Source of the DNA: an uncultured Pelagibacteraceae bacterium
GTDB lineage: Bacteria > Pseudomonadota > Alphaproteobacteria > Pelagibacterales > Pelagibacteraceae
Length of the DNA stretch: 64,000 bases
Direction of reading: 5' to 3'
Assembly (NCBI GenBank): GCA_902563575.1
Contig: CACEXV010000001.1
Span: 62,001 to 126,000, forward strand
The notes beneath the pieces were generated by a model. That model was given only the letters and a program-made list of their open reading frames with translations, was not told the origin of the DNA and did not search any database. A program made the position numbers and the translations under genes. Below, one piece after another: positions 1 through 64,000 of the stretch. Numbering within the stretch: position 1 is the stretch's first letter; every line of letters begins with the position of its first letter.

Positions 1-1
1 C

Positions 2-1054
2 ATACTTGCTGATTTTAAACAATCAGATATACATTTGTGTATGGCTGACATGGGCTGGATGGTTGGATCTAAATCAGCAACCATTGCCTCTTTGCATGGT
101 GCCCAAATGGTAATTGCTGAGGGTGTGCCAGATTTTCCTGATGAAATCAGGTTTTGGAAACTTATTGCAAAATATAAAGTTTCATGGACAGAATTATCTC
201 CTGCGTTGATAAGAAATCAAATGATCAAAGACAAAAAACTTTTTGAAAATTTAGATTTAAGTTCATTAAGAATTATATGTACTGGCGGTGAACCTTGGAC
301 AGAAAAACCTTGGAAATGGTTATTTGAATTTATTGGTAAATCTAAAGTACCGATTATGAATTCGGCTGGAGGAACAGAAGTTTCTGGATCAATTTTGCAC
401 TGTTGCTTGCATAGACCTTTCAAAGTTGGGTCATTCAATGCTCCGATCCCAGGTATGAGTGCTGATATTGTAGACTATAACGGCAAGAAAGTAACTCAAG
501 ATCAATTAGGTGAGTTAGTTATGAGAAAATCTTCAATTGGTCTTACAAAAAGTCTTTGGGAAGATGATAAAAGATATTTAGAAAATTATTGGAAAGTTAT
601 AAATGGCATATGGGTGCATGGCGATCTTGCAAGTAAAGATAAAGATGGTCATTGGTATCTACACGGAAGATCTGATGACACTATAAAAGTTTCTGGAAAA
701 AGAATAGGACCCTCAGAGATAGAGAGCGTAGTTGTGAAAAGTGGAAAAGCAAAAGAAGTTGCTGCAGTTGGAATACCAGATGAAAATAAAGGATCTAAAA
801 TCATTCTCTCGATTGTGCCATTAGAAAGTGAAAAAAACCTTAAAGAGAGTCTCTTTATTGATTTAATAACTAAAGATTTAGGAAAATCCTTTAAACCTGA
901 TAGAGTAATTTTTTTAAAAGATTTACCTAAGACTAGAAATATGAAAATAATGAGAAGAGTTATTAAGTCTTGTTTAATAAAAGAGGACCCTGGTGATATC
1001 TCAACTTTATTGAATCCAGAGTCTGTTGAGGAGATAAAAGAATATGCAATTTAA
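2..1054 (+). CDS. AMP-dependent acyl-CoA ligase, 5' end outside window
   Basis: C-terminal part of an adenylate-forming acid:CoA ligase of the acetyl-CoA synthetase type. The frame is open to the left edge, where ADMGWMVG matches the aDiGWi.G block of this family, so the true start lies upstream. Also visible are a GGT-E motif (SAGGTEVSG, the position of the YGxTE adenylate motif), W-x-HGD-L-A-x-D-x-DG, the hinge GRSDDTIKVSGKRIGPSEIE, and a late lysine-bearing tail (PKTRNMKIMRR) that fits the catalytic-lysine A10 motif. It would convert a carboxylic acid to its CoA thioester with ATP, in the cytoplasm. It overlaps the next gene by 11 nt, so it heads or continues an operon with a crotonase. 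The acid substrate is not predictable. Family certain, specificity unknown. Confidence 0.88.
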   Translation: MLADFKQSDIHLCMADMGWMVGSKSATIASLHGAQMVIAEGVPDFPDEIRFWKLIAKYKVSWTELSPALIRNQMIKDKKLFENLDLSSLRIICTGGEPWTEKPWKWLFEFIGKSKVPIMNSAGGTEVSGSILHCCLHRPFKVGSFNAPIPGMSADIVDYNGKKVTQDQLGELVMRKSSIGLTKSLWEDDKRYLENYWKVINGIWVHGDLASKDKDGHWYLHGRSDDTIKVSGKRIGPSEIESVVVKSGKAKEVAAVGIPDENKGSKIILSIVPLESEKNLKESLFIDLITKDLGKSFKPDRVIFLKDLPKTRNMKIMRRVIKSCLIKEDPGDISTLLNPESVEEIKEYAI

Positions 1055-1814
1055 AGATATACTTTATGAAGTTAAAGGTGATTATGCCTCTGTCACTATA
1101 AATAGACCTAAAGTATTAAATGCTTTTACGCCATTAACTCTTCAAGAACTTAAGACAGCTCTTGACGCTGCAGAAAAAGATAAAGAAGTTGGAGTAATAG
1201 TTTTATCAGGTGCAGGAGATAGAGCATTTTGTTCAGGTGGAGATATGAATTGGGAAAGCTCTAAAGAATTTCAAGATCATGAATATGAATTTCACATTCA
1301 CTTAACAAAATGCAGTAAACCAATCATAGCTAAAGTTGATGGATACGCGATTGGTGGTGGAAATCATATGGCTTATTTTTGTGATTTAACTATAGCAAGT
1401 GAGAATTCTATATTTGGACAAAATGGTCCCCGAGTTGGTTCTCCTGCGGGAGGAGCTATCGTTGCCCATTCTGCTAATATTTTAGGACATAAACGTGCAA
1501 GAGAGATGTGGATGACTTGTAAAAGGTACTCAGCAAAAGAGATGATGAATTGGGGCTTGGTAAATTCAGTAGTAAAAAAAGATAAATTAGACGAGGAAGT
1601 TAAAAAGTATGGCGATGAAATATTAAAAGCTGCACCAACTTGTTTAAAGATATTAAAGGCTAGTTTTCGAAAACAGTTTGAAGAAATTTTAAAAATTACA
1701 CAAAAAGGTATGGTCGAGGAAGTAGCTCCAGATTATTTCAAAACTGGAGAGCAGGCCGAAGGTGCTAAGGCCTTCCTAGAAAAAAGGAAGCCAAATTTCA
1801 AAAAATTTAGATAA
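1044..1814 (+). CDS. Crotonase-fold acyl-CoA hydratase/hydrolase, MenB/BadI-like
   Basis: A 256-residue enoyl-CoA hydratase/isomerase superfamily protein. The first oxyanion-hole segment (AFCSGGDMN) and the second (AIGGGNHMA) are present. The FGQNGPRVGS block and the GHKRAREMWMTCKRYSAKE block resemble naphthoyl-CoA synthase (MenB) and 2-ketocyclohexanecarboxyl-CoA hydrolase (BadI) more than ordinary enoyl-CoA hydratases. MenB closes and BadI opens a ring through a CoA-thioester Dieckmann-type reaction. No menaquinone genes are nearby, so a catabolic BadI-like role on the product of the preceding CoA ligase is the better inference. The ATG at 1044 overlaps the ligase stop region, and the stop overlaps the next start by one base (TAATG), which indicates translational coupling. 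The precise reaction is uncertain. Confidence 0.85.
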   Translation: MQFKDILYEVKGDYASVTINRPKVLNAFTPLTLQELKTALDAAEKDKEVGVIVLSGAGDRAFCSGGDMNWESSKEFQDHEYEFHIHLTKCSKPIIAKVDGYAIGGGNHMAYFCDLTIASENSIFGQNGPRVGSPAGGAIVAHSANILGHKRAREMWMTCKRYSAKEMMNWGLVNSVVKKDKLDEEVKKYGDEILKAAPTCLKILKASFRKQFEEILKITQKGMVEEVAPDYFKTGEQAEGAKAFLEKRKPNFKKFR

Positions 1815-2902
1815 TGAAAATAAAGTCAATCAAAGCAATTACTTTGGGTATGCCATTTAGCCATGGTGGAAAAAAAGTTATTTTTCACGGTAAAGAATGG
1901 AAAAGATTAGAGTTTAATTTGGTTAAAATTGAAACAGACAAAGGTATCACTGGTTGGGGTGAAGCCTTTGGTTATACGAGTTGGAAGGCTGTAAAAATTG
2001 CAATTGAAGACATGGTGGCTCCCCTACTCATCGGCAAAGATATCATTAATATTCCGGATCTTCTTTTATCCCTTCAAAAATCTTTACATTTATTTGGAAG
2101 ATACGGCATTACAATGTTTGCAATATCTGGTGTTGAAATTGCATTGTGGGATGCTTTAGGAAAAGAAAAAAACAAGCCAATTCATGAATTATTAGGAAAA
2201 AAAAATAAAGATTTGTTTAAAGCTTACTCTAGTCTTTTTAGATACGGAGATCCAAAGATTGTTGAACAAAAATGCAAGCAATCTTTGGATGACGGTTATC
2301 AAGCTATAAAATTACATGAAATAGAAAATGACTGCATAGAAGCTGGAAGAAAAGGAACAGGCAATCTTCCTTTGATGTTAGATACTAATTGTCCTTGGAC
2401 TTATGAAGAAACTCTAGCCAAAAAGGATTTTTTAAAAAGTATGAAACTTACTTGGTTAGAGGAACCTATTTATCCACCGGAGGATTATGAAACTCTTTCA
2501 AAATTAAATAAAAATCTTGGTATACCATTAGCATGTGGGGAAAATGCTTGTACAGAATTTGAATTTAAATCAATAATCAAACAAAAAGCAGTCACTTTTG
2601 TTCAGCCGTCAGTAATTAAAGTTGGTGGCATCTATGAAATGTTTAAAATTATTCAGTATGCAGAAAAAAATAATATTTCTGTAATGCCTCATACTGCTTA
2701 CTTTGGACCAGGTTTTTTAGCTACTCTACAATTGGCGGCTTTAATGGAAAAAGAAACTTATATTGAAAGATTTTATTTAGATATTGAACAAGAGTTTTAT
2801 CCAAATTTTAAAAGAGCACTGAATGGGAAGTATAAATTACCTTCAGGACCAGGGCTTGGTATTGATTTAGATTATAATAAATTAAGTAAATATGAGATAT
2901 AG
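1814..2902 (+). CDS. Mandelate racemase/muconate lactonizing (enolase superfamily) enzyme
   Basis: A 362-residue enolase-superfamily protein: N-terminal capping domain with ITGWGEAFG, then a TIM barrel. Metal ligands are recognisable as D190 (LMLDTN), E216 (WLEEP) and E243 (ACGEN). The second-strand acid/base motif reads K166-L-H168, where many members have KxK. The late His is H293 (VMPHTAY). The Asp that usually pairs with that His (QPD) is replaced: the text reads QPSVIKVGG, S266. Members abstract the alpha proton of a carboxylate and dehydrate, epimerise or cycloisomerise it, often sugar acids. It overlaps the crotonase by 1 nt and the lyase by 11 nt. Family is sure. The altered catalytic residue makes substrate and reaction unassignable. 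Confidence 0.87.
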   Translation: MKIKSIKAITLGMPFSHGGKKVIFHGKEWKRLEFNLVKIETDKGITGWGEAFGYTSWKAVKIAIEDMVAPLLIGKDIINIPDLLLSLQKSLHLFGRYGITMFAISGVEIALWDALGKEKNKPIHELLGKKNKDLFKAYSSLFRYGDPKIVEQKCKQSLDDGYQAIKLHEIENDCIEAGRKGTGNLPLMLDTNCPWTYEETLAKKDFLKSMKLTWLEEPIYPPEDYETLSKLNKNLGIPLACGENACTEFEFKSIIKQKAVTFVQPSVIKVGGIYEMFKIIQYAEKNNISVMPHTAYFGPGFLATLQLAALMEKETYIERFYLDIEQEFYPNFKRALNGKYKLPSGPGLGIDLDYNKLSKYEI

Positions 2903-3545
2903 ATCTGTTTTATTCGTTCCAGGGCATGAAGAAAAAAAGATTAAAAAGGCATATACATTAAATGCAGATTTAATAGTTATTGATTTAGAGGCCACCGTTC
3001 CCAAAGATCAGAAAGAACAAGCAAAAAAAATAATTAGAGAATGTAATGTTAATAAAGATCAAACATATATAAGAATAAATTCTAATTCAGACTTAGAATT
3101 TGTCACTACAGAAAGATTTCCTGGAATATTTCTTCCATTTACAGAAACAAAAAAGCAATTAATCGAAATAGATACATTGTTAAAAAAAAATGAAAAGCTA
3201 AAGACTAATGTAATACCAATATTGGAAAGTATAAACGGACTAGCTAATCTTGAGGAAATTTGTTCTTTTTCAGAAAGAATTCAAATTATATCTTTCGGTT
3301 CTCATGATTTAGCAAAATCAATAAATCTTAAAATTTCAGAAGACGAAAAAGAAATACTAGAATTTAGAAAAAATATCGTGAATAAATCAAAAAATATTCA
3401 AAAACCAATTGATACCTCTTATTTGAATTTTAAAGATTTAAATGGATTTGAGGTTTCATGTAATTTAGTAAAAAAATTAGGTTTTGGTGGTAAAGCATGT
3501 ATTCATCCAAATCAAATTGATATATCAAACAAATTATTTACATGA
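2892..3545 (+). CDS. CitE-like HpcH/HpaI-family aldolase/lyase
   Basis: A 217-residue protein starting RSVLFVPGH, the hallmark of CitE-like lyases. VIDLEATVP corresponds to the DLEDAV motif. The Mg-binding Glu is in PILESINGL and the Asp in FGSHDLAKS. The terminal KACIHPNQID motif is conserved in the family. At 217 residues it is shorter than typical CitE or malyl-CoA lyase (about 270-310). Family members cleave or form CoA-linked or free 3-hydroxy-acids (citramalyl-CoA, malyl-CoA, 2-oxo-3-deoxy acids), giving pyruvate, acetyl-CoA or glyoxylate. In this operon it is a good candidate for the C-C cleavage step. It overlaps both neighbours (11 nt upstream, 4 nt downstream). Confidence 0.83.
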   Translation: MRYRSVLFVPGHEEKKIKKAYTLNADLIVIDLEATVPKDQKEQAKKIIRECNVNKDQTYIRINSNSDLEFVTTERFPGIFLPFTETKKQLIEIDTLLKKNEKLKTNVIPILESINGLANLEEICSFSERIQIISFGSHDLAKSINLKISEDEKEILEFRKNIVNKSKNIQKPIDTSYLNFKDLNGFEVSCNLVKKLGFGGKACIHPNQIDISNKLFT

Positions 3546-4582
3546 AGAAAAAAATAAAAATAGCAGTTGTTGGTATTGGACTGATGGGCAGTCAACATTT
3601 AAAGGCAGTTAATCTTTCTAAAAAGGCTAAATTACACTCTATTGTTGATTTAAATAAAAAATCAGAGGTACATGCTAAAAAATTTAAAGTTCCATTCTAT
3701 AGTTCATCAAAACATTTATTAAAAAATAATAAGCCTGATGCGGTTATCGTGGCAACTCCAAATCAATTTCACGAAAAACACACTATAAGTTTTTTAAATG
3801 CCAAAATTCCAGTTTTATTAGAGAAACCTATTTCAGATAATATCAAGAAAGCTGAAAAAATAATTAAAAGTTCAAAAAAAAATAAAACCCACTTATTAAT
3901 TGGTTATCATAGAAGACACAATTCAATTGTAACAAGCGTAAAGCAAAAAATCGACTCTGGTAAATTTGGAAAAATTGTTGCGGGAAATGTAATGTGTTGG
4001 CTTTATAAAAACAAAGACTGGTATAAAGAAAAATGGAGAATAAAAAAAGGTGGTGGTCCTTTAGGGATAAATTTAGTTCATGATATTGATCTTATTTGCT
4101 ATCTTTTAGGGCCTGTTCAATCTGTACAATCTGCAACATCAAATTTAATAAGAAAGTATGAGGTTGAAGATACAGCTGTCGTTAATTTTATTTTTAAATC
4201 AGGTGCACTATGTACACTAAGTGTTTCTGACACCATAGTTGGTCCTTGGAGTTATGAATTAACTGCTGGTGAAAACCCTGCATACCCTGTTACTAATCAA
4301 TCGGCTTATTATATTGGAGGAACCAAAGGCTCCATTCAGTTTCCGAATCTAAAACACTGGTATAATAAAGGTGAACGTAGTTGGTGGAAACCAATGTATC
4401 ACAAAGATATGAATATCAGATTAAGCCGTTTTACACTAATTAATCAAATCAATCATTTGTGTGATGTTGTAAAAGGAAAAGCAAAACCGAAAGTGACAGG
4501 TGAAGATGGTTTACAGTCTTTAAAAATATTTGATGCGATAATCAAAAGTTCAAAATCAGGAAAAAAAATCAGTATTAAATGA
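3542..4582 (+). CDS. Gfo/Idh/MocA-family NAD(P)-dependent oxidoreductase
   Basis: A 346-residue two-domain dehydrogenase. The N-terminal Rossmann fold has KIAVVGIGLMGSQH (GxGxxG), VATPNQFH and the family LEKPIS motif, whose Lys is catalytic. The C-terminal half has GGGPLGINLVHDIDLI, which supplies the usual Asp/His catalytic pair. This pattern resembles myo-inositol 2-dehydrogenase-type enzymes that oxidise a ring or sugar hydroxyl. It overlaps the CitE-like gene by 4 nt (ATGA) and the next oxidoreductase by 4 nt. The two paralogues in a row suggest two successive redox steps, or a heteromer, on a hydroxylated or cyclic substrate. Specificity is not inferable. Confidence 0.88.
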   Translation: MKKKIKIAVVGIGLMGSQHLKAVNLSKKAKLHSIVDLNKKSEVHAKKFKVPFYSSSKHLLKNNKPDAVIVATPNQFHEKHTISFLNAKIPVLLEKPISDNIKKAEKIIKSSKKNKTHLLIGYHRRHNSIVTSVKQKIDSGKFGKIVAGNVMCWLYKNKDWYKEKWRIKKGGGPLGINLVHDIDLICYLLGPVQSVQSATSNLIRKYEVEDTAVVNFIFKSGALCTLSVSDTIVGPWSYELTAGENPAYPVTNQSAYYIGGTKGSIQFPNLKHWYNKGERSWWKPMYHKDMNIRLSRFTLINQINHLCDVVKGKAKPKVTGEDGLQSLKIFDAIIKSSKSGKKISIK

Positions 4583-5487
4583 TTCAAGCTTGTGTAATAG
4601 GTTTATCAAAAATTGGTCAAATACACTGTAAAAATTTAATAAAAATTAAAAAAACTCAATTGACATATATTTATGACAAAAATCAAAAGCTCTGTAAAAA
4701 ATATTCTAAAAAATTTAAATGCCAAACTTCAAACAATTTCAATAAAATTTTAAATCAAACAAACATAGATTTATTTGTAATAGCTTCACCGACTACTACG
4801 CATGAATTTTATATAAAAAAATTAATAAAACATAAAAAAATTATTTACTGTGAAAAACCAATTACCGGAAAACACAGAAACTTAAAGAAAATAGAGAATT
4901 TAATTAGGAGTAATAATATAAAATTTTGTGTGGGCCTTAATAGACGTTTTTCAAAAGAGTACGTTTCTTTAAAGAAAAAAACAAAAGGTAAAAAAATTAA
5001 AATTATTCAAATTATCTCAAGATCTGCAAATCACAATGTTAATTTATCAGTGAGAAATGGAGGTTTATTTTATGATAAAGGTTTTCATTTTTTTGACCTT
5101 GCGTGTTGGTTGGGTAATTCCTTGCCTAAAAAAATGATTGTAATTTCAAAATCAATAAGCACTGAAGAGTTTTTAAAAAAAGGTGATTTTTCTGATGCTG
5201 TAATCAATATGCGATTGAGGAATAATATAAATGTTGAATTAGTATTTAGTAGAAAGTGCAGATTAGGCAATATAGAGAAAATAAAGATTTTTGGAGAAAA
5301 ATTTATTTTAAATTCAGATGATTATTCGAACAAAAAAACTTTGAGTAAGGACTTTGCAATTAGACATAAAGACTCTTATTTTAAGTGTCTAAATAATTTT
5401 ATTAATTCAAAAAAATCTTTATTATTCGAAGAAGGTATCAATGTTCAAAATATTTGTGAGCAAGCTTCGAAAATAGCTAAAAGATAA
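4579..5487 (+). CDS. Second Gfo/Idh/MocA-family oxidoreductase, divergent and shorter
   Basis: A 302-residue paralogue of the preceding dehydrogenase: N-terminal GLSKIGQIH nucleotide-binding turn, VIASPTTTHE, YCEKPIT and NRRFSKEY, then GGLFYDKGFHFFDLACWLG in the place of the catalytic Asp/His helix. It is shorter than its neighbour and very Lys/Asn/Ile-rich. The GxGxxG loop is degenerate (GLSKIG), so cofactor affinity may differ. It is the last gene of the plus-strand operon and ends 3 nt before the convergent SDR gene. It probably acts in the same pathway as gene 3542-4582. Substrate unknown. Confidence 0.82.
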   Translation: MIQACVIGLSKIGQIHCKNLIKIKKTQLTYIYDKNQKLCKKYSKKFKCQTSNNFNKILNQTNIDLFVIASPTTTHEFYIKKLIKHKKIIYCEKPITGKHRNLKKIENLIRSNNIKFCVGLNRRFSKEYVSLKKKTKGKKIKIIQIISRSANHNVNLSVRNGGLFYDKGFHFFDLACWLGNSLPKKMIVISKSISTEEFLKKGDFSDAVINMRLRNNINVELVFSRKCRLGNIEKIKIFGEKFILNSDDYSNKKTLSKDFAIRHKDSYFKCLNNFINSKKSLLFEEGINVQNICEQASKIAKR

Positions 5488-5490
5488 TAA

Positions 5491-6243
5491 TTAATTTAAA
5501 CTCTTAATTTTTCCACCATCGATAGATAGAACTTTACCATTAGATTTTTTATCTTTTATTAATTTCAATGTAAGCTTTGCGACTTCTTCCGGTTTTGTGG
5601 GTCTTTTGATTTTGGCTAACTTAGTTCTTTCTTTTAAAAGTTGTTTCACGCTTTTTTTTAAAATCTTTGAGTCTGCTTTAAGTAACTTTTCTAATCGTCC
5701 AGTAAGGGTCATTCCTGGATTAATTATAGATACTGAAACTTTATCCAACTTACCTTGTAGTGATAAAGTTTTGGTAAAATGATTTAAAGCTGTGTTTACT
5801 GCTCCGCCAATCATAAATGTTCTTGATGGTTTTTCCCATGACCCTGCACCTCCGCCAATATTAATTATCTTTCCTCTATTTTTTTTTAATTTGGGCCAAA
5901 AAATTTTACTTAACCTTAAAGCAGATTTAAATTTTAAATCAAAACCATCATTCCATGTTTTATCATCAAGTTTGAGAAAATGACCTCCTTTAGTTGCGCC
6001 AGCAACATTGATTAAGTAATTAATTTTTTTTACTTTTTTTCCAACAAAATTGCATGCGGATAAAGATCTTAAATCTTTAGATATAATGTGTGATAATTTT
6101 GGATAAGGTAAATTCTGCTGTACTCTCTTTAAAAGTTTTTTTGATCTCGCGATTAAAATTACTTTAATTTTTTTTTTATTTAAATCTTTTGCAATAGAGG
6201 AGCCGATGCCTTTGCTAGATCCTGTTATGACCGCAACCTTCAT
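5491..6243 (-). CDS. SDR-fold protein lacking the Ser-Tyr-Lys catalytic residues
   Basis: A 250-residue short-chain dehydrogenase/reductase fold. TGSSKGIG (residues 8-15) is the NAD(P) glycine motif, INVAG (78-82) stands for NNAG, and the C-terminal IDGGK is typical. Aligned on GKIINI and ALNHFTKTL, the catalytic Ser falls on G130/G131, the Tyr on G146 and the Lys on N150, so the YxxxK motif is absent. The protein probably binds a dinucleotide but cannot use the standard SDR mechanism. It may be regulatory, structural or chemically different. Its ATG shares one base with the stop of the upstream hydratase gene, so they are co-translated. It converges with the oxidoreductase operon. Confidence 0.82.
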   Translation of the reverse strand: MKVAVITGSSKGIGSSIAKDLNKKKIKVILIARSKKLLKRVQQNLPYPKLSHIISKDLRSLSACNFVGKKVKKINYLINVAGATKGGHFLKLDDKTWNDGFDLKFKSALRLSKIFWPKLKKNRGKIINIGGGAGSWEKPSRTFMIGGAVNTALNHFTKTLSLQGKLDKVSVSIINPGMTLTGRLEKLLKADSKILKKSVKQLLKERTKLAKIKRPTKPEEVAKLTLKLIKDKKSNGKVLSIDGGKIKSLN

Positions 6244-7013
6244 TAAATAAAATCGACGTTGATTTTTCCTAAAGTTCTAAAATCTACCTTAAGCTTATCT
6301 CCTTTATTTACTTTAAAAGGTTGTATAACTGAACCAGTCATAAACCAATCTCCCTTTTTAAAAGTTACAGGATTATCTTTAAATTCATTAATTATACATT
6401 TAATTGCTTCTACCGGACCAGCTCTTTTTTCACCTTTAAAGTAAGGTTCTGTTACTTCACCGTTTAAGTTAATTTCAACTTGAATAGAATCCAAATTAAT
6501 TTTATCGCGATTTTTTATTTTATCTCCAATTACTATCGCTCCAGCTCCACCATTGTCAGCTATATTTAAATTCATCATATTTATTGGATCCAAATCTTTT
6601 TTGCTTTCTGAATGAACTCTTGTAGATACTAATTCTAATGCTATATACGCTTCATAATTACCAGTTTTATATTCTGCGCCAGGTATCATTTTCGTGTCCT
6701 CTAAAAATTTTAAACAAAATTCACATTCAAGAATACAATCTGGAACTTTACTGTAATCTACTTTAAGTGGATTCATTAAAACTGTTTCATCTATGATTTT
6801 ACCTATCATCGGGCCGTTGACTTTAGCTCCTTCTTGTAAATTTTTTGAAACCAGACCAATTTTCCAACCAACTGTTTTTTTCTTTAAAACATCATGAAAT
6901 TGTTTTTGAATGTTGTGAGACTCCTCTCTGCTCTTCGGTAATTCTTCAGAATTAATTTTGATTAAATCTCTTTTTTTCCATGCATCTACTAATTTTTCTG
7001 CTAAAGTATTCAT
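6243..7013 (-). CDS. 2-keto-4-pentenoate hydratase-like (MhpD/FAH superfamily)
   Basis: A 256-residue protein of the fumarylacetoacetate hydrolase superfamily, closest in pattern to 2-oxopent-4-enoate hydratase / 4-oxalocrotonate decarboxylase. VGWKIGLVSK, the GPMIGKI segment, the metal-binding E-x-E of ILECEFCLKF and the later ALELVSTR, and a C-terminal KGDWFMTGSVIQPF block match MhpD-type enzymes. Such enzymes hydrate 2-hydroxy-2,4-dienoates to 4-hydroxy-2-oxo acids, the natural substrates for a pyruvate-releasing aldolase such as the CitE/HpcH-like product nearby. The gene is divergent from the DUF1907 gene, with 17 nt between the ATGs, and is coupled to the downstream SDR gene. Exact substrate unknown. 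Confidence 0.85.
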   Translation of the reverse strand: MNTLAEKLVDAWKKRDLIKINSEELPKSREESHNIQKQFHDVLKKKTVGWKIGLVSKNLQEGAKVNGPMIGKIIDETVLMNPLKVDYSKVPDCILECEFCLKFLEDTKMIPGAEYKTGNYEAYIALELVSTRVHSESKKDLDPINMMNLNIADNGGAGAIVIGDKIKNRDKINLDSIQVEINLNGEVTEPYFKGEKRAGPVEAIKCIINEFKDNPVTFKKGDWFMTGSVIQPFKVNKGDKLKVDFRTLGKINVDFI

Positions 7014-7030
7014 TATCTATAAATAATCAC

Positions 7031-7999
7031 ATGATGCTCACATTTGAAAGTGCAAAATTTAATAATCCTTCGCTAGAGATTTTAGCAGAAGCTCTAAAAA
7101 AGGGTTTAAAAGCCAATTATCAAGAAGTTACGGTCGAAATAATTAACTGTCCAAATCTTAGAGAATGGAACTGCCCGTCTGAAGGAATTTCAGGTAACGA
7201 GAGAATTATTGATGTAGGTGGAGAGCCTTATATGCACGATAAGCAGTTTATTGGAACTGAATTTGACTACGAAGAAATCGCAAAAAATATTGGATCCGAA
7301 AAATCTTATGCTCTAGGTGCAGGTTCTGGCGCAATGTCATGTTTGGAGGGTCATTGTGGTGAACTAATTATTAATGAAAATTTGATTACAAACGAGTCAA
7401 ATTCAATTATTGCACAGGTAAATAAAAATAAAGAGTGTGTAACAAAAAAGTATACTGAAAAAAAACATGGTGGCTTGGCTAATATTTTTTTTTCAGATGG
7501 CAAAATCGGGAAAGTAATTAAAATAAAATTAAAGAAAAGAATAGGTAAACAAGGGTCTCTACCTCAAGCAATGCGGTCCGCTTTGTTAGAAAATATTATT
7601 ATCCAAAAAAATAGACATGTTGCGTTGGGAGGAGTTTTTAGAGTTTTACATGGAGGGGTTAAATCCCATGTTCAACCAGATTATGAAGATATTAAACATG
7701 AATATTATGATTCTAAGCTTATGAAATGTACTAAAGATTTTTTACAGTTTTATGAACCTGTTGGACCAAAATTGCAATGTTACTCAGTTTTATGGACTGG
7801 GGATCCAACAGGAGGAGATCTCAATTTAAGAGAGTCAGGTGAACATACGCATTTTCACTCTTACAATAATAAGCCAGAAGCTGGACACTACCATTTCGAT
7901 GTAACACCAAATGATATTGAATATGAATGTTATTTTAATATTGCTCACGAAGTATTTAGGGTTAATAATATTTATAAAGAATTGAAAAAACCAAAATAA
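7031..7999 (+). CDS. DUF1907 / C11orf54-like putative zinc-dependent ester hydrolase
   Basis: I recognise this as a bacterial member of DUF1907, the family of human C11orf54 (PTD012), a zinc protein with reported ester hydrolase activity. Matching features are the N-terminal NPSLEILAEALKKGL, the VGGEPYM segment, an ALGAGSG loop, and the C-terminal EHTHFHSYNN plus GHYHFDVTP. In the human protein the equivalent HTH and GHYHYD supply the three zinc histidines; here they would be H272, H274 and H286. I place the start at the ATG at 7031 because it gives the family N-terminus; a longer reading from 6980 would run into the divergent gene. Length 322 versus about 315 in the human protein. The biological substrate is unknown. 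Here it could hydrolyse a lactone or ester in the cluster's pathway (inference). Confidence 0.85.
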   Translation: MMLTFESAKFNNPSLEILAEALKKGLKANYQEVTVEIINCPNLREWNCPSEGISGNERIIDVGGEPYMHDKQFIGTEFDYEEIAKNIGSEKSYALGAGSGAMSCLEGHCGELIINENLITNESNSIIAQVNKNKECVTKKYTEKKHGGLANIFFSDGKIGKVIKIKLKKRIGKQGSLPQAMRSALLENIIIQKNRHVALGGVFRVLHGGVKSHVQPDYEDIKHEYYDSKLMKCTKDFLQFYEPVGPKLQCYSVLWTGDPTGGDLNLRESGEHTHFHSYNNKPEAGHYHFDVTPNDIEYECYFNIAHEVFRVNNIYKELKKPK

Positions 8000-8016
8000 T
8001 TTGATTTAATATTTTA

Positions 8017-8829
8017 ATGAAAAATATTTACACTTGGTCTGCAAAACCAGCTAAAAGATCAATCACTGTTGGTGACTTAATTTTTCAGAAAGGAAAAAAA
8101 AAATTTACCCAAGTAACTGCTAACACTGCTTTAGAGGCAAAAGCTGCTGAACAAGCTGGTTTCGACATGATAATTGGAAGCGCAAGTAATGTTAAAAAAG
8201 TAAGAGAAGGATCAAAAACTTTATTTTTTACGGCAGCTTTAGAATTACATAATTATCCTACTCAAGAAGATGTGCTTCGCGGTGCATTTAAGGCGTTAGA
8301 AAATGGAGCTGATGCTGTAATGACTGCGAGAAGTATGGATGTGGTAAGTATGTTGGCAAAAGAGGATGTTCCAGTGATGGGTCATTTAGGATTAGTTCCT
8401 AGAAAGTCAACCTGGATTGGGGGTTTAAGAGCTGTTGGAAAAACCGCTAATGAAGCTTTTGAACTTTTTAAAAAATTTAAAAGATTAGAAGATGCTGGCG
8501 CTTTCAGTGCTGAATGTGAAGTTATCCCAGAAAATGTGATGAATGAAATTTCTAAAAGAACAAGTATTACCACTGTTTCACTTGGATCTGGAAAAGGCGC
8601 GGATGTAATGTATCTATTTATGGAAGATATTTGTGGTGAAAACGAAAAATTACCTAGACATTCGAAAGCATTTACAAACTTAAGAAAGCTCAGAGAAAAT
8701 ATTGAAATAGAGAGGGTTAAAGCTTTAAAATTATTTATAAAAGACAGTATAGAAGGAAAATTTCCTACAAAAGAAAATTCAGTAAATGTTGATGAAAATG
8801 TATTAAAAGAATTTTTGAGTAAGATTTAA
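8017..8829 (+). CDS. Divergent PanB-superfamily (PEP mutase-like barrel) protein
   Basis: A 270-residue protein with the ketopantoate hydroxymethyltransferase layout: GHLGLVP (122-128), GGLRAVGKT, a LEDAGAFSAECEVIP stretch carrying the conserved Glu, and a terminal LPRHSKAF matching the PanB HIPKFAKNF block. The residues that bind Mg and ketopantoate in true PanB are not kept: the GDS motif reads GSA (54-56, Asp replaced by Ser), the second Asp aligns with A74, and the Lys/Glu pair aligns with VMTARS. It is therefore probably not a pantothenate enzyme and may catalyse another aldol or retro-aldol or C-C/C-P cleavage on a 2-oxo acid. It lies 17 nt after the DUF1907 gene on the same strand and is likely co-transcribed. 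Confidence 0.8.
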   Translation: MKNIYTWSAKPAKRSITVGDLIFQKGKKKFTQVTANTALEAKAAEQAGFDMIIGSASNVKKVREGSKTLFFTAALELHNYPTQEDVLRGAFKALENGADAVMTARSMDVVSMLAKEDVPVMGHLGLVPRKSTWIGGLRAVGKTANEAFELFKKFKRLEDAGAFSAECEVIPENVMNEISKRTSITTVSLGSGKGADVMYLFMEDICGENEKLPRHSKAFTNLRKLRENIEIERVKALKLFIKDSIEGKFPTKENSVNVDENVLKEFLSKI

Positions 8830-8969
8830 TATTTATTAGCTTCTTTTTTTTGCTTAAATAAATAATATAAGTCAGGTTTAACTGATTTTTTAATTTTTAA
8901 AAAAGGTGTCTGCTGCTTAGAATAATTCAACTGCTTAGCATTTTTAATTTTTGATGTTGTAATTCTCAT
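8826..8969 (-). CDS. Possible 47-residue basic small protein
   Basis: The minus strand holds an ATG-initiated 47-codon frame starting MRITTSKIKNAKQ and ending KQKKEANKY, rich in Lys, Tyr and Gln. Its stop overlaps the stop of the PanB-like gene. No Shine-Dalgarno sequence, domain or homologue is recognised. In such AT-rich sequence a frame this short can arise by chance. It is listed because it fills most of the 236-nt spacer and its composition resembles native protein. The rest of the spacer holds the leader described at 9015. Confidence 0.25.
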   Translation of the reverse strand: MRITTSKIKNAKQLNYSKQQTPFLKIKKSVKPDLYYLFKQKKEANKY

Positions 8970-9014
8970 AACTAAATACTATTTCTAATTGAATTAAAAA
9001 CAACCATAGATTGT

Positions 9015-9055
9015 ACCACTTTGGGTTTTATTTGAAACCCATTTTGAATTGTGGT
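9015..9055 (+). promoter_or_regulatory. Structured 5' leader hairpin before the BASS transporter gene
   Basis: GGGTTT (9023-9028) and AAACCC (9035-9040) form a perfect 6-bp stem around a 6-nt loop. An outer arm ACCAC (9015-9019) pairs with GTGGT (9051-9055), giving a two-tier hairpin that ends 10 nt before the ATG at 9066. There is no run of T after it, so it does not look like a factor-independent terminator. Its position suggests control of ribosome access. I cannot match it to a known riboswitch class from memory. Confidence 0.4.
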
Positions 9056-9065
9056 TTAAAAGCTC

Positions 9066-9911
9066 ATGGAAATTGTCACAAAAATAGCTCCAATTTGTCT
9101 TGCAATAATTATGTTTGGTTTAGGTCTGGGCTTAACGGTTCAAGATTTCACAAGAGTGTTAAAAAATCCTAGAGATTTTTTTGTAGGTTTTATATGTCAA
9201 GTTATTTTACTCCCAATAATTGCTTTTATACTGATTAATGTTTTATCACTTACGCCAGAAATTGCTTTGGGAGTGATGGTGATAGCCGCAGCGCCAGGAG
9301 GAGTAACCTCAAATATTCTTACAAAGTTTGCAGATGGAGACGTTGCCCTATCTGTAAGTTTAACAGCTATTGTAAGTTTATTAAGTATTTTTATAGTGCC
9401 ATTGATAGTATTTAACTCTGCTGAATTTTTAGGAATTGAAACAGCAAAAAATATATCAATTCTAATTATAGCGTTAAAGATGTTCTGTGTAGTAACTGTT
9501 CCTGTTGTTTTTGGAATGATTGTCAGAACTTTAATGACAGATTTTATTGTTTCCAAAACTCTTATAATACAAAGGCTATCAGTTATTTTATTTTTAATCG
9601 TATTTATTGCAATTTGGGTAGAGGAATGGGATAGGATTGTTTCTTATATTACAAGAGCGGGTTTAGTAGCTTTTATTTTAAATATGACAATGATTTTCGT
9701 AGGATATTACGTTGCTAAATTTTTTACATCGGGCATTGCACAAAGAAAGTGTATTTCATTGGAGTGCGGCTTACAAAATGGAACTTTGGCAGTGTTTGTC
9801 ACTACACAATTATTTGATGATATTGTCTTTATGGTGCCAACAGCTGCCTATGCGTTAATTATGTTTTGTACCTCTATCATTTTTGTCCTAATAGTAAGAA
9901 AAATCAGCTAG
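9066..9911 (+). CDS. BASS-family (bile acid:sodium symporter-like) membrane transporter
   Basis: A 281-residue hydrophobic protein with about nine membrane helices. It begins IMFGLGLGLTVQDF, the typical BASS opening (MxxxGl.l....F), and contains the family loop AAAPGGVTSNILTKFADGDVALS plus a late ECGLQNGTLA motif. These two broken-helix motifs form the sodium and substrate site in structurally known members. Family members import organic anions (bile acids, pyruvate, pantoate, 2-oxo acids) with sodium. It is followed at 56 nt by a small membrane protein and a homocysteine methyltransferase on the same strand, so it may bring in an organic acid or sulfur metabolite, but the substrate is open. 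Confidence 0.88.
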   Translation: MEIVTKIAPICLAIIMFGLGLGLTVQDFTRVLKNPRDFFVGFICQVILLPIIAFILINVLSLTPEIALGVMVIAAAPGGVTSNILTKFADGDVALSVSLTAIVSLLSIFIVPLIVFNSAEFLGIETAKNISILIIALKMFCVVTVPVVFGMIVRTLMTDFIVSKTLIIQRLSVILFLIVFIAIWVEEWDRIVSYITRAGLVAFILNMTMIFVGYYVAKFFTSGIAQRKCISLECGLQNGTLAVFVTTQLFDDIVFMVPTAAYALIMFCTSIIFVLIVRKIS

Positions 9912-9967
9912 ATTATCTAAAAATAGTGTTTATTATTTATGTTTAATATCGTACAGTAAAATTATTA

Positions 9968-10156
9968 ATGATAACACTTACTAATTTATTACTTTTTTTA
10001 ATATTGGTGACATTAGCCACATACACATTTATGCCATGGAAAGGGATAGATAAAGGGTCTTTAACAAAAGTTGCATCACAGTGGTTTATGTGGTTTTTTA
10101 TTTTTGGTGCTATAATTTTGACCTTAATATTATTTGGATTAACTATTTCTGGATAA
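9968..10156 (+). CDS. 62-residue small membrane protein, hypothetical
   Basis: A short protein with two predicted membrane helices (about residues 5-22 and 39-58) joined by a basic loop (MPWKGIDKGSLTKVASQW). No domain is recognised. It starts with ATG and lies on the same strand between the BASS transporter and the homocysteine methyltransferase. Its stop sits just before the conserved N-terminal codons of the methyltransferase. The regular amphipathic pattern and position argue that it is real. It could be an accessory subunit of the transporter, but nothing in the sequence proves that. Confidence 0.6.
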   Translation: MITLTNLLLFLILVTLATYTFMPWKGIDKGSLTKVASQWFMWFFIFGAIILTLILFGLTISG

Positions 10157-10193
10157 GAATTTTTTTCATAAAACAAGAATACTTGACGGAGGT

Positions 10194-11042
10194 ATGGGAC
10201 AAGAAATCCTTAATAGAGGAGTTAAACCATACGGAACTATTTGGGGAGCTTCTGCTCTTTTAAATAAGAAATATCATAAAACTGTAATCAAAACTCACCT
10301 GGATTTTATAAAAGCAGGAGCTGATGTAATAGTAACTAACACTTTTGGAAGTAGAAAGAGAAGACTGATAGAAAATAATTTATCTCATAAATACAAATAT
10401 CTTAATCAAATGGCAGGTAAACTCGCGAGAATTGCTGTTAAGAAATCAAAAAGGAAAATTTTAGTTGCTGGAAGTCTTCCCCCTCAGAATTTTACTTATT
10501 TTTCTGATCTCGGAAATGATTTAAAGTTCATTAAGAATGGCTTCAAAAGTCAAGCGGGTCTTTTAAATCCTTTCGTAGATTTTTTTTATTTGGACGTAAT
10601 GTGTAGCTACAAAGAGTGTAAAATCGCCATTGAGTCTATTAAAAAATATAATAAAAAGTTCCTGGTTGGGATACACATAAGAAATAAAGGAAAATTGCCT
10701 TCTGGAGAAAGTCTTATTTCAGTAGTAAAAAAACTTCAAAAATATAATCCATTGGGGTTTGTGGCGTCTTGCGTATCCGTGGAAGATTTACAACATGTCA
10801 TGAAGGATATTTCAAAGATTAAGGCTCCATTCGGATTTAAAATCAATGCTTTTGAGCATATACCTGCAGGTTGGAAACCTGATGCTAATAATCCTAAAAT
10901 TCAACTTGGCAAAAGAAAAGATTTAACTCCAAAACAGTTTTTTAAAGTGTGTAATAAATTTAAAAAAATGGGTGCAAAAATAATCGGTGGATGCTGTGAA
11001 ATAGGCCCTAAACATATAAAATTTTTAAATAAACTAAAGTAA
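10194..11042 (+). CDS. Zinc-type homocysteine S-methyltransferase (BHMT/MmuM family)
   Basis: A homocysteine S-methyltransferase domain protein, 282 residues from the first ATG. Three zinc cysteines are visible: C183 (FVASCVS) and C267-C268 (IIGGCCEIGP). VTNTFGS and the GWKPD block are family features. It would make methionine from homocysteine with betaine, DMSP or S-methylmethionine as donor. The codons just upstream of the first ATG read RILDGG, completing the conserved N-terminal motif RILDGGMGQE, so the real start is probably upstream. However, no ATG, GTG or TTG exists in frame back to the stop at 10140. Only CTG at 10149 or ATA at 10179 is available. The adjacent proXW genes fit a betaine or DMSP to methionine route. 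Confidence 0.85.
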   Translation: MGQEILNRGVKPYGTIWGASALLNKKYHKTVIKTHLDFIKAGADVIVTNTFGSRKRRLIENNLSHKYKYLNQMAGKLARIAVKKSKRKILVAGSLPPQNFTYFSDLGNDLKFIKNGFKSQAGLLNPFVDFFYLDVMCSYKECKIAIESIKKYNKKFLVGIHIRNKGKLPSGESLISVVKKLQKYNPLGFVASCVSVEDLQHVMKDISKIKAPFGFKINAFEHIPAGWKPDANNPKIQLGKRKDLTPKQFFKVCNKFKKMGAKIIGGCCEIGPKHIKFLNKLK

Positions 11043-11933
11043 TTATCTTTTTGCGTTTTTATGCTTCTGTATTCTTCGAGCATAATTTTGTGAAATCCTG
11101 TCAAAAATAATTGCCAAAGCCACGATGGCTAATCCATTCATCAACCCTAAAGCAAGAAATTGATTGGAGATGGATCTTAAGATTGGAACACCTAAACCAC
11201 TCACACCTATCATTGAGGCTATGACAACCATTGCTAGCGCCATCATAATTGTTTGATTTACTCCAGTCATTATTGAGGGTAATGCTAATGGAATCTCAAT
11301 TTTAAAAAGTATTACTCTTTTTTTTATTCCAAGAGCTTTTGCCGCCTCAACAAATCTCTTATCAACTTCTCTTATTCCTAAATTTGTTAATCTAACAATC
11401 GGTGGAATTGCATAGACACATACTGCTAATAATCCAGGAACTTTACCAATACCTAAAAGCATTATGATGGGAATTAAATATACAAATGTAGGTATAGTTT
11501 GCATCATATCTAAAACTGGAGATAAAATATTTGTCAATCTCTGAGATCTAGCCATTAAAATTCCTATTGGGGCACCCAAGATTAAACAAATTAAAGTTGC
11601 TACGGATATTATTGCCATTGTGGACATTGTGTCTTTCCACATTCCAAAATATCCAATTAAAAAAAAGCTAATTGCAGTTCCAATAGAGAGTTTGATACTT
11701 CTTGAACTTAACCACGCTAAGAATGATAATAATATTATAATTAGAGGCCAGGGTGTTGTAATTAAAAATTTTTCAAACCAAACCAGAAATTTTAATAGAG
11801 GACCGAAAAAGCCCTCAATAGAGTCTCCATACTCTCGAGAAAAATCTTTAAAAGTAAGGTCTATACCTTTTTTTAAATCCCTCAAATTTTCCCTCTCCAT
11901 GGAGGGAAAATTTAAGAAGAATTCGAGTTGCAT
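11043..11933 (-). CDS. proW: Glycine betaine/choline-type ABC transporter permease
   Basis: A 296-residue inner-membrane permease of the ProW/OpuAB type. Several helices are followed by the EAA loop (EVDKRFVEAAKALGIKKRVILFKIEIPLALP region), and segments such as MMQTIPTFVYLIPIIMLLGIG are diagnostic of quaternary-amine permeases. An N-terminal cytoplasmic extension precedes the first helix. The gene follows the binding-protein gene with a 17-nt gap. No ATP-binding subunit (proV) is next to it; the gene directly downstream is convergent. The complex must borrow an ATPase encoded elsewhere, or proV has moved. Likely substrates are glycine betaine, choline or DMSP (inference from family). Confidence 0.93.
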   Translation of the reverse strand: MQLEFFLNFPSMERENLRDLKKGIDLTFKDFSREYGDSIEGFFGPLLKFLVWFEKFLITTPWPLIIILLSFLAWLSSRSIKLSIGTAISFFLIGYFGMWKDTMSTMAIISVATLICLILGAPIGILMARSQRLTNILSPVLDMMQTIPTFVYLIPIIMLLGIGKVPGLLAVCVYAIPPIVRLTNLGIREVDKRFVEAAKALGIKKRVILFKIEIPLALPSIMTGVNQTIMMALAMVVIASMIGVSGLGVPILRSISNQFLALGLMNGLAIVALAIIFDRISQNYARRIQKHKNAKR

Positions 11934-11950
11934 TTAAACAGTTATTTAAT

Positions 11951-12955
11951 TTAAATTCCTGCTTTAATTTTTTTTGCGACTGATGACGAAACCCATTTAG
12001 ACCAAACTTTTTCGTGTTTTTTCATGAATTCCATCGCCGCATCTTCACCTTCAGCTTGGTTGTCGGTCATGTAAACCAACATTGAATTCATCACATTCCC
12101 CGGATAAATTCTTTTTTTCATGTATTTCATGGCATCAGGTCCAGCAGACTTTTTAAAGTTATCAGTTACAACTGAGTAAACTTCAGAGTCCACCCATCGA
12201 GTTTTTTTTGGTGTTGCGCACTCTTGTTCCGGTTTTACCACACACTTGTGCCAATTATCATCGCCTCCCCATTTAACTCCAAAATCCAAAAGTTTCATAT
12301 CATACTTTCCGATTATTGCAGTAGGGCTCCAATAATATCCAACCCAATTATCACCTCTCTCTACCGCTTTAGCTATTGAACCATCAAGTCCTGCAGCTGA
12401 TCCTGGGTCAACTAATTTCCAACCTTTAGCTTCCATTTCAAAAGCTTTAAAAAGTTGATTATTAATTAATTGACATCCCCAACCAGCGGGACATCCAACA
12501 AATGCTCCTTTGCTTTTATCTTCAGGATGCGGGAACAAGTCAGGTCTTTTTAACAAGTCTTGAACAGTTTTAATCCCGTGTTTTTCCATTGTATAAGGTG
12601 GTACGAACCAACCTTCTCCAAGTCCTGTAATTGGACCTTTGTTAACAATGTGAATTCTGCCCTCTCCAACAGCTTTCTTTAACGGACTCATAACTGAGTT
12701 TGCCCATAACTCAGGCGCAACATCAGGCTGACCTTTTTCATTCATAGAGGTGAAAGAAGGCATTGTATCGCCAGGTAATAACTCTACCTCACAACCAAAA
12801 CCTTTCTCTAGAATTATTTTGTCAATATTTGCCATCAAAGATGCCGAGGCCCAATTCATATTCGCATATGTAATTTTTCCGCAAGCAGCATTCGCAGCAG
12901 TTTGTGTAAATAAAGCCATTGATATAATGGCTAAAAGTTTTATTAATGATCTCAT
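11951..12955 (-). CDS. proX: Glycine betaine/choline-type periplasmic binding protein
   Basis: Substrate-binding protein of the ProX/OpuAC family, 334 residues. I start it at the ATG at 12955, preceded by AGAGGGGG, because it gives a clean signal peptide (MRSLIKLLAIISMALF...ANA, cleavage before ACGK). A longer frame to 13117 lacks these features. Tryptophan and aromatic residues that would make the cation-pi box are present (MNWASA, GEGWFVPPY, GYYWSPTA). It captures quaternary amines in the periplasm for the downstream permease. The 136 nt upstream contain no gene and presumably its promoter, separating it from zur. Confidence 0.93.
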   Translation of the reverse strand: MRSLIKLLAIISMALFTQTAANAACGKITYANMNWASASLMANIDKIILEKGFGCEVELLPGDTMPSFTSMNEKGQPDVAPELWANSVMSPLKKAVGEGRIHIVNKGPITGLGEGWFVPPYTMEKHGIKTVQDLLKRPDLFPHPEDKSKGAFVGCPAGWGCQLINNQLFKAFEMEAKGWKLVDPGSAAGLDGSIAKAVERGDNWVGYYWSPTAIIGKYDMKLLDFGVKWGGDDNWHKCVVKPEQECATPKKTRWVDSEVYSVVTDNFKKSAGPDAMKYMKKRIYPGNVMNSMLVYMTDNQAEGEDAAMEFMKKHEKVWSKWVSSSVAKKIKAGI

Positions 12956-13091
12956 TTTAACCCCCTCTAGAGTTGTTAATTTATAAGTGATGATAACAAA
13001 ATGTAGTATGTAATGTAACCGTATTACAACTAAAAAGTGAAATATAGAATATATGCCAGTTAAACTTTTTTTATAGCTTATATGGATACAA

Positions 13092-13493
13092 TTACTTGCA
13101 TTTTTTACATAATCCAAAAAATTCTAAATTAAATTTTTTGAATTTCATTCCTTTTTTATCATTATAGCTTGATAAATATTTTGAAAGGCTCTTGTCACTA
13201 ATTTCATCCACTTTTTCACAACTTTCACAAATTGAAAATGCGGTAGCCTTAGAAATTTCACAATTTGAGCTTCTGCAAGCAACAAATGCATTTTTGCTCT
13301 CAATTTTATGAATTTTTCCAATTTCAATTAATTTGTCTAAAGCTCTATATATTTGCGGGGGCGCCTTAATACCTTTTTTTTGAACATTAAATAAAATAGA
13401 ATAAGCCTTTAGAGGACCTTTCGCTTTTTCAATTATGTCCAGAACAATCTGCTGATTTTTAGAGAGATTATTTTCTTTGAGCATTCGAGTCAT
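13092..13493 (-). CDS. zur: Fur-family zinc uptake regulator
   Basis: A 133-residue Fur-superfamily repressor. The N-terminal winged helix includes APPQIYRALDKL as recognition helix. The dimerisation half carries two CxxC pairs (CESCEK and the C-terminal CKKCK), the structural zinc site of this family. The position after znuB on the same strand (15 nt after its stop) identifies it as Zur rather than Fur. With zinc bound it should repress the divergent znuCB(zur)/znuA promoters through the palindromes at 15080-15112. Because it is co-transcribed with znuCB it would be autoregulated. Confidence 0.9.
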   Translation of the reverse strand: MTRMLKENNLSKNQQIVLDIIEKAKGPLKAYSILFNVQKKGIKAPPQIYRALDKLIEIGKIHKIESKNAFVACRSSNCEISKATAFSICESCEKVDEISDKSLSKYLSSYNDKKGMKFKKFNLEFFGLCKKCK

Positions 13494-13508
13494 TATACAG
13501 TTTCCTCT

Positions 13509-14312
13509 TTAATTTTTCAATTTAATCGATTGTTTAATTTTTAATAGTGAAAGTATGAATAAAAATAAAGCAGCAGCTATAATTGATGGCCCTGATGATG
13601 TATTAAATTCTAACGAAACAAACAAACCTAACATTACTGATAACAAACCTCCAAGTATTGAGTAAATTACCATGCTCTGTGGACTTGAGGAAACATTTCT
13701 AGCCATTGCTGCAGGTATAATTAACATTCCTGTAATTAACAATAAACCCACCATTTTAATTGAAATAGCAATAACCCCAGCCATTAAAATTGTGAAAATA
13801 GCTTTAGCTCTATCAGGTTTTAAACCTTCGGCCTCTGCTAATTCATAATTTACCGTTGATGCAAATAAAGATTTCCAAATTAGTTTAAGAATTAATAATA
13901 TTAATGGTCCCCCAATCCCTATAATTAATAAATCATCAATGGTAACTGCTAATATATCTCCAAATAATAATCCCATAATATCGAATCTTATAAATGACAA
14001 AAAACCAATAACGACTAGACCAATTGCTAAAGATGAATGGGCCAGAAGTCCTAACAAGGCATCACCCGGAAGATTTGTCCTTTTTTGAAGATCAATAAGA
14101 ATTAATGCAATAAAAGATGAAATTATAAATACTGACAGAGCAATATTGAATTCTAAGGAATAGGCAAGTGTAACACCGAGTAAGGCTGAATGAGCAAGTG
14201 TATCGCCGAAATATGATAATCGTCTCCATATAATAAAACACCCTAGAGGTCCTGTTACAATGGCAATGCCAAGTCCAGCTACTAAAGCTCTTATAAAAAA
14301 ATCATCAAACAT
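13509..14312 (-). CDS. znuB: Zinc ABC transporter permease
   Basis: A 267-residue polytopic membrane protein of the ABC-3 metal permease family. It opens FIRALVAGLGIAIVTGPLGCFIIWRRLSYFGDTLAHSALLG, including the conserved GD-x-LAHS motif, and later has AEAEGLKP and a series of helices. It forms the zinc channel with ZnuC. It abuts znuC (ATG one base after its stop) and is followed by zur. Assignment to zinc rather than manganese rests on the Zur gene and the Zur-type operators. Confidence 0.93.
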   Translation of the reverse strand: MFDDFFIRALVAGLGIAIVTGPLGCFIIWRRLSYFGDTLAHSALLGVTLAYSLEFNIALSVFIISSFIALILIDLQKRTNLPGDALLGLLAHSSLAIGLVVIGFLSFIRFDIMGLLFGDILAVTIDDLLIIGIGGPLILLILKLIWKSLFASTVNYELAEAEGLKPDRAKAIFTILMAGVIAISIKMVGLLLITGMLIIPAAMARNVSSSPQSMVIYSILGGLLSVMLGLFVSLEFNTSSGPSIIAAALFLFILSLLKIKQSIKLKN

Positions 14313-15059
14313 TTAATTTTTTTTAATTTCACCTTCATTTGTATGAATATGATCATGCCTGTGTTCATATCTCGTTAAAATTTGAGACGCTTGTTCTCCA
14401 AACAAAGCTTTATATTCATTATTTCTAGCAACATCTATCGGAGAACCAGAACAACAGACGTGTCCATTCAAACAAACAACGTGGTCTGTGGCACTCATTA
14501 CTGTATGTAAGTCATGAGAAATTAATAAAATTCCACAATTTAGTTTTTCAGAAATGTTTTTTATAAGTTCGTATAAAGCAATTTCACCGGTAAAATCTAC
14601 GCCCTGAACTGGCTCATCTAGCACTAATAGATCAGGTTTTTTAGAAATAGCTCTTGCAAGCAATACTCTTTGGAACTCACCGCCTGATAAATCACCTAAA
14701 TTTTTATTTTTTAAGTGTATGACACCGGTTAATGATAAAGCTTCGTTGATAGACCCCTCTTTAAGATTTTCAGTCAGCACCATGAAATCATAAACTCTAA
14801 GTGGTAATGTCCAGTCAATAGAAATTTTTTGGGGAACATAACCAACTTTATCAGTATATTTTTCAACTTCACCTTTAATATTTTTATAAATGCCCAAAGC
14901 AATTTTAGCGGTCGTACTCTTTCCAGAACCATTTGGACCAATAAGAGTAACTATTTTACCTTTTTCAATTTGTAATGACACTCCTTTGACTAACCATTTG
15001 TTATTTAGACGAAAGCCAGCATCTTTTAATTTTACTAAAATTTTTTGATCTAAGCTCAT
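14313..15059 (-). CDS. znuC: Zinc ABC transporter ATP-binding protein
   Basis: A 248-residue ABC ATPase: Walker A GPNGSGKST, signature LSGGEFQR, Walker B LLVLDEP and H-loop LISHD. The C-terminus carries a histidine-rich tail (HRHDHIHTNE), a feature of ZnuC proteins thought to sense or bind zinc. It energises ZnuB. It is the first gene of the minus-strand znuC-znuB-zur operon and is divergent from znuA, with two Zur-like palindromes in the 72-nt intergenic region. Confidence 0.94.
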   Translation of the reverse strand: MSLDQKILVKLKDAGFRLNNKWLVKGVSLQIEKGKIVTLIGPNGSGKSTTAKIALGIYKNIKGEVEKYTDKVGYVPQKISIDWTLPLRVYDFMVLTENLKEGSINEALSLTGVIHLKNKNLGDLSGGEFQRVLLARAISKKPDLLVLDEPVQGVDFTGEIALYELIKNISEKLNCGILLISHDLHTVMSATDHVVCLNGHVCCSGSPIDVARNNEYKALFGEQASQILTRYEHRHDHIHTNEGEIKKN

Positions 15060-15079
15060 TTTATTACTTGACTTTTAAA

Positions 15080-15094
15080 TGTTATATTATTACA
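15080..15094. promoter_or_regulatory. Zur-box-like palindrome, imperfect copy
   Basis: TGTTATATTATTACA is a one-mismatch version of the perfect palindrome 18 nt downstream. It lies between znuC and znuA and nearer znuC, so it may be the znuC-proximal operator. The TGTTAT-N3-ATAACA pattern resembles alphaproteobacterial Zur sites. Confidence 0.7.
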
Positions 15095-15097
15095 TAG

Positions 15098-15112
15098 TGT
15101 TATATTATAACA
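15098..15112. promoter_or_regulatory. Zur box, perfect 7-1-7 palindrome
   Basis: TGTTATATTATAACA is a perfect inverted repeat of seven bases around a central T, 19 nt upstream of the znuA ATG. With the copy at 15080 it gives two sites with centres 18 nt apart in the shared znuC/znuA promoter region. Regulation by the zur product nearby is the natural inference. Confidence 0.8.
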
Positions 15113-15131
15113 AAATAAACATATCACATTT

Positions 15132-16112
15132 ATGAAAAACATCCAAAAGTTTCCATTAATATTATCAATAATATCTTTTTTAGCTTTTATTTCGCCGTTA
15201 AATGCCAAAATTAAAGTAGTCGCATCAATAAAACCTATACACTCATTAGCGAGTTATTTAATGGATGGAGTGGGAAAACCTGATTTAATAGTAGATGGCT
15301 ATGCTTCTCCACATGGATTTGCGCTAAAACCGTCACACGCTAAAATGTTGCAAAATGCTGACTTAATATTTTGGGTTGGTGAAGATTTAGAAAATTTTTT
15401 AGAGAAACCATTAAAATCAATAGCAAAAAAGGCTGAAAAAATAGAATTAATGGAAATCAAAGGATTAAAAAAATTAGAATTTAGAGAAAGAAATATATTC
15501 GAAGGCCATGATGATCATGGACATGGTCACAAAGAAGATAAACACGATGATCATAAAGGACATGGTCACAAAGAAGATAAACACGATGATCATAAAGGAC
15601 ATGCTCATGGCGAATACGATCCTCATATTTGGCTTGATCCGATGAATGCAAAAGTAATTTTAAGTGAAATGGCTGAGCATTTAATTGAAAACGATCAAGA
15701 AAATGCATCAAAATATAAAGCTAATTTAAAAAAGGCACATAAAGATTTGGATAAACTCACAAAAAAAGTAAAATCCGAATTAAATAAAGATTTTAAATCA
15801 ATTGTTTTTCATGATGCTTACCAGTATTTCGAAAAAAGATTTGGTGTAAATGTTTTGGGAGCTTTTACAGTAAATACGGATGTATTACCTGGTGCAGAAC
15901 AATTATCTGAGATTAGAGAAGTAATTGAGCATGAAAAAGTAAGTTGTGTATTTTCTGAACCTCAATTTAACCCTGATATAATCAAAGCAGTAGCAAAAGA
16001 TACAAAAATTAAGACAGGAGTTATAGATCCTTTAGGCGCAACTCTTAATCCAGGAAAAACTTTATATTTTGATTTGATCAGTAATATGTCTAAATCTTTT
16101 AAAGGTTGTTAA
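15132..16112 (+). CDS. znuA: Zinc-binding periplasmic protein of ABC transporter
   Basis: A 326-residue cluster A-I metal-binding protein. Signal peptide MKNIQKF...LNA with cleavage before KIKVVAS. VASIKPIHSL and the later DPHIWLDP, VFHDAYQYF and TGVIDPLG carry the conserved metal-site histidines and acidic residue. Between them is a His/Asp-rich loop formed by a 13-residue unit (GHGHKEDKHDDHK) repeated twice exactly and then partially, the charged loop that defines ZnuA and is thought to scavenge zinc. It is transcribed divergently from znuCB-zur from a promoter carrying Zur palindromes. Confidence 0.95.
   Translation: MKNIQKFPLILSIISFLAFISPLNAKIKVVASIKPIHSLASYLMDGVGKPDLIVDGYASPHGFALKPSHAKMLQNADLIFWVGEDLENFLEKPLKSIAKKAEKIELMEIKGLKKLEFRERNIFEGHDDHGHGHKEDKHDDHKGHGHKEDKHDDHKGHAHGEYDPHIWLDPMNAKVILSEMAEHLIENDQENASKYKANLKKAHKDLDKLTKKVKSELNKDFKSIVFHDAYQYFEKRFGVNVLGAFTVNTDVLPGAEQLSEIREVIEHEKVSCVFSEPQFNPDIIKAVAKDTKIKTGVIDPLGATLNPGKTLYFDLISNMSKSFKGC
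15519..15608 (+). repeat. 39-bp tandem repeat in the znuA His-rich loop
   Basis: Two identical 39-nt units (15519-15557 and 15558-15596) are followed by a 12-nt partial third (15597-15608, one change). The unit keeps the reading frame and encodes 13 residues. The exact identity implies recent duplication or slippage, and the number may vary between strains. Confidence 0.9.
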
Positions 16113-16117
16113 ATAAT

Positions 16118-17560
16118 TTATCTTTCTATAACTAAAGTATCTTTTGATCCACCGCCTTGAGAACTATTCACAATAGTACTTCCTTTTTTTAAAGCAACTC
16201 TGGTTAACCCTCCTGTTGTAACCCAAGATTTTTTACCACTTAACACAAACGGTCTTAAATCCAAATGTCTCGGCTCTATACCATCTTCAGAGATTGTAGG
16301 CGTAGTCGATAAAATTTCTAGTGGCTGGGCTATGTAGTTGGATGGATGAGCTTTTATTTTATCGATCATTTTTTCTCTTTCCTCTTTAGAAGCTTTAGGG
16401 CCAATTAAAATTCCATTACCACCCGATCCATTTGTAGGTTTTACAACTAATTTGGAAATATTTTCAATAACGTGATCTTTGTGAATTTTTTTTCTACATA
16501 AGAAAGTTTTTACTTGCTTAAGTTTTGGTTCTTCATCTAAGTAAAATTTAATCATTTTATCTACATAAGAGTAAATGGCTTTATCATCAGCAATACCAGT
16601 GCCTGGTGCATTTACAATTCCAATATTACCTTTTCGCCAACATTTAAATAGACCAGGCACACCTAATAAAGAATGTTTGTAAAAAACCTTAGGATCTAAG
16701 AAATTGTCGTCAATTCTTCTATATAAACAATCTACCTTCATTGGTCCGGTAACAGTTTTCATATAAACAAAGTCTTTCTCAACAAATAAATCTTTGCCCT
16801 CAACAAGTGCAATACCCATTTGTTCAGCTAAAAACCTATGTTCGAAATATGCAGAGTTGTATCTACCTGGAGTTAAAACACACATATGAGGATTTTTAGT
16901 TTTTCTTGGAACGCACTCAAGCATGCAGTGATATAATTTATTTGGATATTGGTGAACTGAGGAGACTTTATATTTTGTAAATAATTCTGGAAAAACATCT
17001 CTCATCACCATTCGATTTTCAAGCATATAAGAAACACCTGATGGAACTCTTAAATTGTCCTCTAGAACCATAAACTCTCCATCAATATTTCGTATTAAGT
17101 CGACTCCTGAAATATTTGCCCAGGCTTTATATTTAGGTGAAAAACCATAACACTCTCTTAGATAATGCGGTGAATTAAAAACTAAATCCTCTGGAATAAT
17201 ATTATCTTTAAAAATTTTTCTATCGTTGTATACATCATCAATAAATAAATTGAGCGCTTTTACTCTCTGTAGTAATCCTTTTGAAACTTTAGCCCAATCT
17301 TTTTTAAGAATAATTCTTGGAATAATATCTAAAGGCCATTTTTTTTCTTGAAGCTTTTTTCCTGAAGAATAAACTCTGAAGTTTATTCCCCTTGCATTGA
17401 TAGTGCTTGCGCAGTTTTTTTCTATTTCATTTAATTTTTTTATTCCACACCTCTCTAAAATATGAGAGATAATAATAGCTTGTTTTCGAAGCTTGTGCTC
17501 AGAGTTCAGATACTCATCATAAGTTTTTTTGGAGTCGTATTTTTTCCACAAATTTACCAT
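16118..17560 (-). CDS. Circularly permuted ATP-grasp protein (DUF404/DUF407 type)
   Basis: A 480-residue protein of the circularly permuted ATP-grasp type 2 family. Characteristic segments are the DVYNDRKI helix, the VLEDNLRVPSGVSYMLENR block, LTPGRYNSAYFEH, the NAPGTGIADDKAIYSYV block, KPTNGSGGNGILIGP (nucleotide loop) and the terminal QGGGSKDTLV. The family is predicted to form amide or peptide-like bonds with ATP. It commonly travels with alpha-E, transglutaminase-like and Anbu genes. Here only the divergent Anbu gene is next to it, across 106 nt. The alpha-E and transglutaminase partners are not in the window. Actual product unknown. Confidence 0.88.
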   Translation of the reverse strand: MVNLWKKYDSKKTYDEYLNSEHKLRKQAIIISHILERCGIKKLNEIEKNCASTINARGINFRVYSSGKKLQEKKWPLDIIPRIILKKDWAKVSKGLLQRVKALNLFIDDVYNDRKIFKDNIIPEDLVFNSPHYLRECYGFSPKYKAWANISGVDLIRNIDGEFMVLEDNLRVPSGVSYMLENRMVMRDVFPELFTKYKVSSVHQYPNKLYHCMLECVPRKTKNPHMCVLTPGRYNSAYFEHRFLAEQMGIALVEGKDLFVEKDFVYMKTVTGPMKVDCLYRRIDDNFLDPKVFYKHSLLGVPGLFKCWRKGNIGIVNAPGTGIADDKAIYSYVDKMIKFYLDEEPKLKQVKTFLCRKKIHKDHVIENISKLVVKPTNGSGGNGILIGPKASKEEREKMIDKIKAHPSNYIAQPLEILSTTPTISEDGIEPRHLDLRPFVLSGKKSWVTTGGLTRVALKKGSTIVNSSQGGGSKDTLVIER

Positions 17561-17666
17561 ATATGTAGTTTTTATGTATTTAAGCTAATTATCAATTGCA
17601 CAAATTAGATATTAGCTATGTTAATAAAGAATTGAAAAATTACCAATTTTTAACTAAAAAATCACC

Positions 17667-18389
17667 ATGACATATTGTATTGGCATCAAAACAAATCAAG
17701 GAGTTGTTTTGGTATCTGACTCAAGAACTAATGCAGGATTAGACAACGTAAATATCTACTCAAAAATGCTTACATATGATGTTGGTGATAGGACAATCAT
17801 AATAGTAACCTCAGGCAATTTAGGGACGTCGCAAGCTGTATTTAAATCAATAGAGAAAGATATCAAAGATAAAAATGCGCCACTAAATTTAAATACATGC
17901 AAAGACTTTGAACAGATAGCATCTTATGTTGGAAAACTTAATATAAAGCATTCCTCACCTGATGGCGTCAATACAGACAGTTTGGTTTTAGGATCAACGT
18001 TTATAATTGGAGGACAAATACGTGGTCAAGACCTGGAACTTTACATGGTTTACCCGCAAGGAAATTTTATTCGGCCTGCAGACAGCAAACCATATTTAGT
18101 GATTGGAGAAGTAAAATATGGAAAACCTATTCTAGATAGAGTTATCACACCAAATGTATCTATTGGGGACGCATCAAGATGCGCTCTAATTTCAATGGAC
18201 TCAACTTTAAAAAGTGATTTAACAGTTGGTCCACCAATTGATATAGCGGTATATAAAAAAGACCAAAAAAAAATTTCTTATTTAAAATGTTTAAACACTA
18301 ATGACGAAGATTATTCAAAAGTCTGTGATAAGTGGTCTGATAAAGTTTTACAAGTGTTTGATACTTTCCCTAAATTTAATTGGGAGTAA
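17667..18389 (+). CDS. Anbu-type ancestral bacterial proteasome-like peptidase
   Basis: A 240-residue Ntn-hydrolase of the proteasome beta-subunit superfamily. It starts MTYCIG, so removal of Met would expose the nucleophilic Thr. D18 in VSDSRTNAG and K33 in YSKM match the Thr1/Asp17/Lys33 catalytic set. The SDSRTNAGLDN motif is the recognised Anbu signature and differs from HslV. Anbu assembles open helical or ring particles, and its substrate is unknown. It is divergent from the ATP-grasp gene, the usual genomic partner, supporting a joint role in making and cleaving a peptide-like compound. It converges with yjbQ, with 6 nt between stops. Confidence 0.88.
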   Translation: MTYCIGIKTNQGVVLVSDSRTNAGLDNVNIYSKMLTYDVGDRTIIIVTSGNLGTSQAVFKSIEKDIKDKNAPLNLNTCKDFEQIASYVGKLNIKHSSPDGVNTDSLVLGSTFIIGGQIRGQDLELYMVYPQGNFIRPADSKPYLVIGEVKYGKPILDRVITPNVSIGDASRCALISMDSTLKSDLTVGPPIDIAVYKKDQKKISYLKCLNTNDEDYSKVCDKWSDKVLQVFDTFPKFNWE

Positions 18390-18395
18390 TTTTAT

Positions 18396-18812
18396 TTAAT
18401 CACCAACATAATGAAGATTAATTAATCTTGTATGATTTTCTAATCTATGTTCAAATAAATACAACCCTTGCCACATTCCAAGAACTAAATTATTTTTTTG
18501 AATTGATATAGATAAATTTGAATTTGTAATAGCTGACTTGATATGAGCAGGCATATCATCCTTTCCTTCTGCACTATGGATGTAACTTCCATCCATTGGA
18601 ACAAGTTTATTGAAAAAATTCTTCATATCTTTAATCACATCTGGATCAGCATTTTCTTGTACCATTAGTGATGCGCTTGTGTGTAAAATATTTATATTTA
18701 AAATGCCTGTGCCCAATTTTTCATTTTTAATCCAGCTATCTACTTTTGAAGTAAAATTATAAAGATCTTGGCCTTGTGTGTTTACTTTAATTTGATGAAG
18801 CTTCTGTAACAT
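18396..18812 (-). CDS. yjbQ: YjbQ/UPF0047 family protein
   Basis: A 138-residue YjbQ-family protein. HTSASLMVQENADPDV and a C-terminal MWQGLYLFEHR match the conserved trimer core with its His/Glu metal site. E. coli YjbQ shows weak thiamine-phosphate synthase activity, but the physiological role is unknown. I choose the ATG at 18812, which leaves TAA-T-ATG after the pfk stop. A GTG at 18827 would overlap pfk by 14 nt. The two genes form a short operon. Whether it matters for thiamine metabolism here cannot be told. Confidence 0.88.
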   Translation of the reverse strand: MLQKLHQIKVNTQGQDLYNFTSKVDSWIKNEKLGTGILNINILHTSASLMVQENADPDVIKDMKNFFNKLVPMDGSYIHSAEGKDDMPAHIKSAITNSNLSISIQKNNLVLGMWQGLYLFEHRLENHTRLINLHYVGD

Positions 18813-18813
18813 A

Positions 18814-19902
18814 TTATTCAATTTCACCTATATAAGCACCAAGTGATAAAGCTGTTTCAACTAGAGGGTCATCTCTTTGTACATCTCGATATGTTTTAAT
18901 TCCTTCATCAATTGCAACATCCACTACTCTTCTATTATTCCAAGCTACCATTCTATTAAATTTTTTATTAGCTAAAAGATCAACTGCATAAACTCCAAAC
19001 GCGCTTGCTAAAATTCTGTCATTTGCAGTTGGAGGAGCACCTCTTTGAACATGTCCTAAAGTAGTTACTCTACATTCTATTTCTGTTTTTTTCATTATTT
19101 CACTTGCTATATAATCTCCAATACCACCTAATCTCTTCTCACCATCCAAATATTTATGCATAACTTTTGAACCGTCTTCTTTTTTTACCGCCTCTGCCAC
19201 AATGATTAATGAATGTTGAATTTTATTTTTTTTCATTTCATTAAGTTTTTTAATAACACCATTAATTGAATATTTTATCTCAGGTATCAAGATTACGTCA
19301 GCGCCTCCGGCTATGCCCGCGTTTAATGCTATGTGACCCGCGTCTCTACCCATAACTTCTAAAATCATAGATCTTCTGTGGCTAGCGGCTGTTGATTGTA
19401 AATTATCTAGTGCTTGGGTAGCTACGTCTACCGCGGTATGAAATCCAATTGAATTTTCAGTTGCTCCTACATCATTATCTATTGTTTTAGGTATTGCAAC
19501 TATGTTCATTTTACCTTTGTCAGCTAATTTTTTTAAAATTTGCATACTTCCATCACCACCAATAATAATTAATCCATCTAAATTTAAACTTTTATATCCT
19601 TCAATTATAAGTTCAGAAGTATCTACAACTTTTCCATTTTTCGGAAATTTAAAGTTATTGCCTTTATTGTTTGAGCCCAAAAAAGTTCCGCCTTGTCTCA
19701 ACAAATACCCTTTAAAAGTTTCATGAGTTAGCTTTTCAACATCTACTGGTCTTTTAGTCAAACCAATCGTCCCGTCCCTGATACCAAAAACCTCCATGTT
19801 ATACTTTGTTTTAGCTCTGAAAAAAATTGACCTTATTGCTGCGTTTAAACCTCCACAGTCACCACCACTTGTTAATATTCCTATCTTTTTAATATTACCC
19901 AT
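18814..19902 (-). CDS. pfkA: 6-phosphofructokinase (ATP- or PPi-dependent)
   Basis: A 362-residue phosphofructokinase: LTSGGDCGGLNAAIRS, IIGGDGSMQ (G115-S119), PKTIDND (P138-D144 with the catalytic Asp), MGRDAGHIA and HVQRGAPP. Of the two donor-discriminating positions (E. coli 104 and 124), this protein has Gly (G118), typical of ATP enzymes, and Lys (K139), typical of PPi enzymes and group III ATP enzymes. The donor therefore cannot be fixed by eye. It phosphorylates fructose 6-phosphate. It is divergent from pyruvate kinase across 54 nt, so the two irreversible glycolytic genes share a promoter region. Confidence 0.92.
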   Translation of the reverse strand: MGNIKKIGILTSGGDCGGLNAAIRSIFFRAKTKYNMEVFGIRDGTIGLTKRPVDVEKLTHETFKGYLLRQGGTFLGSNNKGNNFKFPKNGKVVDTSELIIEGYKSLNLDGLIIIGGDGSMQILKKLADKGKMNIVAIPKTIDNDVGATENSIGFHTAVDVATQALDNLQSTAASHRRSMILEVMGRDAGHIALNAGIAGGADVILIPEIKYSINGVIKKLNEMKKNKIQHSLIIVAEAVKKEDGSKVMHKYLDGEKRLGGIGDYIASEIMKKTEIECRVTTLGHVQRGAPPTANDRILASAFGVYAVDLLANKKFNRMVAWNNRRVVDVAIDEGIKTYRDVQRDDPLVETALSLGAYIGEIE

Positions 19903-19956
19903 TAAGAAATTTATTTTTTTAGAATTCGTGTTAATATAGCATACCTTTTTATAATA

Positions 19957-21369
19957 ATGGAAAAAAAAGCTAAAATAATCGCAACTTTAGGTCCTGCAAT
20001 ATCATCAACCTCTCAATTAAAAAAGATTATTGAACTCGGCGTTGATGCGTTCCGAATTAATTTTAGCCATAATACAAAAAATATAAAAAGTGTTGTCAAT
20101 AGAATAAGAAATTTAGAAAAAAAAACAAAAAAAAGAATTGCTATTATTGCAGATTTACAAGGAATAAAGTTAAGAATAGGAAAAATTAAAGACAGACAAA
20201 TTAAAATTAAAAAAAGCCAAAAATTTATATTTGATTTCAATAAAAAGGAGGGAGACTCATCGAGAGTAGGTTTGCCTCATTCATTTATATTTAAGAAAAT
20301 AAAAAAAAACAGCATTGTTTTGGTGGATGACGGTAAATATGCTTTTAAAGTTTTAAGAAAAGATAAAAAATCATTCTTAACTAAATGTTTAAGTCAAAAT
20401 TGCTATCTCTCAAGTAACAAAAGTTTACATGTATCTAATATTTCTCTTCCATTTAATAATCTGACTTCTAAAGACAAAAAAGACATTAAAATTGCAAAAA
20501 AGATTGGATGTAATTGGGTTGCACTATCATATCTACAGGATGCGAAGTTAATTTACCAAACTAGGAAACTTATATCAAAAGATATGGGAATAATTTCAAA
20601 GATTGAAAATAAATCAGCATTAAACAATATAAATGAAATTATTCATGCAACAGATGCTGTAATGATTGCTCGTGGAGATTTAGCGATTGACGTAGGTCAT
20701 AGCGAAGTACCAAAAATACAACTTGGTTTAATAAAAAAATGTAACCAATTCTCTAAATCGGTAATTGTGGCTACACAAATGCTGGAAAGCATGATTGAAA
20801 ATTATACAGCAACAAGAGCTGAAATAAATGACATCGCTACAGCAATTTTTCAAGGTGCGGATACTGTAATGTTATCTGCAGAAAGTGCCGTAGGCAAATA
20901 TCCATTACAGGCAGTCAAAACAATGACAAAAACTATCGTCTCCACCGAAAAATATAAAAAAGAGCACATTGAGGACTTTAAAAATTCAATTGATGCAAAG
21001 AAAGACCCTATTAAATCAATTGTTCTATCAGTTAAAGATTTGGCTTACAATCCATCTATCAAAGCTATTATCGCTTTTTCTAACTCTGGTAATACTGCGA
21101 AACTTGTGTCAGCTGTTAGACCAAGAGTAAAAATAATCACGATCTCTCCCAATATTAATATTAGTAGACAAATGTCTTTATTATGGGGTGTCCACTCCAT
21201 CAACAGTCGTGATGCAAATGGATGGAGGGATATGATGAACATTTCTAGAGAAATAATTAAAAAAGATAAAAATATTAAAAAAAATGATTTTGTTGTGATT
21301 ACGGCTGGATTGCCATTTGGTAATTCTGGTATGACTAATATGATAAGACTTTATAAAGTTGGATCCTAA
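19957..21369 (+). CDS. pyk: Pyruvate kinase
   Basis: A 470-residue enzyme converting phosphoenolpyruvate and ADP to pyruvate and ATP. Motifs: FRINFSHN (substrate Arg), IISKIENKSA (catalytic Lys, in place of the common KIEN), MIARGDLAIDVG (Mg/K site), MLESMI, and the signature ATRAEINDIATAIFQGADTV with MLSAESA. The B domain and a C-terminal regulatory-type domain are present. Transcribed away from pfk. The stop overlaps the ATG of a small downstream ORF (TAATG). Confidence 0.94.
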   Translation: MEKKAKIIATLGPAISSTSQLKKIIELGVDAFRINFSHNTKNIKSVVNRIRNLEKKTKKRIAIIADLQGIKLRIGKIKDRQIKIKKSQKFIFDFNKKEGDSSRVGLPHSFIFKKIKKNSIVLVDDGKYAFKVLRKDKKSFLTKCLSQNCYLSSNKSLHVSNISLPFNNLTSKDKKDIKIAKKIGCNWVALSYLQDAKLIYQTRKLISKDMGIISKIENKSALNNINEIIHATDAVMIARGDLAIDVGHSEVPKIQLGLIKKCNQFSKSVIVATQMLESMIENYTATRAEINDIATAIFQGADTVMLSAESAVGKYPLQAVKTMTKTIVSTEKYKKEHIEDFKNSIDAKKDPIKSIVLSVKDLAYNPSIKAIIAFSNSGNTAKLVSAVRPRVKIITISPNINISRQMSLLWGVHSINSRDANGWRDMMNISREIIKKDKNIKKNDFVVITAGLPFGNSGMTNMIRLYKVGS

Positions 21370-21536
21370 TGGAAAAAAAATACTCTGTTGAAGAAATACT
21401 TGATGCAATAAATGATTTAAATAATTTTGAAAAAAAATCTAAAACAAAAAAAACCTATAGTTCAATTAATAATCAGAATGATGATATACCTGCAAATACT
21501 TTAAGATTGATTGAACAGGCTGAAGGTAAGAATTAG
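21369..21536 (+). CDS. 55-residue small protein coupled to pyruvate kinase
   Basis: The ATG overlaps the pyk stop (TAATG), and the frame runs 55 codons from MEKKYSVEEILDAIND to RLIEQAEGKN, ending across the convergent gapA stop by 4 nt. The protein is highly charged, with an N-terminal amphipathic helix (SVEEILDAINDLNNF), a Lys/Ser/Asn linker and a second short helix (ANTLRLIEQA). No known domain. Translational coupling and helical periodicity make it a likely real gene. Function unknown. Confidence 0.6.
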   Translation: MEKKYSVEEILDAINDLNNFEKKSKTKKTYSSINNQNDDIPANTLRLIEQAEGKN

Positions 21537-22537
21537 ATAAATTTCGCGATTTGTATCGCAGTATCACACATTCTATTTGAAAAGCCCCACTCGTTATCGT
21601 ACCAGGACAAAACTCTGCTAAATTTACCTTTAACGACTTGAGTTTGAGTTAAATCAAATATTGAACTATATGGATTATGATTAAAGTCTTTTGAAACTAA
21701 TGGTTCTTTATTTACATCTAAAATACCCTTTAACTCACCTTTGGCTGCATCTGTCATAGCTTTATTAATCTGCTCTGTGCTCACCTCTTTTTCTGTGACT
21801 AACGTAAAATCAATTAAAGAAACATTAGGAGTTGGAACTCTAATAGCCGTTCCATCGAGTTTCCCTTTTAGAGTTGGTAGAACTAAACTCATTGCTTTAG
21901 CAGCTCCAGTAGAAGTTGGTATCATGGCACCCTCTGTTGATCTGGCCCTTCTCAAATCTTTATGTAAAGTGTCTAATAATTTTTGGTCTCCAGTATAACT
22001 GTGAATGGTTGTCATGTAACCATAGTTGATACCAAAATTCTTCTCTAAAACCATGGCAACAGGGGCAAGGCAGTTTGTCGTGCAAGAACCATTCGAAATA
22101 ATGTTGTGTTCTTTCTTAAGGTCTTTGCTATTAACTCCTTGAACGATTGTAAAATCAACTTCTTTTCCAGGTGCCGAGATTATCACTTTTTTTGCTCCAG
22201 CTTTTATATGTTTCTCAGATGATTTTTTATCTAAAAAAATACCTGTACACTCTAAAACAACATCCGCCCCTACATTGCCCCAAGGAATGTTAGCTGGATC
22301 TCTCTCTCCAAAAACTTTTATATTTTGATTTGAAATTTTAAATCCGTCACTTAAAGTTTGGATATCCTCATTTATTGTTCCATGTGTACTATCATATTTT
22401 ATTAAGTGAGCATTTGTCTCAATTGATCCTAAATCATTGATAGCCACGACTTGAATTTTGCTCTTGTAATTTTCAAGGATAGCTCTTAGAACAAGCCTTC
22501 CTATTCTACCAAATCCATTAATTCCTACTTTAATCAT
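21533..22537 (-). CDS. gapA: Glyceraldehyde-3-phosphate dehydrogenase
   Basis: A 334-residue phosphorylating GAPDH. INGFGRIGR begins the Rossmann fold. AINDLG places an Asp at the NAD-selective position. SNGSCTTNCLAP has the catalytic Cys and IHSYTGDQ the catalytic His region. WYDNEWGFSNRM closes the protein. It interconverts glyceraldehyde 3-phosphate and 1,3-bisphosphoglycerate. A good Shine-Dalgarno (AGAGGA) precedes the ATG. No pgk or fba follows; the next gene upstream on the strand is the end of the glycerol transporter operon, 8 nt away, so gapA may be co-transcribed with it. Confidence 0.96.
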   Translation of the reverse strand: MIKVGINGFGRIGRLVLRAILENYKSKIQVVAINDLGSIETNAHLIKYDSTHGTINEDIQTLSDGFKISNQNIKVFGERDPANIPWGNVGADVVLECTGIFLDKKSSEKHIKAGAKKVIISAPGKEVDFTIVQGVNSKDLKKEHNIISNGSCTTNCLAPVAMVLEKNFGINYGYMTTIHSYTGDQKLLDTLHKDLRRARSTEGAMIPTSTGAAKAMSLVLPTLKGKLDGTAIRVPTPNVSLIDFTLVTEKEVSTEQINKAMTDAAKGELKGILDVNKEPLVSKDFNHNPYSSIFDLTQTQVVKGKFSRVLSWYDNEWGFSNRMCDTAIQIAKFI

Positions 22538-22545
22538 TATTTCCT

Positions 22546-22905
22546 CTAGACATATCTAAAAACTATAACCGCATAACCAACGCAGATTATGGTTGCTATC
22601 CATAACACACTTCCAACTAAAGCCAACCAAAAAAGATGTATAAAGGCACTTCCTAGAAGAGATATAAACAACCTATCACCTCTTGTTGTGTCTAATCCTA
22701 AAATTCCTTTTCTTGGACTTCCTCCTGGAGATTTCTTTTCCCAAATAACCATTGCAGTTAAACAAAGGACAATAAAAATAAAAAAGGCAGCAGTTTGCCA
22801 AGTCCAAGCCATCCAGGTGATAAATTCGAATTCAAAGAAACCTTTTTCTTTATCTTTTGCCATATCACCCCATGTAGCGGCATTTAACGGACTAAAAATC
22901 ATCAT
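22546..22905 (-). CDS. DUF2160 small membrane protein of glycerol ABC operon
   Basis: A 119-residue integral membrane protein with about three helices. FITWMAWTWQTAAFFIFIV, the WEKKSPGGSPRKGILGL loop and RGDRLFISLLGSAFIHLFWL match DUF2160, which is found as the last membrane component of GlpSTPQ-type glycerol transporters. Its start overlaps the end of glpQ by 4 nt. The role is not established; it may be an accessory subunit of the permease. Located 8 nt before gapA. Confidence 0.85.
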   Translation of the reverse strand: MMIFSPLNAATWGDMAKDKEKGFFEFEFITWMAWTWQTAAFFIFIVLCLTAMVIWEKKSPGGSPRKGILGLDTTRGDRLFISLLGSAFIHLFWLALVGSVLWIATIICVGYAVIVFRYV

Positions 22906-23702
22906 ACTCTCCCAAGTGCAAATCCTTTTGCTATATAATTTCTTACAAAGTATATCACTATAGCTCCAGGTATAATTGTTAAACTGCCTGCAGCGGCGAG
23001 TAATCCTAGCTCATAGCCAGATGTGCTTGCAGTTCTAGTCATTGTAGCAGCTATAGGTTTTGCTGCGACAGCTGTAAGAGTTTTAGCTAATAATAATTCA
23101 ACCCAAGAAAACATAAAACAGAAAAACATTGTAATACCTATGCCCGCAGTAATTGTTGGAATAAATATCTTAAAGAAAAATCTCCAAAACGAATAACCGT
23201 CAACATAAGCTGTTTCATCAAGTTCTTTTGGCACAGAAGACATAAATCCCTCTAAAATCCAAACTGCTAAAGGAATATTAAACAAACAATGTGATAAAGC
23301 TACAGCCACATGTGTATCAAACAAGTTTACTGATGAATAAAATTGAAAAAATGGTAAGGCAAATACTGCTGGAGGGGCCATTCTGTTGGTCAATAACCAA
23401 AAAAATAAATGTTTATCCCCTAAAAATTTATATCTAGAAAAAGCGTAAGCTGCAGGTAGCGCAGCTGCCACTGAAATCACGGTGTTCATCACTACATAAT
23501 AAATAGAATTAAGATACCCGGTATACCAAGTACTGTCGGTAAAAATTTTCTTATAATTATCTAATGTAAATTCTTGAGGCCATAAAGTGTAAGTGTTTAT
23601 AATCTCAGTTGTCGTTTTAAATGACATATTAAGCAACCAATAAATTGGAAGCATCAAGAAAATAATATAAATTGTAGGAACTACCCACTTAGCTTTCTTC
23701 AT
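22902..23702 (-). CDS. glpQ: Glycerol-type ABC transporter permease 2
   Basis: A 266-residue inner-membrane permease of the carbohydrate CUT1-like class. It opens WVVPTIYIIFLMLPIYWLLNMSFKT and carries the EAA loop (ELDETAYVDGYSFWRFFFKIFIP). It has six hydrophobic helices. It is overlapped by 4 nt with the partner permease upstream and with the DUF2160 gene downstream. The symbol follows the Rhizobium glpSTPQ naming for the glycerol transporter. It is not the E. coli glycerophosphodiester phosphodiesterase of the same symbol. Confidence 0.87.
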   Translation of the reverse strand: MKKAKWVVPTIYIIFLMLPIYWLLNMSFKTTTEIINTYTLWPQEFTLDNYKKIFTDSTWYTGYLNSIYYVVMNTVISVAAALPAAYAFSRYKFLGDKHLFFWLLTNRMAPPAVFALPFFQFYSSVNLFDTHVAVALSHCLFNIPLAVWILEGFMSSVPKELDETAYVDGYSFWRFFFKIFIPTITAGIGITMFFCFMFSWVELLLAKTLTAVAAKPIAATMTRTASTSGYELGLLAAAGSLTIIPGAIVIYFVRNYIAKGFALGRV

Positions 23703-24565
23703 GATTTTTCCTCATTTCTCATCATTAATGTGTAGAATACCCAACAAACTAAAAGAACTATAAAGAAGTATATCAATGACATTGCTGCAGCTGGCCCTAA
23801 ATCAAACTGTCCTAATGCCATTTTAACTAAGTCTATAGATAAAAATGCAGTAGCATTGCCTGGACCTCCTCCAGTTAAAACAAATGGCTCTGTATAAATC
23901 ATGAAACTGTCCATGAACCTTAAGAGTATTGCAATCGTTAATACTTTTTTCATTTTAGGTAATTCAATTTTCGTAAAAATTGCCCAACGACTAGCTCCAT
24001 CAATTTCTGCTGCTTGATAGTAAGCAGGTTGAATAGATCTTAATCCTGCATAAGACAATAAAACTACTAACGATGTCCAATGCCATACATCCATTAGTAT
24101 AGTTGTGAACCAAGCATCACCAATCTGTTGAGTAAAGTTATAATCAAATCCTAAAGCATTAAGTGAATGACCTAAGAAACCAATATCTGGTAACGCAAAA
24201 ATATTCCACATAGCTCCAACAACGTTCCATGGAATTAAAAGTGGCATGGACATTAAAACTAAACAAACAGGTACCCCTATTCCCTCTTTAGGCATAGTAA
24301 GTGCAATAGCTATTCCTAACGGAATTTGAATAAATAAAATAATAAACGTAAATAAAAATTGTCTACCAAGTGATGCGTGAAATCTTTCGGATAACATGAT
24401 TTGTTTAAACCATCTTGTGCCTTCCCACATAAAAACATTATTCCCGAAAGTTTCCTGGAAAGCATAGTTTACTACTGTCATTAATGGAATAATGGCATTG
24501 AAAGCTACCAGCACAAATACTGGTATTACAAAGAACCACGCTTTTTGATTTACTGTTTTATTCAT
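23699..24565 (-). CDS. glpP: Glycerol-type ABC transporter permease 1
   Basis: A 288-residue permease starting with a membrane helix (AWFFVIPVFVLVAFNAIIPLMTV region). The EAA loop is YYQAAEIDGASRWAIFTKIELP. It pairs with the following permease to form the channel. The GGGPGNATAFLS segment near the C-terminus is usual in this subfamily. It overlaps the upstream ATPase gene and the downstream permease gene by 4 nt each. Confidence 0.87.
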   Translation of the reverse strand: MNKTVNQKAWFFVIPVFVLVAFNAIIPLMTVVNYAFQETFGNNVFMWEGTRWFKQIMLSERFHASLGRQFLFTFIILFIQIPLGIAIALTMPKEGIGVPVCLVLMSMPLLIPWNVVGAMWNIFALPDIGFLGHSLNALGFDYNFTQQIGDAWFTTILMDVWHWTSLVVLLSYAGLRSIQPAYYQAAEIDGASRWAIFTKIELPKMKKVLTIAILLRFMDSFMIYTEPFVLTGGGPGNATAFLSIDLVKMALGQFDLGPAAAMSLIYFFIVLLVCWVFYTLMMRNEEKS

Positions 24566-25626
24566 TCAATTATCCAACTATCTCCATATGTATAAGTATA
24601 TTCTTTTTTAAATTTTAAAAACGCAGATCCTGACGGAATATCTTCATTAGATTTTGCAATAATTTTTATTTTCCCGGTTTCACTTTCAGTATCTACAATT
24701 TTATGTCTTCCAGTATTACTTACTGATAGAACTTTAACTGGAATTCCTTCATTGCTAAAAGATATAAATTCAGGTCTCACACCAACCTCTGTTTTATTAA
24801 AATTACTTTTTTTAATTTGTTGGTGAGTTTCTATTTTTTTTCCATTAAAGATCACATCATTTCCTTTAATTTGACAAGGCAAAACATTCATGCCTGGTGA
24901 TCCAATAAAATATCCAACGAAAGTATGCTTAGGTTTTTCAAACAAATCTACTGGTGTACCTGTTTGAACAATTTGACCTTCATGCATTACCACTACTTGA
25001 TCAGCAAATGTTAAAGCCTCTGTTTGATCGTGTGTTACATAAATCATTGTTCTATTAATCTTTTGATGAAGTTCTTTAAGTTTAGATCTTAAAATCCATT
25101 TCAAATGTGGATCGATTACAGTTAATGGTTCATCGAACATAATAGCATTTACATCTGATCTTACCAATCCGCGCCCTAGTGAAATTTTTTGTTTACCATC
25201 TGCAGTTAGACCAGAAGCTCTATTGTTTAATGTTGAAGATAATTCCAACATTTCAGCTATCTCATGAACTTTTACTTTGATTTCTTCCTCTGGAACTTTT
25301 CTATTTCTTAAAGGAAAAGCTAAGTTATCATACACTGTCATCGTGTCATAAATGACAGGGAATTGAAAAATCTGCGCGATATTTCTCTCTACAGGACTCA
25401 ACCCAGAAATAACTTTATCATCAAATAAAATATCACCTTTAGTTGGTGTAATTAATCCAGAAATAATATTTAATAATGTTGTCTTGCCGCAACCTGACGG
25501 GCCTAATAAAGCATAAGCGCCCCCATCATTCCAATCAATGTCTACTCCTCTGATTGCCCAGTCAGCATCTGAAGACTGAGTTTTTAAATAACTATGACTT
25601 AAACCTTTTAGTGTAACTTTAGCCAT
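24562..25626 (-). CDS. glpT: Glycerol-type ABC transporter ATPase 2, degenerate signature
   Basis: A 354-residue MalK-like ATPase with C-terminal OB-type domain (HQQ..KVGVRPEFI region). Walker A GPSGCGKTT (42-50), Q-loop IFQF, Walker B IMFDEP and H-loop YVTHDQTEAL (H199) are intact. The LSGGQ signature is replaced by LTADGKQ (140-146). In the heterodimer with the preceding ATPase, its Walker/H side would pair with the intact partner signature, forming the one canonical site. The name follows rhizobial GlpSTPQ, unrelated to E. coli GlpT antiporter. Confidence 0.87.
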   Translation of the reverse strand: MAKVTLKGLSHSYLKTQSSDADWAIRGVDIDWNDGGAYALLGPSGCGKTTLLNIISGLITPTKGDILFDDKVISGLSPVERNIAQIFQFPVIYDTMTVYDNLAFPLRNRKVPEEEIKVKVHEIAEMLELSSTLNNRASGLTADGKQKISLGRGLVRSDVNAIMFDEPLTVIDPHLKWILRSKLKELHQKINRTMIYVTHDQTEALTFADQVVVMHEGQIVQTGTPVDLFEKPKHTFVGYFIGSPGMNVLPCQIKGNDVIFNGKKIETHQQIKKSNFNKTEVGVRPEFISFSNEGIPVKVLSVSNTGRHKIVDTESETGKIKIIAKSNEDIPSGSAFLKFKKEYTYTYGDSWIIE

Positions 25627-26683
25627 TGGATACTAACCTTTCATTTTGATCAAAATAAACAAACTCATCTGTATTCATGTATAAATTCATCTCATCGCCA
25701 ACGTTTTTTTGAAAAACGCCATTAGACAAAGAAACCCAATTCAAATTTCCATTTGTAAAGTGTATTAAGCTCTCGGAACCACTAATCTCAGAGATTAAAA
25801 CTTTGCCTTTTATCTCAAGTGTATTTGTGCCCTCTTTATAAGTCGTAATATTGTGGGGTCTAATACCTACTTTGTATTCACCGTCTTTAATATTTAATTT
25901 GGTCTTCCATTGAATGTCATTTTGTAAAAATGAACACTGGTCTCCTGATTTTTTTATTTTAGCAATATTCATTGGTGGATCACTAAAGACCTGGGCTGAA
26001 ACTAGAGAGTTAGGTTTATTATAAGTATCTAAAGTTTTTCCATATTGAATGATCTTACCTTCCTGTAACGTTGCAGTATTACCACCTAAAAGTAAAGCTT
26101 CTGAGGGTTCTGTGGTTGCATAAACTACAATACAATCTCTATTTTCAAATAATTTTGGTAATTCTTCCCTCAATTCCTCTCTTAATTTAAAATCCAAGTT
26201 AGCAAGTGGTTCATCTAAAAGAATTAAGTCTGAGTCTTTTACAAGTGCTCTTGCTAAAGCAGTTCTTTGTTGTTGTCCTCCGGAAAGCTCATTTGGTTTT
26301 TTATTCAACATTCCAGAGAGTTTTAGTAATTCTGCAACTTTACCAACTCTTTGTTTTGTTTCATCTGAACTTACTCCAGTAATTTTTAATGGAGATGCAA
26401 TGTTGTCATAAACTGTGAAGTTGGGATAATTAATGAATTGTTGGTAAACCATTGAGACATTTCTTTTTTGAACTTTCATACCTGTCACATTTTCGTTGTT
26501 AAACCAAATCTCGCCTGATGTTGGTTTATCTAGACCAGCCATAATTTGCATAAGTGTTGTCTTGCCAGAAAGTGTTGGGCCTAAAAGAATATTAATTGTA
26601 TTTTTTTCTAATTTTAAATTTGTTGAATAAATATGAGTATCTAATCCTATTTTTTTTTCTACGTTTTTTAATTCTAGGCTCAT
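25619..26683 (-). CDS. glpS: Glycerol-type ABC transporter ATPase 1, H-loop His missing
   Basis: A 354-residue MalK-like ATPase. Walker A GPTLSGKTT (35-43), Q-loop VYQQF, intact signature LSGGQQQR (133-140) and Walker B LILLDEP are present. The H-loop reads YATTEPSEAL, where T191 occupies the position of the switch histidine. It is complementary to the next ATPase, which has the His but lacks the signature. It overlaps that gene by 8 nt. A strong terminator hairpin separates it from the upstream binding-protein gene, so the ATPase and permease genes depend on read-through or an internal promoter. Confidence 0.87.
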   Translation of the reverse strand: MSLELKNVEKKIGLDTHIYSTNLKLEKNTINILLGPTLSGKTTLMQIMAGLDKPTSGEIWFNNENVTGMKVQKRNVSMVYQQFINYPNFTVYDNIASPLKITGVSSDETKQRVGKVAELLKLSGMLNKKPNELSGGQQQRTALARALVKDSDLILLDEPLANLDFKLREELREELPKLFENRDCIVVYATTEPSEALLLGGNTATLQEGKIIQYGKTLDTYNKPNSLVSAQVFSDPPMNIAKIKKSGDQCSFLQNDIQWKTKLNIKDGEYKVGIRPHNITTYKEGTNTLEIKGKVLISEISGSESLIHFTNGNLNWVSLSNGVFQKNVGDEMNLYMNTDEFVYFDQNERLVSNG

Positions 26684-26705
26684 ATTTTTGAATTCCGTTT
26701 TAAAA

Positions 26706-26730
26706 AAAGGGGGCCGTTAAAGCCCCCTTT
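26706..26730 (-). terminator. Rho-independent terminator/attenuator after glpV
   Basis: On the minus strand AAAGGGGGC and GCCCCCTTT form a 9-bp stem around a 7-nt loop, followed by more T residues. It lies 20 nt after the binding-protein stop and before glpS. It would let the binding protein be made in excess over the membrane subunits. Confidence 0.9.
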
Positions 26731-26750
26731 AAATTTAGATTAAACCTAAA

Positions 26751-28484
26751 TTACTTCCAAGCTCTTTCGAATGGAACTGTTTTACCTTTAGGTTTCTCAT
26801 TTCGTTTAGCTTTTGGTGATCCTGGTTGTTTCAACCAATAATCAGCACCTTTCGGTTTAGCTAATCTTGGACCACATCCACCGTATGTATTGTTTGCTTT
26901 ATCAGCAGCTTCCATACGAGACATAACTAAGTTCATCTCTTCTGCAAGACGATCCATAGCTTGTTGTGGAGTAAACGCCCCTGAGTTTACATCTCCAATT
27001 TGTTGCCACCAGATTTGTGCAAGTTTCGGATAGTCCGGAACATTGATACCTGTCGGTGACCACAATACTCTGTTTTTAGATCTGTAGAATTCTACAAGTC
27101 CACCAAGTTTTGGAGCTCTCTTAGTAAAGTGTTTGTGATTAATTGTACTATCTCTAATGATAGTTAAACCAACGTCACTTTTCTTAAGATCAACAGTTTT
27201 TGATACTACAAACTGAGCGTATAACCATGCAGCTTTTCTTCTGTCAACTGGAGTAGACTTAAATAAAGTCCATGATCCAGCATCTTGATAACCAAGCTTC
27301 ATACCTTCATCCCAGTAAGGACCTTTTGGTGATGGTCCCATTCTCCATAAAGGATTACCATTATCATCAACTGTTTTGTTTCCAGTACTTTTTGGAGCAA
27401 CCATTGATGCCGTGAACGCTGTATACCAGAAAATTTGCTGAGCAACGTTTCCTGATGATAAAGCTGGCAGAGACTGATAGAAGTCCATCGCTGCAGCACC
27501 TGGAGGTGCATAAGCTCTTAACCACTCGTCCCATTTTCTGATTGCATATACGGCAGCAGGACCATTTGCAGCCCCACCTCTTGCTACGTCAGCACCAACT
27601 GGGTTACAAGAACCTTTTTCCATTCTTATTCCCCACTCATCTACTGGTACACCATTTGGTTTACCAACTGAACCTGCACCAGCCATTGATAACCACGCGT
27701 CAGTCATTCTCCATCCTAAGTCTGGAGCTCTCTTACCGTAGTCCATGTGACCGTATACTCTAACACCGTCGATATTCTTTACGTCTTTTGTAAAGTATTC
27801 AGCGATATCTTCGTAAGCAGACCAGTTAACTGGTACACCTAAATCGTATCCGTATTTAGCTTTGAAACCTTTTTTGATTTCAGGTCTGTCAAACCAATCT
27901 TTTCTAAACCAATAAAGGTTAGCAAATTGTTGGTCAGGTAATTGATATAAATCACCATCTGGACCTGTAGTAAATGATTTACCGATGAAATCATCGATAT
28001 CTAATGTTGGTAAAGTAACGTCTTTACCTTCACCTTTCATCCACTTAGTTAAGTTTACTGCTAACTGAAGTCTTGAGTGCGTACCGATCAAATCTGAGTC
28101 ATTGATGTATGCATCATATAAGTTTCTTCCAGTTTGCATTTGAGTTTGTACAGCTTGTACTACTTCTCCTTCTCCAAGTAACTGGTGATTAACTTTAATT
28201 CCAGTTATTTCCCCAAAAGCTTTGGTTAAAACTTTTGACTCATATTCGTGAGTTGGAATAGTTTCTGACAATACATTTATTTCCATTCCTTTGAATGGCT
28301 TTGCAGCATTGTGGAACCAATTAAGTTCTTTCTCTCTTTCTTTTGCAGAAATTGTTGAAAGACTAAACTCACCATTTGACCATTTCTTAATTGCTGCTCC
28401 GTGTCCGTCAGCTACAGCATTTGAAATAGTAATTAGAGAAATTGAAACAGCAACAGCTAAAATATTCTTTAATGTTTTTAACAT
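26751..28484 (-). CDS. glpV: Glycerol-type ABC transporter periplasmic binding protein
   Basis: A large 577-residue binding protein with signal peptide (MLKTLKNILAVAVSISLITI..., cleavage near NAVA-DGHG). The size and the features FKGMEINVLSETIP, SWTLFKSTPVDRRKAAWLYAQF and the C-terminal proline/lysine-rich GGCGPRLAKPKGADYWLKQPG are those of GlpV-type proteins, which are longer than usual sugar-binding proteins. GAGGGA precedes the ATG. It is the first gene of the transporter block, after glpK (100 nt). Substrate glycerol is inferred from glpK and gpsA upstream. Confidence 0.88.
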   Translation of the reverse strand: MLKTLKNILAVAVSISLITISNAVADGHGAAIKKWSNGEFSLSTISAKEREKELNWFHNAAKPFKGMEINVLSETIPTHEYESKVLTKAFGEITGIKVNHQLLGEGEVVQAVQTQMQTGRNLYDAYINDSDLIGTHSRLQLAVNLTKWMKGEGKDVTLPTLDIDDFIGKSFTTGPDGDLYQLPDQQFANLYWFRKDWFDRPEIKKGFKAKYGYDLGVPVNWSAYEDIAEYFTKDVKNIDGVRVYGHMDYGKRAPDLGWRMTDAWLSMAGAGSVGKPNGVPVDEWGIRMEKGSCNPVGADVARGGAANGPAAVYAIRKWDEWLRAYAPPGAAAMDFYQSLPALSSGNVAQQIFWYTAFTASMVAPKSTGNKTVDDNGNPLWRMGPSPKGPYWDEGMKLGYQDAGSWTLFKSTPVDRRKAAWLYAQFVVSKTVDLKKSDVGLTIIRDSTINHKHFTKRAPKLGGLVEFYRSKNRVLWSPTGINVPDYPKLAQIWWQQIGDVNSGAFTPQQAMDRLAEEMNLVMSRMEAADKANNTYGGCGPRLAKPKGADYWLKQPGSPKAKRNEKPKGKTVPFERAWK

Positions 28485-28584
28485 AGATTATTTCCCTCGT
28501 TGTTGTTTTTAATTACATTATTGAACCAAAAATCAACTACAATGTACAGAGAGTTAAATTAAATAATTACAACTTTTAAGTGTA

Positions 28585-30066
28585 TTAATTTATTAAAGCT
28601 CGCTTGACTGCCTTTTCCCAACCTTCAATTAGCAGTGATCTGGATTTATTTTTCATTTTAGGGGAAAATTTTTTATCTAAATTCCAATTTTTTGAAATAT
28701 CTTTCAGTGATTTATACACACCGATTTGCAAACCAGCCATAAAAGCTGCACCTAAAGCTGTAGTTTCTTGAACCTTAGGTCTTAAGACTTTTACACTTAT
28801 GATATCCGATAAAAATTGCGAAAACCAATTATTCATCACCATACCGCCATCAACTTTTACGATTTTAGGTCTTAGCCCATCGTGTTTCATAGCTTCAAAA
28901 AGATCAAAAGTTTGATATGCAACTGCTTCGATAGTAGCTCTAACTATTTCTTTTGGGCTAGTGTCCCTAGTTATGCCGCTTAAAACTCCTCTGGCATTTG
29001 CATCCCAATAAGGTGCTCCTAACCCAGTAAATGCAGGAACTAAATAAATATCGTTATTGTTGTTTAGTGATTTTACTATTTTTTCTGTTTCAGGAGCTTT
29101 TTTGAAAAATTTCATTCTATCTCTCAACCATTGAACACCTGCGCCTGCTATAAAAATAGATCCTTCCATAGCGTAAGTTGTTTTTCCATTAATTCTATAG
29201 GCAATTGTAGTTAATAGACGATTTTTTGAGTAAATTTTTTTAAACCCCGTATTTAACAATACAAAAGCTCCAGTTCCATATGTGCTTTTTAAAGAACCTG
29301 GTTCAAAACAACATTGTCCAATGGTGGCTGATTGCTGATCGCCCACTACACCATTGATGGGTATTGATTTGCCTGTTAAAGATTTATGGGTTTGTCCAAA
29401 ATCATCCGCGCAATTTTTAACTTCGGGTAAAATATGCTTTTTAATTTTAAGTAATTTTAGAATAGCATCATCCCATTTATTAGATGAGATATTATATATC
29501 ATTGTTCTACTCGCATTTGTTGCGTCCGTAGCATGGACTTTTCCTCTCGTCAGTCTCCAAATTAAAAAACTATCAATAGTTCCAAACAACAACTGTTTGC
29601 TATTCATCAATTTTCTTGCTTTTGGAACATTGTCTAATATCCATTTAATTTTTGTTCCAGAGAAATAAGAGTCTATTAGAAGACCTGTTTTATTGAAAAC
29701 CATTGTATCTTTGTTTTGCTTTCTCAACTTTTTACAAAACTCTTCAGTTCTTCTATCTTGCCAAACAATAGCTTTATAAACTGGTCTTCCTGTTTTTTTA
29801 TCCCATAAAACCGTTGTCTCTCTTTGGTTTGTTATACCAATGCTTAATATTTTACCTTTTAATTTTTTTGCTTTTTTAATTACATCTTGTAAAGTTTTTA
29901 CAGTTGTTTTCCAAATTTCGTCAGGATTATGCTCAACCCATCCACTCTTTGGAAAATATTGAGTAAACTCCTTTTGTGAGGAATAAATGGGTTTACCTTT
30001 TAAATCAAAAAGAATTGATCTATTAGATGTTGTCCCTGCATCAATTGAAATTATAAATTTTCTCAT
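28585..30066 (-). CDS. glpK: Glycerol kinase
   Basis: A 493-residue FGGY kinase. IDAGTTSNRSILFD is the phosphate-binding loop, GITNQRET and WQDRRT carry the glycerol-contacting Arg, YGTGAFVLLNTG and the KVDGGMVMNNWF adenosine motif follow. It makes sn-glycerol 3-phosphate from glycerol and ATP. It overlaps gpsA by 4 nt and precedes the glycerol ABC genes. The combination marks a dedicated glycerol use module. Confidence 0.94.
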   Translation of the reverse strand: MRKFIISIDAGTTSNRSILFDLKGKPIYSSQKEFTQYFPKSGWVEHNPDEIWKTTVKTLQDVIKKAKKLKGKILSIGITNQRETTVLWDKKTGRPVYKAIVWQDRRTEEFCKKLRKQNKDTMVFNKTGLLIDSYFSGTKIKWILDNVPKARKLMNSKQLLFGTIDSFLIWRLTRGKVHATDATNASRTMIYNISSNKWDDAILKLLKIKKHILPEVKNCADDFGQTHKSLTGKSIPINGVVGDQQSATIGQCCFEPGSLKSTYGTGAFVLLNTGFKKIYSKNRLLTTIAYRINGKTTYAMEGSIFIAGAGVQWLRDRMKFFKKAPETEKIVKSLNNNNDIYLVPAFTGLGAPYWDANARGVLSGITRDTSPKEIVRATIEAVAYQTFDLFEAMKHDGLRPKIVKVDGGMVMNNWFSQFLSDIISVKVLRPKVQETTALGAAFMAGLQIGVYKSLKDISKNWNLDKKFSPKMKNKSRSLLIEGWEKAVKRALIN

Positions 30067-31109
30067 CTAAATGCTTCCCAATTTAATTCGAGTTTTTTAT
30101 CTTCAACAATAGCATTAATCATACCAAGCATTAAAGGTAATTTATTTTCATCAAAATCCTCCTTTACCTTTCTTGCAATTTCTTTGGCAAGGTCAGCTCC
30201 TTCAACTGTGACTTTTTCCATTTTTGTTTTTTTTGCCTCTGAAAAAGTTAAACCTTCTCCAATGTAAGCTCCCATTTTTGCATTTCTTCCGCCGCCAGAG
30301 CTGACATAAAGATCTCCTAAACCTGCAAGGCCCTTAACTGTTTCTTTTTTTCCATTTAATCGTTCGACAAAAATTTCCATTTCGTGGATTGATTGTTTGA
30401 TAAGTGCAGAAGCTGTATTTAAATAATTTTTTTCTCTCAATTCATCAGAGATGTTTTTGCTACATAAACCTTTTGCCGCCCCTACAGCCATAGAAAAAAT
30501 ATTTTTAATTGCAGCTGATACTTCGACACCATTTAAATCATCAGAACATGAAGTATGATAATAGCTGGTGTTTAACATATCGGCTATTTTTTTTGCAGTT
30601 TTCAATTCTTTATTGGCTATAACAACACTGCTGTGAACTTTGTTTGCTAATCCAGTTGCTAGACATGGGCCTCCAACAGCTGAAATATTAACTTTTGAAA
30701 TACCACCTTCATTTAATAATCTTTCTAATTTATCCACTAATAGCTCATATTTATTTTTATAAATACTCAGACCTTTTGTTAACATCAATAAATTTGGAAT
30801 TTTCTTTCCTTTAAACAGCCTGCTCAATTGATCTGCAGCCCATCCAATTCCTTTCGAGCTTATCCCTAGAACCACTAAATCAACATGAGATTTGAACAAC
30901 TCATCAAAATTTTGAAATTTAAATATTTTTATTTCATTTGGTATTTGCGTATTTAGTGATGGATGTAAATTATCATTTTTTTTTATATTATCTATAAATT
31001 CATTTTCTAGGTGAGTGCCTATTATAGTGGTATCATGATTATTGTCTAAGCAGGGAAGTGCAAAAGCAGAACCCATAGCCCCTGCTCCTATAATAACAAT
31101 TTTTGCCAT
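30063..31109 (-). CDS. gpsA: NAD(P)-dependent glycerol-3-phosphate dehydrogenase, GpsA type
   Basis: A 348-residue protein: IIGAGAMGSAFA nucleotide loop, LTKGLS, VGGPCLATGLANK (family GPxxA motif), the catalytic-Lys helix GVEVSAAIKNIFSMAVGAAKGL, and GLAGLGDLYVSS. It interconverts glycerol 3-phosphate and dihydroxyacetone phosphate. Placed directly before glpK, it may serve glycerol oxidation in place of the quinone-linked GlpD, which is not seen here; it is also needed for phospholipid synthesis. It starts one base before the end of trkH. Confidence 0.9.
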   Translation of the reverse strand: MAKIVIIGAGAMGSAFALPCLDNNHDTTIIGTHLENEFIDNIKKNDNLHPSLNTQIPNEIKIFKFQNFDELFKSHVDLVVLGISSKGIGWAADQLSRLFKGKKIPNLLMLTKGLSIYKNKYELLVDKLERLLNEGGISKVNISAVGGPCLATGLANKVHSSVVIANKELKTAKKIADMLNTSYYHTSCSDDLNGVEVSAAIKNIFSMAVGAAKGLCSKNISDELREKNYLNTASALIKQSIHEMEIFVERLNGKKETVKGLAGLGDLYVSSGGGRNAKMGAYIGEGLTFSEAKKTKMEKVTVEGADLAKEIARKVKEDFDENKLPLMLGMINAIVEDKKLELNWEAFR

Positions 31110-32528
31110 TTAATTTTTAAAAATTATTTTTCTGATAACAATTAATAAAGATATTAACTCAATTTTTCCAATAATCATAAATAATATTAATGAGATTTTA
31201 GTTGATGTTAATAATCTATTAAAATTGTCTAGGTTTAAATCAAATAAATTAGAGTTAACAGTGTTAGTTAAAGTTAAAATTGATAATTTAAATGATGTCT
31301 CAAAACCGATATCATCAATAATTAATAATCCTGACAGTATAAAAGTTGATATAAAAAAACATATAAATATTAAAAAAGCTGCTCGTATGTTATCATTATT
31401 AATTTTCATTTCAGTGCCCATGATGCTTTGATTTATTACATTATTAGGTCTTACCAACTTTAATACTTCTGAAATAGATGCTTTAATTAAAATATAAAGT
31501 CTGAGAAATTTAATACCTGATGTGGTCGATATAAGTGATCCGCCTATTAATGTTAAAATTAAGAAATAAAGAGATATATCCTCTTGAGTTTTGCTTATTG
31601 TAATACCTGAGTTTCCGACACTACTAATTACATTAATCAATATTTCATTTAAATCGAGTTGATTACTAGTAAAAATTAAAATGGTAGAAAGTAATGCAAT
31701 TAAAAAAATTAATGCATAATCCTCTCTATGATTATTTATTAAATTTCTCTTATTAAAGAAATTTATGAAGATAAAAATATTCATTAAAGGAATTAGAAGA
31801 CATATTGCTAAAGATATTTGTTGTGTTTGATTTGTTATTATTTGACTTAATGAGTTTGTTGGCAAAAACCCCCCTGTGGATACCAATGTCATACTTAAAT
31901 TGAGCGCATTGAATAATCTAACACCAGAAAGATTAAGAATAAAAAAAATTGTTATTGATGTGATTAAATATAATAAAAATATTTTTAATATTAAAGTTTT
32001 TGTGTGAATCTCTGTTTTTATACCTCCATCGTCGCTAAAAGTTAAATTATTCAATTTAAATTGAAACTCTTGTTTTGAAAAGATTATCACCAAAAATAAT
32101 AAAAAATAAAAACCCCCTATCCACTGAGAGGATGATCTCCATAATATTAGGGTAGGATCAATATATTTAATATTTTCAAAAATTGAAAATCCTGTTGAAG
32201 TAATGCCTGATAGACTTTCAAATATAGAGTCTATAAATGATATTTGATAATTGCTGAAGTAATAAGGTATTGAAATTATTAATGATATTGTGAAATAAGT
32301 TAAAATGATTAAAGAAATTTGTTCATTAAAATTCATTTTTTTATTTGAGTTTTTGCCTAAGAAATAAAAAATGAAGCCTATAATCAGAGAAACGATTAAT
32401 GTAGTTATATACGTTTCTAAGCTTAAGAAATAATCAAAGTAATTTGAATATAAAATATTAATGAATGATAAAAAACTTATTGGAAAACACAATAATCCCA
32501 AATAAAAAAAGATCGACTTAAAATTCAT
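31110..32528 (-). CDS. trkH: Trk-type potassium uptake membrane subunit
   Basis: A 472-residue polytopic protein with four pore-loop repeats. Filter segments read TSTGF (110-114), STGGF (217-221), VGNSG (304-308) and TNTVNS (431-436 region, counted at about 421-426 by tens blocks). In most TrkH proteins the fourth is TNTGPG, so the filter Gly is Val here. RSSSQWIGGFYFLLF and TTSGIKFLRLYIL are typical. It imports potassium with the cytoplasmic TrkA encoded 2 nt upstream. The altered fourth loop may change selectivity. Confidence 0.9.
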   Translation of the reverse strand: MNFKSIFFYLGLLCFPISFLSFINILYSNYFDYFLSLETYITTLIVSLIIGFIFYFLGKNSNKKMNFNEQISLIILTYFTISLIISIPYYFSNYQISFIDSIFESLSGITSTGFSIFENIKYIDPTLILWRSSSQWIGGFYFLLFLVIIFSKQEFQFKLNNLTFSDDGGIKTEIHTKTLILKIFLLYLITSITIFFILNLSGVRLFNALNLSMTLVSTGGFLPTNSLSQIITNQTQQISLAICLLIPLMNIFIFINFFNKRNLINNHREDYALIFLIALLSTILIFTSNQLDLNEILINVISSVGNSGITISKTQEDISLYFLILTLIGGSLISTTSGIKFLRLYILIKASISEVLKLVRPNNVINQSIMGTEMKINNDNIRAAFLIFICFFISTFILSGLLIIDDIGFETSFKLSILTLTNTVNSNLFDLNLDNFNRLLTSTKISLILFMIIGKIELISLLIVIRKIIFKN

Positions 32529-32530
32529 TG

Positions 32531-33904
32531 TTAAATTGACGAAACACTAAAAATATCCTCTACTTCTTTTAAATGTTCCCTTTGGGCCAATAGAACTACT
32601 AAATCTTCTTTTTCAAAAATAAAATCAGATCTAGGAATAATTACTTTATCTTTTCTTACTACTGCGCCTATTCTTATATGTTCTGGTAGATTTGCCTCTT
32701 TAATTTTTTTGTTAAGAAGTTCTGACTTTTCCAAAATTTTAGCCTCTATAAACTCATATTCACCGTCCAATATCGAGTACACCGTTCCAATCGTACCTTT
32801 GTGTACATGTCCCATAATTCTAGATACCGTCGTCATTCTTGGATCAACAAGATCATCAATATTTAATGAGCTTTGTAGTAAACTATAATTTGATTTATTA
32901 ACAATTGCTATTGTTCTTTTTTGTAAACCAGTTTTCTCAGCTAATACGCAGGCCATGATGTTATTTTCGTCATCATTTGTTAATGCCAAAACAGTTTCTG
33001 ACTCTTCTAGATTTGCTTCTTTAAGTATTTCCTCATCTAGCGCGTCCCCATTAATTACGATTGATGATGAAAGCTCAGTAGCTATTTCCTCTGCTCTTTG
33101 CTTATTTTTTTCAATAACTTTTACTCTAATGCCTTCTATATTTGCTTCAAGCATTTTTGCCAGATGTAATCCAATATTACCACCACCTATAATGAGAATT
33201 TTTTTAGAAATTTTTTCATCATGACCAAAAGCTTTCAAAATTAAATTTAATTGGTCACTGCTCGCAGTAAGGTAAACATTGTCACCCTCAATCATTTTGT
33301 CATTTTTTTTTAGGAATATAAATTTATCTTTTCTTAATGCCCCTAGAATATTGGCTTTGAAGTCAGGGAATTTTTCAGTCAATTTTTTTAATTGAATATT
33401 TGCTATTGGACATTTTTTTTCTACGGCAATTTCTAGCATTTTAACTTTATCATTGCCAAAAGGCACGTTATCTAAAGCGCCAGGCGCTTCAAGTCTTCTG
33501 TAAAGAGATTTAGCAACTTCAATTTCTGGTGATATAATTACATCAATTGGGATATTTGATTTATTATATAATTTATTCCACTTACCTTCTAAGAAGTCTT
33601 TAGTTCTAATTCTTGCGATTTTTTTTTGTATGTTAAATAATGAGCTAGCTAACTGGCAAACAACCATATTTGTCTCATCGTTTCTGGTAACGGCAATAAT
33701 CATGTCTGCATTTTCTGCTCCTGCATTTTCTAAAACTGAGGGTAATGTCGCTCTACCTACTATACCTTTTACATCTTGAGTGTCATTTATCTTTTTAATA
33801 TCTTCGGTCGATTGATCTATTACTGTAATAGAATGACCTTGCGAAGATAACTGTTTACTTATAGAAAAGCCTACTTTTCCGGCCCCGCATATGATTATGT
33901 TCAT
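32531..33904 (-). CDS. trkA: Trk potassium system NAD-binding regulator
   Basis: A 457-residue protein with two RCK_N-RCK_C repeats. NIIICGAGKVGFSISKQL and the second KKILIIGGGNIGLHLAKML are the two dinucleotide-binding loops; each is followed by a C-terminal ligand-binding subdomain. It gates TrkH according to nucleotide and second messenger binding. It lies 1 nt after ntrX and before trkH; ntrYX-trkA is the usual alphaproteobacterial order. Confidence 0.94.
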   Translation of the reverse strand: MNIIICGAGKVGFSISKQLSSQGHSITVIDQSTEDIKKINDTQDVKGIVGRATLPSVLENAGAENADMIIAVTRNDETNMVVCQLASSLFNIQKKIARIRTKDFLEGKWNKLYNKSNIPIDVIISPEIEVAKSLYRRLEAPGALDNVPFGNDKVKMLEIAVEKKCPIANIQLKKLTEKFPDFKANILGALRKDKFIFLKKNDKMIEGDNVYLTASSDQLNLILKAFGHDEKISKKILIIGGGNIGLHLAKMLEANIEGIRVKVIEKNKQRAEEIATELSSSIVINGDALDEEILKEANLEESETVLALTNDDENNIMACVLAEKTGLQKRTIAIVNKSNYSLLQSSLNIDDLVDPRMTTVSRIMGHVHKGTIGTVYSILDGEYEFIEAKILEKSELLNKKIKEANLPEHIRIGAVVRKDKVIIPRSDFIFEKEDLVVLLAQREHLKEVEDIFSVSSI

Positions 33905-33905
33905 T

Positions 33906-35270
33906 TTAATTTATACCTTTTATGCCTAATGATCTGAGTTTTCTGTGAAGGGCAGACCTTTCCATTCCAATGAAGTCTGCTGTTTTAGATATGTTGCCGT
34001 GATTTTTTCTAAGCTGACTGACTAAGTACTCTTTCTCAAATTGCTCTCTCGCCTCTTTTAAGGGTATGGACAAAGTATCGTTTATTGAAAGTTTTTTTTC
34101 TTTCATTGAAGATTTGCTTAAAAGTTCAGACACAAGTTCGTTTACATCTTCCTCTTTCTCATTAATAGAGAGTATTGTTACTCTTTCGACTAGGTTTCTA
34201 AGCTCCCTAACATTTCCTGGCCAGTCGTACGTAAATAATTCATTATTTTTTGTGTCGATATTCGCCTCGTTTACTCCATTTAACTCTGATATTTTTTTCT
34301 TAAAATAATCTATTAAAAGAGGTATATCTTCAGTTCTTTCTTTCAAAGAATTTAATTCAATTGGCATTACGTTAAGTCTGTGAAACAAATCTTCTCTAAA
34401 TTTTCCTAAATTTACCAATTCTAATAAGTTTTTTGATGTAGATGAAATTATCCTTATATTAACATTAATTTCTTTTTTTCCATTTATTCTTTTGAATTTT
34501 TGGTCTATCAACACCCTAAGTACATTGACTTGTGTTTCTAAGGGAATTTCAGAAACTTCGTCAATCATTAGAGTTCCTTTATTTGCTCGCTCGAGTGCTC
34601 CAAATGAAACATTTCCATCTTTAAATTCTTCACCAAATAGTTCTCTTTCATATGTTTTCTCCTTCAACAATGCCGCATTCAACACAATGAATGGTTCACT
34701 CGACCTATTCGAATATTTATGAATTTTTCTAGCAACTAATTCTTTACCTGATCCGGTTGGGCCAAAAATTAAAACTCTACTATCTGAGTTAGATAATTTA
34801 TCTATTGTTTTTCGGGTTTTAGTAATTGATGAACTTGAACCTATAAGATCAAATGAATGAAAAAGTTTATTTTCGATAATTTCTTTTTCTTTTTTTAAAG
34901 AAGCTGATTCTAAACCTCTGTTTACATAATTAATGATTTTTTGAGTAGAAAAAGGCTTCTCAATAAATTCGTAAGCACCTAATCTTATAGCTTCCACCGC
35001 GATTTGGACAGAAGCATGACCAGATATCATAATTATCGGGGTTTGTTTTTCAATAGACATTATCAATTTTAATAAATCTATTCCGTCTTTATCTGATTTA
35101 TCAAGCTTGATGTCTATAATTGCTAAATCTGGTAATTTTTTTTTTATCTCTTTTTCTGCTTGGTCGTAATTAGCAGCTGATCGAACAATATAATTTTTTT
35201 CTTTTAAAATATTACATATTAAAAATCTTATATCTGGATTATCATCAATAACTAGTATCTCTTTATTCAT
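33906..35270 (-). CDS. ntrX: NtrX-type response regulator without GAFTGA motif
   Basis: A 454-residue regulator: receiver domain with D53 as phospho-acceptor and K105 in FIEKPF, AAA+ domain with Walker A GPTGSGKE (170-177), and a Fis-type C-terminal helix-turn-helix (ISKTADFIGMERSALHRKL). The sigma-54 contacting GAFTGA loop is absent: after LFGEEF the text reads KDGNVSFGALERAN (217-230). Many alphaproteobacterial NtrX proteins share this loss and act as DNA-binding regulators without sigma-54. It overlaps ntrY by 8 nt. Likely links nitrogen or redox status to transcription. Confidence 0.92.
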   Translation of the reverse strand: MNKEILVIDDNPDIRFLICNILKEKNYIVRSAANYDQAEKEIKKKLPDLAIIDIKLDKSDKDGIDLLKLIMSIEKQTPIIMISGHASVQIAVEAIRLGAYEFIEKPFSTQKIINYVNRGLESASLKKEKEIIENKLFHSFDLIGSSSSITKTRKTIDKLSNSDSRVLIFGPTGSGKELVARKIHKYSNRSSEPFIVLNAALLKEKTYERELFGEEFKDGNVSFGALERANKGTLMIDEVSEIPLETQVNVLRVLIDQKFKRINGKKEINVNIRIISSTSKNLLELVNLGKFREDLFHRLNVMPIELNSLKERTEDIPLLIDYFKKKISELNGVNEANIDTKNNELFTYDWPGNVRELRNLVERVTILSINEKEEDVNELVSELLSKSSMKEKKLSINDTLSIPLKEAREQFEKEYLVSQLRKNHGNISKTADFIGMERSALHRKLRSLGIKGIN

Positions 35271-37044
35271 AATTTTTTGGAAGCTTAATTATAATTGTCA
35301 ATCCTTCTTTGTTCTTATTGTTAATAATGGAGAGATCTCCTGAGTGTTCACTAATTATTTTATTAACTATTGGCAAACCTAAACCGGTTCCTTTTAATTT
35401 AGTTGTATAATACGGATTCATTGCTTTTTTAATGTCTGGAATACCAGATCCATTATCACTTATACTTACCACTATATAGTGATTATTGCTTGAGATTTCT
35501 ACGTTAATTTTACCTTGAAAATCTCTTATTTTGGACCTTTTCTCGTTTAATGCTTCCTCAGAATTTTTTAATAAATTTATAAAAACCCTATTTAACTGTT
35601 CCTCGTCTCCTTTAATATTAGTCTCTTTACTTATATTTTGTAAATTCATTTTATTTTTCGATGACATTTTAGCCAAATCAAATGATCTTAAAATTAATTT
35701 ATTAATATCAAGAGATTTCATTATCGGTCTTGGCATTCTTGCAAAACTTGAGAATTCATTTACTAATTTTTCAATATCCTTAATTTGTCTATTTATAGTT
35801 TGAAGATATCTTTCAAATTCTTCAGACCCCTCACTAATTTTTTTAGAATATCTTTCACGCATTCGATCAATCGATAACTGAATAGGAGTCAAAGGATTTT
35901 TAATTTCATGAGCTAATTTTCTGGCAACTGTCTCCCAAGCGGTGTATCTTTCAGCAGTGAGTAGTTTTTCTTGCTGTTGCTGAAGTCTTTCTATCATGTT
36001 ATTAAAATTTTTATTCAACATTTTAAATTCCTCATCGACTTCCGTTTCTGGAACCTTAGCAGATAGATTTCCTTTACTTATATCTTCTGATGCACTTATT
36101 AAATTAACAATAGGTAATGTTAGTCGCCTCGCGAATGTAATCGCTAATGCGGTCGATAAAAATAATAATAAGGTAACTACAATAATATAAATAATTGCAA
36201 AAGTTATTTTTATTCCTGTTTGACTATTTTCAACTGAGTAATAAAAACTAACTGCTTGCTCTGTTTCATTTAAATACCTGAGAATAGCAGGATCAATATC
36301 TCTAGAAATATATAAATAAGTATCTACTAAAGATGACAACTTGATCATCACTGTTGTTTTATTTTCTAGATTATTTGAGACAATCACCGTCTTGCCCTCT
36401 AAGGCATCATTAAAGTTTTTTTCAGTTGGTATAATCAACTCAACATTAGGATCAATGACGTCTGAGATTAATATGTTGCCCGCACTGTCAATGAGATATA
36501 CGTCGTCAATTTTTCTAAGTAATTTCTCAGCTCTAATAATTCTATTAAAACTCCTTGGATTTGAATAAAATAAATTTGAGGCTCTATTCAATCCTGTGCT
36601 CATTAAAATTACATCAGAGATTACATTTTCTCTACTATCCTCTAAATAATTTTTTGCTACATCGTATGAATTGTTTACTGCTTTAGTTATTTGTTGATCG
36701 AAGTAGTTTTGAATTCCAAAGTTAAAAATGAATAATGAAAAAATTGCTACCAAAAGAGAAGGTATAAATGTGAAAAGTGAGAATAAGGAAATATATCTCA
36801 GGTTTGTTTGAGCGCCTTTTTTATTTCTTTTGCCAGTATAGTATAACCTATAGAAATTTCTAAATATTAAGTAGAAGAAGATTACTAGTAAAAGAATATC
36901 TATAATTAAAAGAATTTGTAAATTTTCATCATTTAAAGGTATAAAACCCTCATTTATAAAAGTTAAAAAAGTTAAAATTCCTAGGAATATGCAAAAAAAC
37001 GAGGAAATAATTATCCAGTTATAATTTTTTAATATTTTTATCAT
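35263..37044 (-). CDS. ntrY: NtrY-type membrane sensor histidine kinase
   Basis: A 593-residue sensor: N-terminal membrane helices (to about residue 110), a periplasmic segment, another helix near 290, a HAMP domain (RRLTLPIVNLISASEDISKGN), the HisKA helix VARKLAHEIKNPLTP with the phospho-His, and the ATPase domain with N-box NLLKNSEEAL and DNGSGIPD. It phosphorylates NtrX. First gene of the ntrY-ntrX-trkA-trkH set, divergent from ispDF across 48 nt. NtrBC, which often precede it, are absent. Confidence 0.93.
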   Translation of the reverse strand: MIKILKNYNWIIISSFFCIFLGILTFLTFINEGFIPLNDENLQILLIIDILLLVIFFYLIFRNFYRLYYTGKRNKKGAQTNLRYISLFSLFTFIPSLLVAIFSLFIFNFGIQNYFDQQITKAVNNSYDVAKNYLEDSRENVISDVILMSTGLNRASNLFYSNPRSFNRIIRAEKLLRKIDDVYLIDSAGNILISDVIDPNVELIIPTEKNFNDALEGKTVIVSNNLENKTTVMIKLSSLVDTYLYISRDIDPAILRYLNETEQAVSFYYSVENSQTGIKITFAIIYIIVVTLLLFLSTALAITFARRLTLPIVNLISASEDISKGNLSAKVPETEVDEEFKMLNKNFNNMIERLQQQQEKLLTAERYTAWETVARKLAHEIKNPLTPIQLSIDRMRERYSKKISEGSEEFERYLQTINRQIKDIEKLVNEFSSFARMPRPIMKSLDINKLILRSFDLAKMSSKNKMNLQNISKETNIKGDEEQLNRVFINLLKNSEEALNEKRSKIRDFQGKINVEISSNNHYIVVSISDNGSGIPDIKKAMNPYYTTKLKGTGLGLPIVNKIISEHSGDLSIINNKNKEGLTIIIKLPKNYE

Positions 37045-37092
37045 TCTTTCTAATAGTTAATAATTTATATAAATATAATATAACTTAATACA

Positions 37093-38238
37093 ATGAGTTT
37101 TTGTTTTATCATTCTTGCTGGAGGTAATAGCCATAGATTTAGGTCTAATGTAGGCAAACCTTATCAAAAAATAGCAAACAAATCATTAATTGAAATTAAC
37201 GTCATTAAAGCACTTAAATTTAAGCAAATTAAAAAGATAATAGTTGTCTATAATAAGAAAGACTTAAAACTTCTAAAATCATTAAAATTGAAAAATGTTC
37301 AATTAATAAAAGGTGGCAAAACCAGGCAACAGTCAACATTTAATGCTTTAAAATATTTAAATAATCAGAAAGGAATTTCAAAAGTTTTAATTCATGATGT
37401 TGCCAGACCAAATTTCTCAACAAAATTATTTAGATCAATTTTGACAAAGATGAAAAACGCCAGAGCCGTAGTACCTAAGATTTTACTACAAGATGCAGTT
37501 AAGCAAATTATTGACTCAAGTAATGTGGAGTACATTGTTGGAAAGAAAAGAGAAAATTTATTTTTAACTCAAACACCACAGGCGTTTAATTTAAAAGAGA
37601 TTTATCATTATCATAAAACTAAATCTGATAAATATAAAGATGATGACATCTCATTATATATGGATTTAAATAAAGTTAAGTTTGTAGAAGGGGAAAAAAA
37701 TAACTTTAAAATAACGGACATTACAGATTTTAAAAATTTACAAAATATTTATAAATCGAAACAAAGTGTTGGAATAGGTTTTGATGTTCATAGACTTGTG
37801 CCAAAAAGAAAACTTTATTTAGGTGGTTTAAAGATTGAGTCAAAGTTAGGTACTTTAGGTCATTCAGATGGTGACCCTGTTCTTCATTCTATCACAGATG
37901 CAATTCTTGGTGCTTGCTCTATGGGTGATATTGGTCAAAAATTTTCAGACAAAAGCAAAAGATACAAAAATATAAGATCAACGGTCTTACTAAAAAAGGT
38001 TTTAGAAGAAATTAAATCAAAGGGTTATTTGATTAATAATATTGATGTTAATATTATCACTCAAACTCCAAAAATTAAAAAATTTAAAAAAAAAATAATA
38101 GATAATATCGCTAACCTTTGTGAAGTTTCAAAAGATCAAATTAACATAAAAGGTAAAACAACAGAAAAGTTAGGTGTGATTGGTAAAGAAAAAGCCATCG
38201 CTTGTGAAGTAATAACATCTGTTATTAAATATGATTAA
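37093..38238 (+). CDS. ispDF: Bifunctional IspD-IspF isoprenoid enzyme
   Basis: A 381-residue fusion. Residues 1-220 are IspD (CDP-methylerythritol synthesis) with ILAGGNSHRF, the HDVARPN motif and TQTPQAF. Residues 225-381 are IspF (methylerythritol cyclodiphosphate synthase) with IGFDVHRL, GHSDGDPVLHSITDA and the zinc His/Asp, and MGDIGQKFSD. The two catalyse non-consecutive steps of the non-mevalonate pathway; this fusion is typical of alphaproteobacteria. It overlaps pgpA by 8 nt. dxr of the same pathway is at 61155. Confidence 0.95.
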   Translation: MSFCFIILAGGNSHRFRSNVGKPYQKIANKSLIEINVIKALKFKQIKKIIVVYNKKDLKLLKSLKLKNVQLIKGGKTRQQSTFNALKYLNNQKGISKVLIHDVARPNFSTKLFRSILTKMKNARAVVPKILLQDAVKQIIDSSNVEYIVGKKRENLFLTQTPQAFNLKEIYHYHKTKSDKYKDDDISLYMDLNKVKFVEGEKNNFKITDITDFKNLQNIYKSKQSVGIGFDVHRLVPKRKLYLGGLKIESKLGTLGHSDGDPVLHSITDAILGACSMGDIGQKFSDKSKRYKNIRSTVLLKKVLEEIKSKGYLINNIDVNIITQTPKIKKFKKKIIDNIANLCEVSKDQINIKGKTTEKLGVIGKEKAIACEVITSVIKYD

Positions 38239-38734
38239 AAATATTAATTATTTATTTGTAACTGTTTTTGGAATTGGAACTTTGAGATACGCACCAGGAA
38301 CGTTTGCCTCTCTAGTAACGACAGTTTTTCTTTATAGTCTCTTTCATGTAATAAATTTACAAAATATAATGATTCTAATTTTTCTTTTATTGGTTTTTTT
38401 TTATTCTATTTATGCTGTAAATGATTATATCAGAGATAATAAAAATAAGGATCCTCAAGAGGTAGTTATTGATGAGGTAATTGGACAATCAATTCCTATT
38501 TATCTATATGAGATAGCTCATCAAACTGAAAAAAACTTTCAGGAGGCAATATTAATATATATTTATATTTTTATTTTATTCAGATTTTTTGATATTAAAA
38601 AACCTTTTCCAATCAATATAATTGATAAAAAATTTAAAAATAGTTTTGGAGTAATTTTTGATGATGTAATAGCAGGATTTTATGTTGTGGTAACTTTAAT
38701 AATCTTTATGATTATAAAAACTAAATTTTTTTAA
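38231..38734 (+). CDS. pgpA: Phosphatidylglycerophosphatase A
   Basis: A 167-residue membrane enzyme. FGIGTLRYAPGTFASL is the PgpA opening motif, VVIDEVIGQSIP carries the conserved acidic residues, and RFFDIKKPFPI and FDDVIAGFYVV complete the family pattern. It removes phosphate from phosphatidylglycerol phosphate to give phosphatidylglycerol. It overlaps ispDF by 8 nt and shares a base with the pncC start, so the three genes form an operon. Confidence 0.92.
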   Translation: MIKNINYLFVTVFGIGTLRYAPGTFASLVTTVFLYSLFHVINLQNIMILIFLLLVFFYSIYAVNDYIRDNKNKDPQEVVIDEVIGQSIPIYLYEIAHQTEKNFQEAILIYIYIFILFRFFDIKKPFPINIIDKKFKNSFGVIFDDVIAGFYVVVTLIIFMIIKTKFF

Positions 38735-39201
38735 TGAATTTAAACAAAAAAATTATCTCTTCACTTAAAATTAAAAAACTAAAACTTGCTATTGCTGAGT
38801 CTTGTACCGGTGGAATGCTATCAAGCACTATTACTTCTGTCAGTGGTGCTTCTAAAGTATTTTCATTAGGTTTGGTTACCTATTCCAATCAAGCGAAAAT
38901 AAACATTTTGAAAGTGCCAAAAAAAATAATAAAAAAATATGGTGCAGTTAGTTATCAATGCTGTTTTGCTATGGTTAATAATTTGAGTAAAATTACCAAG
39001 GCAAACATTTGTGTGTCAGTAACAGGAATAGCTGGTCCCAAAGGAGGTTCAAAAACTAAACCTATTGGCTTAGTATTTATTGGTATAAAATACGGAGGAA
39101 AAATTAAAGTCTATACTTTTAATTTTAAAAAAAATAGTAGACTTCAAATACAAAAAAACACTGTGAAGAAAGCTCTCTTTCTAATTAACAATTATCTCTA
39201 A
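38734..39201 (+). CDS. pncC: Nicotinamide-nucleotide amidase (CinA C-terminal domain only)
   Basis: A 155-residue stand-alone CinA C-terminal domain. LAIAESCTGGMLSSTITSVSGASKVF and the VTGIAGPKGGSKTKPIGLVFIG region are diagnostic, with catalytic Ser and Thr in SCTGG. It deamidates nicotinamide mononucleotide to nicotinate mononucleotide to recycle NAD breakdown products. The N-terminal CinA domain is absent, as is common. It converges with and overlaps a hypothetical gene by 21 nt. Confidence 0.9.
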   Translation: MNLNKKIISSLKIKKLKLAIAESCTGGMLSSTITSVSGASKVFSLGLVTYSNQAKINILKVPKKIIKKYGAVSYQCCFAMVNNLSKITKANICVSVTGIAGPKGGSKTKPIGLVFIGIKYGGKIKVYTFNFKKNSRLQIQKNTVKKALFLINNYL

Positions 39202-39474
39202 AATTTGAGACGCTAGGCTATTGAATAGCAAAAATATTATTAATACATCAGCATATAATAAGAAAACCAATCTATTACGAAATCTTCTTTTTTTAATTAT
39301 ACCAGGTGGGTCTGGTTTGAAATCTTCTTTTTTAATTGGTTTAAAATCGTATGAAAACTTCCAGTAATTATTATTGTTTTCTTCAGGATCGCCTGTATTA
39401 AAATACTTTATATACTCAACAAGGAACCACCAAATAATTGAAAATACAAGTATTAAAATTAATGTTATTGTCAT
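39181..39474 (-). CDS. 97-residue hypothetical membrane protein
   Basis: Two predicted membrane helices, about residues 3-24 and 68-86, flank a polar loop with DPEENNNNYWKFSYDFKPIKKEDFKPDPP. No domain recognised. Its start shares a base with the stop of the RatA-like gene upstream, so it is translated with it. Its end overlaps pncC. The organisation supports a real gene. Role unknown, perhaps membrane-associated with its neighbour. Confidence 0.6.
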   Translation of the reverse strand: MTITLILILVFSIIWWFLVEYIKYFNTGDPEENNNNYWKFSYDFKPIKKEDFKPDPPGIIKKRRFRNRLVFLLYADVLIIFLLFNSLASQILEIIVN

Positions 39475-39917
39475 TACTTATAAATTTCTAAAGCTCTTTT
39501 TTCAAAAGCATCTGCAATTCTACTCAAGCCAAAGTTAAACGATCTTTTCATTATTGCATTTAAAATATTATTTTTTAATTCAAAATCAATCTCAAATTCT
39601 AATTGAGTTGAGTTATTAATTTCTTTAAATTTCCACTCATTCTTTAAATGTGTCAATGGACCATCAATATTTGTTACCGAAATTCTATCACTTGCTTTAT
39701 GAAATAAAACTAAACTTGTATAAGTTTCATTTATAAATCTTTTTCCTACTTTTAAATCGGCTTTTATTTCTATTAAATCCTCAGATTCTTTTTTATTATG
39801 AATTTTACCATCGAGACACCAAGGAACAAATTCAGGATATTTTTCTATATCTAAAACTAAATCGATTAATTGGTTTTTTTTACAAGCAATAATTTTTTTT
39901 ATTGATGCGGATGACAT
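39474..39917 (-). CDS. RatA/Coq10-type START domain protein
   Basis: A 147-residue polyketide cyclase/START-like protein. [20 protein letters not shown] is the characteristic Coq10/RatA opening and the [19 protein letters not shown] region follows. Such proteins bind ubiquinone or its precursors (Coq10); E. coli RatA is reported to block 70S ribosome association. In alphaproteobacteria this gene usually follows lipA, as here (19-nt overlap), and the Coq10-like quinone role is the safer inference. Confidence 0.87.
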
Positions 39918-40840
39918 TCAGACAAATTATTTCTGGCTTCTTGTAATTTTTTAAAATCAGCATCAGCGTGGTATGATGATCTTGTTAGTGGTGAGGATGA
40001 AACTAATAAAAATCCTTTATTTTTTGCGATATCATACAATTCTTTGAATTCATCAGGATGATAATATCGGATTAAGGGAAAATGTTTAACAGATGGTTGT
40101 AAATATTGTCCTATAGTGAGAAAATCTACTTCGGCAGATCTAAGGTCATCCATAACTTGAATAATTTCATTTTTACTTTCGCCTAGTCCGACCATGAGCC
40201 CAGATTTTGTAAAAATTTTCTTATCATATTTTTTAACATTTTTTAAAAGTTCTAAAGATGAAAAATATCTTGCTCCCGGTCTAACTGAAACATACAGTCT
40301 CGGAACTGTCTCAATGTTATGATTAAAAACATCTGGGTTAGCAGCAATTACTTTCCTGTAAGACTCGCCTTTCCTTAAAAAATCTGGAGTTAGAACCTCT
40401 ATAGATGTTTTTGGATTCATTTTTCTAACTTGTGTAATTACTTTAAAGAAATGATCTGAGCCACCGTCCTTTAAGTCATCTCTATCAACAGAAGTAATTA
40501 CAACGTGACTTAAATTTAGTTTTTTTACTGCACTAGATATTTTTATTGGCTCAAAAATATCCAATTCTCCGGGTTTACCAGTTTTTACATCACAAAAAGC
40601 GCATGCTCGTGTGCATGTATCACCCATTATCATAAAAGTGGCATGTTTTTTACTCCAACACTCTGTTATATTCGGACAATTAGCTTCCTGACAAACTGTT
40701 ACTAAATTGTTTTGGTTTACTACTTTTTTAGTTTCAAAAAAAACTTTTGAATTTAAGATTTTTGATCTAATCCATTCAGGCTTTTTTTTAATCGGGTTTA
40801 CCGGCTTGTTTATTTTCTCAGGGTGTCTAGGTTTAGTCAT
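39899..40840 (-). CDS. lipA: Lipoyl synthase
   Basis: A 313-residue radical SAM enzyme. The auxiliary cluster motif [12 protein letters not shown] (CX4CX5C) and the SAM-cluster motif CTRACAFC (CX3CX2C) are intact. The C-terminal RSSYHAD supplies the conserved Ser ligand. It inserts two sulfurs into octanoylated lipoyl domains. It overlaps the FtsB-like gene by 4 nt. In many alphaproteobacteria pdhABC and lpd sit between these two genes; here they do not. Confidence 0.95.
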
Positions 40841-41133
40841 TTTAATCTAATTATTTTTTCATCTTTTAAACCATAATTCAATTTTTCTCTATACAATGTA
40901 TCTAGATAATCTAGGTTCATTTTTTCAGATAAGAGCTCATTTTTTTTTTCTAATATGTTAATTTCTTTAATAAGCTGTATTTCTTTTTTTTCAAGTATCA
41001 TATTTATCTTTTTTTTTTCAAAATACGATATTATACCTCTTTCACCACCTACTAAATTAGTAAAAATGTAAATGCCAAAAAATAAATTAAATAAAAGAAA
41101 TTTTTTTCTAAAAAAAAATTTTTTATTAAACAT
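40837..41133 (-). CDS. ftsB: FtsB/DivIC-like septum formation initiator
   Basis: A 98-residue protein with a short basic cytoplasmic start, one membrane helix (residues 12-29, [18 protein letters not shown]), then a coiled coil (about 38-72, [20 protein letters not shown]) and a short C-terminal segment with [14 protein letters not shown], the conserved end of this family. Likely a divisome component. Starts at the base where eno ends, as is conventional in the eno-ftsB arrangement. Confidence 0.85.
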
Positions 41134-42392
41134 TATTTTAATTTAGCCATTTTTGCGGTTTTTCCAAGTTCTTCCTCTATACGCAATAATCTGTTGTATT
41201 TAGCCACTCTTTCTGATCTCGATAAAGACCCTGTTTTAATCTGAGACGACATTGTAGCCGCAGCCAAATCAGCAATAAACGTATCCTCCGTGTCGCCTGA
41301 TCTGTGAGAAATAATTGTATTAAAGTTTGCTTTTTTTGCTATAGAAATAACTTCCAGAGTTTCCGTCAAAGTTCCGATTTGATTTGGCTTTACTAAAATG
41401 GAATTAGCAGAATTTTCTTCTATACCTCTGTTCAGGCGTTTGGCATTAGTGACAAATAAGTCGTCTCCTACGATTTGCACATTTTTACCTAATTCTTTTG
41501 TTATTTTTTTCCAGGAGTCCCAGTCATCCTCTGCAAAAGGATCCTCGATTGATTTTATGGGGTATTTAGAAACTAATTTTTTATAATATTTTATAACATT
41601 CTCAACTGTCTCGAAATTTTTGGACTCAATCGAGTAAAGCCCCTCTTTATTAATTAACTCATTTGCAGCTACATCAATACAAATAGCTACATCAACACCT
41701 GGCTTTAAATTAGATTTGTCTATTGCATTTACTATAAAATCCAATGCTTGCTCGTTTGTGTCGATGGAGGGTGCGAAACCACCTTCATCGCCCACATTAG
41801 TAAGCATCTTTTTTGATTTTAGTAATTTTTTTAGATTCTGAATTACCAAAAATCCTTTCTCAATTGCATCCATAAAATTAATAGCTGAATCTGGTCTAAT
41901 CATAAATTCTTGTATGTTTAAATCATTGTCTGCATGAGCTCCGCCATTAATAATATTCATTAAGGGGATAGGTAAAGAATAATTATTGCTTAAATTTTTG
42001 AAAAGTGACTTTCTATTTACAAGGGCAGAACATTTTGAATTAGCTAAAGATACTGCTAAGATAGCGTTTGCCCCAAGATTAGTTTTATTTTCACTACCGT
42101 CCAGTTCTAGAAGATTGCGATCAATATTTATTTGATCATTTGGGTCAAGTCCTTTTAATTTATTTGATATTTTATCATTTATGTTTTTTACAGCAATGTT
42201 TACACTTTTACCCAAAAAATTTTTTTCTTCATTGTCTCGTAACTCGTGCGCCTCGAAAGCGCCAGTAGATGCGCCGGAAGGAGATATAGCACTAGCAGTT
42301 ATATCATTGTTTAAATAAATTTGGGCTTCAACAGTTGGGTTTCCTCGGCTATCAAATACCTGTCTTCCTATTACACTTTTAATTTTTACCAT
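41133..42392 (-). CDS. eno: Enolase
   Basis: A 419-residue enolase. SRGNPTVEA, the ASTGAFEAHELRD loop, INGGAHADNDLNIQEFMI, CIDVAANEL, SIEDPFAEDDW, GDDLFVTN, VKPNQIGTLTE and SHRSGDTED are the family blocks, with Mg ligands and the catalytic Lys present. It converts 2-phosphoglycerate to phosphoenolpyruvate. It shares a base with kdsA upstream and ftsB downstream. Confidence 0.96.
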   Translation of the reverse strand: MVKIKSVIGRQVFDSRGNPTVEAQIYLNNDITASAISPSGASTGAFEAHELRDNEEKNFLGKSVNIAVKNINDKISNKLKGLDPNDQINIDRNLLELDGSENKTNLGANAILAVSLANSKCSALVNRKSLFKNLSNNYSLPIPLMNIINGGAHADNDLNIQEFMIRPDSAINFMDAIEKGFLVIQNLKKLLKSKKMLTNVGDEGGFAPSIDTNEQALDFIVNAIDKSNLKPGVDVAICIDVAANELINKEGLYSIESKNFETVENVIKYYKKLVSKYPIKSIEDPFAEDDWDSWKKITKELGKNVQIVGDDLFVTNAKRLNRGIEENSANSILVKPNQIGTLTETLEVISIAKKANFNTIISHRSGDTEDTFIADLAAATMSSQIKTGSLSRSERVAKYNRLLRIEEELGKTAKMAKLK

Positions 42393-43216
42393 TATGATTT
42401 TACAAATTTATCGATTTGAATTAATTTTTTTAATAAATCTTTAAGCTCACTTAAAGGAACCATGTTTGGACCATCAGAGGGAGCATTATTGGGATCCTCA
42501 TGTGTCTCTATAAATAATGCTCCAATGCCAACTGCGATTGCTGCTCTAGCTAGATGAGGAACAAATTCTCTTTGACCCCCACTTTTTTCTCCCATCCCCC
42601 CTGGTTGCTGTACAGAATGAGTTGCATCAAATACTATTGGGAAGCCAAATTTTGACATGATCGGCAAAGATCTCATGTCTGAAACAAGAGTGTTATAACC
42701 AAAACTTGCACCTCTCTCTGTAATCAAGATATTTTTATTTCCTGAGTCTTCAATTTTTTTTATTACATTAGCCATATCCCAAGGAGCTAAAAATTGTCCC
42801 TTTTTTACATTTATTATTTTTCCTGTCTTTGCTGCTGCAATAAGAAGATCAGTTTGCCTACACAAAAATGCGGGAATTTGTAAAACGTCTACATGTCTTG
42901 ATATTATAGAGCATTGTTCAGCTGTGTGCACATCCGTTAAAACAGGAACCTTAACTTTTTCTTTTATCTTATCAAAAATTGGAAGTGATTTGTCTAAACC
43001 TAAACCTCTTTTACCTTTTAAACTCGTTCTATTAGCTTTATCGAAAGATGTTTTATAAATAAAGTTAATTCCAAGTTCACTTGTCATATCTTTTAATTCT
43101 GATGAAATCTTAATTGCATGTTGTTCACTTTCAAGTTGGCAAGGTCCAGCTATTAAAGTGAAAGGTTTATTATTTGCAATTTCAAAATTAGAACATTTTA
43201 TTTTATGATTTGTCAT
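42392..43216 (-). CDS. kdsA: 3-deoxy-D-manno-octulosonate 8-phosphate synthase
   Basis: A 274-residue KDO-8-P synthase. [69 protein letters not shown] and [12 protein letters not shown] are conserved. It condenses PEP with arabinose 5-phosphate for lipopolysaccharide core. It overlaps pyrG by 4 nt and precedes eno, the normal order. Confidence 0.96.
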
Positions 43217-44835
43217 TTTTTCGATTTATATTTAGCTGCTTTTATAAAGGATGAGAATAAAGGGTGTGGTTCTAGAGGTCTAGATTTAAATTCCGGATGA
43301 AATTGAACTCCTATAAACCATGGATGATCTTTCAATTCTATAGTTTCAGGCAACCTATTATCTGGTGATAAACCTGAAAAAATCATTCCTTTATTTTCAA
43401 AATCTCTCTTAAAATTAATATTAACTTCATATCTGTGACGGTGTCTTTCTTTAATTCTTAAAGATTTATAGATATTACTTATCTTTGTGTCTTTTTTAAG
43501 TCTTGCTTCGTAACTTCCGAGTCTCATAGTGCCGCCAAGATTTTGGTCTGTCCCTTTAACTAATTTACCATCTTTCAGCCACTCATTCATTAAACCTACT
43601 ACAGATGCTTTAGAGGAGCCAAATTCACTGGATGTTGCATTCTTTATTTTTAATTCATTTCTTGCAAATTCAATAATCGCCATTTGCATTCCGAAACAAA
43701 TACCTAAAAATGGTATTTTGTGTTTCCTTGCAAAATTAATCGCGGAAATTTTACCCTCAGTCCCTCGTTTACCAAACCCACCGGGTATAAGAATGCCAGA
43801 CACGTCATTCAATTTATCATTTATTTCACTTTTTTTAAGATAATCTGACTCGAGTCTAACTAAGTTTACTTTTAAATTATTAGCTATACCGCCATGGGTC
43901 AAAGCCTCATCTAATGATTTGTACGCATCTTTTAACTCAACGTATTTTCCTATAATTGCAATATTTACTTTATCTTTTGTTTTTAAGACTAAATTAGTAA
44001 TTTTTTTCCAAGGATTTAAATCGACTTTCTTTTTAGATTTAATGTTAAAATATTTTAACACCCTTTCATCTAATTTTTCTTTATTAAAACTTATTGGAGC
44101 TTCATAAATAGTCTTTACGTCAACTGTTTCTATAACATCCTCTATCGCAACATTACAAAATAATGAAATTTTTTTCCTTTGATCTAATGGTATGGATCGC
44201 TCTGATCTACAAATAATAATATCAGGTTGAATACCTATGCTTCTTAATTCCTTGACTGAATGTTGAGTCGGTTTAGTTTTAATTTCATCTGAAGCTTTCA
44301 TATATGGGACTAAAGTAAGATGCATAAAAAGGGTTTTTTTTCTTCCTGTCTCATTAGAAAATTGTCTTATTGCTTCCAAAAAAGGTAAGCTTTCTATGTC
44401 TCCGACAGTGCCACCTATTTCACAAATAACAAAATCTTCTTTTGTAATATCACTTTTTATGAATTCTTTTATTCGATTAGTAATATGTGGAATTACCTGT
44501 ACTGTTTTCCCTAAATATTTTCCTTGGCGCTCTCTTTTAATAACATCGCTGTAAATCTTTCCTGTGGTAATATTATCAGATTTTTTTGCTGAGATACCTG
44601 AAAATCTTTCATAATGACCTAAATCTAGATCTGTTTCGGCACCATCGTCTGTGACATAAACTTCTCCATGTTGAAAAGGACTCATTGTACCAGGATCAAC
44701 ATTTAAATATGGATCTAGTTTTCTTATTCTAACTCTGTAACCTCTTGATTGTAGTAGATAAGCTAATGAAGCGGAAGATAATCCCTTTCCTAGAGAAGAA
44801 ACCACGCCGCCAGTAACAAATATATATCGCGCCAT
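43213..44835 (-). CDS. pyrG: CTP synthase
   Basis: A 540-residue two-domain enzyme. The synthetase half has [56 protein letters not shown] and [12 protein letters not shown]. The glutaminase half has [21 protein letters not shown] with the catalytic Cys, and the His/Glu pair in [12 protein letters not shown]. It aminates UTP to CTP using glutamine. It is 44 nt after secG and heads the pyrG-kdsA-eno block. Confidence 0.96.
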
Positions 44836-44879
44836 GGAAGAATGTTATACTTTAAAATTAAGACAAAAAAAAGATTAAT

Positions 44880-45179
44880 TTAGTTAGAATTAGGTATCTG
44901 AGGTAAATTAGTATCTTGCTCTTCTTGTTTTTCTAAAACAGACTGTGTTTCACGAATTTCAATTCTTGAAAGTGCAACTAAAATTAAACTATTAATAATA
45001 AATAACGTTGCAATTATTGCAGTAAATTTAGTAAGAAAGGTTCCAACTGATCTAGAAGATGTGAAATTATCTTGTGAAACACCAAGACCTAATGCTCCAC
45101 CTTCAGATCTTTGTAATAATACTGAGACTACCAGAATAAAAGCTAAGATAATGTTGATTGTTATAATTATTGTTTCCAT
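44880..45179 (-). CDS. secG: Protein translocase subunit SecG
   Basis: A 99-residue membrane protein with two helices (3-20 and 52-70). LLQRSEGGALGLGVSQ and the FLTKFTAIIATLFIINSL helix are characteristic. It is part of the SecYEG channel. It is 2 nt after tpiA, a widely conserved neighbour. The C-terminal tail is acidic and Gln-rich. Confidence 0.92.
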   Translation of the reverse strand: METIIITINIILAFILVVSVLLQRSEGGALGLGVSQDNFTSSRSVGTFLTKFTAIIATLFIINSLILVALSRIEIRETQSVLEKQEEQDTNLPQIPNSN

Positions 45180-45181
45180 AA

Positions 45182-45931
45182 CTAATTTCTATAATAATTT
45201 TTTATTATATCAATAAATTTTTTGTTAGATTTTGACGCCCCTCCGATCAGAAACCCGTCTATTTCTTTTATTCTCCTTAATTCTTTGATATTACCTCCGT
45301 CAACAGAGCCTCCATATAGAACACGGGGTGCTTTCTTTGATTTAAAAATTTTTTTTAAAGTTTTTTTAATAAACACAGTAGTATTTTTTAACTCAACTTC
45401 TTTTGGTATGAGCCCTGTACCAATCGACCAGATTGGCTCATAAGCAACTATAATATTGTCACTTTTCATTTTAAATTTTAATACTTTTGATAGTTGTTTT
45501 TTTAAAATTAAATTGGTTTTTTTTAATTTCTTCTGTTTTTTATTTTCACCAATACAGAATATTACTTTCATTTTATTATTTAGAGCGTTATTGATTTTTA
45601 AAGATAATTTTTTTTCATCATCTCCCTCAGATCTATTGTCCGAATGACCCAATATCAAATACTGAACACCCAACTCCTTTATCATATAAGCGCTTATGGA
45701 TCCTGTATTTGAGGAAAAATTATCTTTAAAATGACAATTCTGAGCAGAGATACTTAAAAATTTACTATTAAAATTTTTAGAAAAATTCTGAAGTAAGGTG
45801 TAAGGGGGAGCAATAACTACCTTGTAATTAGACTTTTTTTTATCTTTTTTAACATAATCTATTATTTTCTTTATAATATTTGCAGATTTTGAAACTCCAA
45901 ACATTTTCCAATTTCCAATAAAATATTTCAT
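45182..45931 (-). CDS. tpiA: Triosephosphate isomerase
   Basis: A 249-residue TIM-barrel enzyme. FIGNWKM has the catalytic Lys, LILGHSDNRSEG the catalytic His (most enzymes have GHSERR, here SDN), VAYEPIWSIGTG the catalytic Glu, and YGGSVDGGN the phosphate loop. It equilibrates dihydroxyacetone phosphate and glyceraldehyde 3-phosphate, and so takes carbon from the glpK-gpsA module. Divergent from the ppiD-like gene across 65 nt. Confidence 0.94.
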   Translation of the reverse strand: MKYFIGNWKMFGVSKSANIIKKIIDYVKKDKKKSNYKVVIAPPYTLLQNFSKNFNSKFLSISAQNCHFKDNFSSNTGSISAYMIKELGVQYLILGHSDNRSEGDDEKKLSLKINNALNNKMKVIFCIGENKKQKKLKKTNLILKKQLSKVLKFKMKSDNIIVAYEPIWSIGTGLIPKEVELKNTTVFIKKTLKKIFKSKKAPRVLYGGSVDGGNIKELRRIKEIDGFLIGGASKSNKKFIDIIKNYYRN

Positions 45932-45996
45932 GTTAATTGCTATAATCCAGATTTTGTTTTATAGGTGTTATGCTTTAATGTTAATAAATTATAAAA

Positions 45997-47430
45997 ATGC
46001 TTAGTTCAATAGGAAAATTATCAAAATCTATATTAATCAAGGTATTGGTAGCAATAATAATTTTGCCATTTATTTTCTGGGGAATGGGAGATGTCTTTAG
46101 AGGAGGTAATCAAAATGTTGTGGCGACTATAGACTCCAAGAAAGTAAGCTCTAAAGAATTTGTAGAGCATGTTAATCGTATTTCTTTAAATGAAGAGCAA
46201 ATTAAGAATATTAAAGATACTGATTTAATAGAAAAAATATTATCAGATTATATTGGAAGAAAATTAATTGAATTAGAAGTAAAAGATTTCAATATTACTA
46301 TAAGTGATAAAACATTAAGAGAAATAATAATAAATGACGAAACTTTTTTTAAAGACGGTAAATTTTCAAGATTGAAATATGAGGAGTTTTTAATTAAAAA
46401 TAATTTGTCTGCACCTCTTTTCGAAGACAACATTCTAAAGCAAGAGAAAAAAAGACAATTGTTAAGTTACCTATCTGATGGAACAAGAATTCCAGAGTAT
46501 TTAACTAAATATGAATTTAATAAAGAAAACCAGACCAAAAAAATAAAATATATTGATTTAAAAGATTATTATGCGAAAAAAAAGATAAAAGAAGATGAAT
46601 TTAAAAAAACTTACGAATTAAATAAAAATGCTTTTAACGAAGAGTTCAAATCTTTTCAGTACATAGAATTATCTCCAGAAGCCCTTATTGGAAAAAAAGA
46701 GGCAGATGAACAATATTTTAAATTAATTGATAAAATCGAAAACAATATTTTAGATGGATCAACTCTCAAAATAATTTCAGAAGAAAATAATTTGAAAATT
46801 AATAAAATTGAGGAGATTAGTTTATCAACAATAGATAAAAAGAAGAGCTCTAATATGCTCAAAAAATTTTTTGTAATAAGTGAAGAAGGAAAATCAAGGT
46901 TATTTAAGATTGAGAATAAATATTATGTTGCCGAACTTTCAAAAAAAAGAGTTGAAATCAAAAATATAGACAATCCAGAGGTTAGGGAGGCAATAACTGA
47001 GCAATTAAAATTTATGACAAAATTTAAAGAAAATAATGAAATAGCAAAAAAAATTAATCAAAATCAAAACGTAAATTTCATCAAATCATTTGCCCAAAAA
47101 AATAATCTAGAAGTAAAAGAACTTTTGATATTAGGGCTCAATGACAATAAAAAATTTAAAACTAATGTTATAAGAAGAATATTTGAGACAAAAGATGGTG
47201 AAACACATTTGATATCTGATAATACTTTTACCGACAATTTTATAATTTTTATTGAAAAAACAAACTTAAAGAAGTTTGATAAAAATTCACCAAAATATAT
47301 TGAATATTCTACAAGAGCTAAATTAAACTTTGCACAAAATATATATGGCGCTTACGATAAAAGCCTCAATTCCAAGTATCAAATTAAAGTAAATGAAGGT
47401 GTTCTAAACAGAATTAAAAATTCTTTTTAA
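45997..47430 (+). CDS. Membrane-anchored SurA/PpiD-like folding factor
   Basis: A 477-residue protein with an N-terminal membrane anchor (about residues 11-31) ending PFIFWGMGDVF, as in PpiD, then a SurA N-type helical domain (VVATIDSKKVSSKEFVEHVNR). A clear parvulin core with its active-site motifs is not evident in the middle, so isomerase activity is doubtful; chaperone function at the periplasmic exit of the Sec channel is the usual role. It is next to secG-tpiA and precedes trpE, with which it shares a TAATG junction. Confidence 0.82.
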   Translation: MLSSIGKLSKSILIKVLVAIIILPFIFWGMGDVFRGGNQNVVATIDSKKVSSKEFVEHVNRISLNEEQIKNIKDTDLIEKILSDYIGRKLIELEVKDFNITISDKTLREIIINDETFFKDGKFSRLKYEEFLIKNNLSAPLFEDNILKQEKKRQLLSYLSDGTRIPEYLTKYEFNKENQTKKIKYIDLKDYYAKKKIKEDEFKKTYELNKNAFNEEFKSFQYIELSPEALIGKKEADEQYFKLIDKIENNILDGSTLKIISEENNLKINKIEEISLSTIDKKKSSNMLKKFFVISEEGKSRLFKIENKYYVAELSKKRVEIKNIDNPEVREAITEQLKFMTKFKENNEIAKKINQNQNVNFIKSFAQKNNLEVKELLILGLNDNKKFKTNVIRRIFETKDGETHLISDNTFTDNFIIFIEKTNLKKFDKNSPKYIEYSTRAKLNFAQNIYGAYDKSLNSKYQIKVNEGVLNRIKNSF

Positions 47431-48890
47431 TGATAACTAATTTAAATTTTAAACATTTTAAGAAAAGCTGTTTACATAGGTCACACCAAACGCTCTTTAA
47501 ATCTTTCAATTGTAACAATTACAAAAAAATTGAAAATATTTTTCAATTCCTTCTTTCAGAAAAAGATAGCTTTATATTTGAGTCAGTTGAGAAAGGTAAA
47601 ATAAAAGGAAGATTCACAATAATCGGTCTTAATCCTGATAAAAAATGGGATATTTACAACAAAAAAATTGTGGAAATTGGAACTTCAAACAAAAAAAAAG
47701 TTATTCGCAAAGATCCGCTTAAATTTATAAATGAACTAATTTCAAAGTTTAATTTTAAGATGCCTGCTGCTTTACCGAGTATGAGCTCTATGTTGGTAGG
47801 TTACTTTTCATACGATACAATTAGATATATGGAAAATTTACCTGATAATTCTACCGATGATCTGCTAATTCCTGATGTAAGATTAATGAGACCTAAAAAC
47901 TTGATCATTTATGATAATTTAAAGAAGAAAATTCATTTTATTGAAAATGTATTTAGTGATAGGAAAATTAATAATTTTATTGAAGAATTTGATAATATTA
48001 ATAAACGTTTAAATTATTTTCTTAATTGTGGTGAAATTAGTTTGCCCAAGCAATTAACAACCAAAAAAAACAATCATAAAATTAAATCAAACACATCAAA
48101 AGAAAAATTTAAAAAAATGGTAATTGCCGCTAAAAAACATATTAAAAAAGGTGATATTTTCCAAGTTGTTCTAAGTCAAAGATTTGAGAGAAAAATTATA
48201 AAAAAACCTTTAGAAATTTATAATCATTTAAGAGTATCAAACCCGTCTCCATTTATGTTTTATTTTAATTTTGAAGATTTTAAAGTTCTCGGTAGTAGTC
48301 CAGAAATTTTAGTTAGACTAAGAAATAATACTGTAACCATAAGGCCGATAGCTGGTACTAGACCAAGGGGTGCAGATGTTAAATCCGATAAGAAGTTTGA
48401 AAAGGACCTTTTAAAAGATAAAAAAGAATTATCAGAACATTTAATGTTACTAGATTTAGGAAGAAATGATGTTGGAAAAGTCTCCAAAATAAATAGTGTA
48501 AAAGTTAATGAAAAGTTTAAAATTGAAAAATACTCTCATGTAATGCATATCGTTTCAAACGTAGAAGGTAAATTTGATCCTAAATTTTCATTATTTGAGA
48601 CTCTAATGTCAGGATTTCCTGCTGGCACCGTAAGTGGGGCCCCAAAGATCAGGGCAATGGAGCTAATTGATAAAATGGAGAAAAATAAAAGAAAACTTTA
48701 TGCGGGCGGCATAGGTTACTTTAGTCCAAATAGCGAATTTGACACATGTATAGCTTTACGGACTGCTTTAATTAAAAAAGACAAAATTTATGTTCAAGCT
48801 GGTGCGGGTGTTGTAGCTGACAGTAAACCTGATAAAGAATATATGGAAACAGTAAATAAAGCTAAAGCTTTGATGAGTGCTGTTGATTAA
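47430..48890 (+). CDS. trpE: Anthranilate synthase component I
   Basis: A 486-residue chorismate-using enzyme. The C-terminal domain has the signature blocks KGDIFQVVLSQRFE, NPSPFMFYF, GSSPEILV, IRPIAGTRPRG, LMLLDLGRNDVGKVS, FPAGTVSGAPKIRAMELI and the final AGAGVVADSKPDKEY. With TrpG it makes anthranilate from chorismate. First of trpEGDC; the TAATG overlap with the preceding gene suggests coupled translation. I do not see a leader peptide or attenuator. Confidence 0.95.
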   Translation: MITNLNFKHFKKSCLHRSHQTLFKSFNCNNYKKIENIFQFLLSEKDSFIFESVEKGKIKGRFTIIGLNPDKKWDIYNKKIVEIGTSNKKKVIRKDPLKFINELISKFNFKMPAALPSMSSMLVGYFSYDTIRYMENLPDNSTDDLLIPDVRLMRPKNLIIYDNLKKKIHFIENVFSDRKINNFIEEFDNINKRLNYFLNCGEISLPKQLTTKKNNHKIKSNTSKEKFKKMVIAAKKHIKKGDIFQVVLSQRFERKIIKKPLEIYNHLRVSNPSPFMFYFNFEDFKVLGSSPEILVRLRNNTVTIRPIAGTRPRGADVKSDKKFEKDLLKDKKELSEHLMLLDLGRNDVGKVSKINSVKVNEKFKIEKYSHVMHIVSNVEGKFDPKFSLFETLMSGFPAGTVSGAPKIRAMELIDKMEKNKRKLYAGGIGYFSPNSEFDTCIALRTALIKKDKIYVQAGAGVVADSKPDKEYMETVNKAKALMSAVD

Positions 48891-49457
48891 ATGAAAATTT
48901 TACTTATAGATAATTATGATAGTTTTACCTATAATTTGTATCATTATATTTCTAAATTCAAAAAAAACGTATATGTTATAAGAAATGACAAAATTGACGG
49001 TAAATCTGTCATAAGAAATAATTTTGACAAAATTGTCATTTCACCTGGACCTGGTAATCCAAGACAGGCAGGTAATTGTTTAAAAATTGTGAAAGAAGTT
49101 TACAAAAAAATTCCAATTTTAGGTGTTTGCCTAGGCCATCAGATCATAGGACAAGTTTTTGGTGGGAAAATCATTAACGCAAAAAAACTGATGCATGGTA
49201 AAACAAGTAAAATAAAACATAATAAAAAAGGTTTGTTTAAAAATATCCAAAAAAATTTTGAGGCAACTCGATATCACAGTCTTATAGTGGATCGTAAAAA
49301 ACTACCTAAAAGTCTAATAATTACAGCAGAAACTGATGATAAGACAATTATGGGGCTCATGCATAAAGACTATGATATTCATGGCTTCCAATTTCACCCT
49401 GAGAGTATTAGTACTAAGGTGGGTATGAAATTAATTAAAAACTTTATTATCAAGTAA
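48891..49457 (+). CDS. trpG: Anthranilate synthase glutaminase component
   Basis: A 188-residue class I glutamine amidotransferase. LLIDNYDSFTYNL, VISPGPGNP, the nucleophile in GVCLGHQIIGQ, RYHSLIVD and the His/Glu pair in HGFQFHPESI are complete. It supplies ammonia to TrpE. It is directly adjacent to trpE (no spacer) and 1 nt before trpD. Confidence 0.95.
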   Translation: MKILLIDNYDSFTYNLYHYISKFKKNVYVIRNDKIDGKSVIRNNFDKIVISPGPGNPRQAGNCLKIVKEVYKKIPILGVCLGHQIIGQVFGGKIINAKKLMHGKTSKIKHNKKGLFKNIQKNFEATRYHSLIVDRKKLPKSLIITAETDDKTIMGLMHKDYDIHGFQFHPESISTKVGMKLIKNFIIK

Positions 49458-49458
49458 C

Positions 49459-50454
49459 ATGTCTAAAATCATTGAAAGCTTAAAAAAAGGAAAAAACCTT
49501 ACATTTGATGAAAGTAAAATCCTTTTTAAAGAACTTATGGAGGGTAAGTATGACGATAACTCTATAATTGAAATATTAGAACTTTTTTTAAAAAAAGGTG
49601 AAACCAAAGATGAGTTGGCTGGTGGAATTTACATTTTGAGAGAAAAGGCTATTAAAGTAAAAAGTGAGGAAAATACGATAGATACTTGTGGGACTGGCGG
49701 TGATGGTCAAAATTCCTTAAATATTTCGACAGCTGCTGCAATTGTTTTATCAAGTATGGGGGTCAGAGTTGCTAAACATGGTAATAAAGCAGTTTCTTCA
49801 AATTGTGGATCAGCAGATGTATTAGAGGCTCTAAAGATAAATATAAACTTAGGACCAAATGAAGTTGAAGAATACATTGAAAAATTTAATTTTGCTTTTA
49901 TGTTTGCCCCAAATTATCACTCTGCAATGAAATATGTAGGTCCAGCAAGAAAAAAAATGGGTAAAAAAACAATTTTCAATTTAATTGGACCCTTGAGTAG
50001 TCCAGCCCAAGTTAAAAGACAGGTTGTAGGAGTATATGATAAAAAATGGATGGAACCATTTGCAGAGGCTTTAAGAGATAATGGTGTTATTCATGCTTTT
50101 ATTGTCCATAGTGATGATGGAATGGATGAAATTTCACCTTTTACAAAAACTAAAATTGTTGAATTAAAAAATGGAAATCTGAAAAAATTTGTAATTGATC
50201 CAAAAGAATTAGGTATCAATTTAGTAAAAAAAGAAAATTTGAAAGGAAAGAATGCTAAATATAACTCAGAGAAAATTATTGAGATTTACAAGGGCGTGTC
50301 AAATGAATTTTCTCAAGCAGTGGCGCTAAACGTTGCTGCTGGACTGGTGGTCTCTGGTCAGGAAAATAATTTCAATTTTGCTTTTAAAAGTGCATTAAAT
50401 CATTTAATGTCAGGGAAAGTTTATGAACACCTTCTTAAAATTCAATCTAATTAA
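49459..50454 (+). CDS. trpD: Anthranilate phosphoribosyltransferase
   Basis: A 331-residue enzyme. DTCGTGGDGQNSLNISTAAA is the PRPP loop, VAKHGNKAVSSNCGSADVLEAL, FAPNYHSAMK, RKKMGKKTIFNLIGPLSSP and VHSDDGMDEIS are all as expected. It joins anthranilate and PRPP. Shares a base with the trpC start (TAATG). Confidence 0.95.
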   Translation: MSKIIESLKKGKNLTFDESKILFKELMEGKYDDNSIIEILELFLKKGETKDELAGGIYILREKAIKVKSEENTIDTCGTGGDGQNSLNISTAAAIVLSSMGVRVAKHGNKAVSSNCGSADVLEALKININLGPNEVEEYIEKFNFAFMFAPNYHSAMKYVGPARKKMGKKTIFNLIGPLSSPAQVKRQVVGVYDKKWMEPFAEALRDNGVIHAFIVHSDDGMDEISPFTKTKIVELKNGNLKKFVIDPKELGINLVKKENLKGKNAKYNSEKIIEIYKGVSNEFSQAVALNVAAGLVVSGQENNFNFAFKSALNHLMSGKVYEHLLKIQSN

Positions 50455-51245
50455 TGACTAATGTTTTAGAAAAAATTATAAGCGATAAAAAAGATTCTTT
50501 GAGTTTAATTAAAAAGCGTAAAACTTTAGAATCTCTTAATAGAAATATTAAAGAATTAAAATTTTATGATTTTAAAGAGGCAATTAAGAATAATTCTGGA
50601 ATTTCATTAATTTCTGAAATTAAAAAAGCGAGTCCATCGGCCGGTGTTTTAGTTAAAAATTTCAATCATATTGAAATTGCGAAAATGTATATAGATAGTG
50701 GTGCAACTTGTCTTTCTATTTTAACTGAAGAAAAATATTTTTTAGGAAAATTGGAATATATGCAAGACATCAAAAAAAATTTAAAAATACCTATTTTAGC
50801 GAAAGATTTTTTCATTGACCCATATCAAGTAATTTTATCAAAAAGCTACGGATGTGATTGCATATTAATAATATTAGCTGCAGTTAGTGAAAAACAAGCT
50901 GACGAAATATATTCTGAGGCTTTAAAACATAATTTATCCGTGATTATTGAAGTTCATGACCAAAAAGAAGCTGAGAAAGCATTAAAATATGAGCGTGCAT
51001 TAATCGGTATAAACAATAGAAATTTAAAAACTCTTGAGGTTTCTATAAATAACACGTTATCAATTTTTGAAGTAGTAAAGGCTCACAAAGAACCACTTAT
51101 ATCTGAAAGTGGAATTCAAAATGAAGATGACGCAAAATTCATAATTAACAAAACTGGAATCAAAAATTTTCTAATTGGTGAATCACTTTTAAAATCTGAC
51201 AATCCAAGCGAGTTAATGAAGAGATTAATTCAAATAACCCAATAA
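50454..51245 (+). CDS. trpC: Indole-3-glycerol phosphate synthase
   Basis: A 263-residue TIM barrel. ISEIKKASPSAGVL with the catalytic Lys, the CLSILTEEKYFLG loop, ILAKDFFIDPYQV, IIEVHDQKEAEKAL, IGINNRNLKTLEV and ISESGIQNEDDA are typical. No TrpF domain is fused. It closes the indole ring. trpF, trpB and trpA are not in the window. Followed by the lexA control region. Confidence 0.95.
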   Translation: MTNVLEKIISDKKDSLSLIKKRKTLESLNRNIKELKFYDFKEAIKNNSGISLISEIKKASPSAGVLVKNFNHIEIAKMYIDSGATCLSILTEEKYFLGKLEYMQDIKKNLKIPILAKDFFIDPYQVILSKSYGCDCILIILAAVSEKQADEIYSEALKHNLSVIIEVHDQKEAEKALKYERALIGINNRNLKTLEVSINNTLSIFEVVKAHKEPLISESGIQNEDDAKFIINKTGIKNFLIGESLLKSDNPSELMKRLIQITQ

Positions 51246-51278
51246 ATTAGCCTATTATTTAAAGTTGTAATTTAAAAA

Positions 51279-51293
51279 GAACTTTTATAGAAC
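51279..51293. promoter_or_regulatory. LexA operator, GAAC-N7-GAAC
   Basis: GAACTTTTATAGAAC is the exact reverse complement form of the alphaproteobacterial SOS box GTTC-N7-GTTC. It ends 22 nt before the lexA ATG at 51316, as expected for autoregulation. Confidence 0.85.
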
Positions 51294-51299
51294 ATAAAT

Positions 51300-51314
51300 G
51301 TACAAGGTTTGTTC
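51300..51314. promoter_or_regulatory. Second, near-consensus LexA operator
   Basis: GTACAAGGTTTGTTC has one mismatch to GTTC-N7-GTTC and lies in the opposite orientation to the first box, ending 1 nt before the chosen ATG. A site over the ribosome-binding region would repress strongly. Weaker evidence than the first box. Confidence 0.5.
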
Positions 51315-51315
51315 T

Positions 51316-51990
51316 ATGCTTACAAAAAAACAAAAAAACTTATTAATTTTCATAAATAAGAAGATAAGATCTTCAGGAATATCACCGTCTTACGAGGAAA
51401 TGAAAAATTCACTCAACCTTAAGTCGAAATCTGGCATTCACAGATTAATTTCCGCTCTAGAAGAGAGGGGATTTGTAAAAAGATTAGCACATAAAGCTAG
51501 AGCCCTAGAGGTGGTAAAATTACCAGAAAACGCAAGTGCGAATGATATCTTTAACTCTTTTACTCCTAGCGTAATTAAAGGCGGTTTAGATAAGAATAAC
51601 ACCGACTCAAGCAAAGTTTCTGTTTTGGGAAGCATAGCTGCAGGAACACCAATTGAAGCAATTCAACAGGAAGTTGATAGGGTAGCAATTCCTGCGGATT
51701 TGCAAAATAAAGGTGAACACTTTGGTTTAAAAGTTAAGGGAGACTCTATGATAGATGCAGGTATTAATGATGGAGATACTGTTATAGTAAAAAGGTGCAC
51801 TTCTGTCGATAACGGAGAAATCGCAGTTGTTTTGATCGATGATCAAGAAGCAACACTAAAAAAAATTCGAAAAAAAGGTAAAACTATCGCATTAGAAGCT
51901 GCAAATAAAAACTATGGTACTAAAATTTACGCCGCAAATAGAGTAAAAGTCCAAGGAAAATTAATTTCTTTATATAGAAAGTTTCATTAA
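51316..51990 (+). CDS. lexA: LexA SOS repressor
   Basis: A 224-residue repressor from the ATG at 51316, which gives the canonical start [10 protein letters not shown]; an ATG at 51298 would add six residues and cover the second operator. The N-terminal winged helix includes [33 protein letters not shown]. The self-cleavage site is A-G in [10 protein letters not shown], the catalytic Ser in GDSMIDAGI and the Lys in ATLKKI. It represses DNA damage genes until RecA triggers cleavage. Located trpC-lexA-gltX, a compressed form of the alphaproteobacterial order. Confidence 0.95.
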
Positions 51991-52008
51991 AATAGTCTAA
52001 ATAAAATA

Positions 52009-53400
52009 ATGTCATTTATTTGTAGGTTTGCACCCTCTCCTACCGGTCCACTCCATATTGGGGGCGTCAGGACTGCTCTTTTTAATTGGTTATTAGCAAA
52101 AAAAAATAAAGGTAAATATTATTTGAGGATAGAAGATACTGATAAAGTAAGGTCTAAAGAAGAATTTAAAAAACAAATTATTTCATCTCTGGCATGGCTC
52201 GGTATTAAACACGATGGAGAGGAATATATTCAATCCAAAAATATTGAAAAACATGTTGAAATTGCAGAAGAACTTCTTAAAAAAGGGTTTGCATACAAAT
52301 GTTACTGTTCAGAAGAGGAAATAAATCAGCAAAAAGAAAAGTGTAAGAAGCAAGGCATACCTTATGTCTACAACAGAAAATGGAGAGATGCAGGGGATCT
52401 TAAGATTCCTAACGATGTTCAACCAGTTATTAGGTTCAAAAGTAAAATCTCCGGAAATACAGTTATTAAAGATTTAGTTCAAGGAGATAGAAATATATCA
52501 AATTCAACTATTGAGGATTTTGTTATATTGAGAAAAGATAAGTCTCCAACTTATCAATTATCAGCAACGGTCGATGATCATGAAATGAAAATTTCACATA
52601 TAATAAGGGGTGATGATCATATGATAAACTCTTTTAAACAAAAACAAATTTACGAAGCAATGGAATGGAAAGTTCCTGAATTTGCTCATATTCCATTAAT
52701 TCATAGTGAGAATGGAAAAAAATTATCTAAGAGGGATAATGCTTCAACGCTTGAAGATTATATTAAAATTGGAATTATGCCTGATGCATTAAGAAATTAT
52801 TTATTAAGATTAGGCTGGTCCTACAAAGACAAAGAAATTTTTTCTAAACAAGAAAGTATTGATTTGTTTAATCTAGAAGGAGTTGGTAAATCTCCATCAA
52901 AACTTGATATGTCTAGAATTCATTCAATAAATGAAACTTACATAAAAACAATAGATGAAAATGAATTGTTTAAATATCTTAAAGAATATGCGTTAAATTA
53001 CCAAAAACCATTTGATCAATCGAAGGAGATGACTATCTTAAAATCTTTAGGTTTTTTAAAGAATAAAGCTAAAACATTGCACGATATATGGAAAAACTCT
53101 CAATATATTATTAGAAATAAAATAGATATTGGATCAGAAGAAAAAAAACTTATCAACCAGTTATCTACTAAAATTATCGGTGATTTTATTTCTCAATACG
53201 AAAAATTAGATAAACCCTCTAGGGAAAATTTGGAAGTTATAATTAAATCATTAATCAATAATCATAAGACAAACTTTAAAAATGTAGGTCAACCTCTCAG
53301 AATAGGGTTAATTGGCTCTAAATTTGGGCCTGGTATTTACGATATAATTTTATCCTTAGACAAAGATGAGGTTATTAAACGTTTAAAAGATTTATTATGA
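52009..53400 (+). CDS. gltX: Glutamyl-tRNA synthetase
   Basis: A 463-residue class I synthetase. FAPSPTGPLHIGGVRTALFNW contains the HIGH-type motif (HIGG), and GKKLSKRDNAST the KMSKS-type motif (KLSKR). YCSEEEI marks the start of the connective segment, and LRIGLIGSKFGPGIYDI the anticodon-binding C-terminus. It charges tRNA-Glu (and perhaps tRNA-Gln if a paralogue is absent). It is 18 nt after lexA and overlaps the nuclease gene by 4 nt. Confidence 0.95.
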   Translation: MSFICRFAPSPTGPLHIGGVRTALFNWLLAKKNKGKYYLRIEDTDKVRSKEEFKKQIISSLAWLGIKHDGEEYIQSKNIEKHVEIAEELLKKGFAYKCYCSEEEINQQKEKCKKQGIPYVYNRKWRDAGDLKIPNDVQPVIRFKSKISGNTVIKDLVQGDRNISNSTIEDFVILRKDKSPTYQLSATVDDHEMKISHIIRGDDHMINSFKQKQIYEAMEWKVPEFAHIPLIHSENGKKLSKRDNASTLEDYIKIGIMPDALRNYLLRLGWSYKDKEIFSKQESIDLFNLEGVGKSPSKLDMSRIHSINETYIKTIDENELFKYLKEYALNYQKPFDQSKEMTILKSLGFLKNKAKTLHDIWKNSQYIIRNKIDIGSEEKKLINQLSTKIIGDFISQYEKLDKPSRENLEVIIKSLINNHKTNFKNVGQPLRIGLIGSKFGPGIYDIILSLDKDEVIKRLKDLL

Positions 53401-54167
53401 CTGAAATAAACTCTTTTAGAACTAGAAAAAACTCTATTTATAACAGATTTACAAAAGATCCTTTCAAAATTAGTAGATCTAAATTCTTTAGTTTTTTAAA
53501 CTGCAGAAGATGTTTTTATCTTGATAGAGTAATTGGGCTGAAAGAACTTTCCTCTCCTCCTTACACATTAAATAACACTGTGGATGAGTTGCTTAAAAAA
53601 GAATTTGATTATTATAGGAAACTGAAACAACCACATCCAATTATGGTTAACAATAATCTTAAATTTATTCCGTATCATAATGAAAATTTGGATATTTGGA
53701 GGAATTCATTAAAAGGTGGTATATCGTTTCATGATGAAAAAACTAATTTAATTATTCATGGTGGAATTGATGATATTTGGTTTGATCTTAATAACAAAAA
53801 ACTAGTAGTTGTTGATTATAAAGCTCAATCGTCCTCTTATCCGGTTACAGCTTCTTCATATTTGAGTTCAGAGTGGCGCGTTAGTTACAAAGTGCAAATG
53901 GATATATATGTTTATATATTGAGAAAAATGAAATATGAAGTATCAGATATTACTTATTTTTATGTGTGTAATGCAGAAAAGAATAGCGACAAATTTGACG
54001 ACAAAATTAGATTTAAAACTTCCTTAATTCCTTATAAAACAGATACAACTTGGATTGAATGTAAAATAATAGATATGAAAAAAACTTTAGATTGTAAAGA
54101 CATACCCGAAATTAATATAAATTGTGAAAAATGCATGTATCTTAAAGGTGGGAGCAAATTTTTTTAA
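53397..54167 (+). CDS. PD-(D/E)XK nuclease-superfamily protein, Cas4/AddB-like with Cys pairs
   Basis: A 256-residue protein. ISRSKFFSFLNCRRCFYLDR near the start (C36, C39), GGIDDIWFDLNNKKLVVVDYKAQ (D115/D116, D130, K132), Q157 in KVQMDIYVYIL (motif IV Q-x3-Y) and NCEKCMYL near the end (C243, C246) fit the PD-(D/E)XK exonuclease fold of Cas4 and AddB, in which flanking cysteines bind an iron-sulfur cluster. No cas genes or arrays are nearby. Its place after lexA-gltX is suggestive of DNA repair. ATG overlaps the gltX stop by 4 nt. Activity unproven. Confidence 0.75.
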   Translation: MTEINSFRTRKNSIYNRFTKDPFKISRSKFFSFLNCRRCFYLDRVIGLKELSSPPYTLNNTVDELLKKEFDYYRKLKQPHPIMVNNNLKFIPYHNENLDIWRNSLKGGISFHDEKTNLIIHGGIDDIWFDLNNKKLVVVDYKAQSSSYPVTASSYLSSEWRVSYKVQMDIYVYILRKMKYEVSDITYFYVCNAEKNSDKFDDKIRFKTSLIPYKTDTTWIECKIIDMKKTLDCKDIPEININCEKCMYLKGGSKFF

Positions 54168-54169
54168 TT

Positions 54170-54292
54170 ATGGACATACTTTTAATAATCGCAATTTTAG
54201 CTTTTGTGATTTTCTACATTTTTAGACCAACATCAAAGAAGGAACTAAAGAAATTTGAAGATAATGATAATTGGTCAAATATGGGATTTTAA
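54170..54292 (+). CDS. 40-residue single-helix membrane protein, hypothetical
   Basis: ATG 2 nt after the nuclease stop begins a 40-codon frame: an N-terminal membrane helix (DILLIIAILAFVIFYIF), then a charged tail (RPTSKKELKKFEDND) ending NWSNMGF. The hydrophobic-then-charged design and tight coupling suggest a real small membrane protein. Its end overlaps the convergent lpxB stop by 18 nt. Function unknown. Confidence 0.5.
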   Translation: MDILLIIAILAFVIFYIFRPTSKKELKKFEDNDNWSNMGF

Positions 54293-55405
54293 AAAATCGG
54301 CAATTAACTCCGAAGGCAAAGAATTTGTTTTGAAGTCATTTAAAATCTCTTGTGTCTCTTTTACTTGATTCTCCATAAATTTACTATTTTCAATAAAATA
54401 AGTTACCGAGTTGAAAATCTCCTCTGGATTACATTTAGATTGTAATAACTCAGGAATAATCATTTTATCCGCCGCTATATTAATTATGTTTGCAAATTTA
54501 ATTTTAACCAAAGCTTTTACAATCATAAAATTTATGAAATTCATTTTATAGATAATAATAAAGGGTATTTTTTTATTAGCTATCTCTAGAGATATCGTTC
54601 CAGACTTCGCCACTGCAAATATAGATTTTTCTAGGATATGATTTTTAATTTTTTCATCACTTATTACTTGACAATTAGTTTGGGTAATTTGTTTTAAATA
54701 ATTTTCTATCTTTGGTCTCATTGCTTCTGTACTGTGAAAAACAAATAAGAAATCATCATATTTTTTATCCATTAATTTAATAAAGTTTAACAATATTGGC
54801 ATTAGTATATCTATCTCGGAGTCCCGACTACCAGGAAAAATTGATATAATTGCCTTGTTTTTTTCAATGATCTGATTAATGTCAATTTTAGATTTATTAT
54901 TTTTTTCTAGTAAGGGGTGGCCAACAAATTTACAATTGATATTTTCTTTTTCAAAATATTTTTTTTCAAACCTAAATAATAGTAAAATATGATCTATAAA
55001 TTTTTTTATCTTTTTTACTCGATTTTCTCTCCATACCCATACTTGTGGGGCAACAAAATGTATTGTCTTTATTTTTTTTGATTTTTTTTTTACTATTTCA
55101 GCTACTCTTAATGTAAAATCCGGACTATCTACTGAAAATAAAATATCCGGATTAAACTCAATAATTTTATTAGATGTCTCATTAATTTTTTTTTTTATTT
55201 TAAAAATGTTTGTTAATACTTTTGTAAAACCAAGGTATGTCACTTCGTTTAAATTGAATATGGACTCAACCCCAATTTTTTTTAAATTTTCCCCTCCTAG
55301 AGATAGATATTGAATGTTATCAGTTTTTTTTTTTAGTTGAGCAATTGCTTCTGCCGCAAGCTTATCTCCTGAAGGCTCTCCAGTTAGTATAAAAATTTTT
55401 TTCAT
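54275..55405 (-). CDS. lpxB: Lipid-A-disaccharide synthase
   Basis: A 376-residue GT19 glycosyltransferase. ILTGEPSGDKLAAEAI is the family opening, SVDSPDFTLRVA, HFVAPQVWVWRENRVKKI and FPGSRDSEI follow, as does the KSGTISLEIA block. It joins UDP-2,3-diacylglucosamine and lipid X. It is the last gene of the lipid A cluster, 5 nt after lpxI. Confidence 0.93.
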   Translation of the reverse strand: MKKIFILTGEPSGDKLAAEAIAQLKKKTDNIQYLSLGGENLKKIGVESIFNLNEVTYLGFTKVLTNIFKIKKKINETSNKIIEFNPDILFSVDSPDFTLRVAEIVKKKSKKIKTIHFVAPQVWVWRENRVKKIKKFIDHILLLFRFEKKYFEKENINCKFVGHPLLEKNNKSKIDINQIIEKNKAIISIFPGSRDSEIDILMPILLNFIKLMDKKYDDFLFVFHSTEAMRPKIENYLKQITQTNCQVISDEKIKNHILEKSIFAVAKSGTISLEIANKKIPFIIIYKMNFINFMIVKALVKIKFANIINIAADKMIIPELLQSKCNPEEIFNSVTYFIENSKFMENQVKETQEILNDFKTNSLPSELIADFLKSHI

Positions 55406-55410
55406 TATTT

Positions 55411-56208
55411 CTATCTTTCTACTTTAATGAACATATTGTTCTTATTCGCGTAAGATATGGATTTTTTCCTATCTAGAAATATATTTTTTTTGGCCTTTAA
55501 AACTAATCCTTTCAGTCCAACTTTTCTACATTGTTTAATTGTCTTTAAACCAATTGTTGGTAAATCAATTCTGATATCTTGTTTTGGTTTTGGAAATTTT
55601 ACCAAAACACCATGTAAATCATTTTTTTTCCTTTTGCATTTTAATAACATTTGTTGAGTACCGCCTTTACCTTCTATTGCGATTAATCTCTTATCTCTAA
55701 TTATTGCTGCCTGACTGTAATTGTAGTCTCCCGTTTTTTTTAATACCTTTTTTGCTATTGTTATATCTGCATTGTCCAATTTGTTAGGATGAGTCTTGGT
55801 GTAAATCCCCGATTTTAATGCGAGTTCTTTGTTAAATGATATGGAGCTAATAGTTTTAATTTTTTCTTTTCTCAATATATTTATAATTTCCCTTAAGATA
55901 GCCGCGTCACCTAATTTAGATTTTTTAATTATTTGAGGAATATAATAGATGCCTTTAAAATCTAATCTCAACTTTGAGAAAGTTGGTCTACTTACTTTTC
56001 CAGCAAATAATACTTTTTTGCAATCATTACTTTTCAAAATATTTATAATCTTTCCAAACTGTCCAATGGATGCTTTAAAAGAATTTTTTTCTTTTTTAAA
56101 ATTTTTCTTTATGGAAAGATCTATTATTAGATATTTGATTTTCTTAATTTTTATTTCTTTTAAAATTATTTTTGGTAAATCTGTTTCACCAAATATTAGC
56201 CCAATCAT
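55411..56208 (-). CDS. lpxI: UDP-2,3-diacylglucosamine pyrophosphatase, LpxI type
   Basis: A 265-residue DUF1009/LpxI protein. It starts MIGLIFGETDLPKIIL (family: G-x-G-x-LP). The C-terminal domain has GDYNYSQAAIIRDKRLIAIEGKGGTQQML, KFPKPKQDIRIDLPTIGL and the AKKNIFLDRK end. It hydrolyses the pyrophosphate to give lipid X and replaces LpxH, as in many alphaproteobacteria. It overlaps lpxA by 4 nt. Confidence 0.92.
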   Translation of the reverse strand: MIGLIFGETDLPKIILKEIKIKKIKYLIIDLSIKKNFKKEKNSFKASIGQFGKIINILKSNDCKKVLFAGKVSRPTFSKLRLDFKGIYYIPQIIKKSKLGDAAILREIINILRKEKIKTISSISFNKELALKSGIYTKTHPNKLDNADITIAKKVLKKTGDYNYSQAAIIRDKRLIAIEGKGGTQQMLLKCKRKKNDLHGVLVKFPKPKQDIRIDLPTIGLKTIKQCRKVGLKGLVLKAKKNIFLDRKKSISYANKNNMFIKVER

Positions 56209-56987
56209 AATTCAACAGGTGTACAAATAGGTCTTTTTTTATCTTTTTCAATAAAATCTACTACTTCTTTCACTAACTCATTATTAATATATTCGCCATT
56301 AACTTTTTCTAAATTTTCATTAAGTTTTTTAGAAGAAAATATTTTTTTATAGGCTTGATCCAATTCAATTATCTTTTTATTATCATATTTTTTTCTTCTC
56401 AAACCAATTAAATTGATACCTTTTAGGTAATTTCTATTGCCAAAAGATAGACCGAAAGGTATTACGTCCTTTAGTACTCCTGTCATACCCCCGATCATTG
56501 CCATTCTACCAATTCTGGTAAATTGCTGCACGGCTGAATTCCCGCCGATTACAACAGAGTCCTCTATAGTAACATGACCACCTAAAGGTACGTTATTTGC
56601 AATAATTACATTGTTTCCAACATTGCAATCATGAGCAACATGGGATGAGATCATTAACAAACAGTTGTCTCCTATTTTTGTACTTCCTCCCCCACCTTCT
56701 GTTCCAGGATTTATTGTAACATACTCTCTAATGATATTATTTTGCCCTATGATTAGATCGTTTTTTTCGCCTTTAAATTTTAAATCTTGTGGTTGAGTCC
56801 CAATACTCGCAAATGGAAATATTTTAGTATTTTTTCCTATTTTCGTATTTCCTTCAATGTGAACATTAGAAATAAGTTCGGTCCCCTCCTCTAGACAAAC
56901 ATTTTCACCAACGTAACAATAGGGTCCTATCTTAACTTTACTTGAAACTTTGGCCTTGCTATGAATTATACTTGATTTATGTATCAT
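56205..56987 (-). CDS. lpxA: UDP-N-acetylglucosamine O-acyltransferase
   Basis: A left-handed beta-helix acyltransferase, 260 residues from the ATG at 56987 (MIHKSSIIHSKAKV, the canonical start); a TTG 12 nt further up would lengthen it without reason. Hexapeptide repeats run over residues 10-180. The catalytic His lies in SHVAHDCNVGN. NPGTEGGGG and GLSFGNRNYLKGIN are conserved. First step of lipid A synthesis. It overlaps fabZ by 11 nt. Confidence 0.94.
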   Translation of the reverse strand: MIHKSSIIHSKAKVSSKVKIGPYCYVGENVCLEEGTELISNVHIEGNTKIGKNTKIFPFASIGTQPQDLKFKGEKNDLIIGQNNIIREYVTINPGTEGGGGSTKIGDNCLLMISSHVAHDCNVGNNVIIANNVPLGGHVTIEDSVVIGGNSAVQQFTRIGRMAMIGGMTGVLKDVIPFGLSFGNRNYLKGINLIGLRRKKYDNKKIIELDQAYKKIFSSKKLNENLEKVNGEYINNELVKEVVDFIEKDKKRPICTPVEL

Positions 56988-57438
56988 TTTGTCTGTCAAC
57001 TATAGTTGCGGACCACTCTGCGTCTGCCATTCTTTTTCCATCAACTTTTGCGGTGCCTTTATATTTCCAAACTCTACCGTGAGATCGTACTGCTTCGATT
57101 TCTAAATGTAATTCACAATTGGGGATTACAGGGCTTCTAAATCGAGCTTTTTCTACACTCATAAGATAAACTAATTTATTAGCGTACTCCTTTGGATCTA
57201 TTCCATGCGCTGTTAACGCAGCAGCGGCTTGACCAAATGCCTCTACTATCAAAACACCTGGCATAACTGGTTGACCTGGGAAATGACCTTGAACAAAAAA
57301 GCTATCTTTTCTTACATTCATTATAGCAGTAGCTGATTTCAGCGGAACTATCTTGGTCAATTTATCGATTAGTAGCATTGGTTCTCTATGAGGTAATAAA
57401 CTTTCAATTTTTTTCTTATCAATTTCTGTTTCACTCAT
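56977..57438 (-). CDS. fabZ: 3-hydroxyacyl-ACP dehydratase
   Basis: A 153-residue hot-dog fold enzyme. HREPMLLIDKL opens the core. GHFPGQPVMPGVLIVEAFGQAAA holds the catalytic His and Glu. KARFRSPVIPN follows. It dehydrates hydroxyacyl-ACP in fatty acid elongation, competing with LpxA/LpxD for substrate. Overlaps lpxD by 4 nt. Confidence 0.95.
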   Translation of the reverse strand: MSETEIDKKKIESLLPHREPMLLIDKLTKIVPLKSATAIMNVRKDSFFVQGHFPGQPVMPGVLIVEAFGQAAAALTAHGIDPKEYANKLVYLMSVEKARFRSPVIPNCELHLEIEAVRSHGRVWKYKGTAKVDGKRMADAEWSATIVDRQNDT

Positions 57439-58403
57439 TTATTTTTCCAATTCTTTATGAAATCTTTAAAAGACACTGCTGGGTATCCCATTACAATTTG
57501 ATTGTCTTCTATATCTTTAATTACTCCACTTCCTCCACCTATTTTTACGTTATTGCCTATTTTTAAATGACCTGAAATTCCTGCTTGACCCCCAATTGAA
57601 ACATTGTCACCAATAGTGCTACTGCCCGCAAAACCCACTTGACCAGCAATCATGCAATTTTTCCCAATTTTAACATTATGAGCTACATGAACCTGGTTAT
57701 CAAAGTAAGTATTTTCTCCAATTATAGTATCATCAACAGAACCTCTATCGATTGTGCAATTAGTAGCTAATTCAACATAGTTGCCAATCATTACTCTTCC
57801 GATATGAGGAAATTTAATGTTTTTATTTTTTTTTGGAATAAAACCAAACCCTTTTTGACCTAATTTACATCCGCTTTGAATTACTACTTCATTTCCTATT
57901 AATGTATTTTTAATATGCACATTTGATCCAATTATTACTTTTTTCCCTATAACAACGTTACTTTCAATTATTGTATTGTCTCCTATGAGCGTTTTTTTAC
58001 CGATCTTTACATTTTTTCCAATAAAAACATTATTACCAAATTTTACACCTGAAAACTTGAATTTATTTGATGATTTTAAATTCAAATCTGGAAAATCAAC
58101 ATCAGCGTCAGGATAAATATCTTTCAAAATATTGGCTACTTCATATAAGACTTTTTCGGTTGTTATTGTTTCACACGTACTTGGTAAATAATTTTTTAAT
58201 TTACTGGTTGTAATACAATATTTTGCCTTTGTATTCTTGGCTTCATCTTTATATTTAATATTATCAAAAAAAGTTAGGTGTTTATTGTTTGCTTTTTTTA
58301 GAATTCGAATATCGGATAATTTAATTTTGTGATTTTTGAAATTATTAAAATAATTTCCTAAAATAATATCTTTTTTCTTTTTAAAAAAGTAAACATCATT
58401 CAT
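57435..58403 (-). CDS. lpxD: UDP-3-O-acylglucosamine N-acyltransferase
   Basis: A 322-residue trimeric beta-helix acyltransferase. The N-terminal uridine-binding domain is divergent. Hexapeptide repeats run from about residue 115 to 290. The catalytic His is in FDNQVHVAHNVKIG, and GYPAVSFKDFIKNW closes the protein. Third acylation step of lipid A. Sits between skp and fabZ, the normal order. Confidence 0.94.
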   Translation of the reverse strand: MNDVYFFKKKKDIILGNYFNNFKNHKIKLSDIRILKKANNKHLTFFDNIKYKDEAKNTKAKYCITTSKLKNYLPSTCETITTEKVLYEVANILKDIYPDADVDFPDLNLKSSNKFKFSGVKFGNNVFIGKNVKIGKKTLIGDNTIIESNVVIGKKVIIGSNVHIKNTLIGNEVVIQSGCKLGQKGFGFIPKKNKNIKFPHIGRVMIGNYVELATNCTIDRGSVDDTIIGENTYFDNQVHVAHNVKIGKNCMIAGQVGFAGSSTIGDNVSIGGQAGISGHLKIGNNVKIGGGSGVIKDIEDNQIVMGYPAVSFKDFIKNWKNK

Positions 58404-58919
58404 TTATTTTAAATTTAAAGATTTTAATTTTTTATCGAGTTCTGCTATTATCGGACTTGTAATCTCTAATTTTGTATCAGCTAAAATAACATTTTTTTTA
58501 TCAATTACTGTTCTTATATTATTATTTTTCATATATTCTTGTAAAATTGGATTAAGCGTTTTAATTAAATCACTTCTTGCTTTTGCTCTAGTCTTAGCAA
58601 TATAGTTTAAAGAGTTTTTTTTATCATTTTGCAGCTTGCTTACTTCTTTTCTTAAACTTTCAATTTGTTTTTTATATTCATCATTCGATAAGACATTTTT
58701 CTTGGAAATTATATTTTTTTCCTTATCTAACAATTTTTTTTCAAGACTTTGAAATTTTTTATTGTCTGTCTCTATTCTTTTTTTTAAAAATTCTTGGGCT
58801 TCTTTTCCTGCTTTACTTGCATTCAAAACCTTTGAGACATCAAGTACGTATACAGTATCCGTAAATAATGATTGTGTCGAAAAAAGTAAAAATATTGAAG
58901 CTAAAATTAATTTTTTCAT
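58404..58919 (-). CDS. skp: OmpH/Skp-family periplasmic chaperone
   Basis: A 171-residue protein with signal peptide (MKKLILASIFLLFSTQSLF), then TVYVLDVSKVLNASKAG (the family VD..kil..s..g pattern), a long coiled coil (about 45-125) and a C-terminal strand region with VIDKKNVILAD. It helps outer-membrane proteins reach BamA, encoded 4 nt upstream. Abuts lpxD. Confidence 0.9.
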   Translation of the reverse strand: MKKLILASIFLLFSTQSLFTDTVYVLDVSKVLNASKAGKEAQEFLKKRIETDNKKFQSLEKKLLDKEKNIISKKNVLSNDEYKKQIESLRKEVSKLQNDKKNSLNYIAKTRAKARSDLIKTLNPILQEYMKNNNIRTVIDKKNVILADTKLEITSPIIAELDKKLKSLNLK

Positions 58920-58923
58920 AATA

Positions 58924-61158
58924 CTAAAAAGAAGTTCCTAGTTGAAATTTAAACGAATTTGTTTTATCTGTCTCTGCCTTTTTTAAGTCCTTCGCAAATG
59001 TCAATGATAATGGACCTATTGGTGACAGCCAATTTCCACTTACTCCAATTGATGACCTTAGTACGTTAGACTTCCCTAAAGAACTATCATAATCAACACC
59101 CCATAAGTTTGCTAAATCTAAAAAAACATTAATGTCCGTATTCGTGCTTTCTGGTAGTAATTTAGGCAAACTTGCTTCAAAATTTATAGCTGCTGCGTAG
59201 TTTCCTCCAATATAATCTGAACCATCTTGAGGTCCAACTTTGTTAGTTTCAAATCCTCTTAATCTGTTTGATGGCAAATTTAATCTTTTGCTAAGTCTAA
59301 CATCCTCTGATACTCCGTTTATGTTCTGTGCGTAAAATTTTATTGCACCAATAACTTCTTCGCTTAAAGTGTAATATGAGCTTAACTGATAAGTATTTTT
59401 AATGGTTTTAGCGTCACCAATAATTGGTAAAGATTGTTGAAATGATGAAAAAGTACCGCTTGTTGGCATAAAACTTCTATCCCTTTTATCAAAAGTTAAG
59501 CCGTAACTCACGGCTAAATCAGTAAATGTTCCTTTCTGCTTTTTTAAATTTTCTGAAGCATTATCTAAAACTGTTAATTTATCTGATGACAAATTAAAAC
59601 CTGCTGAAAGATATATATCTCTGAATTGCTCAAAGGTTGTACCAGCAGATAACCCGATTAAACTATTTTCATAACCTGAGTCTGGTTTATCATTCGTTGT
59701 ACTGCTAATACCAAATTTAACTAAGTTGCCTGAGTTGTTGTAGTTGGGGTTTAAAACCTCAAATGCTCCTTTAAAACTATCTTGGTCTATTGAAGCAAAA
59801 GTATTTAATCTTACACCCCTTCCTAAAAAGTTGTTTTCCTTCAGACTAAACATTAGACTTGAACCATCTGATCCAAGACCTGCCCCGGCTGAAATCTCGC
59901 CGGTAGGCTTTTCCTCAACAATTATATCAATAATTTTTGTATCTTTTTCAGAGCCATCAGAAACCTTAAAATCAACTTTTCCAAATATATTTCTGGCCTT
60001 TAATTCTGAAATTGTATTTTTTAGTTTCAAATTGTTAAATGGATCACCTTCGTCCAAAAGAAATTCAGACCTTATTACATTTTCATTAGTAATAGTATTT
60101 CCACTAACATTTATCCTCTCAACAAAAATCTTTTCATTTTCAAATATATTTATAGTAATATTAATATTACTTCCATCAATAGACTCTTTAACGGAGTGCT
60201 GAATAAATTGTAAATCGTTTTCATCAATCAATCTGTCGAGAAATTCTAAAGTTTCTTTAATCTTAAATGGAGAGTAGTAATCTCCAATAATTTTTTCATA
60301 TTGTGTTGATAAATTGATAAAAGCTTTTTTATCAATTGACGGGTCAATATTTGTAGATATCTTTGAAATTCTATATCTGTTACCAGCATCAATATTATAA
60401 TTTAATACGACTAAATTCTTATCATCCTCTAATTCTACGCTGTTTGATATTATCTGAACATCATAGTAGCCAATGGACTTATAGTAATTTTTTAACAACC
60501 TTTTATCCAATCTTATATTTTCCTCATTTAATACCGTGTTCCTGGTAATGAATTTCCAAAATTTATCTTCCTCTGATACAATCACATCTCTTAATCGTCT
60601 CTCTCTTATCTTTTTATCTCCAATAAAATTTATTTTTGAAATTCTAACTTTTTCACCTCTGTTTATTTCAAAAATTAAATCTACTCTATTTTCTGTATAA
60701 GTTTTAATTTTAGAATTAACTTCAGCAAAATTGAAACCTAGAGATTTATATATATTCTTAATTCTAATCTCATCCTTTAAAATATTATTCTTTATATAGC
60801 TACCTCGTTGTTTAGATTTGATAAGTTTAATTATCTCTTTCTTAAATTTTTCAGTTTTTTCACCTTGGATTACTATTTGATTTATAATCGGATATTCTTT
60901 AACAATTAATGTTAATTTATTATTTTCAAATTTTGCATTTATATTTTCAAAAAACTCAGTTGAGTAAAGAGTTTTTACTATTTCGTTTATATCATCGGCT
61001 TGGTAATCTGAGCCTATTTTTATATCAGAATAAACTTTTATAGTTTCCTTTGTAATTCTTTCATTGCCAATAACTTCAAAGCTTTTGATTATTTCTGAGA
61101 ATGCAGAATTAACCATTATTGTGAAAAACACCAATACTGTAAAAATAAGTTTAATCAT
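58924..61158 (-). CDS. bamA: Outer-membrane protein assembly factor BamA
   Basis: A 744-residue protein: signal peptide (about 1-21), five POTRA-type repeats (to about residue 410), then a 16-strand barrel ending in an aromatic residue (FQLGTSF). The barrel contains the conserved loop RLRGFETNKVGP, corresponding to the VRGF motif. It inserts beta-barrel proteins in the outer membrane. It overlaps dxr by 4 nt with no rseP gene between. Confidence 0.95.
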   Translation of the reverse strand: MIKLIFTVLVFFTIMVNSAFSEIIKSFEVIGNERITKETIKVYSDIKIGSDYQADDINEIVKTLYSTEFFENINAKFENNKLTLIVKEYPIINQIVIQGEKTEKFKKEIIKLIKSKQRGSYIKNNILKDEIRIKNIYKSLGFNFAEVNSKIKTYTENRVDLIFEINRGEKVRISKINFIGDKKIRERRLRDVIVSEEDKFWKFITRNTVLNEENIRLDKRLLKNYYKSIGYYDVQIISNSVELEDDKNLVVLNYNIDAGNRYRISKISTNIDPSIDKKAFINLSTQYEKIIGDYYSPFKIKETLEFLDRLIDENDLQFIQHSVKESIDGSNINITINIFENEKIFVERINVSGNTITNENVIRSEFLLDEGDPFNNLKLKNTISELKARNIFGKVDFKVSDGSEKDTKIIDIIVEEKPTGEISAGAGLGSDGSSLMFSLKENNFLGRGVRLNTFASIDQDSFKGAFEVLNPNYNNSGNLVKFGISSTTNDKPDSGYENSLIGLSAGTTFEQFRDIYLSAGFNLSSDKLTVLDNASENLKKQKGTFTDLAVSYGLTFDKRDRSFMPTSGTFSSFQQSLPIIGDAKTIKNTYQLSSYYTLSEEVIGAIKFYAQNINGVSEDVRLSKRLNLPSNRLRGFETNKVGPQDGSDYIGGNYAAAINFEASLPKLLPESTNTDINVFLDLANLWGVDYDSSLGKSNVLRSSIGVSGNWLSPIGPLSLTFAKDLKKAETDKTNSFKFQLGTSF

Positions 61159-62318
61159 TTTGCATCCGCAATCTTAATAGCTGTTTTTCTGCTCCATTGA
61201 TCAATATCATAAATTTTATTAATATTTGTGGCACTCTGTATAGCATATTTTTTGAAATTTTTGTTTTTTAATACCTTAATAATATTAGGGATAATTGAGC
61301 TGAATTTTATTTTTTTTTTTAAAAAAAGTTCAACAAATACCTCATTTGCTCCATTAATAATTATTGGAAGCGAATTGAATTTATTTATTTTACCCAAAAT
61401 ATCGTTTGGAGGGAAATTTTTTCTTGAAATTTTATAAAACTTCAAATTAACGTCGTTGCTAAAATTCTCATTTAATTTAATAAAATTTCTAATTTCAACA
61501 TCATTATTCAATATTGCGTTCGATATGGGTATAATCATATTTGGTTCGTGGTATATAAATTTACTTAAGCCATTTTTGTAGTTTATTATGGCGTGAACTA
61601 AGGATTGAGGATGTATTAAAATCTGAATTTTTTTTTTATATTTTGGAAACAATTTTCTTGCCTCAATAAGTTCAAAAACTTTATTCATCATTGTGGCAGA
61701 ATCTATTGAAATTTTTTTTCCCATATTCCATTTTGGATGGTTCAAGGCTTGTTTAGGTTTAATGTTGTTTTTAATTTTTTTTTGAAAAAATGGGCCACCT
61801 GATGCTGTTATGTATATCTTGTCAATATTATCTTTTTCATTTTCTTTTAAAAGTTCTTGAATGGAAAAATGCTCAGAGTCTATAGGAATGAGATTTGTTT
61901 TATATCTTTTTAAAAACTTATTCAAAATTTCCCATCCACAAATTATAGCCTCTTTATTAGCTAGAAGTAATTTTTTTGTAAACTTAATGAAATTTAAAGT
62001 AATTGGTAAGCCATTAATACCAGGTACAGCACTAACTGTAATATCTAACTTTTTTTTTAAATTAAAATTTATAGCTGAGTTATGCATATTTGTATGCTTA
62101 TAATTTTTTGATTTTAATTTTTTATATATCTTAAAATTTGTGACTATGAAATTCTTTGGTTTAAAGATTCTAATTTGTTTTTTTATTTTTGAATAATTGG
62201 TATGAGCTACAAGTGTATCAATTATAAATCTATCCTTTTTTTTTGAAATAATTTTAAGTGTGCTTTCACCAATTGACCCTGTTGAACCTAGTATTGCTAT
62301 TCTTATTTTTTTTTGCAT
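61155..62318 (-). CDS. dxr: 1-deoxy-D-xylulose 5-phosphate reductoisomerase
   Basis: A 387-residue enzyme. AILGSTGSIGESTL is the NADPH loop, LLANKEAIICGWE, PIDSEHFSIQELL (metal ligands), TASGGPFFQK and the HPKWNMGKKISIDSATMMNK block are all conserved. It converts DXP to methylerythritol phosphate, feeding ispDF. The sequence is unusually Lys/Asn/Ile-rich but not disrupted. Confidence 0.95.
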   Translation of the reverse strand: MQKKIRIAILGSTGSIGESTLKIISKKKDRFIIDTLVAHTNYSKIKKQIRIFKPKNFIVTNFKIYKKLKSKNYKHTNMHNSAINFNLKKKLDITVSAVPGINGLPITLNFIKFTKKLLLANKEAIICGWEILNKFLKRYKTNLIPIDSEHFSIQELLKENEKDNIDKIYITASGGPFFQKKIKNNIKPKQALNHPKWNMGKKISIDSATMMNKVFELIEARKLFPKYKKKIQILIHPQSLVHAIINYKNGLSKFIYHEPNMIIPISNAILNNDVEIRNFIKLNENFSNDVNLKFYKISRKNFPPNDILGKINKFNSLPIIINGANEVFVELFLKKKIKFSSIIPNIIKVLKNKNFKKYAIQSATNINKIYDIDQWSRKTAIKIADAK

Positions 62319-62324
62319 ATCATT

Positions 62325-62981
62325 TTAAATCAAAAAATAAAACAATTCATTGCCAATTGGTAGTCCAATTAAAATTCCGTCAAATCTATCTAAAACACCA
62401 CCATGCCCTGGTAATAAGTTGCCTGTGTCTTTAACCTTAGCTTTTCTTTTTAAGTATGAAAAAAGTATATCCCCGGCTTGAGATAAAAGAGATATAGAGA
62501 CTGTTAAAATAAATAGTTTATAGAATGGTATTCCATAGTCATATAAATTTACAAAAATAAATAAAATTATCAAACTGGATATTATTGATCCAGCTGACCC
62601 AGATATAGTTTTATTTGGACTAATAGATGTAAGTTTAGGACCTTTAAATGTTTTTCCAAAAATCAATCCTCCTATATCTGAAAAAATACAAATCAATAAG
62701 ATAAAGACTGTAATAACTTTAATTTCTTTACCGTGGTTCAAATTATAAAAAATTAATAAAGAAAAATATAGAATGTAAACAATAAATATTGAGACATATA
62801 AGAATTTTAGCACAATATTTGAATTTATTTTTTTTAGTAAATTAGTAAATTCTAAGATTGATATAGTCCCAAACAAAATTATACAATAAATCAATATAAA
62901 ATTATAATTCAGCAACAACGCAAGAATTGTAAATAAAATAATTGATGTAATTAATCTCTTTTTAAGGTTTCCATCTATCAT
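62325..62981 (-). CDS. cdsA: Phosphatidate cytidylyltransferase
   Basis: A 218-residue membrane enzyme, with about six helices. The signature near the C-terminus (KAKVKDTGNLLPGHGGVLDRFDGI region) and the preceding ISPNKTISGSAGS block are diagnostic. It makes CDP-diacylglycerol, the precursor for pgpA's pathway. Shorter than E. coli CdsA, similar to other alphaproteobacterial enzymes. Overlaps uppS by 4 nt. Confidence 0.93.
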   Translation of the reverse strand: MIDGNLKKRLITSIILFTILALLLNYNFILIYCIILFGTISILEFTNLLKKINSNIVLKFLYVSIFIVYILYFSLLIFYNLNHGKEIKVITVFILLICIFSDIGGLIFGKTFKGPKLTSISPNKTISGSAGSIISSLIILFIFVNLYDYGIPFYKLFILTVSISLLSQAGDILFSYLKRKAKVKDTGNLLPGHGGVLDRFDGILIGLPIGNELFYFLI

Positions 62982-63652
62982 ATTGATCCGAAATTTCTTT
63001 TTGTTTTTTTATATTTATTTATAATCTTTCTTAAGTCAGATATCTTAAAATCAGGCCACAACTTATCTAAGAAGAAAATTTCGGTATAAGCAAGTTGCCA
63101 CAGCATAAAATTACTTAAACGTTTTCTTCCTCCTGTTCTTACTAATATCTCTGGTTCTGGAACATTTTTTGTAAAAAGATTAGATGTTATCGCTTTTTCA
63201 CTAATTTTATTAACATTTTTTATCTTTTTAATAGTACGAATTATTTCATCCCTAGAGCCGTAATTCAAAGCAAGATTAACGTTAATCATTTTATTTTTAT
63301 TTGTTTTTTTTTCTACGTTTTTTAATAATTTTTTTAATTTTGATGGTAATGGATTAATGTTGCCGATAATTGAAATTTTTATTCCATTTTTAATAACGTG
63401 CTTAAGTTCTTTAGTGAAATATAAAAAAATAAGTTTAAATAAATATTTTATTTCTGATTTTGGTCTTTTCCAGTTCTCAGTTGAAAAAACATAAAAAGTT
63501 AAATGTTTTATCTTAAATCGAATTGAGCCTTCAACAACTTTCTTTACTGTTTCTACACCTTTTAGGTGACCATAATTTCTTCCTCTTTTTACTTTTTTTC
63601 CCCATCTGCCATTGCCATCCATGATGAATGCAACATGGCTTAGTTTATTCAT
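62978..63652 (-). CDS. uppS: Undecaprenyl diphosphate synthase
   Basis: A 224-residue cis-prenyltransferase. VAFIMDGNGRWGKK contains the catalytic Asp, GHLKGVETVK, LTFYVFSTENWKRPKSE, LALNYGSRDEI, and the pyrophosphate-binding LVRTGGRKRLSNFMLWQLAYTEI are complete. It makes the C55 lipid carrier for peptidoglycan and LPS. Overlaps frr by 4 nt. Confidence 0.95.
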   Translation of the reverse strand: MNKLSHVAFIMDGNGRWGKKVKRGRNYGHLKGVETVKKVVEGSIRFKIKHLTFYVFSTENWKRPKSEIKYLFKLIFLYFTKELKHVIKNGIKISIIGNINPLPSKLKKLLKNVEKKTNKNKMINVNLALNYGSRDEIIRTIKKIKNVNKISEKAITSNLFTKNVPEPEILVRTGGRKRLSNFMLWQLAYTEIFFLDKLWPDFKISDLRKIINKYKKTKRNFGSI

Positions 63653-64000
63653 ATTTGTAATATCTCTTTTTCTTTTTCTTGAATAATTTTGTCGATTTGG
63701 GCAATAAATTTATCAGTCATATTTTGTATATTTTTTTCGAACTTACCGTTTTCATCCTCAGAAATTTTCTTATCTTTTAATTTAATTTTTAATTCGTCGT
63801 TTGCCTCTCTCCTGATATTTCTAATTGACACCTTTGATTTTTCACCCATACTCTTAAGAATTTTAATAAGTTCTTTTCTTCTTTCCTCTGTCAAATCTGG
63901 AATTCTGATTCTTATAATTTGTCCGTCAACTTGTGGATTTATTCCAAGATCTGATTTTTGAATTGCACTATCTATTAAAGAACAATTTGATTTATCCCAT
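63649..64000 (-). CDS. frr: Ribosome recycling factor, 5' end outside window
   Basis: C-terminal part of RRF, about 117 codons, open at the right edge. Reading from the edge gives WDKSNCSLIDSAIQKSDLG, then INPQVDGQIIRIRIPDLTEERRKEL and a final coiled coil ending KEKEILQI, matching RRF domain II return and the last helix of domain I. An internal ATG at 63894 is not the start. It splits post-termination ribosomes with EF-G. The frr-uppS-cdsA order is standard. Confidence 0.95.
   Translation of the reverse strand, partial: WDKSNCSLIDSAIQKSDLGINPQVDGQIIRIRIPDLTEERRKELIKILKSMGEKSKVSIRNIRREANDELKIKLKDKKISEDENGKFEKNIQNMTDKFIAQIDKIIQEKEKEILQI

Follow-up and report, generated by a model that had tools for sequence, protein, structure and literature searches.

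The locus occupies the start of a 64,000-nt stretch of DNA, called here the window (GCA_902563575.1, contig CACEXV010000001.1, positions 62,001-126,000, forward strand), from an uncultured Pelagibacteraceae bacterium (Pseudomonadota; Alphaproteobacteria; Pelagibacterales; Pelagibacteraceae). All ten open reading frames that a preliminary description had grouped into one catabolic cluster are present, and each was assigned to its named family by profile search (AMP-binding ligase, ECH_1, MR_MLE, HpcH_HpaI of the CitE type, GFO_IDH_MocA twice, SDR, HpaH/MhpD type, DUF1907 and Pantoate_transf; Table 1). The six leading plus-strand genes do overlap as described, by 11, 1, 11, 4 and 4 bases; sdr and mhpD share 1 base, and 17 bases separate d1907 from panB.

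Table 1. Genes of the cluster within the window (positions are those of the window)
Gene	Position	Strand	Product	Remark
acs	1..1054	+	acyl-CoA ligase, acetate/acetoacetate-CoA ligase type, C-terminal part	
ech	1044..1814	+	crotonase, clade related to BadI and MenB, VGSPAGG	
mle	1814..2902	+	enolase-superfamily (MR-type) acid dehydratase or cycloisomerase	
citE	2892..3545	+	short CoA-ester-lyase-type protein, 217 aa	
gfo1	3542..4582	+	Gfo/Idh/MocA dehydrogenase	
gfo2	4579..5487	+	second Gfo/Idh/MocA dehydrogenase	
sdr	5491..6243	-	short-chain dehydrogenase, by family match	
mhpD-like	6243..7013	-	2-oxo-alkenoate hydratase family (HpaH/MhpD type)	
d1907	7031..7999	+	DUF1907 protein, homologue of human C11orf54	possible ORF start 6980
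panB-like	8017..8829	+	PanB-superfamily protein	

The number of ten genes is, however, too low, because the cluster extends to the left, and its sdr-mhpD-d1907-panB block shifts place between genomes. The window edge truncates acs; the complete gene (638 aa, L003:9138-11054) starts about 860 bases before the window. It is preceded by panE, livH, livF, livK, livM, livG, PhyH and EamA, and the cluster truly starts 7-9 kb farther left, which adds an ABC transporter (livGMK/livFH), a PanE-like dehydrogenase and a PhyH oxygenase. The PanE-like protein belongs to the ApbA/PanE family (247.9 bits against TIGR00745, cut-off 141.35), and no more specific model among those listed reached its cut-off. 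With the left part included, the cluster is an accessory island of SAR11 comprising about 16-21 genes. Beside the core, mhpD, d1907, sdr, gfo2 and gfo3 are optional. In the window and in L063 the sdr-mhpD-d1907-panB block closes the cluster on the right; in L221 and L223, the two other genomes of the same genus among the matches listed, it forms the left end, adjoining EamA.

The core, livF-livH-panE-acs-ech-mle-citE, is contiguous and in the same order in 50 of the 51 SAR11 loci with enough flanking sequence, a count not made up of independent events, since all the loci share descent and were retrieved through mle, the presence of which is thus given. The exception (L114) has an identical gene set with an inner inversion. 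The gfo1 gene comes next after the core in 51/51 loci with 6.5 kb on the right, and citE of the window is 66-90% identical to 19 other SAR11 copies. Among 147 genomes of the family, mhpD was found in 25 of 27 genomes with acs and 8 of 120 without it (Fisher p 4e-19), d1907 in 25 and 7 (9e-20), and panB in 23 and 7 (6e-17), the p values here and below ignoring the kinship of the genomes. Within the window's genus the pattern is nearly all-or-none: mhpD and d1907 (10/11 each; p 5e-7) and panB (9/11; p 5e-6) accompany acs, and each occurs in 0/18 genomes lacking it, although in nine of the ten other acs-carrying genomes the mhpD match is only 37-40% identical. The preliminary description had proposed that the genes form one unit and that relatives be searched for their co-occurrence; the search found recurrent clustering, with the core order kept in all but one locus and p at or below 6e-17 over the family. 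That the gene set serves one pathway is therefore well supported. The seven d1907-, eight mhpD- and seven panB-carrying genomes without acs suggest that some of these genes may function independently of the core; one of the genomes, G111, retains an mle fragment.

The enzymes at the centre of the core are related to known families and depart from them in detail. The ligase scored below the cut-offs of AcsA (467 bits, cut-off 725) and acetoacetate-CoA ligase (251, cut-off 521). The crotonase is 45-47% identical overall to BadI and MenB, and 46-47% to two annotated BadI proteins, one of which sits in an aliA/aliB operon. Its proposed role as a BadI-like ring-opener is not supported in that form: the score is about half of the BadI equivalog cut-off (249.7 bits, cut-off 467.6), and the Asp of the BadI GSVDPG loop is absent (VGSPAGG against VDPG in the two BadI aligned), as is that of GSFDGG in the one MenB aligned, where ech has Ala. 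The MenB cut-off was likewise not reached (235.9 bits, cut-off 342.7), and the partner genes differ from those of BadI/ali-bad degradation and of MenB. Neighbouring ligase and crotonase genes were also observed in Leisingera, there with an MhpD-like gene, and in L162 and L163.

The predicted structure of CitE (pLDDT 87) has a CitE-type fold, its best matches being malyl-/citramalyl-CoA lyases (5ugr, Z 26.9, rmsd 2.0 over 213 residues; 8khl, Z 26.0, rmsd 2.0 over 207). Residues 1-217 of the model align with malyl-CoA lyase, citramalyl-CoA lyase, CLYBL and RipC (Z 23.9-26.9); unlike these CoA-ester lyases, the protein has no C-terminal stretch after the barrel and stops where the match reaches residue 269 of the 323-residue 5ugr chain. 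The 77 complete SAR11 matches are 213-220 aa long, with four more open at contig ends and some genomes counted twice. The predicted fold makes a CoA ester a more likely substrate than the free 4-hydroxy-2-oxo acid suggested earlier. The enolase-superfamily enzyme carries the motifs KxH, DxN, EEP, GEN, QPS and MPH. Its metal-binding acids D190, E216 and E243 are invariant in 17 SAR11 copies and align with D, E and E of 5olc and 3bjs, the three acids of a mandelate-racemase-type acid-sugar dehydratase. The His-Asp dyad is incomplete, H293 being kept and QPS replacing QPD, also in the two SAR11 paralogues and four plasmid relatives aligned. Since ech lacks the BadI/MenB Asp, mle the dyad Asp and CitE the C-terminal part, catalysis assigned to these three by analogy is uncertain. 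A 60% identical mle paralogue in L055 occurs together with an NAD epimerase-type dehydrogenase and with an aldolase of the HpaI type, company that may represent a non-phosphorylating uronate/aldarate route (dehydrogenase, enolase-superfamily enzyme, HpaI aldolase); in the window, by contrast, the partner of mle is of the CitE type and adjoins CoA chemistry.

The four E. coli PanB residues D45, D84, K112 and E114 are absent from the PanB-like proteins aligned (five SAR11 and one Bradyrhizobium), although all six show a gap in the D45 column and the alignment is uncertain there; E181 is kept. Of the four residues, D45, D84 and E114 are metal ligands, alongside the lysine K112. The protein belongs to the Pantoate_transf family (128.5 bits, cut-off 28.7) and falls below curated PanB (98.3 bits, cut-off 207.55). 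PanB chemistry, as the earlier label implied, is not supported, given the loss of these residues and a better PanB-family gene elsewhere in the genome (290 bits against 116 for the cluster copy), where PanC is also present. The d1907 product is a member of the DUF1907/C11orf54 family: it matches PF08925 with 207.5 bits (cut-off 25), PTD012 (1xcr, E=3e-41) is the one PDB entry matched at E<=0.001, and the HTH and GHYH histidines are conserved in 6/6 aligned SAR11 DUF1907 proteins and in human PTD012. The gene is rare in the class, being found in a sample of 181 genomes only in the window's own, and in 0/14 control genomes. Human C11orf54 was described in 2025 as a beta-keto-L-gulonate (3-dehydro-L-gulonate) decarboxylase, and the commentary has zinc bound by three conserved histidines, given without numbering (PMC12435205). 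The protein studied here is bacterial and lies in a catabolic cluster, and by homology it may act as a decarboxylase.

Inositol 2-dehydrogenase (IolG) was the best-scoring model for gfo1 and gfo2, though both remained below its cut-off (140 and 159.5 against 355). The mhpD-like protein matched an NCBIfam model (E=1.7e-24) and no Pfam model at E<=0.001. Relatives of gfo1 that are 42% identical occur in a rhizobial cluster (Shinella, Sinorhizobium) with shikimate dehydrogenase, aroQ, intradiol, hpaH and hpaI genes; its hpaH-type gene lies about 8 kb off in Shinella and in 10 Sinorhizobium records among the matches listed, and of its eight tested genes, none but the Gfo and hpaH types is matched by type in the SAR11 stretch. 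In SAR11 of another genus (L228, L229), a single inositol-type cluster contains d1907, panB, panE, a gene for a 2OG oxygenase and PhyH, with the PanE-like and DUF1907 genes adjacent in divergent orientation. It also includes iolD (802 bits in L228, cut-off 715) and iolE (409 in L229, cut-off 290). A panE/d1907/panB/PhyH module is joined there to these two genes of the myo-inositol catabolism type (IolG/IolE/IolD), whereas the window's ten proteins have no iolD or iolE match. To our knowledge, that catabolism has no place for a CoA ligase, a crotonase or CitE. The sugar or inositol-like chemistry anticipated earlier is supported at the level of class (sugar, sugar acid, cyclitol) by the Gfo enzymes, the enolase-superfamily enzyme, DUF1907 and the inositol-type cluster.

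On the basis of these family assignments, an even chance is given to the reading that the SAR11 island serves to take up and break down a single class of carboxylated polyol, which would be a sugar acid or else a carboxylated cyclitol. The LivGMK/LivFH-type ABC transporter would take up the substrate; the Gfo/Idh/MocA, SDR and PanE-like dehydrogenases would oxidise ring or chain hydroxyls; and the ligase would provide activation with CoA. The crotonase may act on C-C bonds of the CoA ester, the CitE-type lyase may cleave a CoA ester, the enolase-superfamily and MhpD-like enzymes may remove or add water, and DUF1907 may decarboxylate a beta-keto acid. The panE/DUF1907/panB set may be a portable lower module, with inositol-type genes as its partners in the other genus. 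A point against the polyol-acid reading is that uptake of the Liv type and CoA ligases are associated with amino acids or aromatic/alicyclic acids more commonly than with sugars. In an unlikely but broader scheme, SAR11 carbocycle degradation would be modular. The lower module would consist of the PanE-like dehydrogenase, the DUF1907 beta-keto decarboxylase, the PanB-like protein lacking the PanB metal site, and PhyH/2OG oxygenases, and it would be shared by different front ends. One genus would use IolE/IolD for inositols, and the window's lineage a new CoA-dependent front end for a carboxylated cyclitol, for instance an acid resembling quinate or shikimate. This new front end would combine the Liv-type transporter, the Gfo dehydrogenases, the CoA ligase, a crotonase of a third clade beside BadI/MenB, the enolase-superfamily enzyme and a lid-less CitE.

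The island may, somewhat doubtfully, hold two neighbouring pathways, with the liv-panE-acs-ech-mle-citE-gfo core serving one compound and the sdr-mhpD-d1907-panB block another. This block switches between the cluster ends, and acs is missing from genomes with d1907 and mhpD (G061, G067), d1907 and panB (G063, G088, G127, G143), panB alone (G086, G118) or mhpD alone (G001, G049, G056, G077, G145). However, at the cut-offs used the three genes occur in none of the 18 genomes of the window's genus that lack acs, and panE, a core gene, also accompanies d1907 and panB in the inositol-linked version. An animal-type hexonate/hexuronate route is unlikely; there, a PanE-like or Gfo enzyme would oxidise an aldonate at C3, DUF1907 would decarboxylate it to a ketopentose, and the other enzymes would act on related sugar acids. 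The reaction of the human enzyme on 3-dehydro-L-gulonate, the divergent PanE-like/DUF1907 pairs and the company of the nearest mle paralogue, including the L055 aldolase, are consistent with it. It leaves the acetate-type CoA ligase, the crotonase and the CitE-type lyase without use, and by family no ketopentose kinase was recognised among the cluster genes.

A BadI-type route for a plain alicyclic acid (CoA ligase and dehydrogenase, with the crotonase opening the ring) would fit the identity of ech to BadI, including that of the aliA/aliB operon, and the ligase and BadI-type crotonase pairs of L162 and L163. The low BadI score, the change of the BadI Asp to Ala, the lack of an acyl-CoA dehydrogenase in the list of cluster genes and the unexplained polyol-type enzymes make it improbable. 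Least probable by far, and already disfavoured, is pantothenate synthesis by the cluster panB and panE in a cluster that is not catabolic as a whole: the family names and the TIGR00745 score of the PanE-like protein speak for it, but the genome has the other PanB-family gene and PanC, and the cluster copy lacks the four PanB residues.

Summarizing, the island seems to encode an undescribed pathway for the import and breakdown of a ring-shaped or sugar-like acid. It provides assayable hypotheses for orphan subfamilies, namely the bacterial DUF1907, the crotonase clade beside BadI/MenB, the PanB relative that lacks the PanB metal site, and the short CitE. As the island is present in some and absent from other species of one genus, it would point to a marine niche not yet described, based on a polyol acid in sea water.

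All ten open reading frames named in the preliminary description were found at the positions claimed for them and with the claimed families, and the six plus-strand genes are joined by overlaps of 1-11 bases. The ligase gene (acs) is truncated by the left edge of the window; in L003, a sequence that includes the region to the left, it is complete (638 aa) and further genes precede it (see the table). The Pfam search covered livK (Peripla_BP_6), PhyH, PanE/ApbA and the ligase, while the names livF, livG, livH and livM were given by eye and by similarity to the annotated branched-chain transporter genes of a plasmid, and EamA was assigned by eye.

Coordinates and content of the stretches discussed (L, stretches of relatives' DNA; G, genomes; C, contigs)
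Stretch	Position	Strand	Content
G000:C1	62001-126000	forward	The window; genome of 970 kb, 84% complete
L003		plus	PanE-like, livH, livF; upstream of the ligase
L003		minus	livK (5127-6383), livM, livG, PhyH oxygenase, EamA transporter; further left
Window	9066-13117		SBF-type transporter and homocysteine S-methyltransferase, right of the cluster
Window	9066-13117	minus	Osmolyte-type ABC permease and binding protein (by eye)
Window	13092-16112		Fur-like regulator, zinc-type ABC permease and ATPase, binding protein with His/Asp-rich repeat (zinc uptake); all by eye
L054	8269-15629		60% mle paralogue beside TRAP-type genes (by eye) and an NAD epimerase-type dehydrogenase
L055	9986-18116		As in L054
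L063	6968-8122		384-aa protein between ech and mle, probably secreted (by eye); no Pfam match
L113	1-18531		livG and livK with two matches each
L114	1-12591		Same core genes; panE-livH-livF-livK segment in the opposite orientation to that of the 50 other loci
L162	8229-17614		BadI-type crotonase and 41% ligase adjoining hydantoinase A/B-type (acetone-carboxylase-like) genes
L233 (G001)	9268-10027		mhpD split; sign of decay
G139:C6	14636-16351		Ligase with one in-frame stop; sign of decay

The order of the core genes was conserved in nearly all of the SAR11 loci compared. A GTDB scan with one genome per species, using exact mle peptides as the query and thus having only close relatives within reach, returned 66 mle loci, all of them SAR11 by title. 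For 51 loci the sequence extends at least 6.5 kb to the left and at least 0.7 kb to the right of mle; 50 of them keep the order livF-livH-panE-acs-ech-mle-citE, L114 being the exception. On the other side, 6.5 kb of sequence was available in 51 loci, and gfo1 was present in every one. The remaining right-side genes are optional: a third Gfo gene (gfo3) and gfo2 were found in 36 and 35 of the 51 loci with this right flank, a GGACT-type gene in 27, mhpD and d1907 in 14 each, sdr in four and panB in one. The rarity of mhpD, d1907 and panB beside the core could be read as loose linkage, but this reading was dropped, because in the same-genus genomes listed these genes sit at the opposite, left-hand end. 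The block sdr-mhpD-d1907-panB adjoins EamA in L221 and L223, from two further members of the window's genus, with a small gene separating d1907 and panB in L223. In a genome of another SAR11 group (g2), panB lies at the EamA end (L225), and mhpD and d1907 at the right end of the cluster (L053). The duplicate matches in L113 suggest that the transporter genes are partly duplicated there. In the order-wide sample of 297 genomes there were 18 mle matches (E<=1e-60), all within the window's family. Recurrent clustering in Pelagibacterales, the check that the preliminary description had proposed for a single catabolic pathway, was therefore confirmed within one family of the order.

The co-occurrence of the genes points in the same direction. 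Of 147 genomes sampled from the family, 27 have the ligase (E<=1e-150), 33 mhpD (E<=1e-40), 32 d1907 and 30 panB (E<=1e-60); mle was present with at least 86% identity in 28 genomes of the family sample, two of the matches being partial. Ligase-positive genomes carried mhpD and d1907 in 25 of 27 cases each and panB in 23 of 27, whereas the corresponding values for ligase-negative genomes were 8, 7 and 7 of 120. Within the window's genus, mhpD (10/11), d1907 (10/11) and panB (9/11) accompanied the ligase and were each absent from all 18 genomes without it. Leaving the window's own genome aside, ten members of the genus carry the ligase; in nine of these the mhpD match is a 37-40% relative of another type than the window's, and the tenth genome (G135) has none. 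Fisher's p ranged from 6e-17 to 9e-20 over all 147 genomes and from 5e-7 to 5e-6 within the genus; these values serve as a guide only, because they include no correction for common ancestry and a large number of the genomes are incomplete. Exceptions without the ligase were two genomes with mhpD and d1907 (G061 and G067) and four genomes of the SAR11 group g4, which belongs to another genus, with d1907 and panB. Further exceptions were G111, with mhpD, d1907 and panB and only a fragment of mle, and a few genomes with a single one of these three genes. Signs of decay were seen in the ligase of G139 and the mhpD of G001.

The sole PDB match of the DUF1907 protein was human PTD012/C11orf54 (E=3e-41). 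According to a 2025 commentary on the work of Malatesta et al., C11orf54 is a beta-keto-L-gulonate decarboxylase structurally related to acetolactate decarboxylase (PMC12435205), and a further source repeats the decarboxylase assignment (PMC12921845). All six SAR11 DUF1907 proteins aligned share the HTH and GHYH histidines. Proteins of this family are uncommon in the class, being found only in the window's own genome among 181 genomes sampled and in none of 14 control genomes, and no match was obtained in 72,556 plasmid records (E<=1e-10).

The enolase-superfamily protein (mle) retains the metal-binding acids but has Ser (QPS) where the His-Asp dyad would have its Asp, and His where the KxK motif would have its second Lys. 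Both substitutions also occur in the aligned relatives, two SAR11 paralogues and four plasmid proteins (the G229 row, a single residue, was left out); the structure model was poor (pLDDT 67.8) and was not used. The L055 paralogue locus, where families were tested, also holds an HpaI-type aldolase, and the best NCBIfam match of its epimerase was Azf-type glucose-6-phosphate dehydrogenase (114 bits, below the cut-off of 400). On our reading this epimerase may be a uronate dehydrogenase, and the L054 and L055 loci look like a non-phosphorylating sugar-acid route. PMC12636525 mentions a SAR11 'tarD', which is perhaps, but not necessarily, of the same enolase-superfamily type as mle; PMC5788505 and PMC6018831 had no bearing on the matter.

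The CitE protein has 217 aa; 77 complete tblastn matches have 213-220 aa and four run off contig ends, some genomes being counted twice. Its AlphaFold model (pLDDT 87) best matched malyl-CoA lyase 5ugr (Z 26.9, rmsd 2.0 over 213), followed by acyl- and citramalyl-CoA lyases (9nzb, Z 26.3; 8khl, Z 26.0). The CitE protein lacks the C-terminal part of these lyases, which serves them as an active-site lid. HpaI-type aldolases were not among the 50 matches listed for the model, which is no evidence against relatedness. Relatives of gfo1 (42%) in Shinella and Sinorhizobium adjoin shikimate dehydrogenase, aroQ, hpaH and hpaI, and gfo1 and hpaH-type genes lie about 8 kb apart in at least 10 Sinorhizobium plasmid records, namely those common to 12 of 168 and 15 of 128 plasmid records listed.

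Several known pathways can be weighed against this gene content. The crotonase scores about equally for MenB and BadI and falls below both cut-offs, and membership of either was ruled out. In an alignment that included a men-operon MenB and, as annotated BadI proteins, two sequences (one from an aliA/aliB operon), the Asp of the GSxD loop was absent from four SAR11 crotonases and from eight relatives from other bacteria, in which the loop reads VGSPA, as in SAR11 (6/8), or VAYPT (2/8); judged by this loop, the crotonase is a clade apart from BadI and MenB. Pantothenate synthesis through panB and panE was likewise ruled out. The PanE-like protein scores above the ApbA/PanE subfamily cut-off, meets no specific model among those listed, and has as its best PDB match 3wfi, a D-mandelate dehydrogenase. 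The PanB-like protein lacks four residues of E. coli PanB (the D45 column is a gap and its position uncertain). Elsewhere the genome encodes PanC and a protein that matches PanB better (290 bits), so that a role in pantoate synthesis is unlikely. The biochemical proposals of the preliminary description were right only in part.

A classical inositol pathway in the window was excluded by the low scores of its Gfo proteins. In both g4 genomes listed (L228 and L229), d1907, a small unassigned protein, panB, panE, a 2OG oxygenase and PhyH lie together inside an inositol-type cluster, with panE at 74-76% and PhyH at 61-63% identity. The inositol genes tested were iolD in L228 (802 bits, cut-off 715; a similar 614-aa gene occurs in L229) and iolE in L229 (409 bits, cut-off 290). 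Aldehyde dehydrogenase, an HpaI-type aldolase, Gfo enzymes and, by eye, sugar ABC genes are also present, and the lower part of the g4 pathway may be non-canonical. The occurrence of panE, d1907, panB and PhyH in both settings indicates a module common to the window's cluster and the inositol-type cluster. A 42% relative of the window's homocysteine S-methyltransferase lies near the latter in L229.

The whole cluster was not found outside SAR11 in the class-sample and plasmid searches. The crotonase (E<=1e-75) occurred in five other genomes among 386 of the class, with at most 60% identity; apart from weak ligase (22%), ABC and second-crotonase matches, other cluster genes were not seen in the five stretches examined, at least two of which end early at contig ends. 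The neighbours of the crotonase vary. In Leisingera they were an acetoacetate-CoA ligase (855 bits, cut-off 521) and an MhpD-like gene, both with no more than 24% identity to their counterparts in the window, and in L134 and L135 they were SDR genes (by eye). The ligase (E<=1e-140) occurred in 17 other genomes among 385, with at most 43% identity. In two of 18 ligase stretches (L162 and L163; ligase identity 41-42%) it adjoins a crotonase of 48% identity, which, unlike the window's, keeps the BadI-type loop with its Asp. The L162 set points to a route in which a ketone is carboxylated and the product then activated with CoA and cleaved. Plasmids were queried with crotonase, mle, ligase, panE, gfo1, panB, mhpD, d1907 and citE, and the neighbourhoods opened for crotonase, mle, gfo1, panB and mhpD matches contained no such cluster.

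None of the enzyme families of the cluster is new; it is a probable catabolic island for whose gene combination no description was found in the open-access papers searched. In the proposed pathway, the substrate would be taken up by the Liv-type ABC system, its hydroxyls oxidised by several NAD(P)-dependent enzymes, and the acid activated with CoA. The crotonase and the CitE-type lyase would perform C-C bond chemistry, the enolase-superfamily enzyme a dehydration and the MhpD-like enzyme a hydration, and DUF1907 would decarboxylate a beta-keto acid. If the substrate resembled quinate or shikimate, the pairing of CoA ligase and crotonase and the presence of cyclitol-type dehydrogenases would both make sense, although the crotonase without its Asp weighs against simple BadI chemistry. 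Four features, namely DUF1907, the Gfo enzymes, the relatives of gfo1 and the module shared with the inositol-type cluster, lead us to infer that the substrate class of this SAR11 pathway is a sugar acid or a carboxylated cyclitol.
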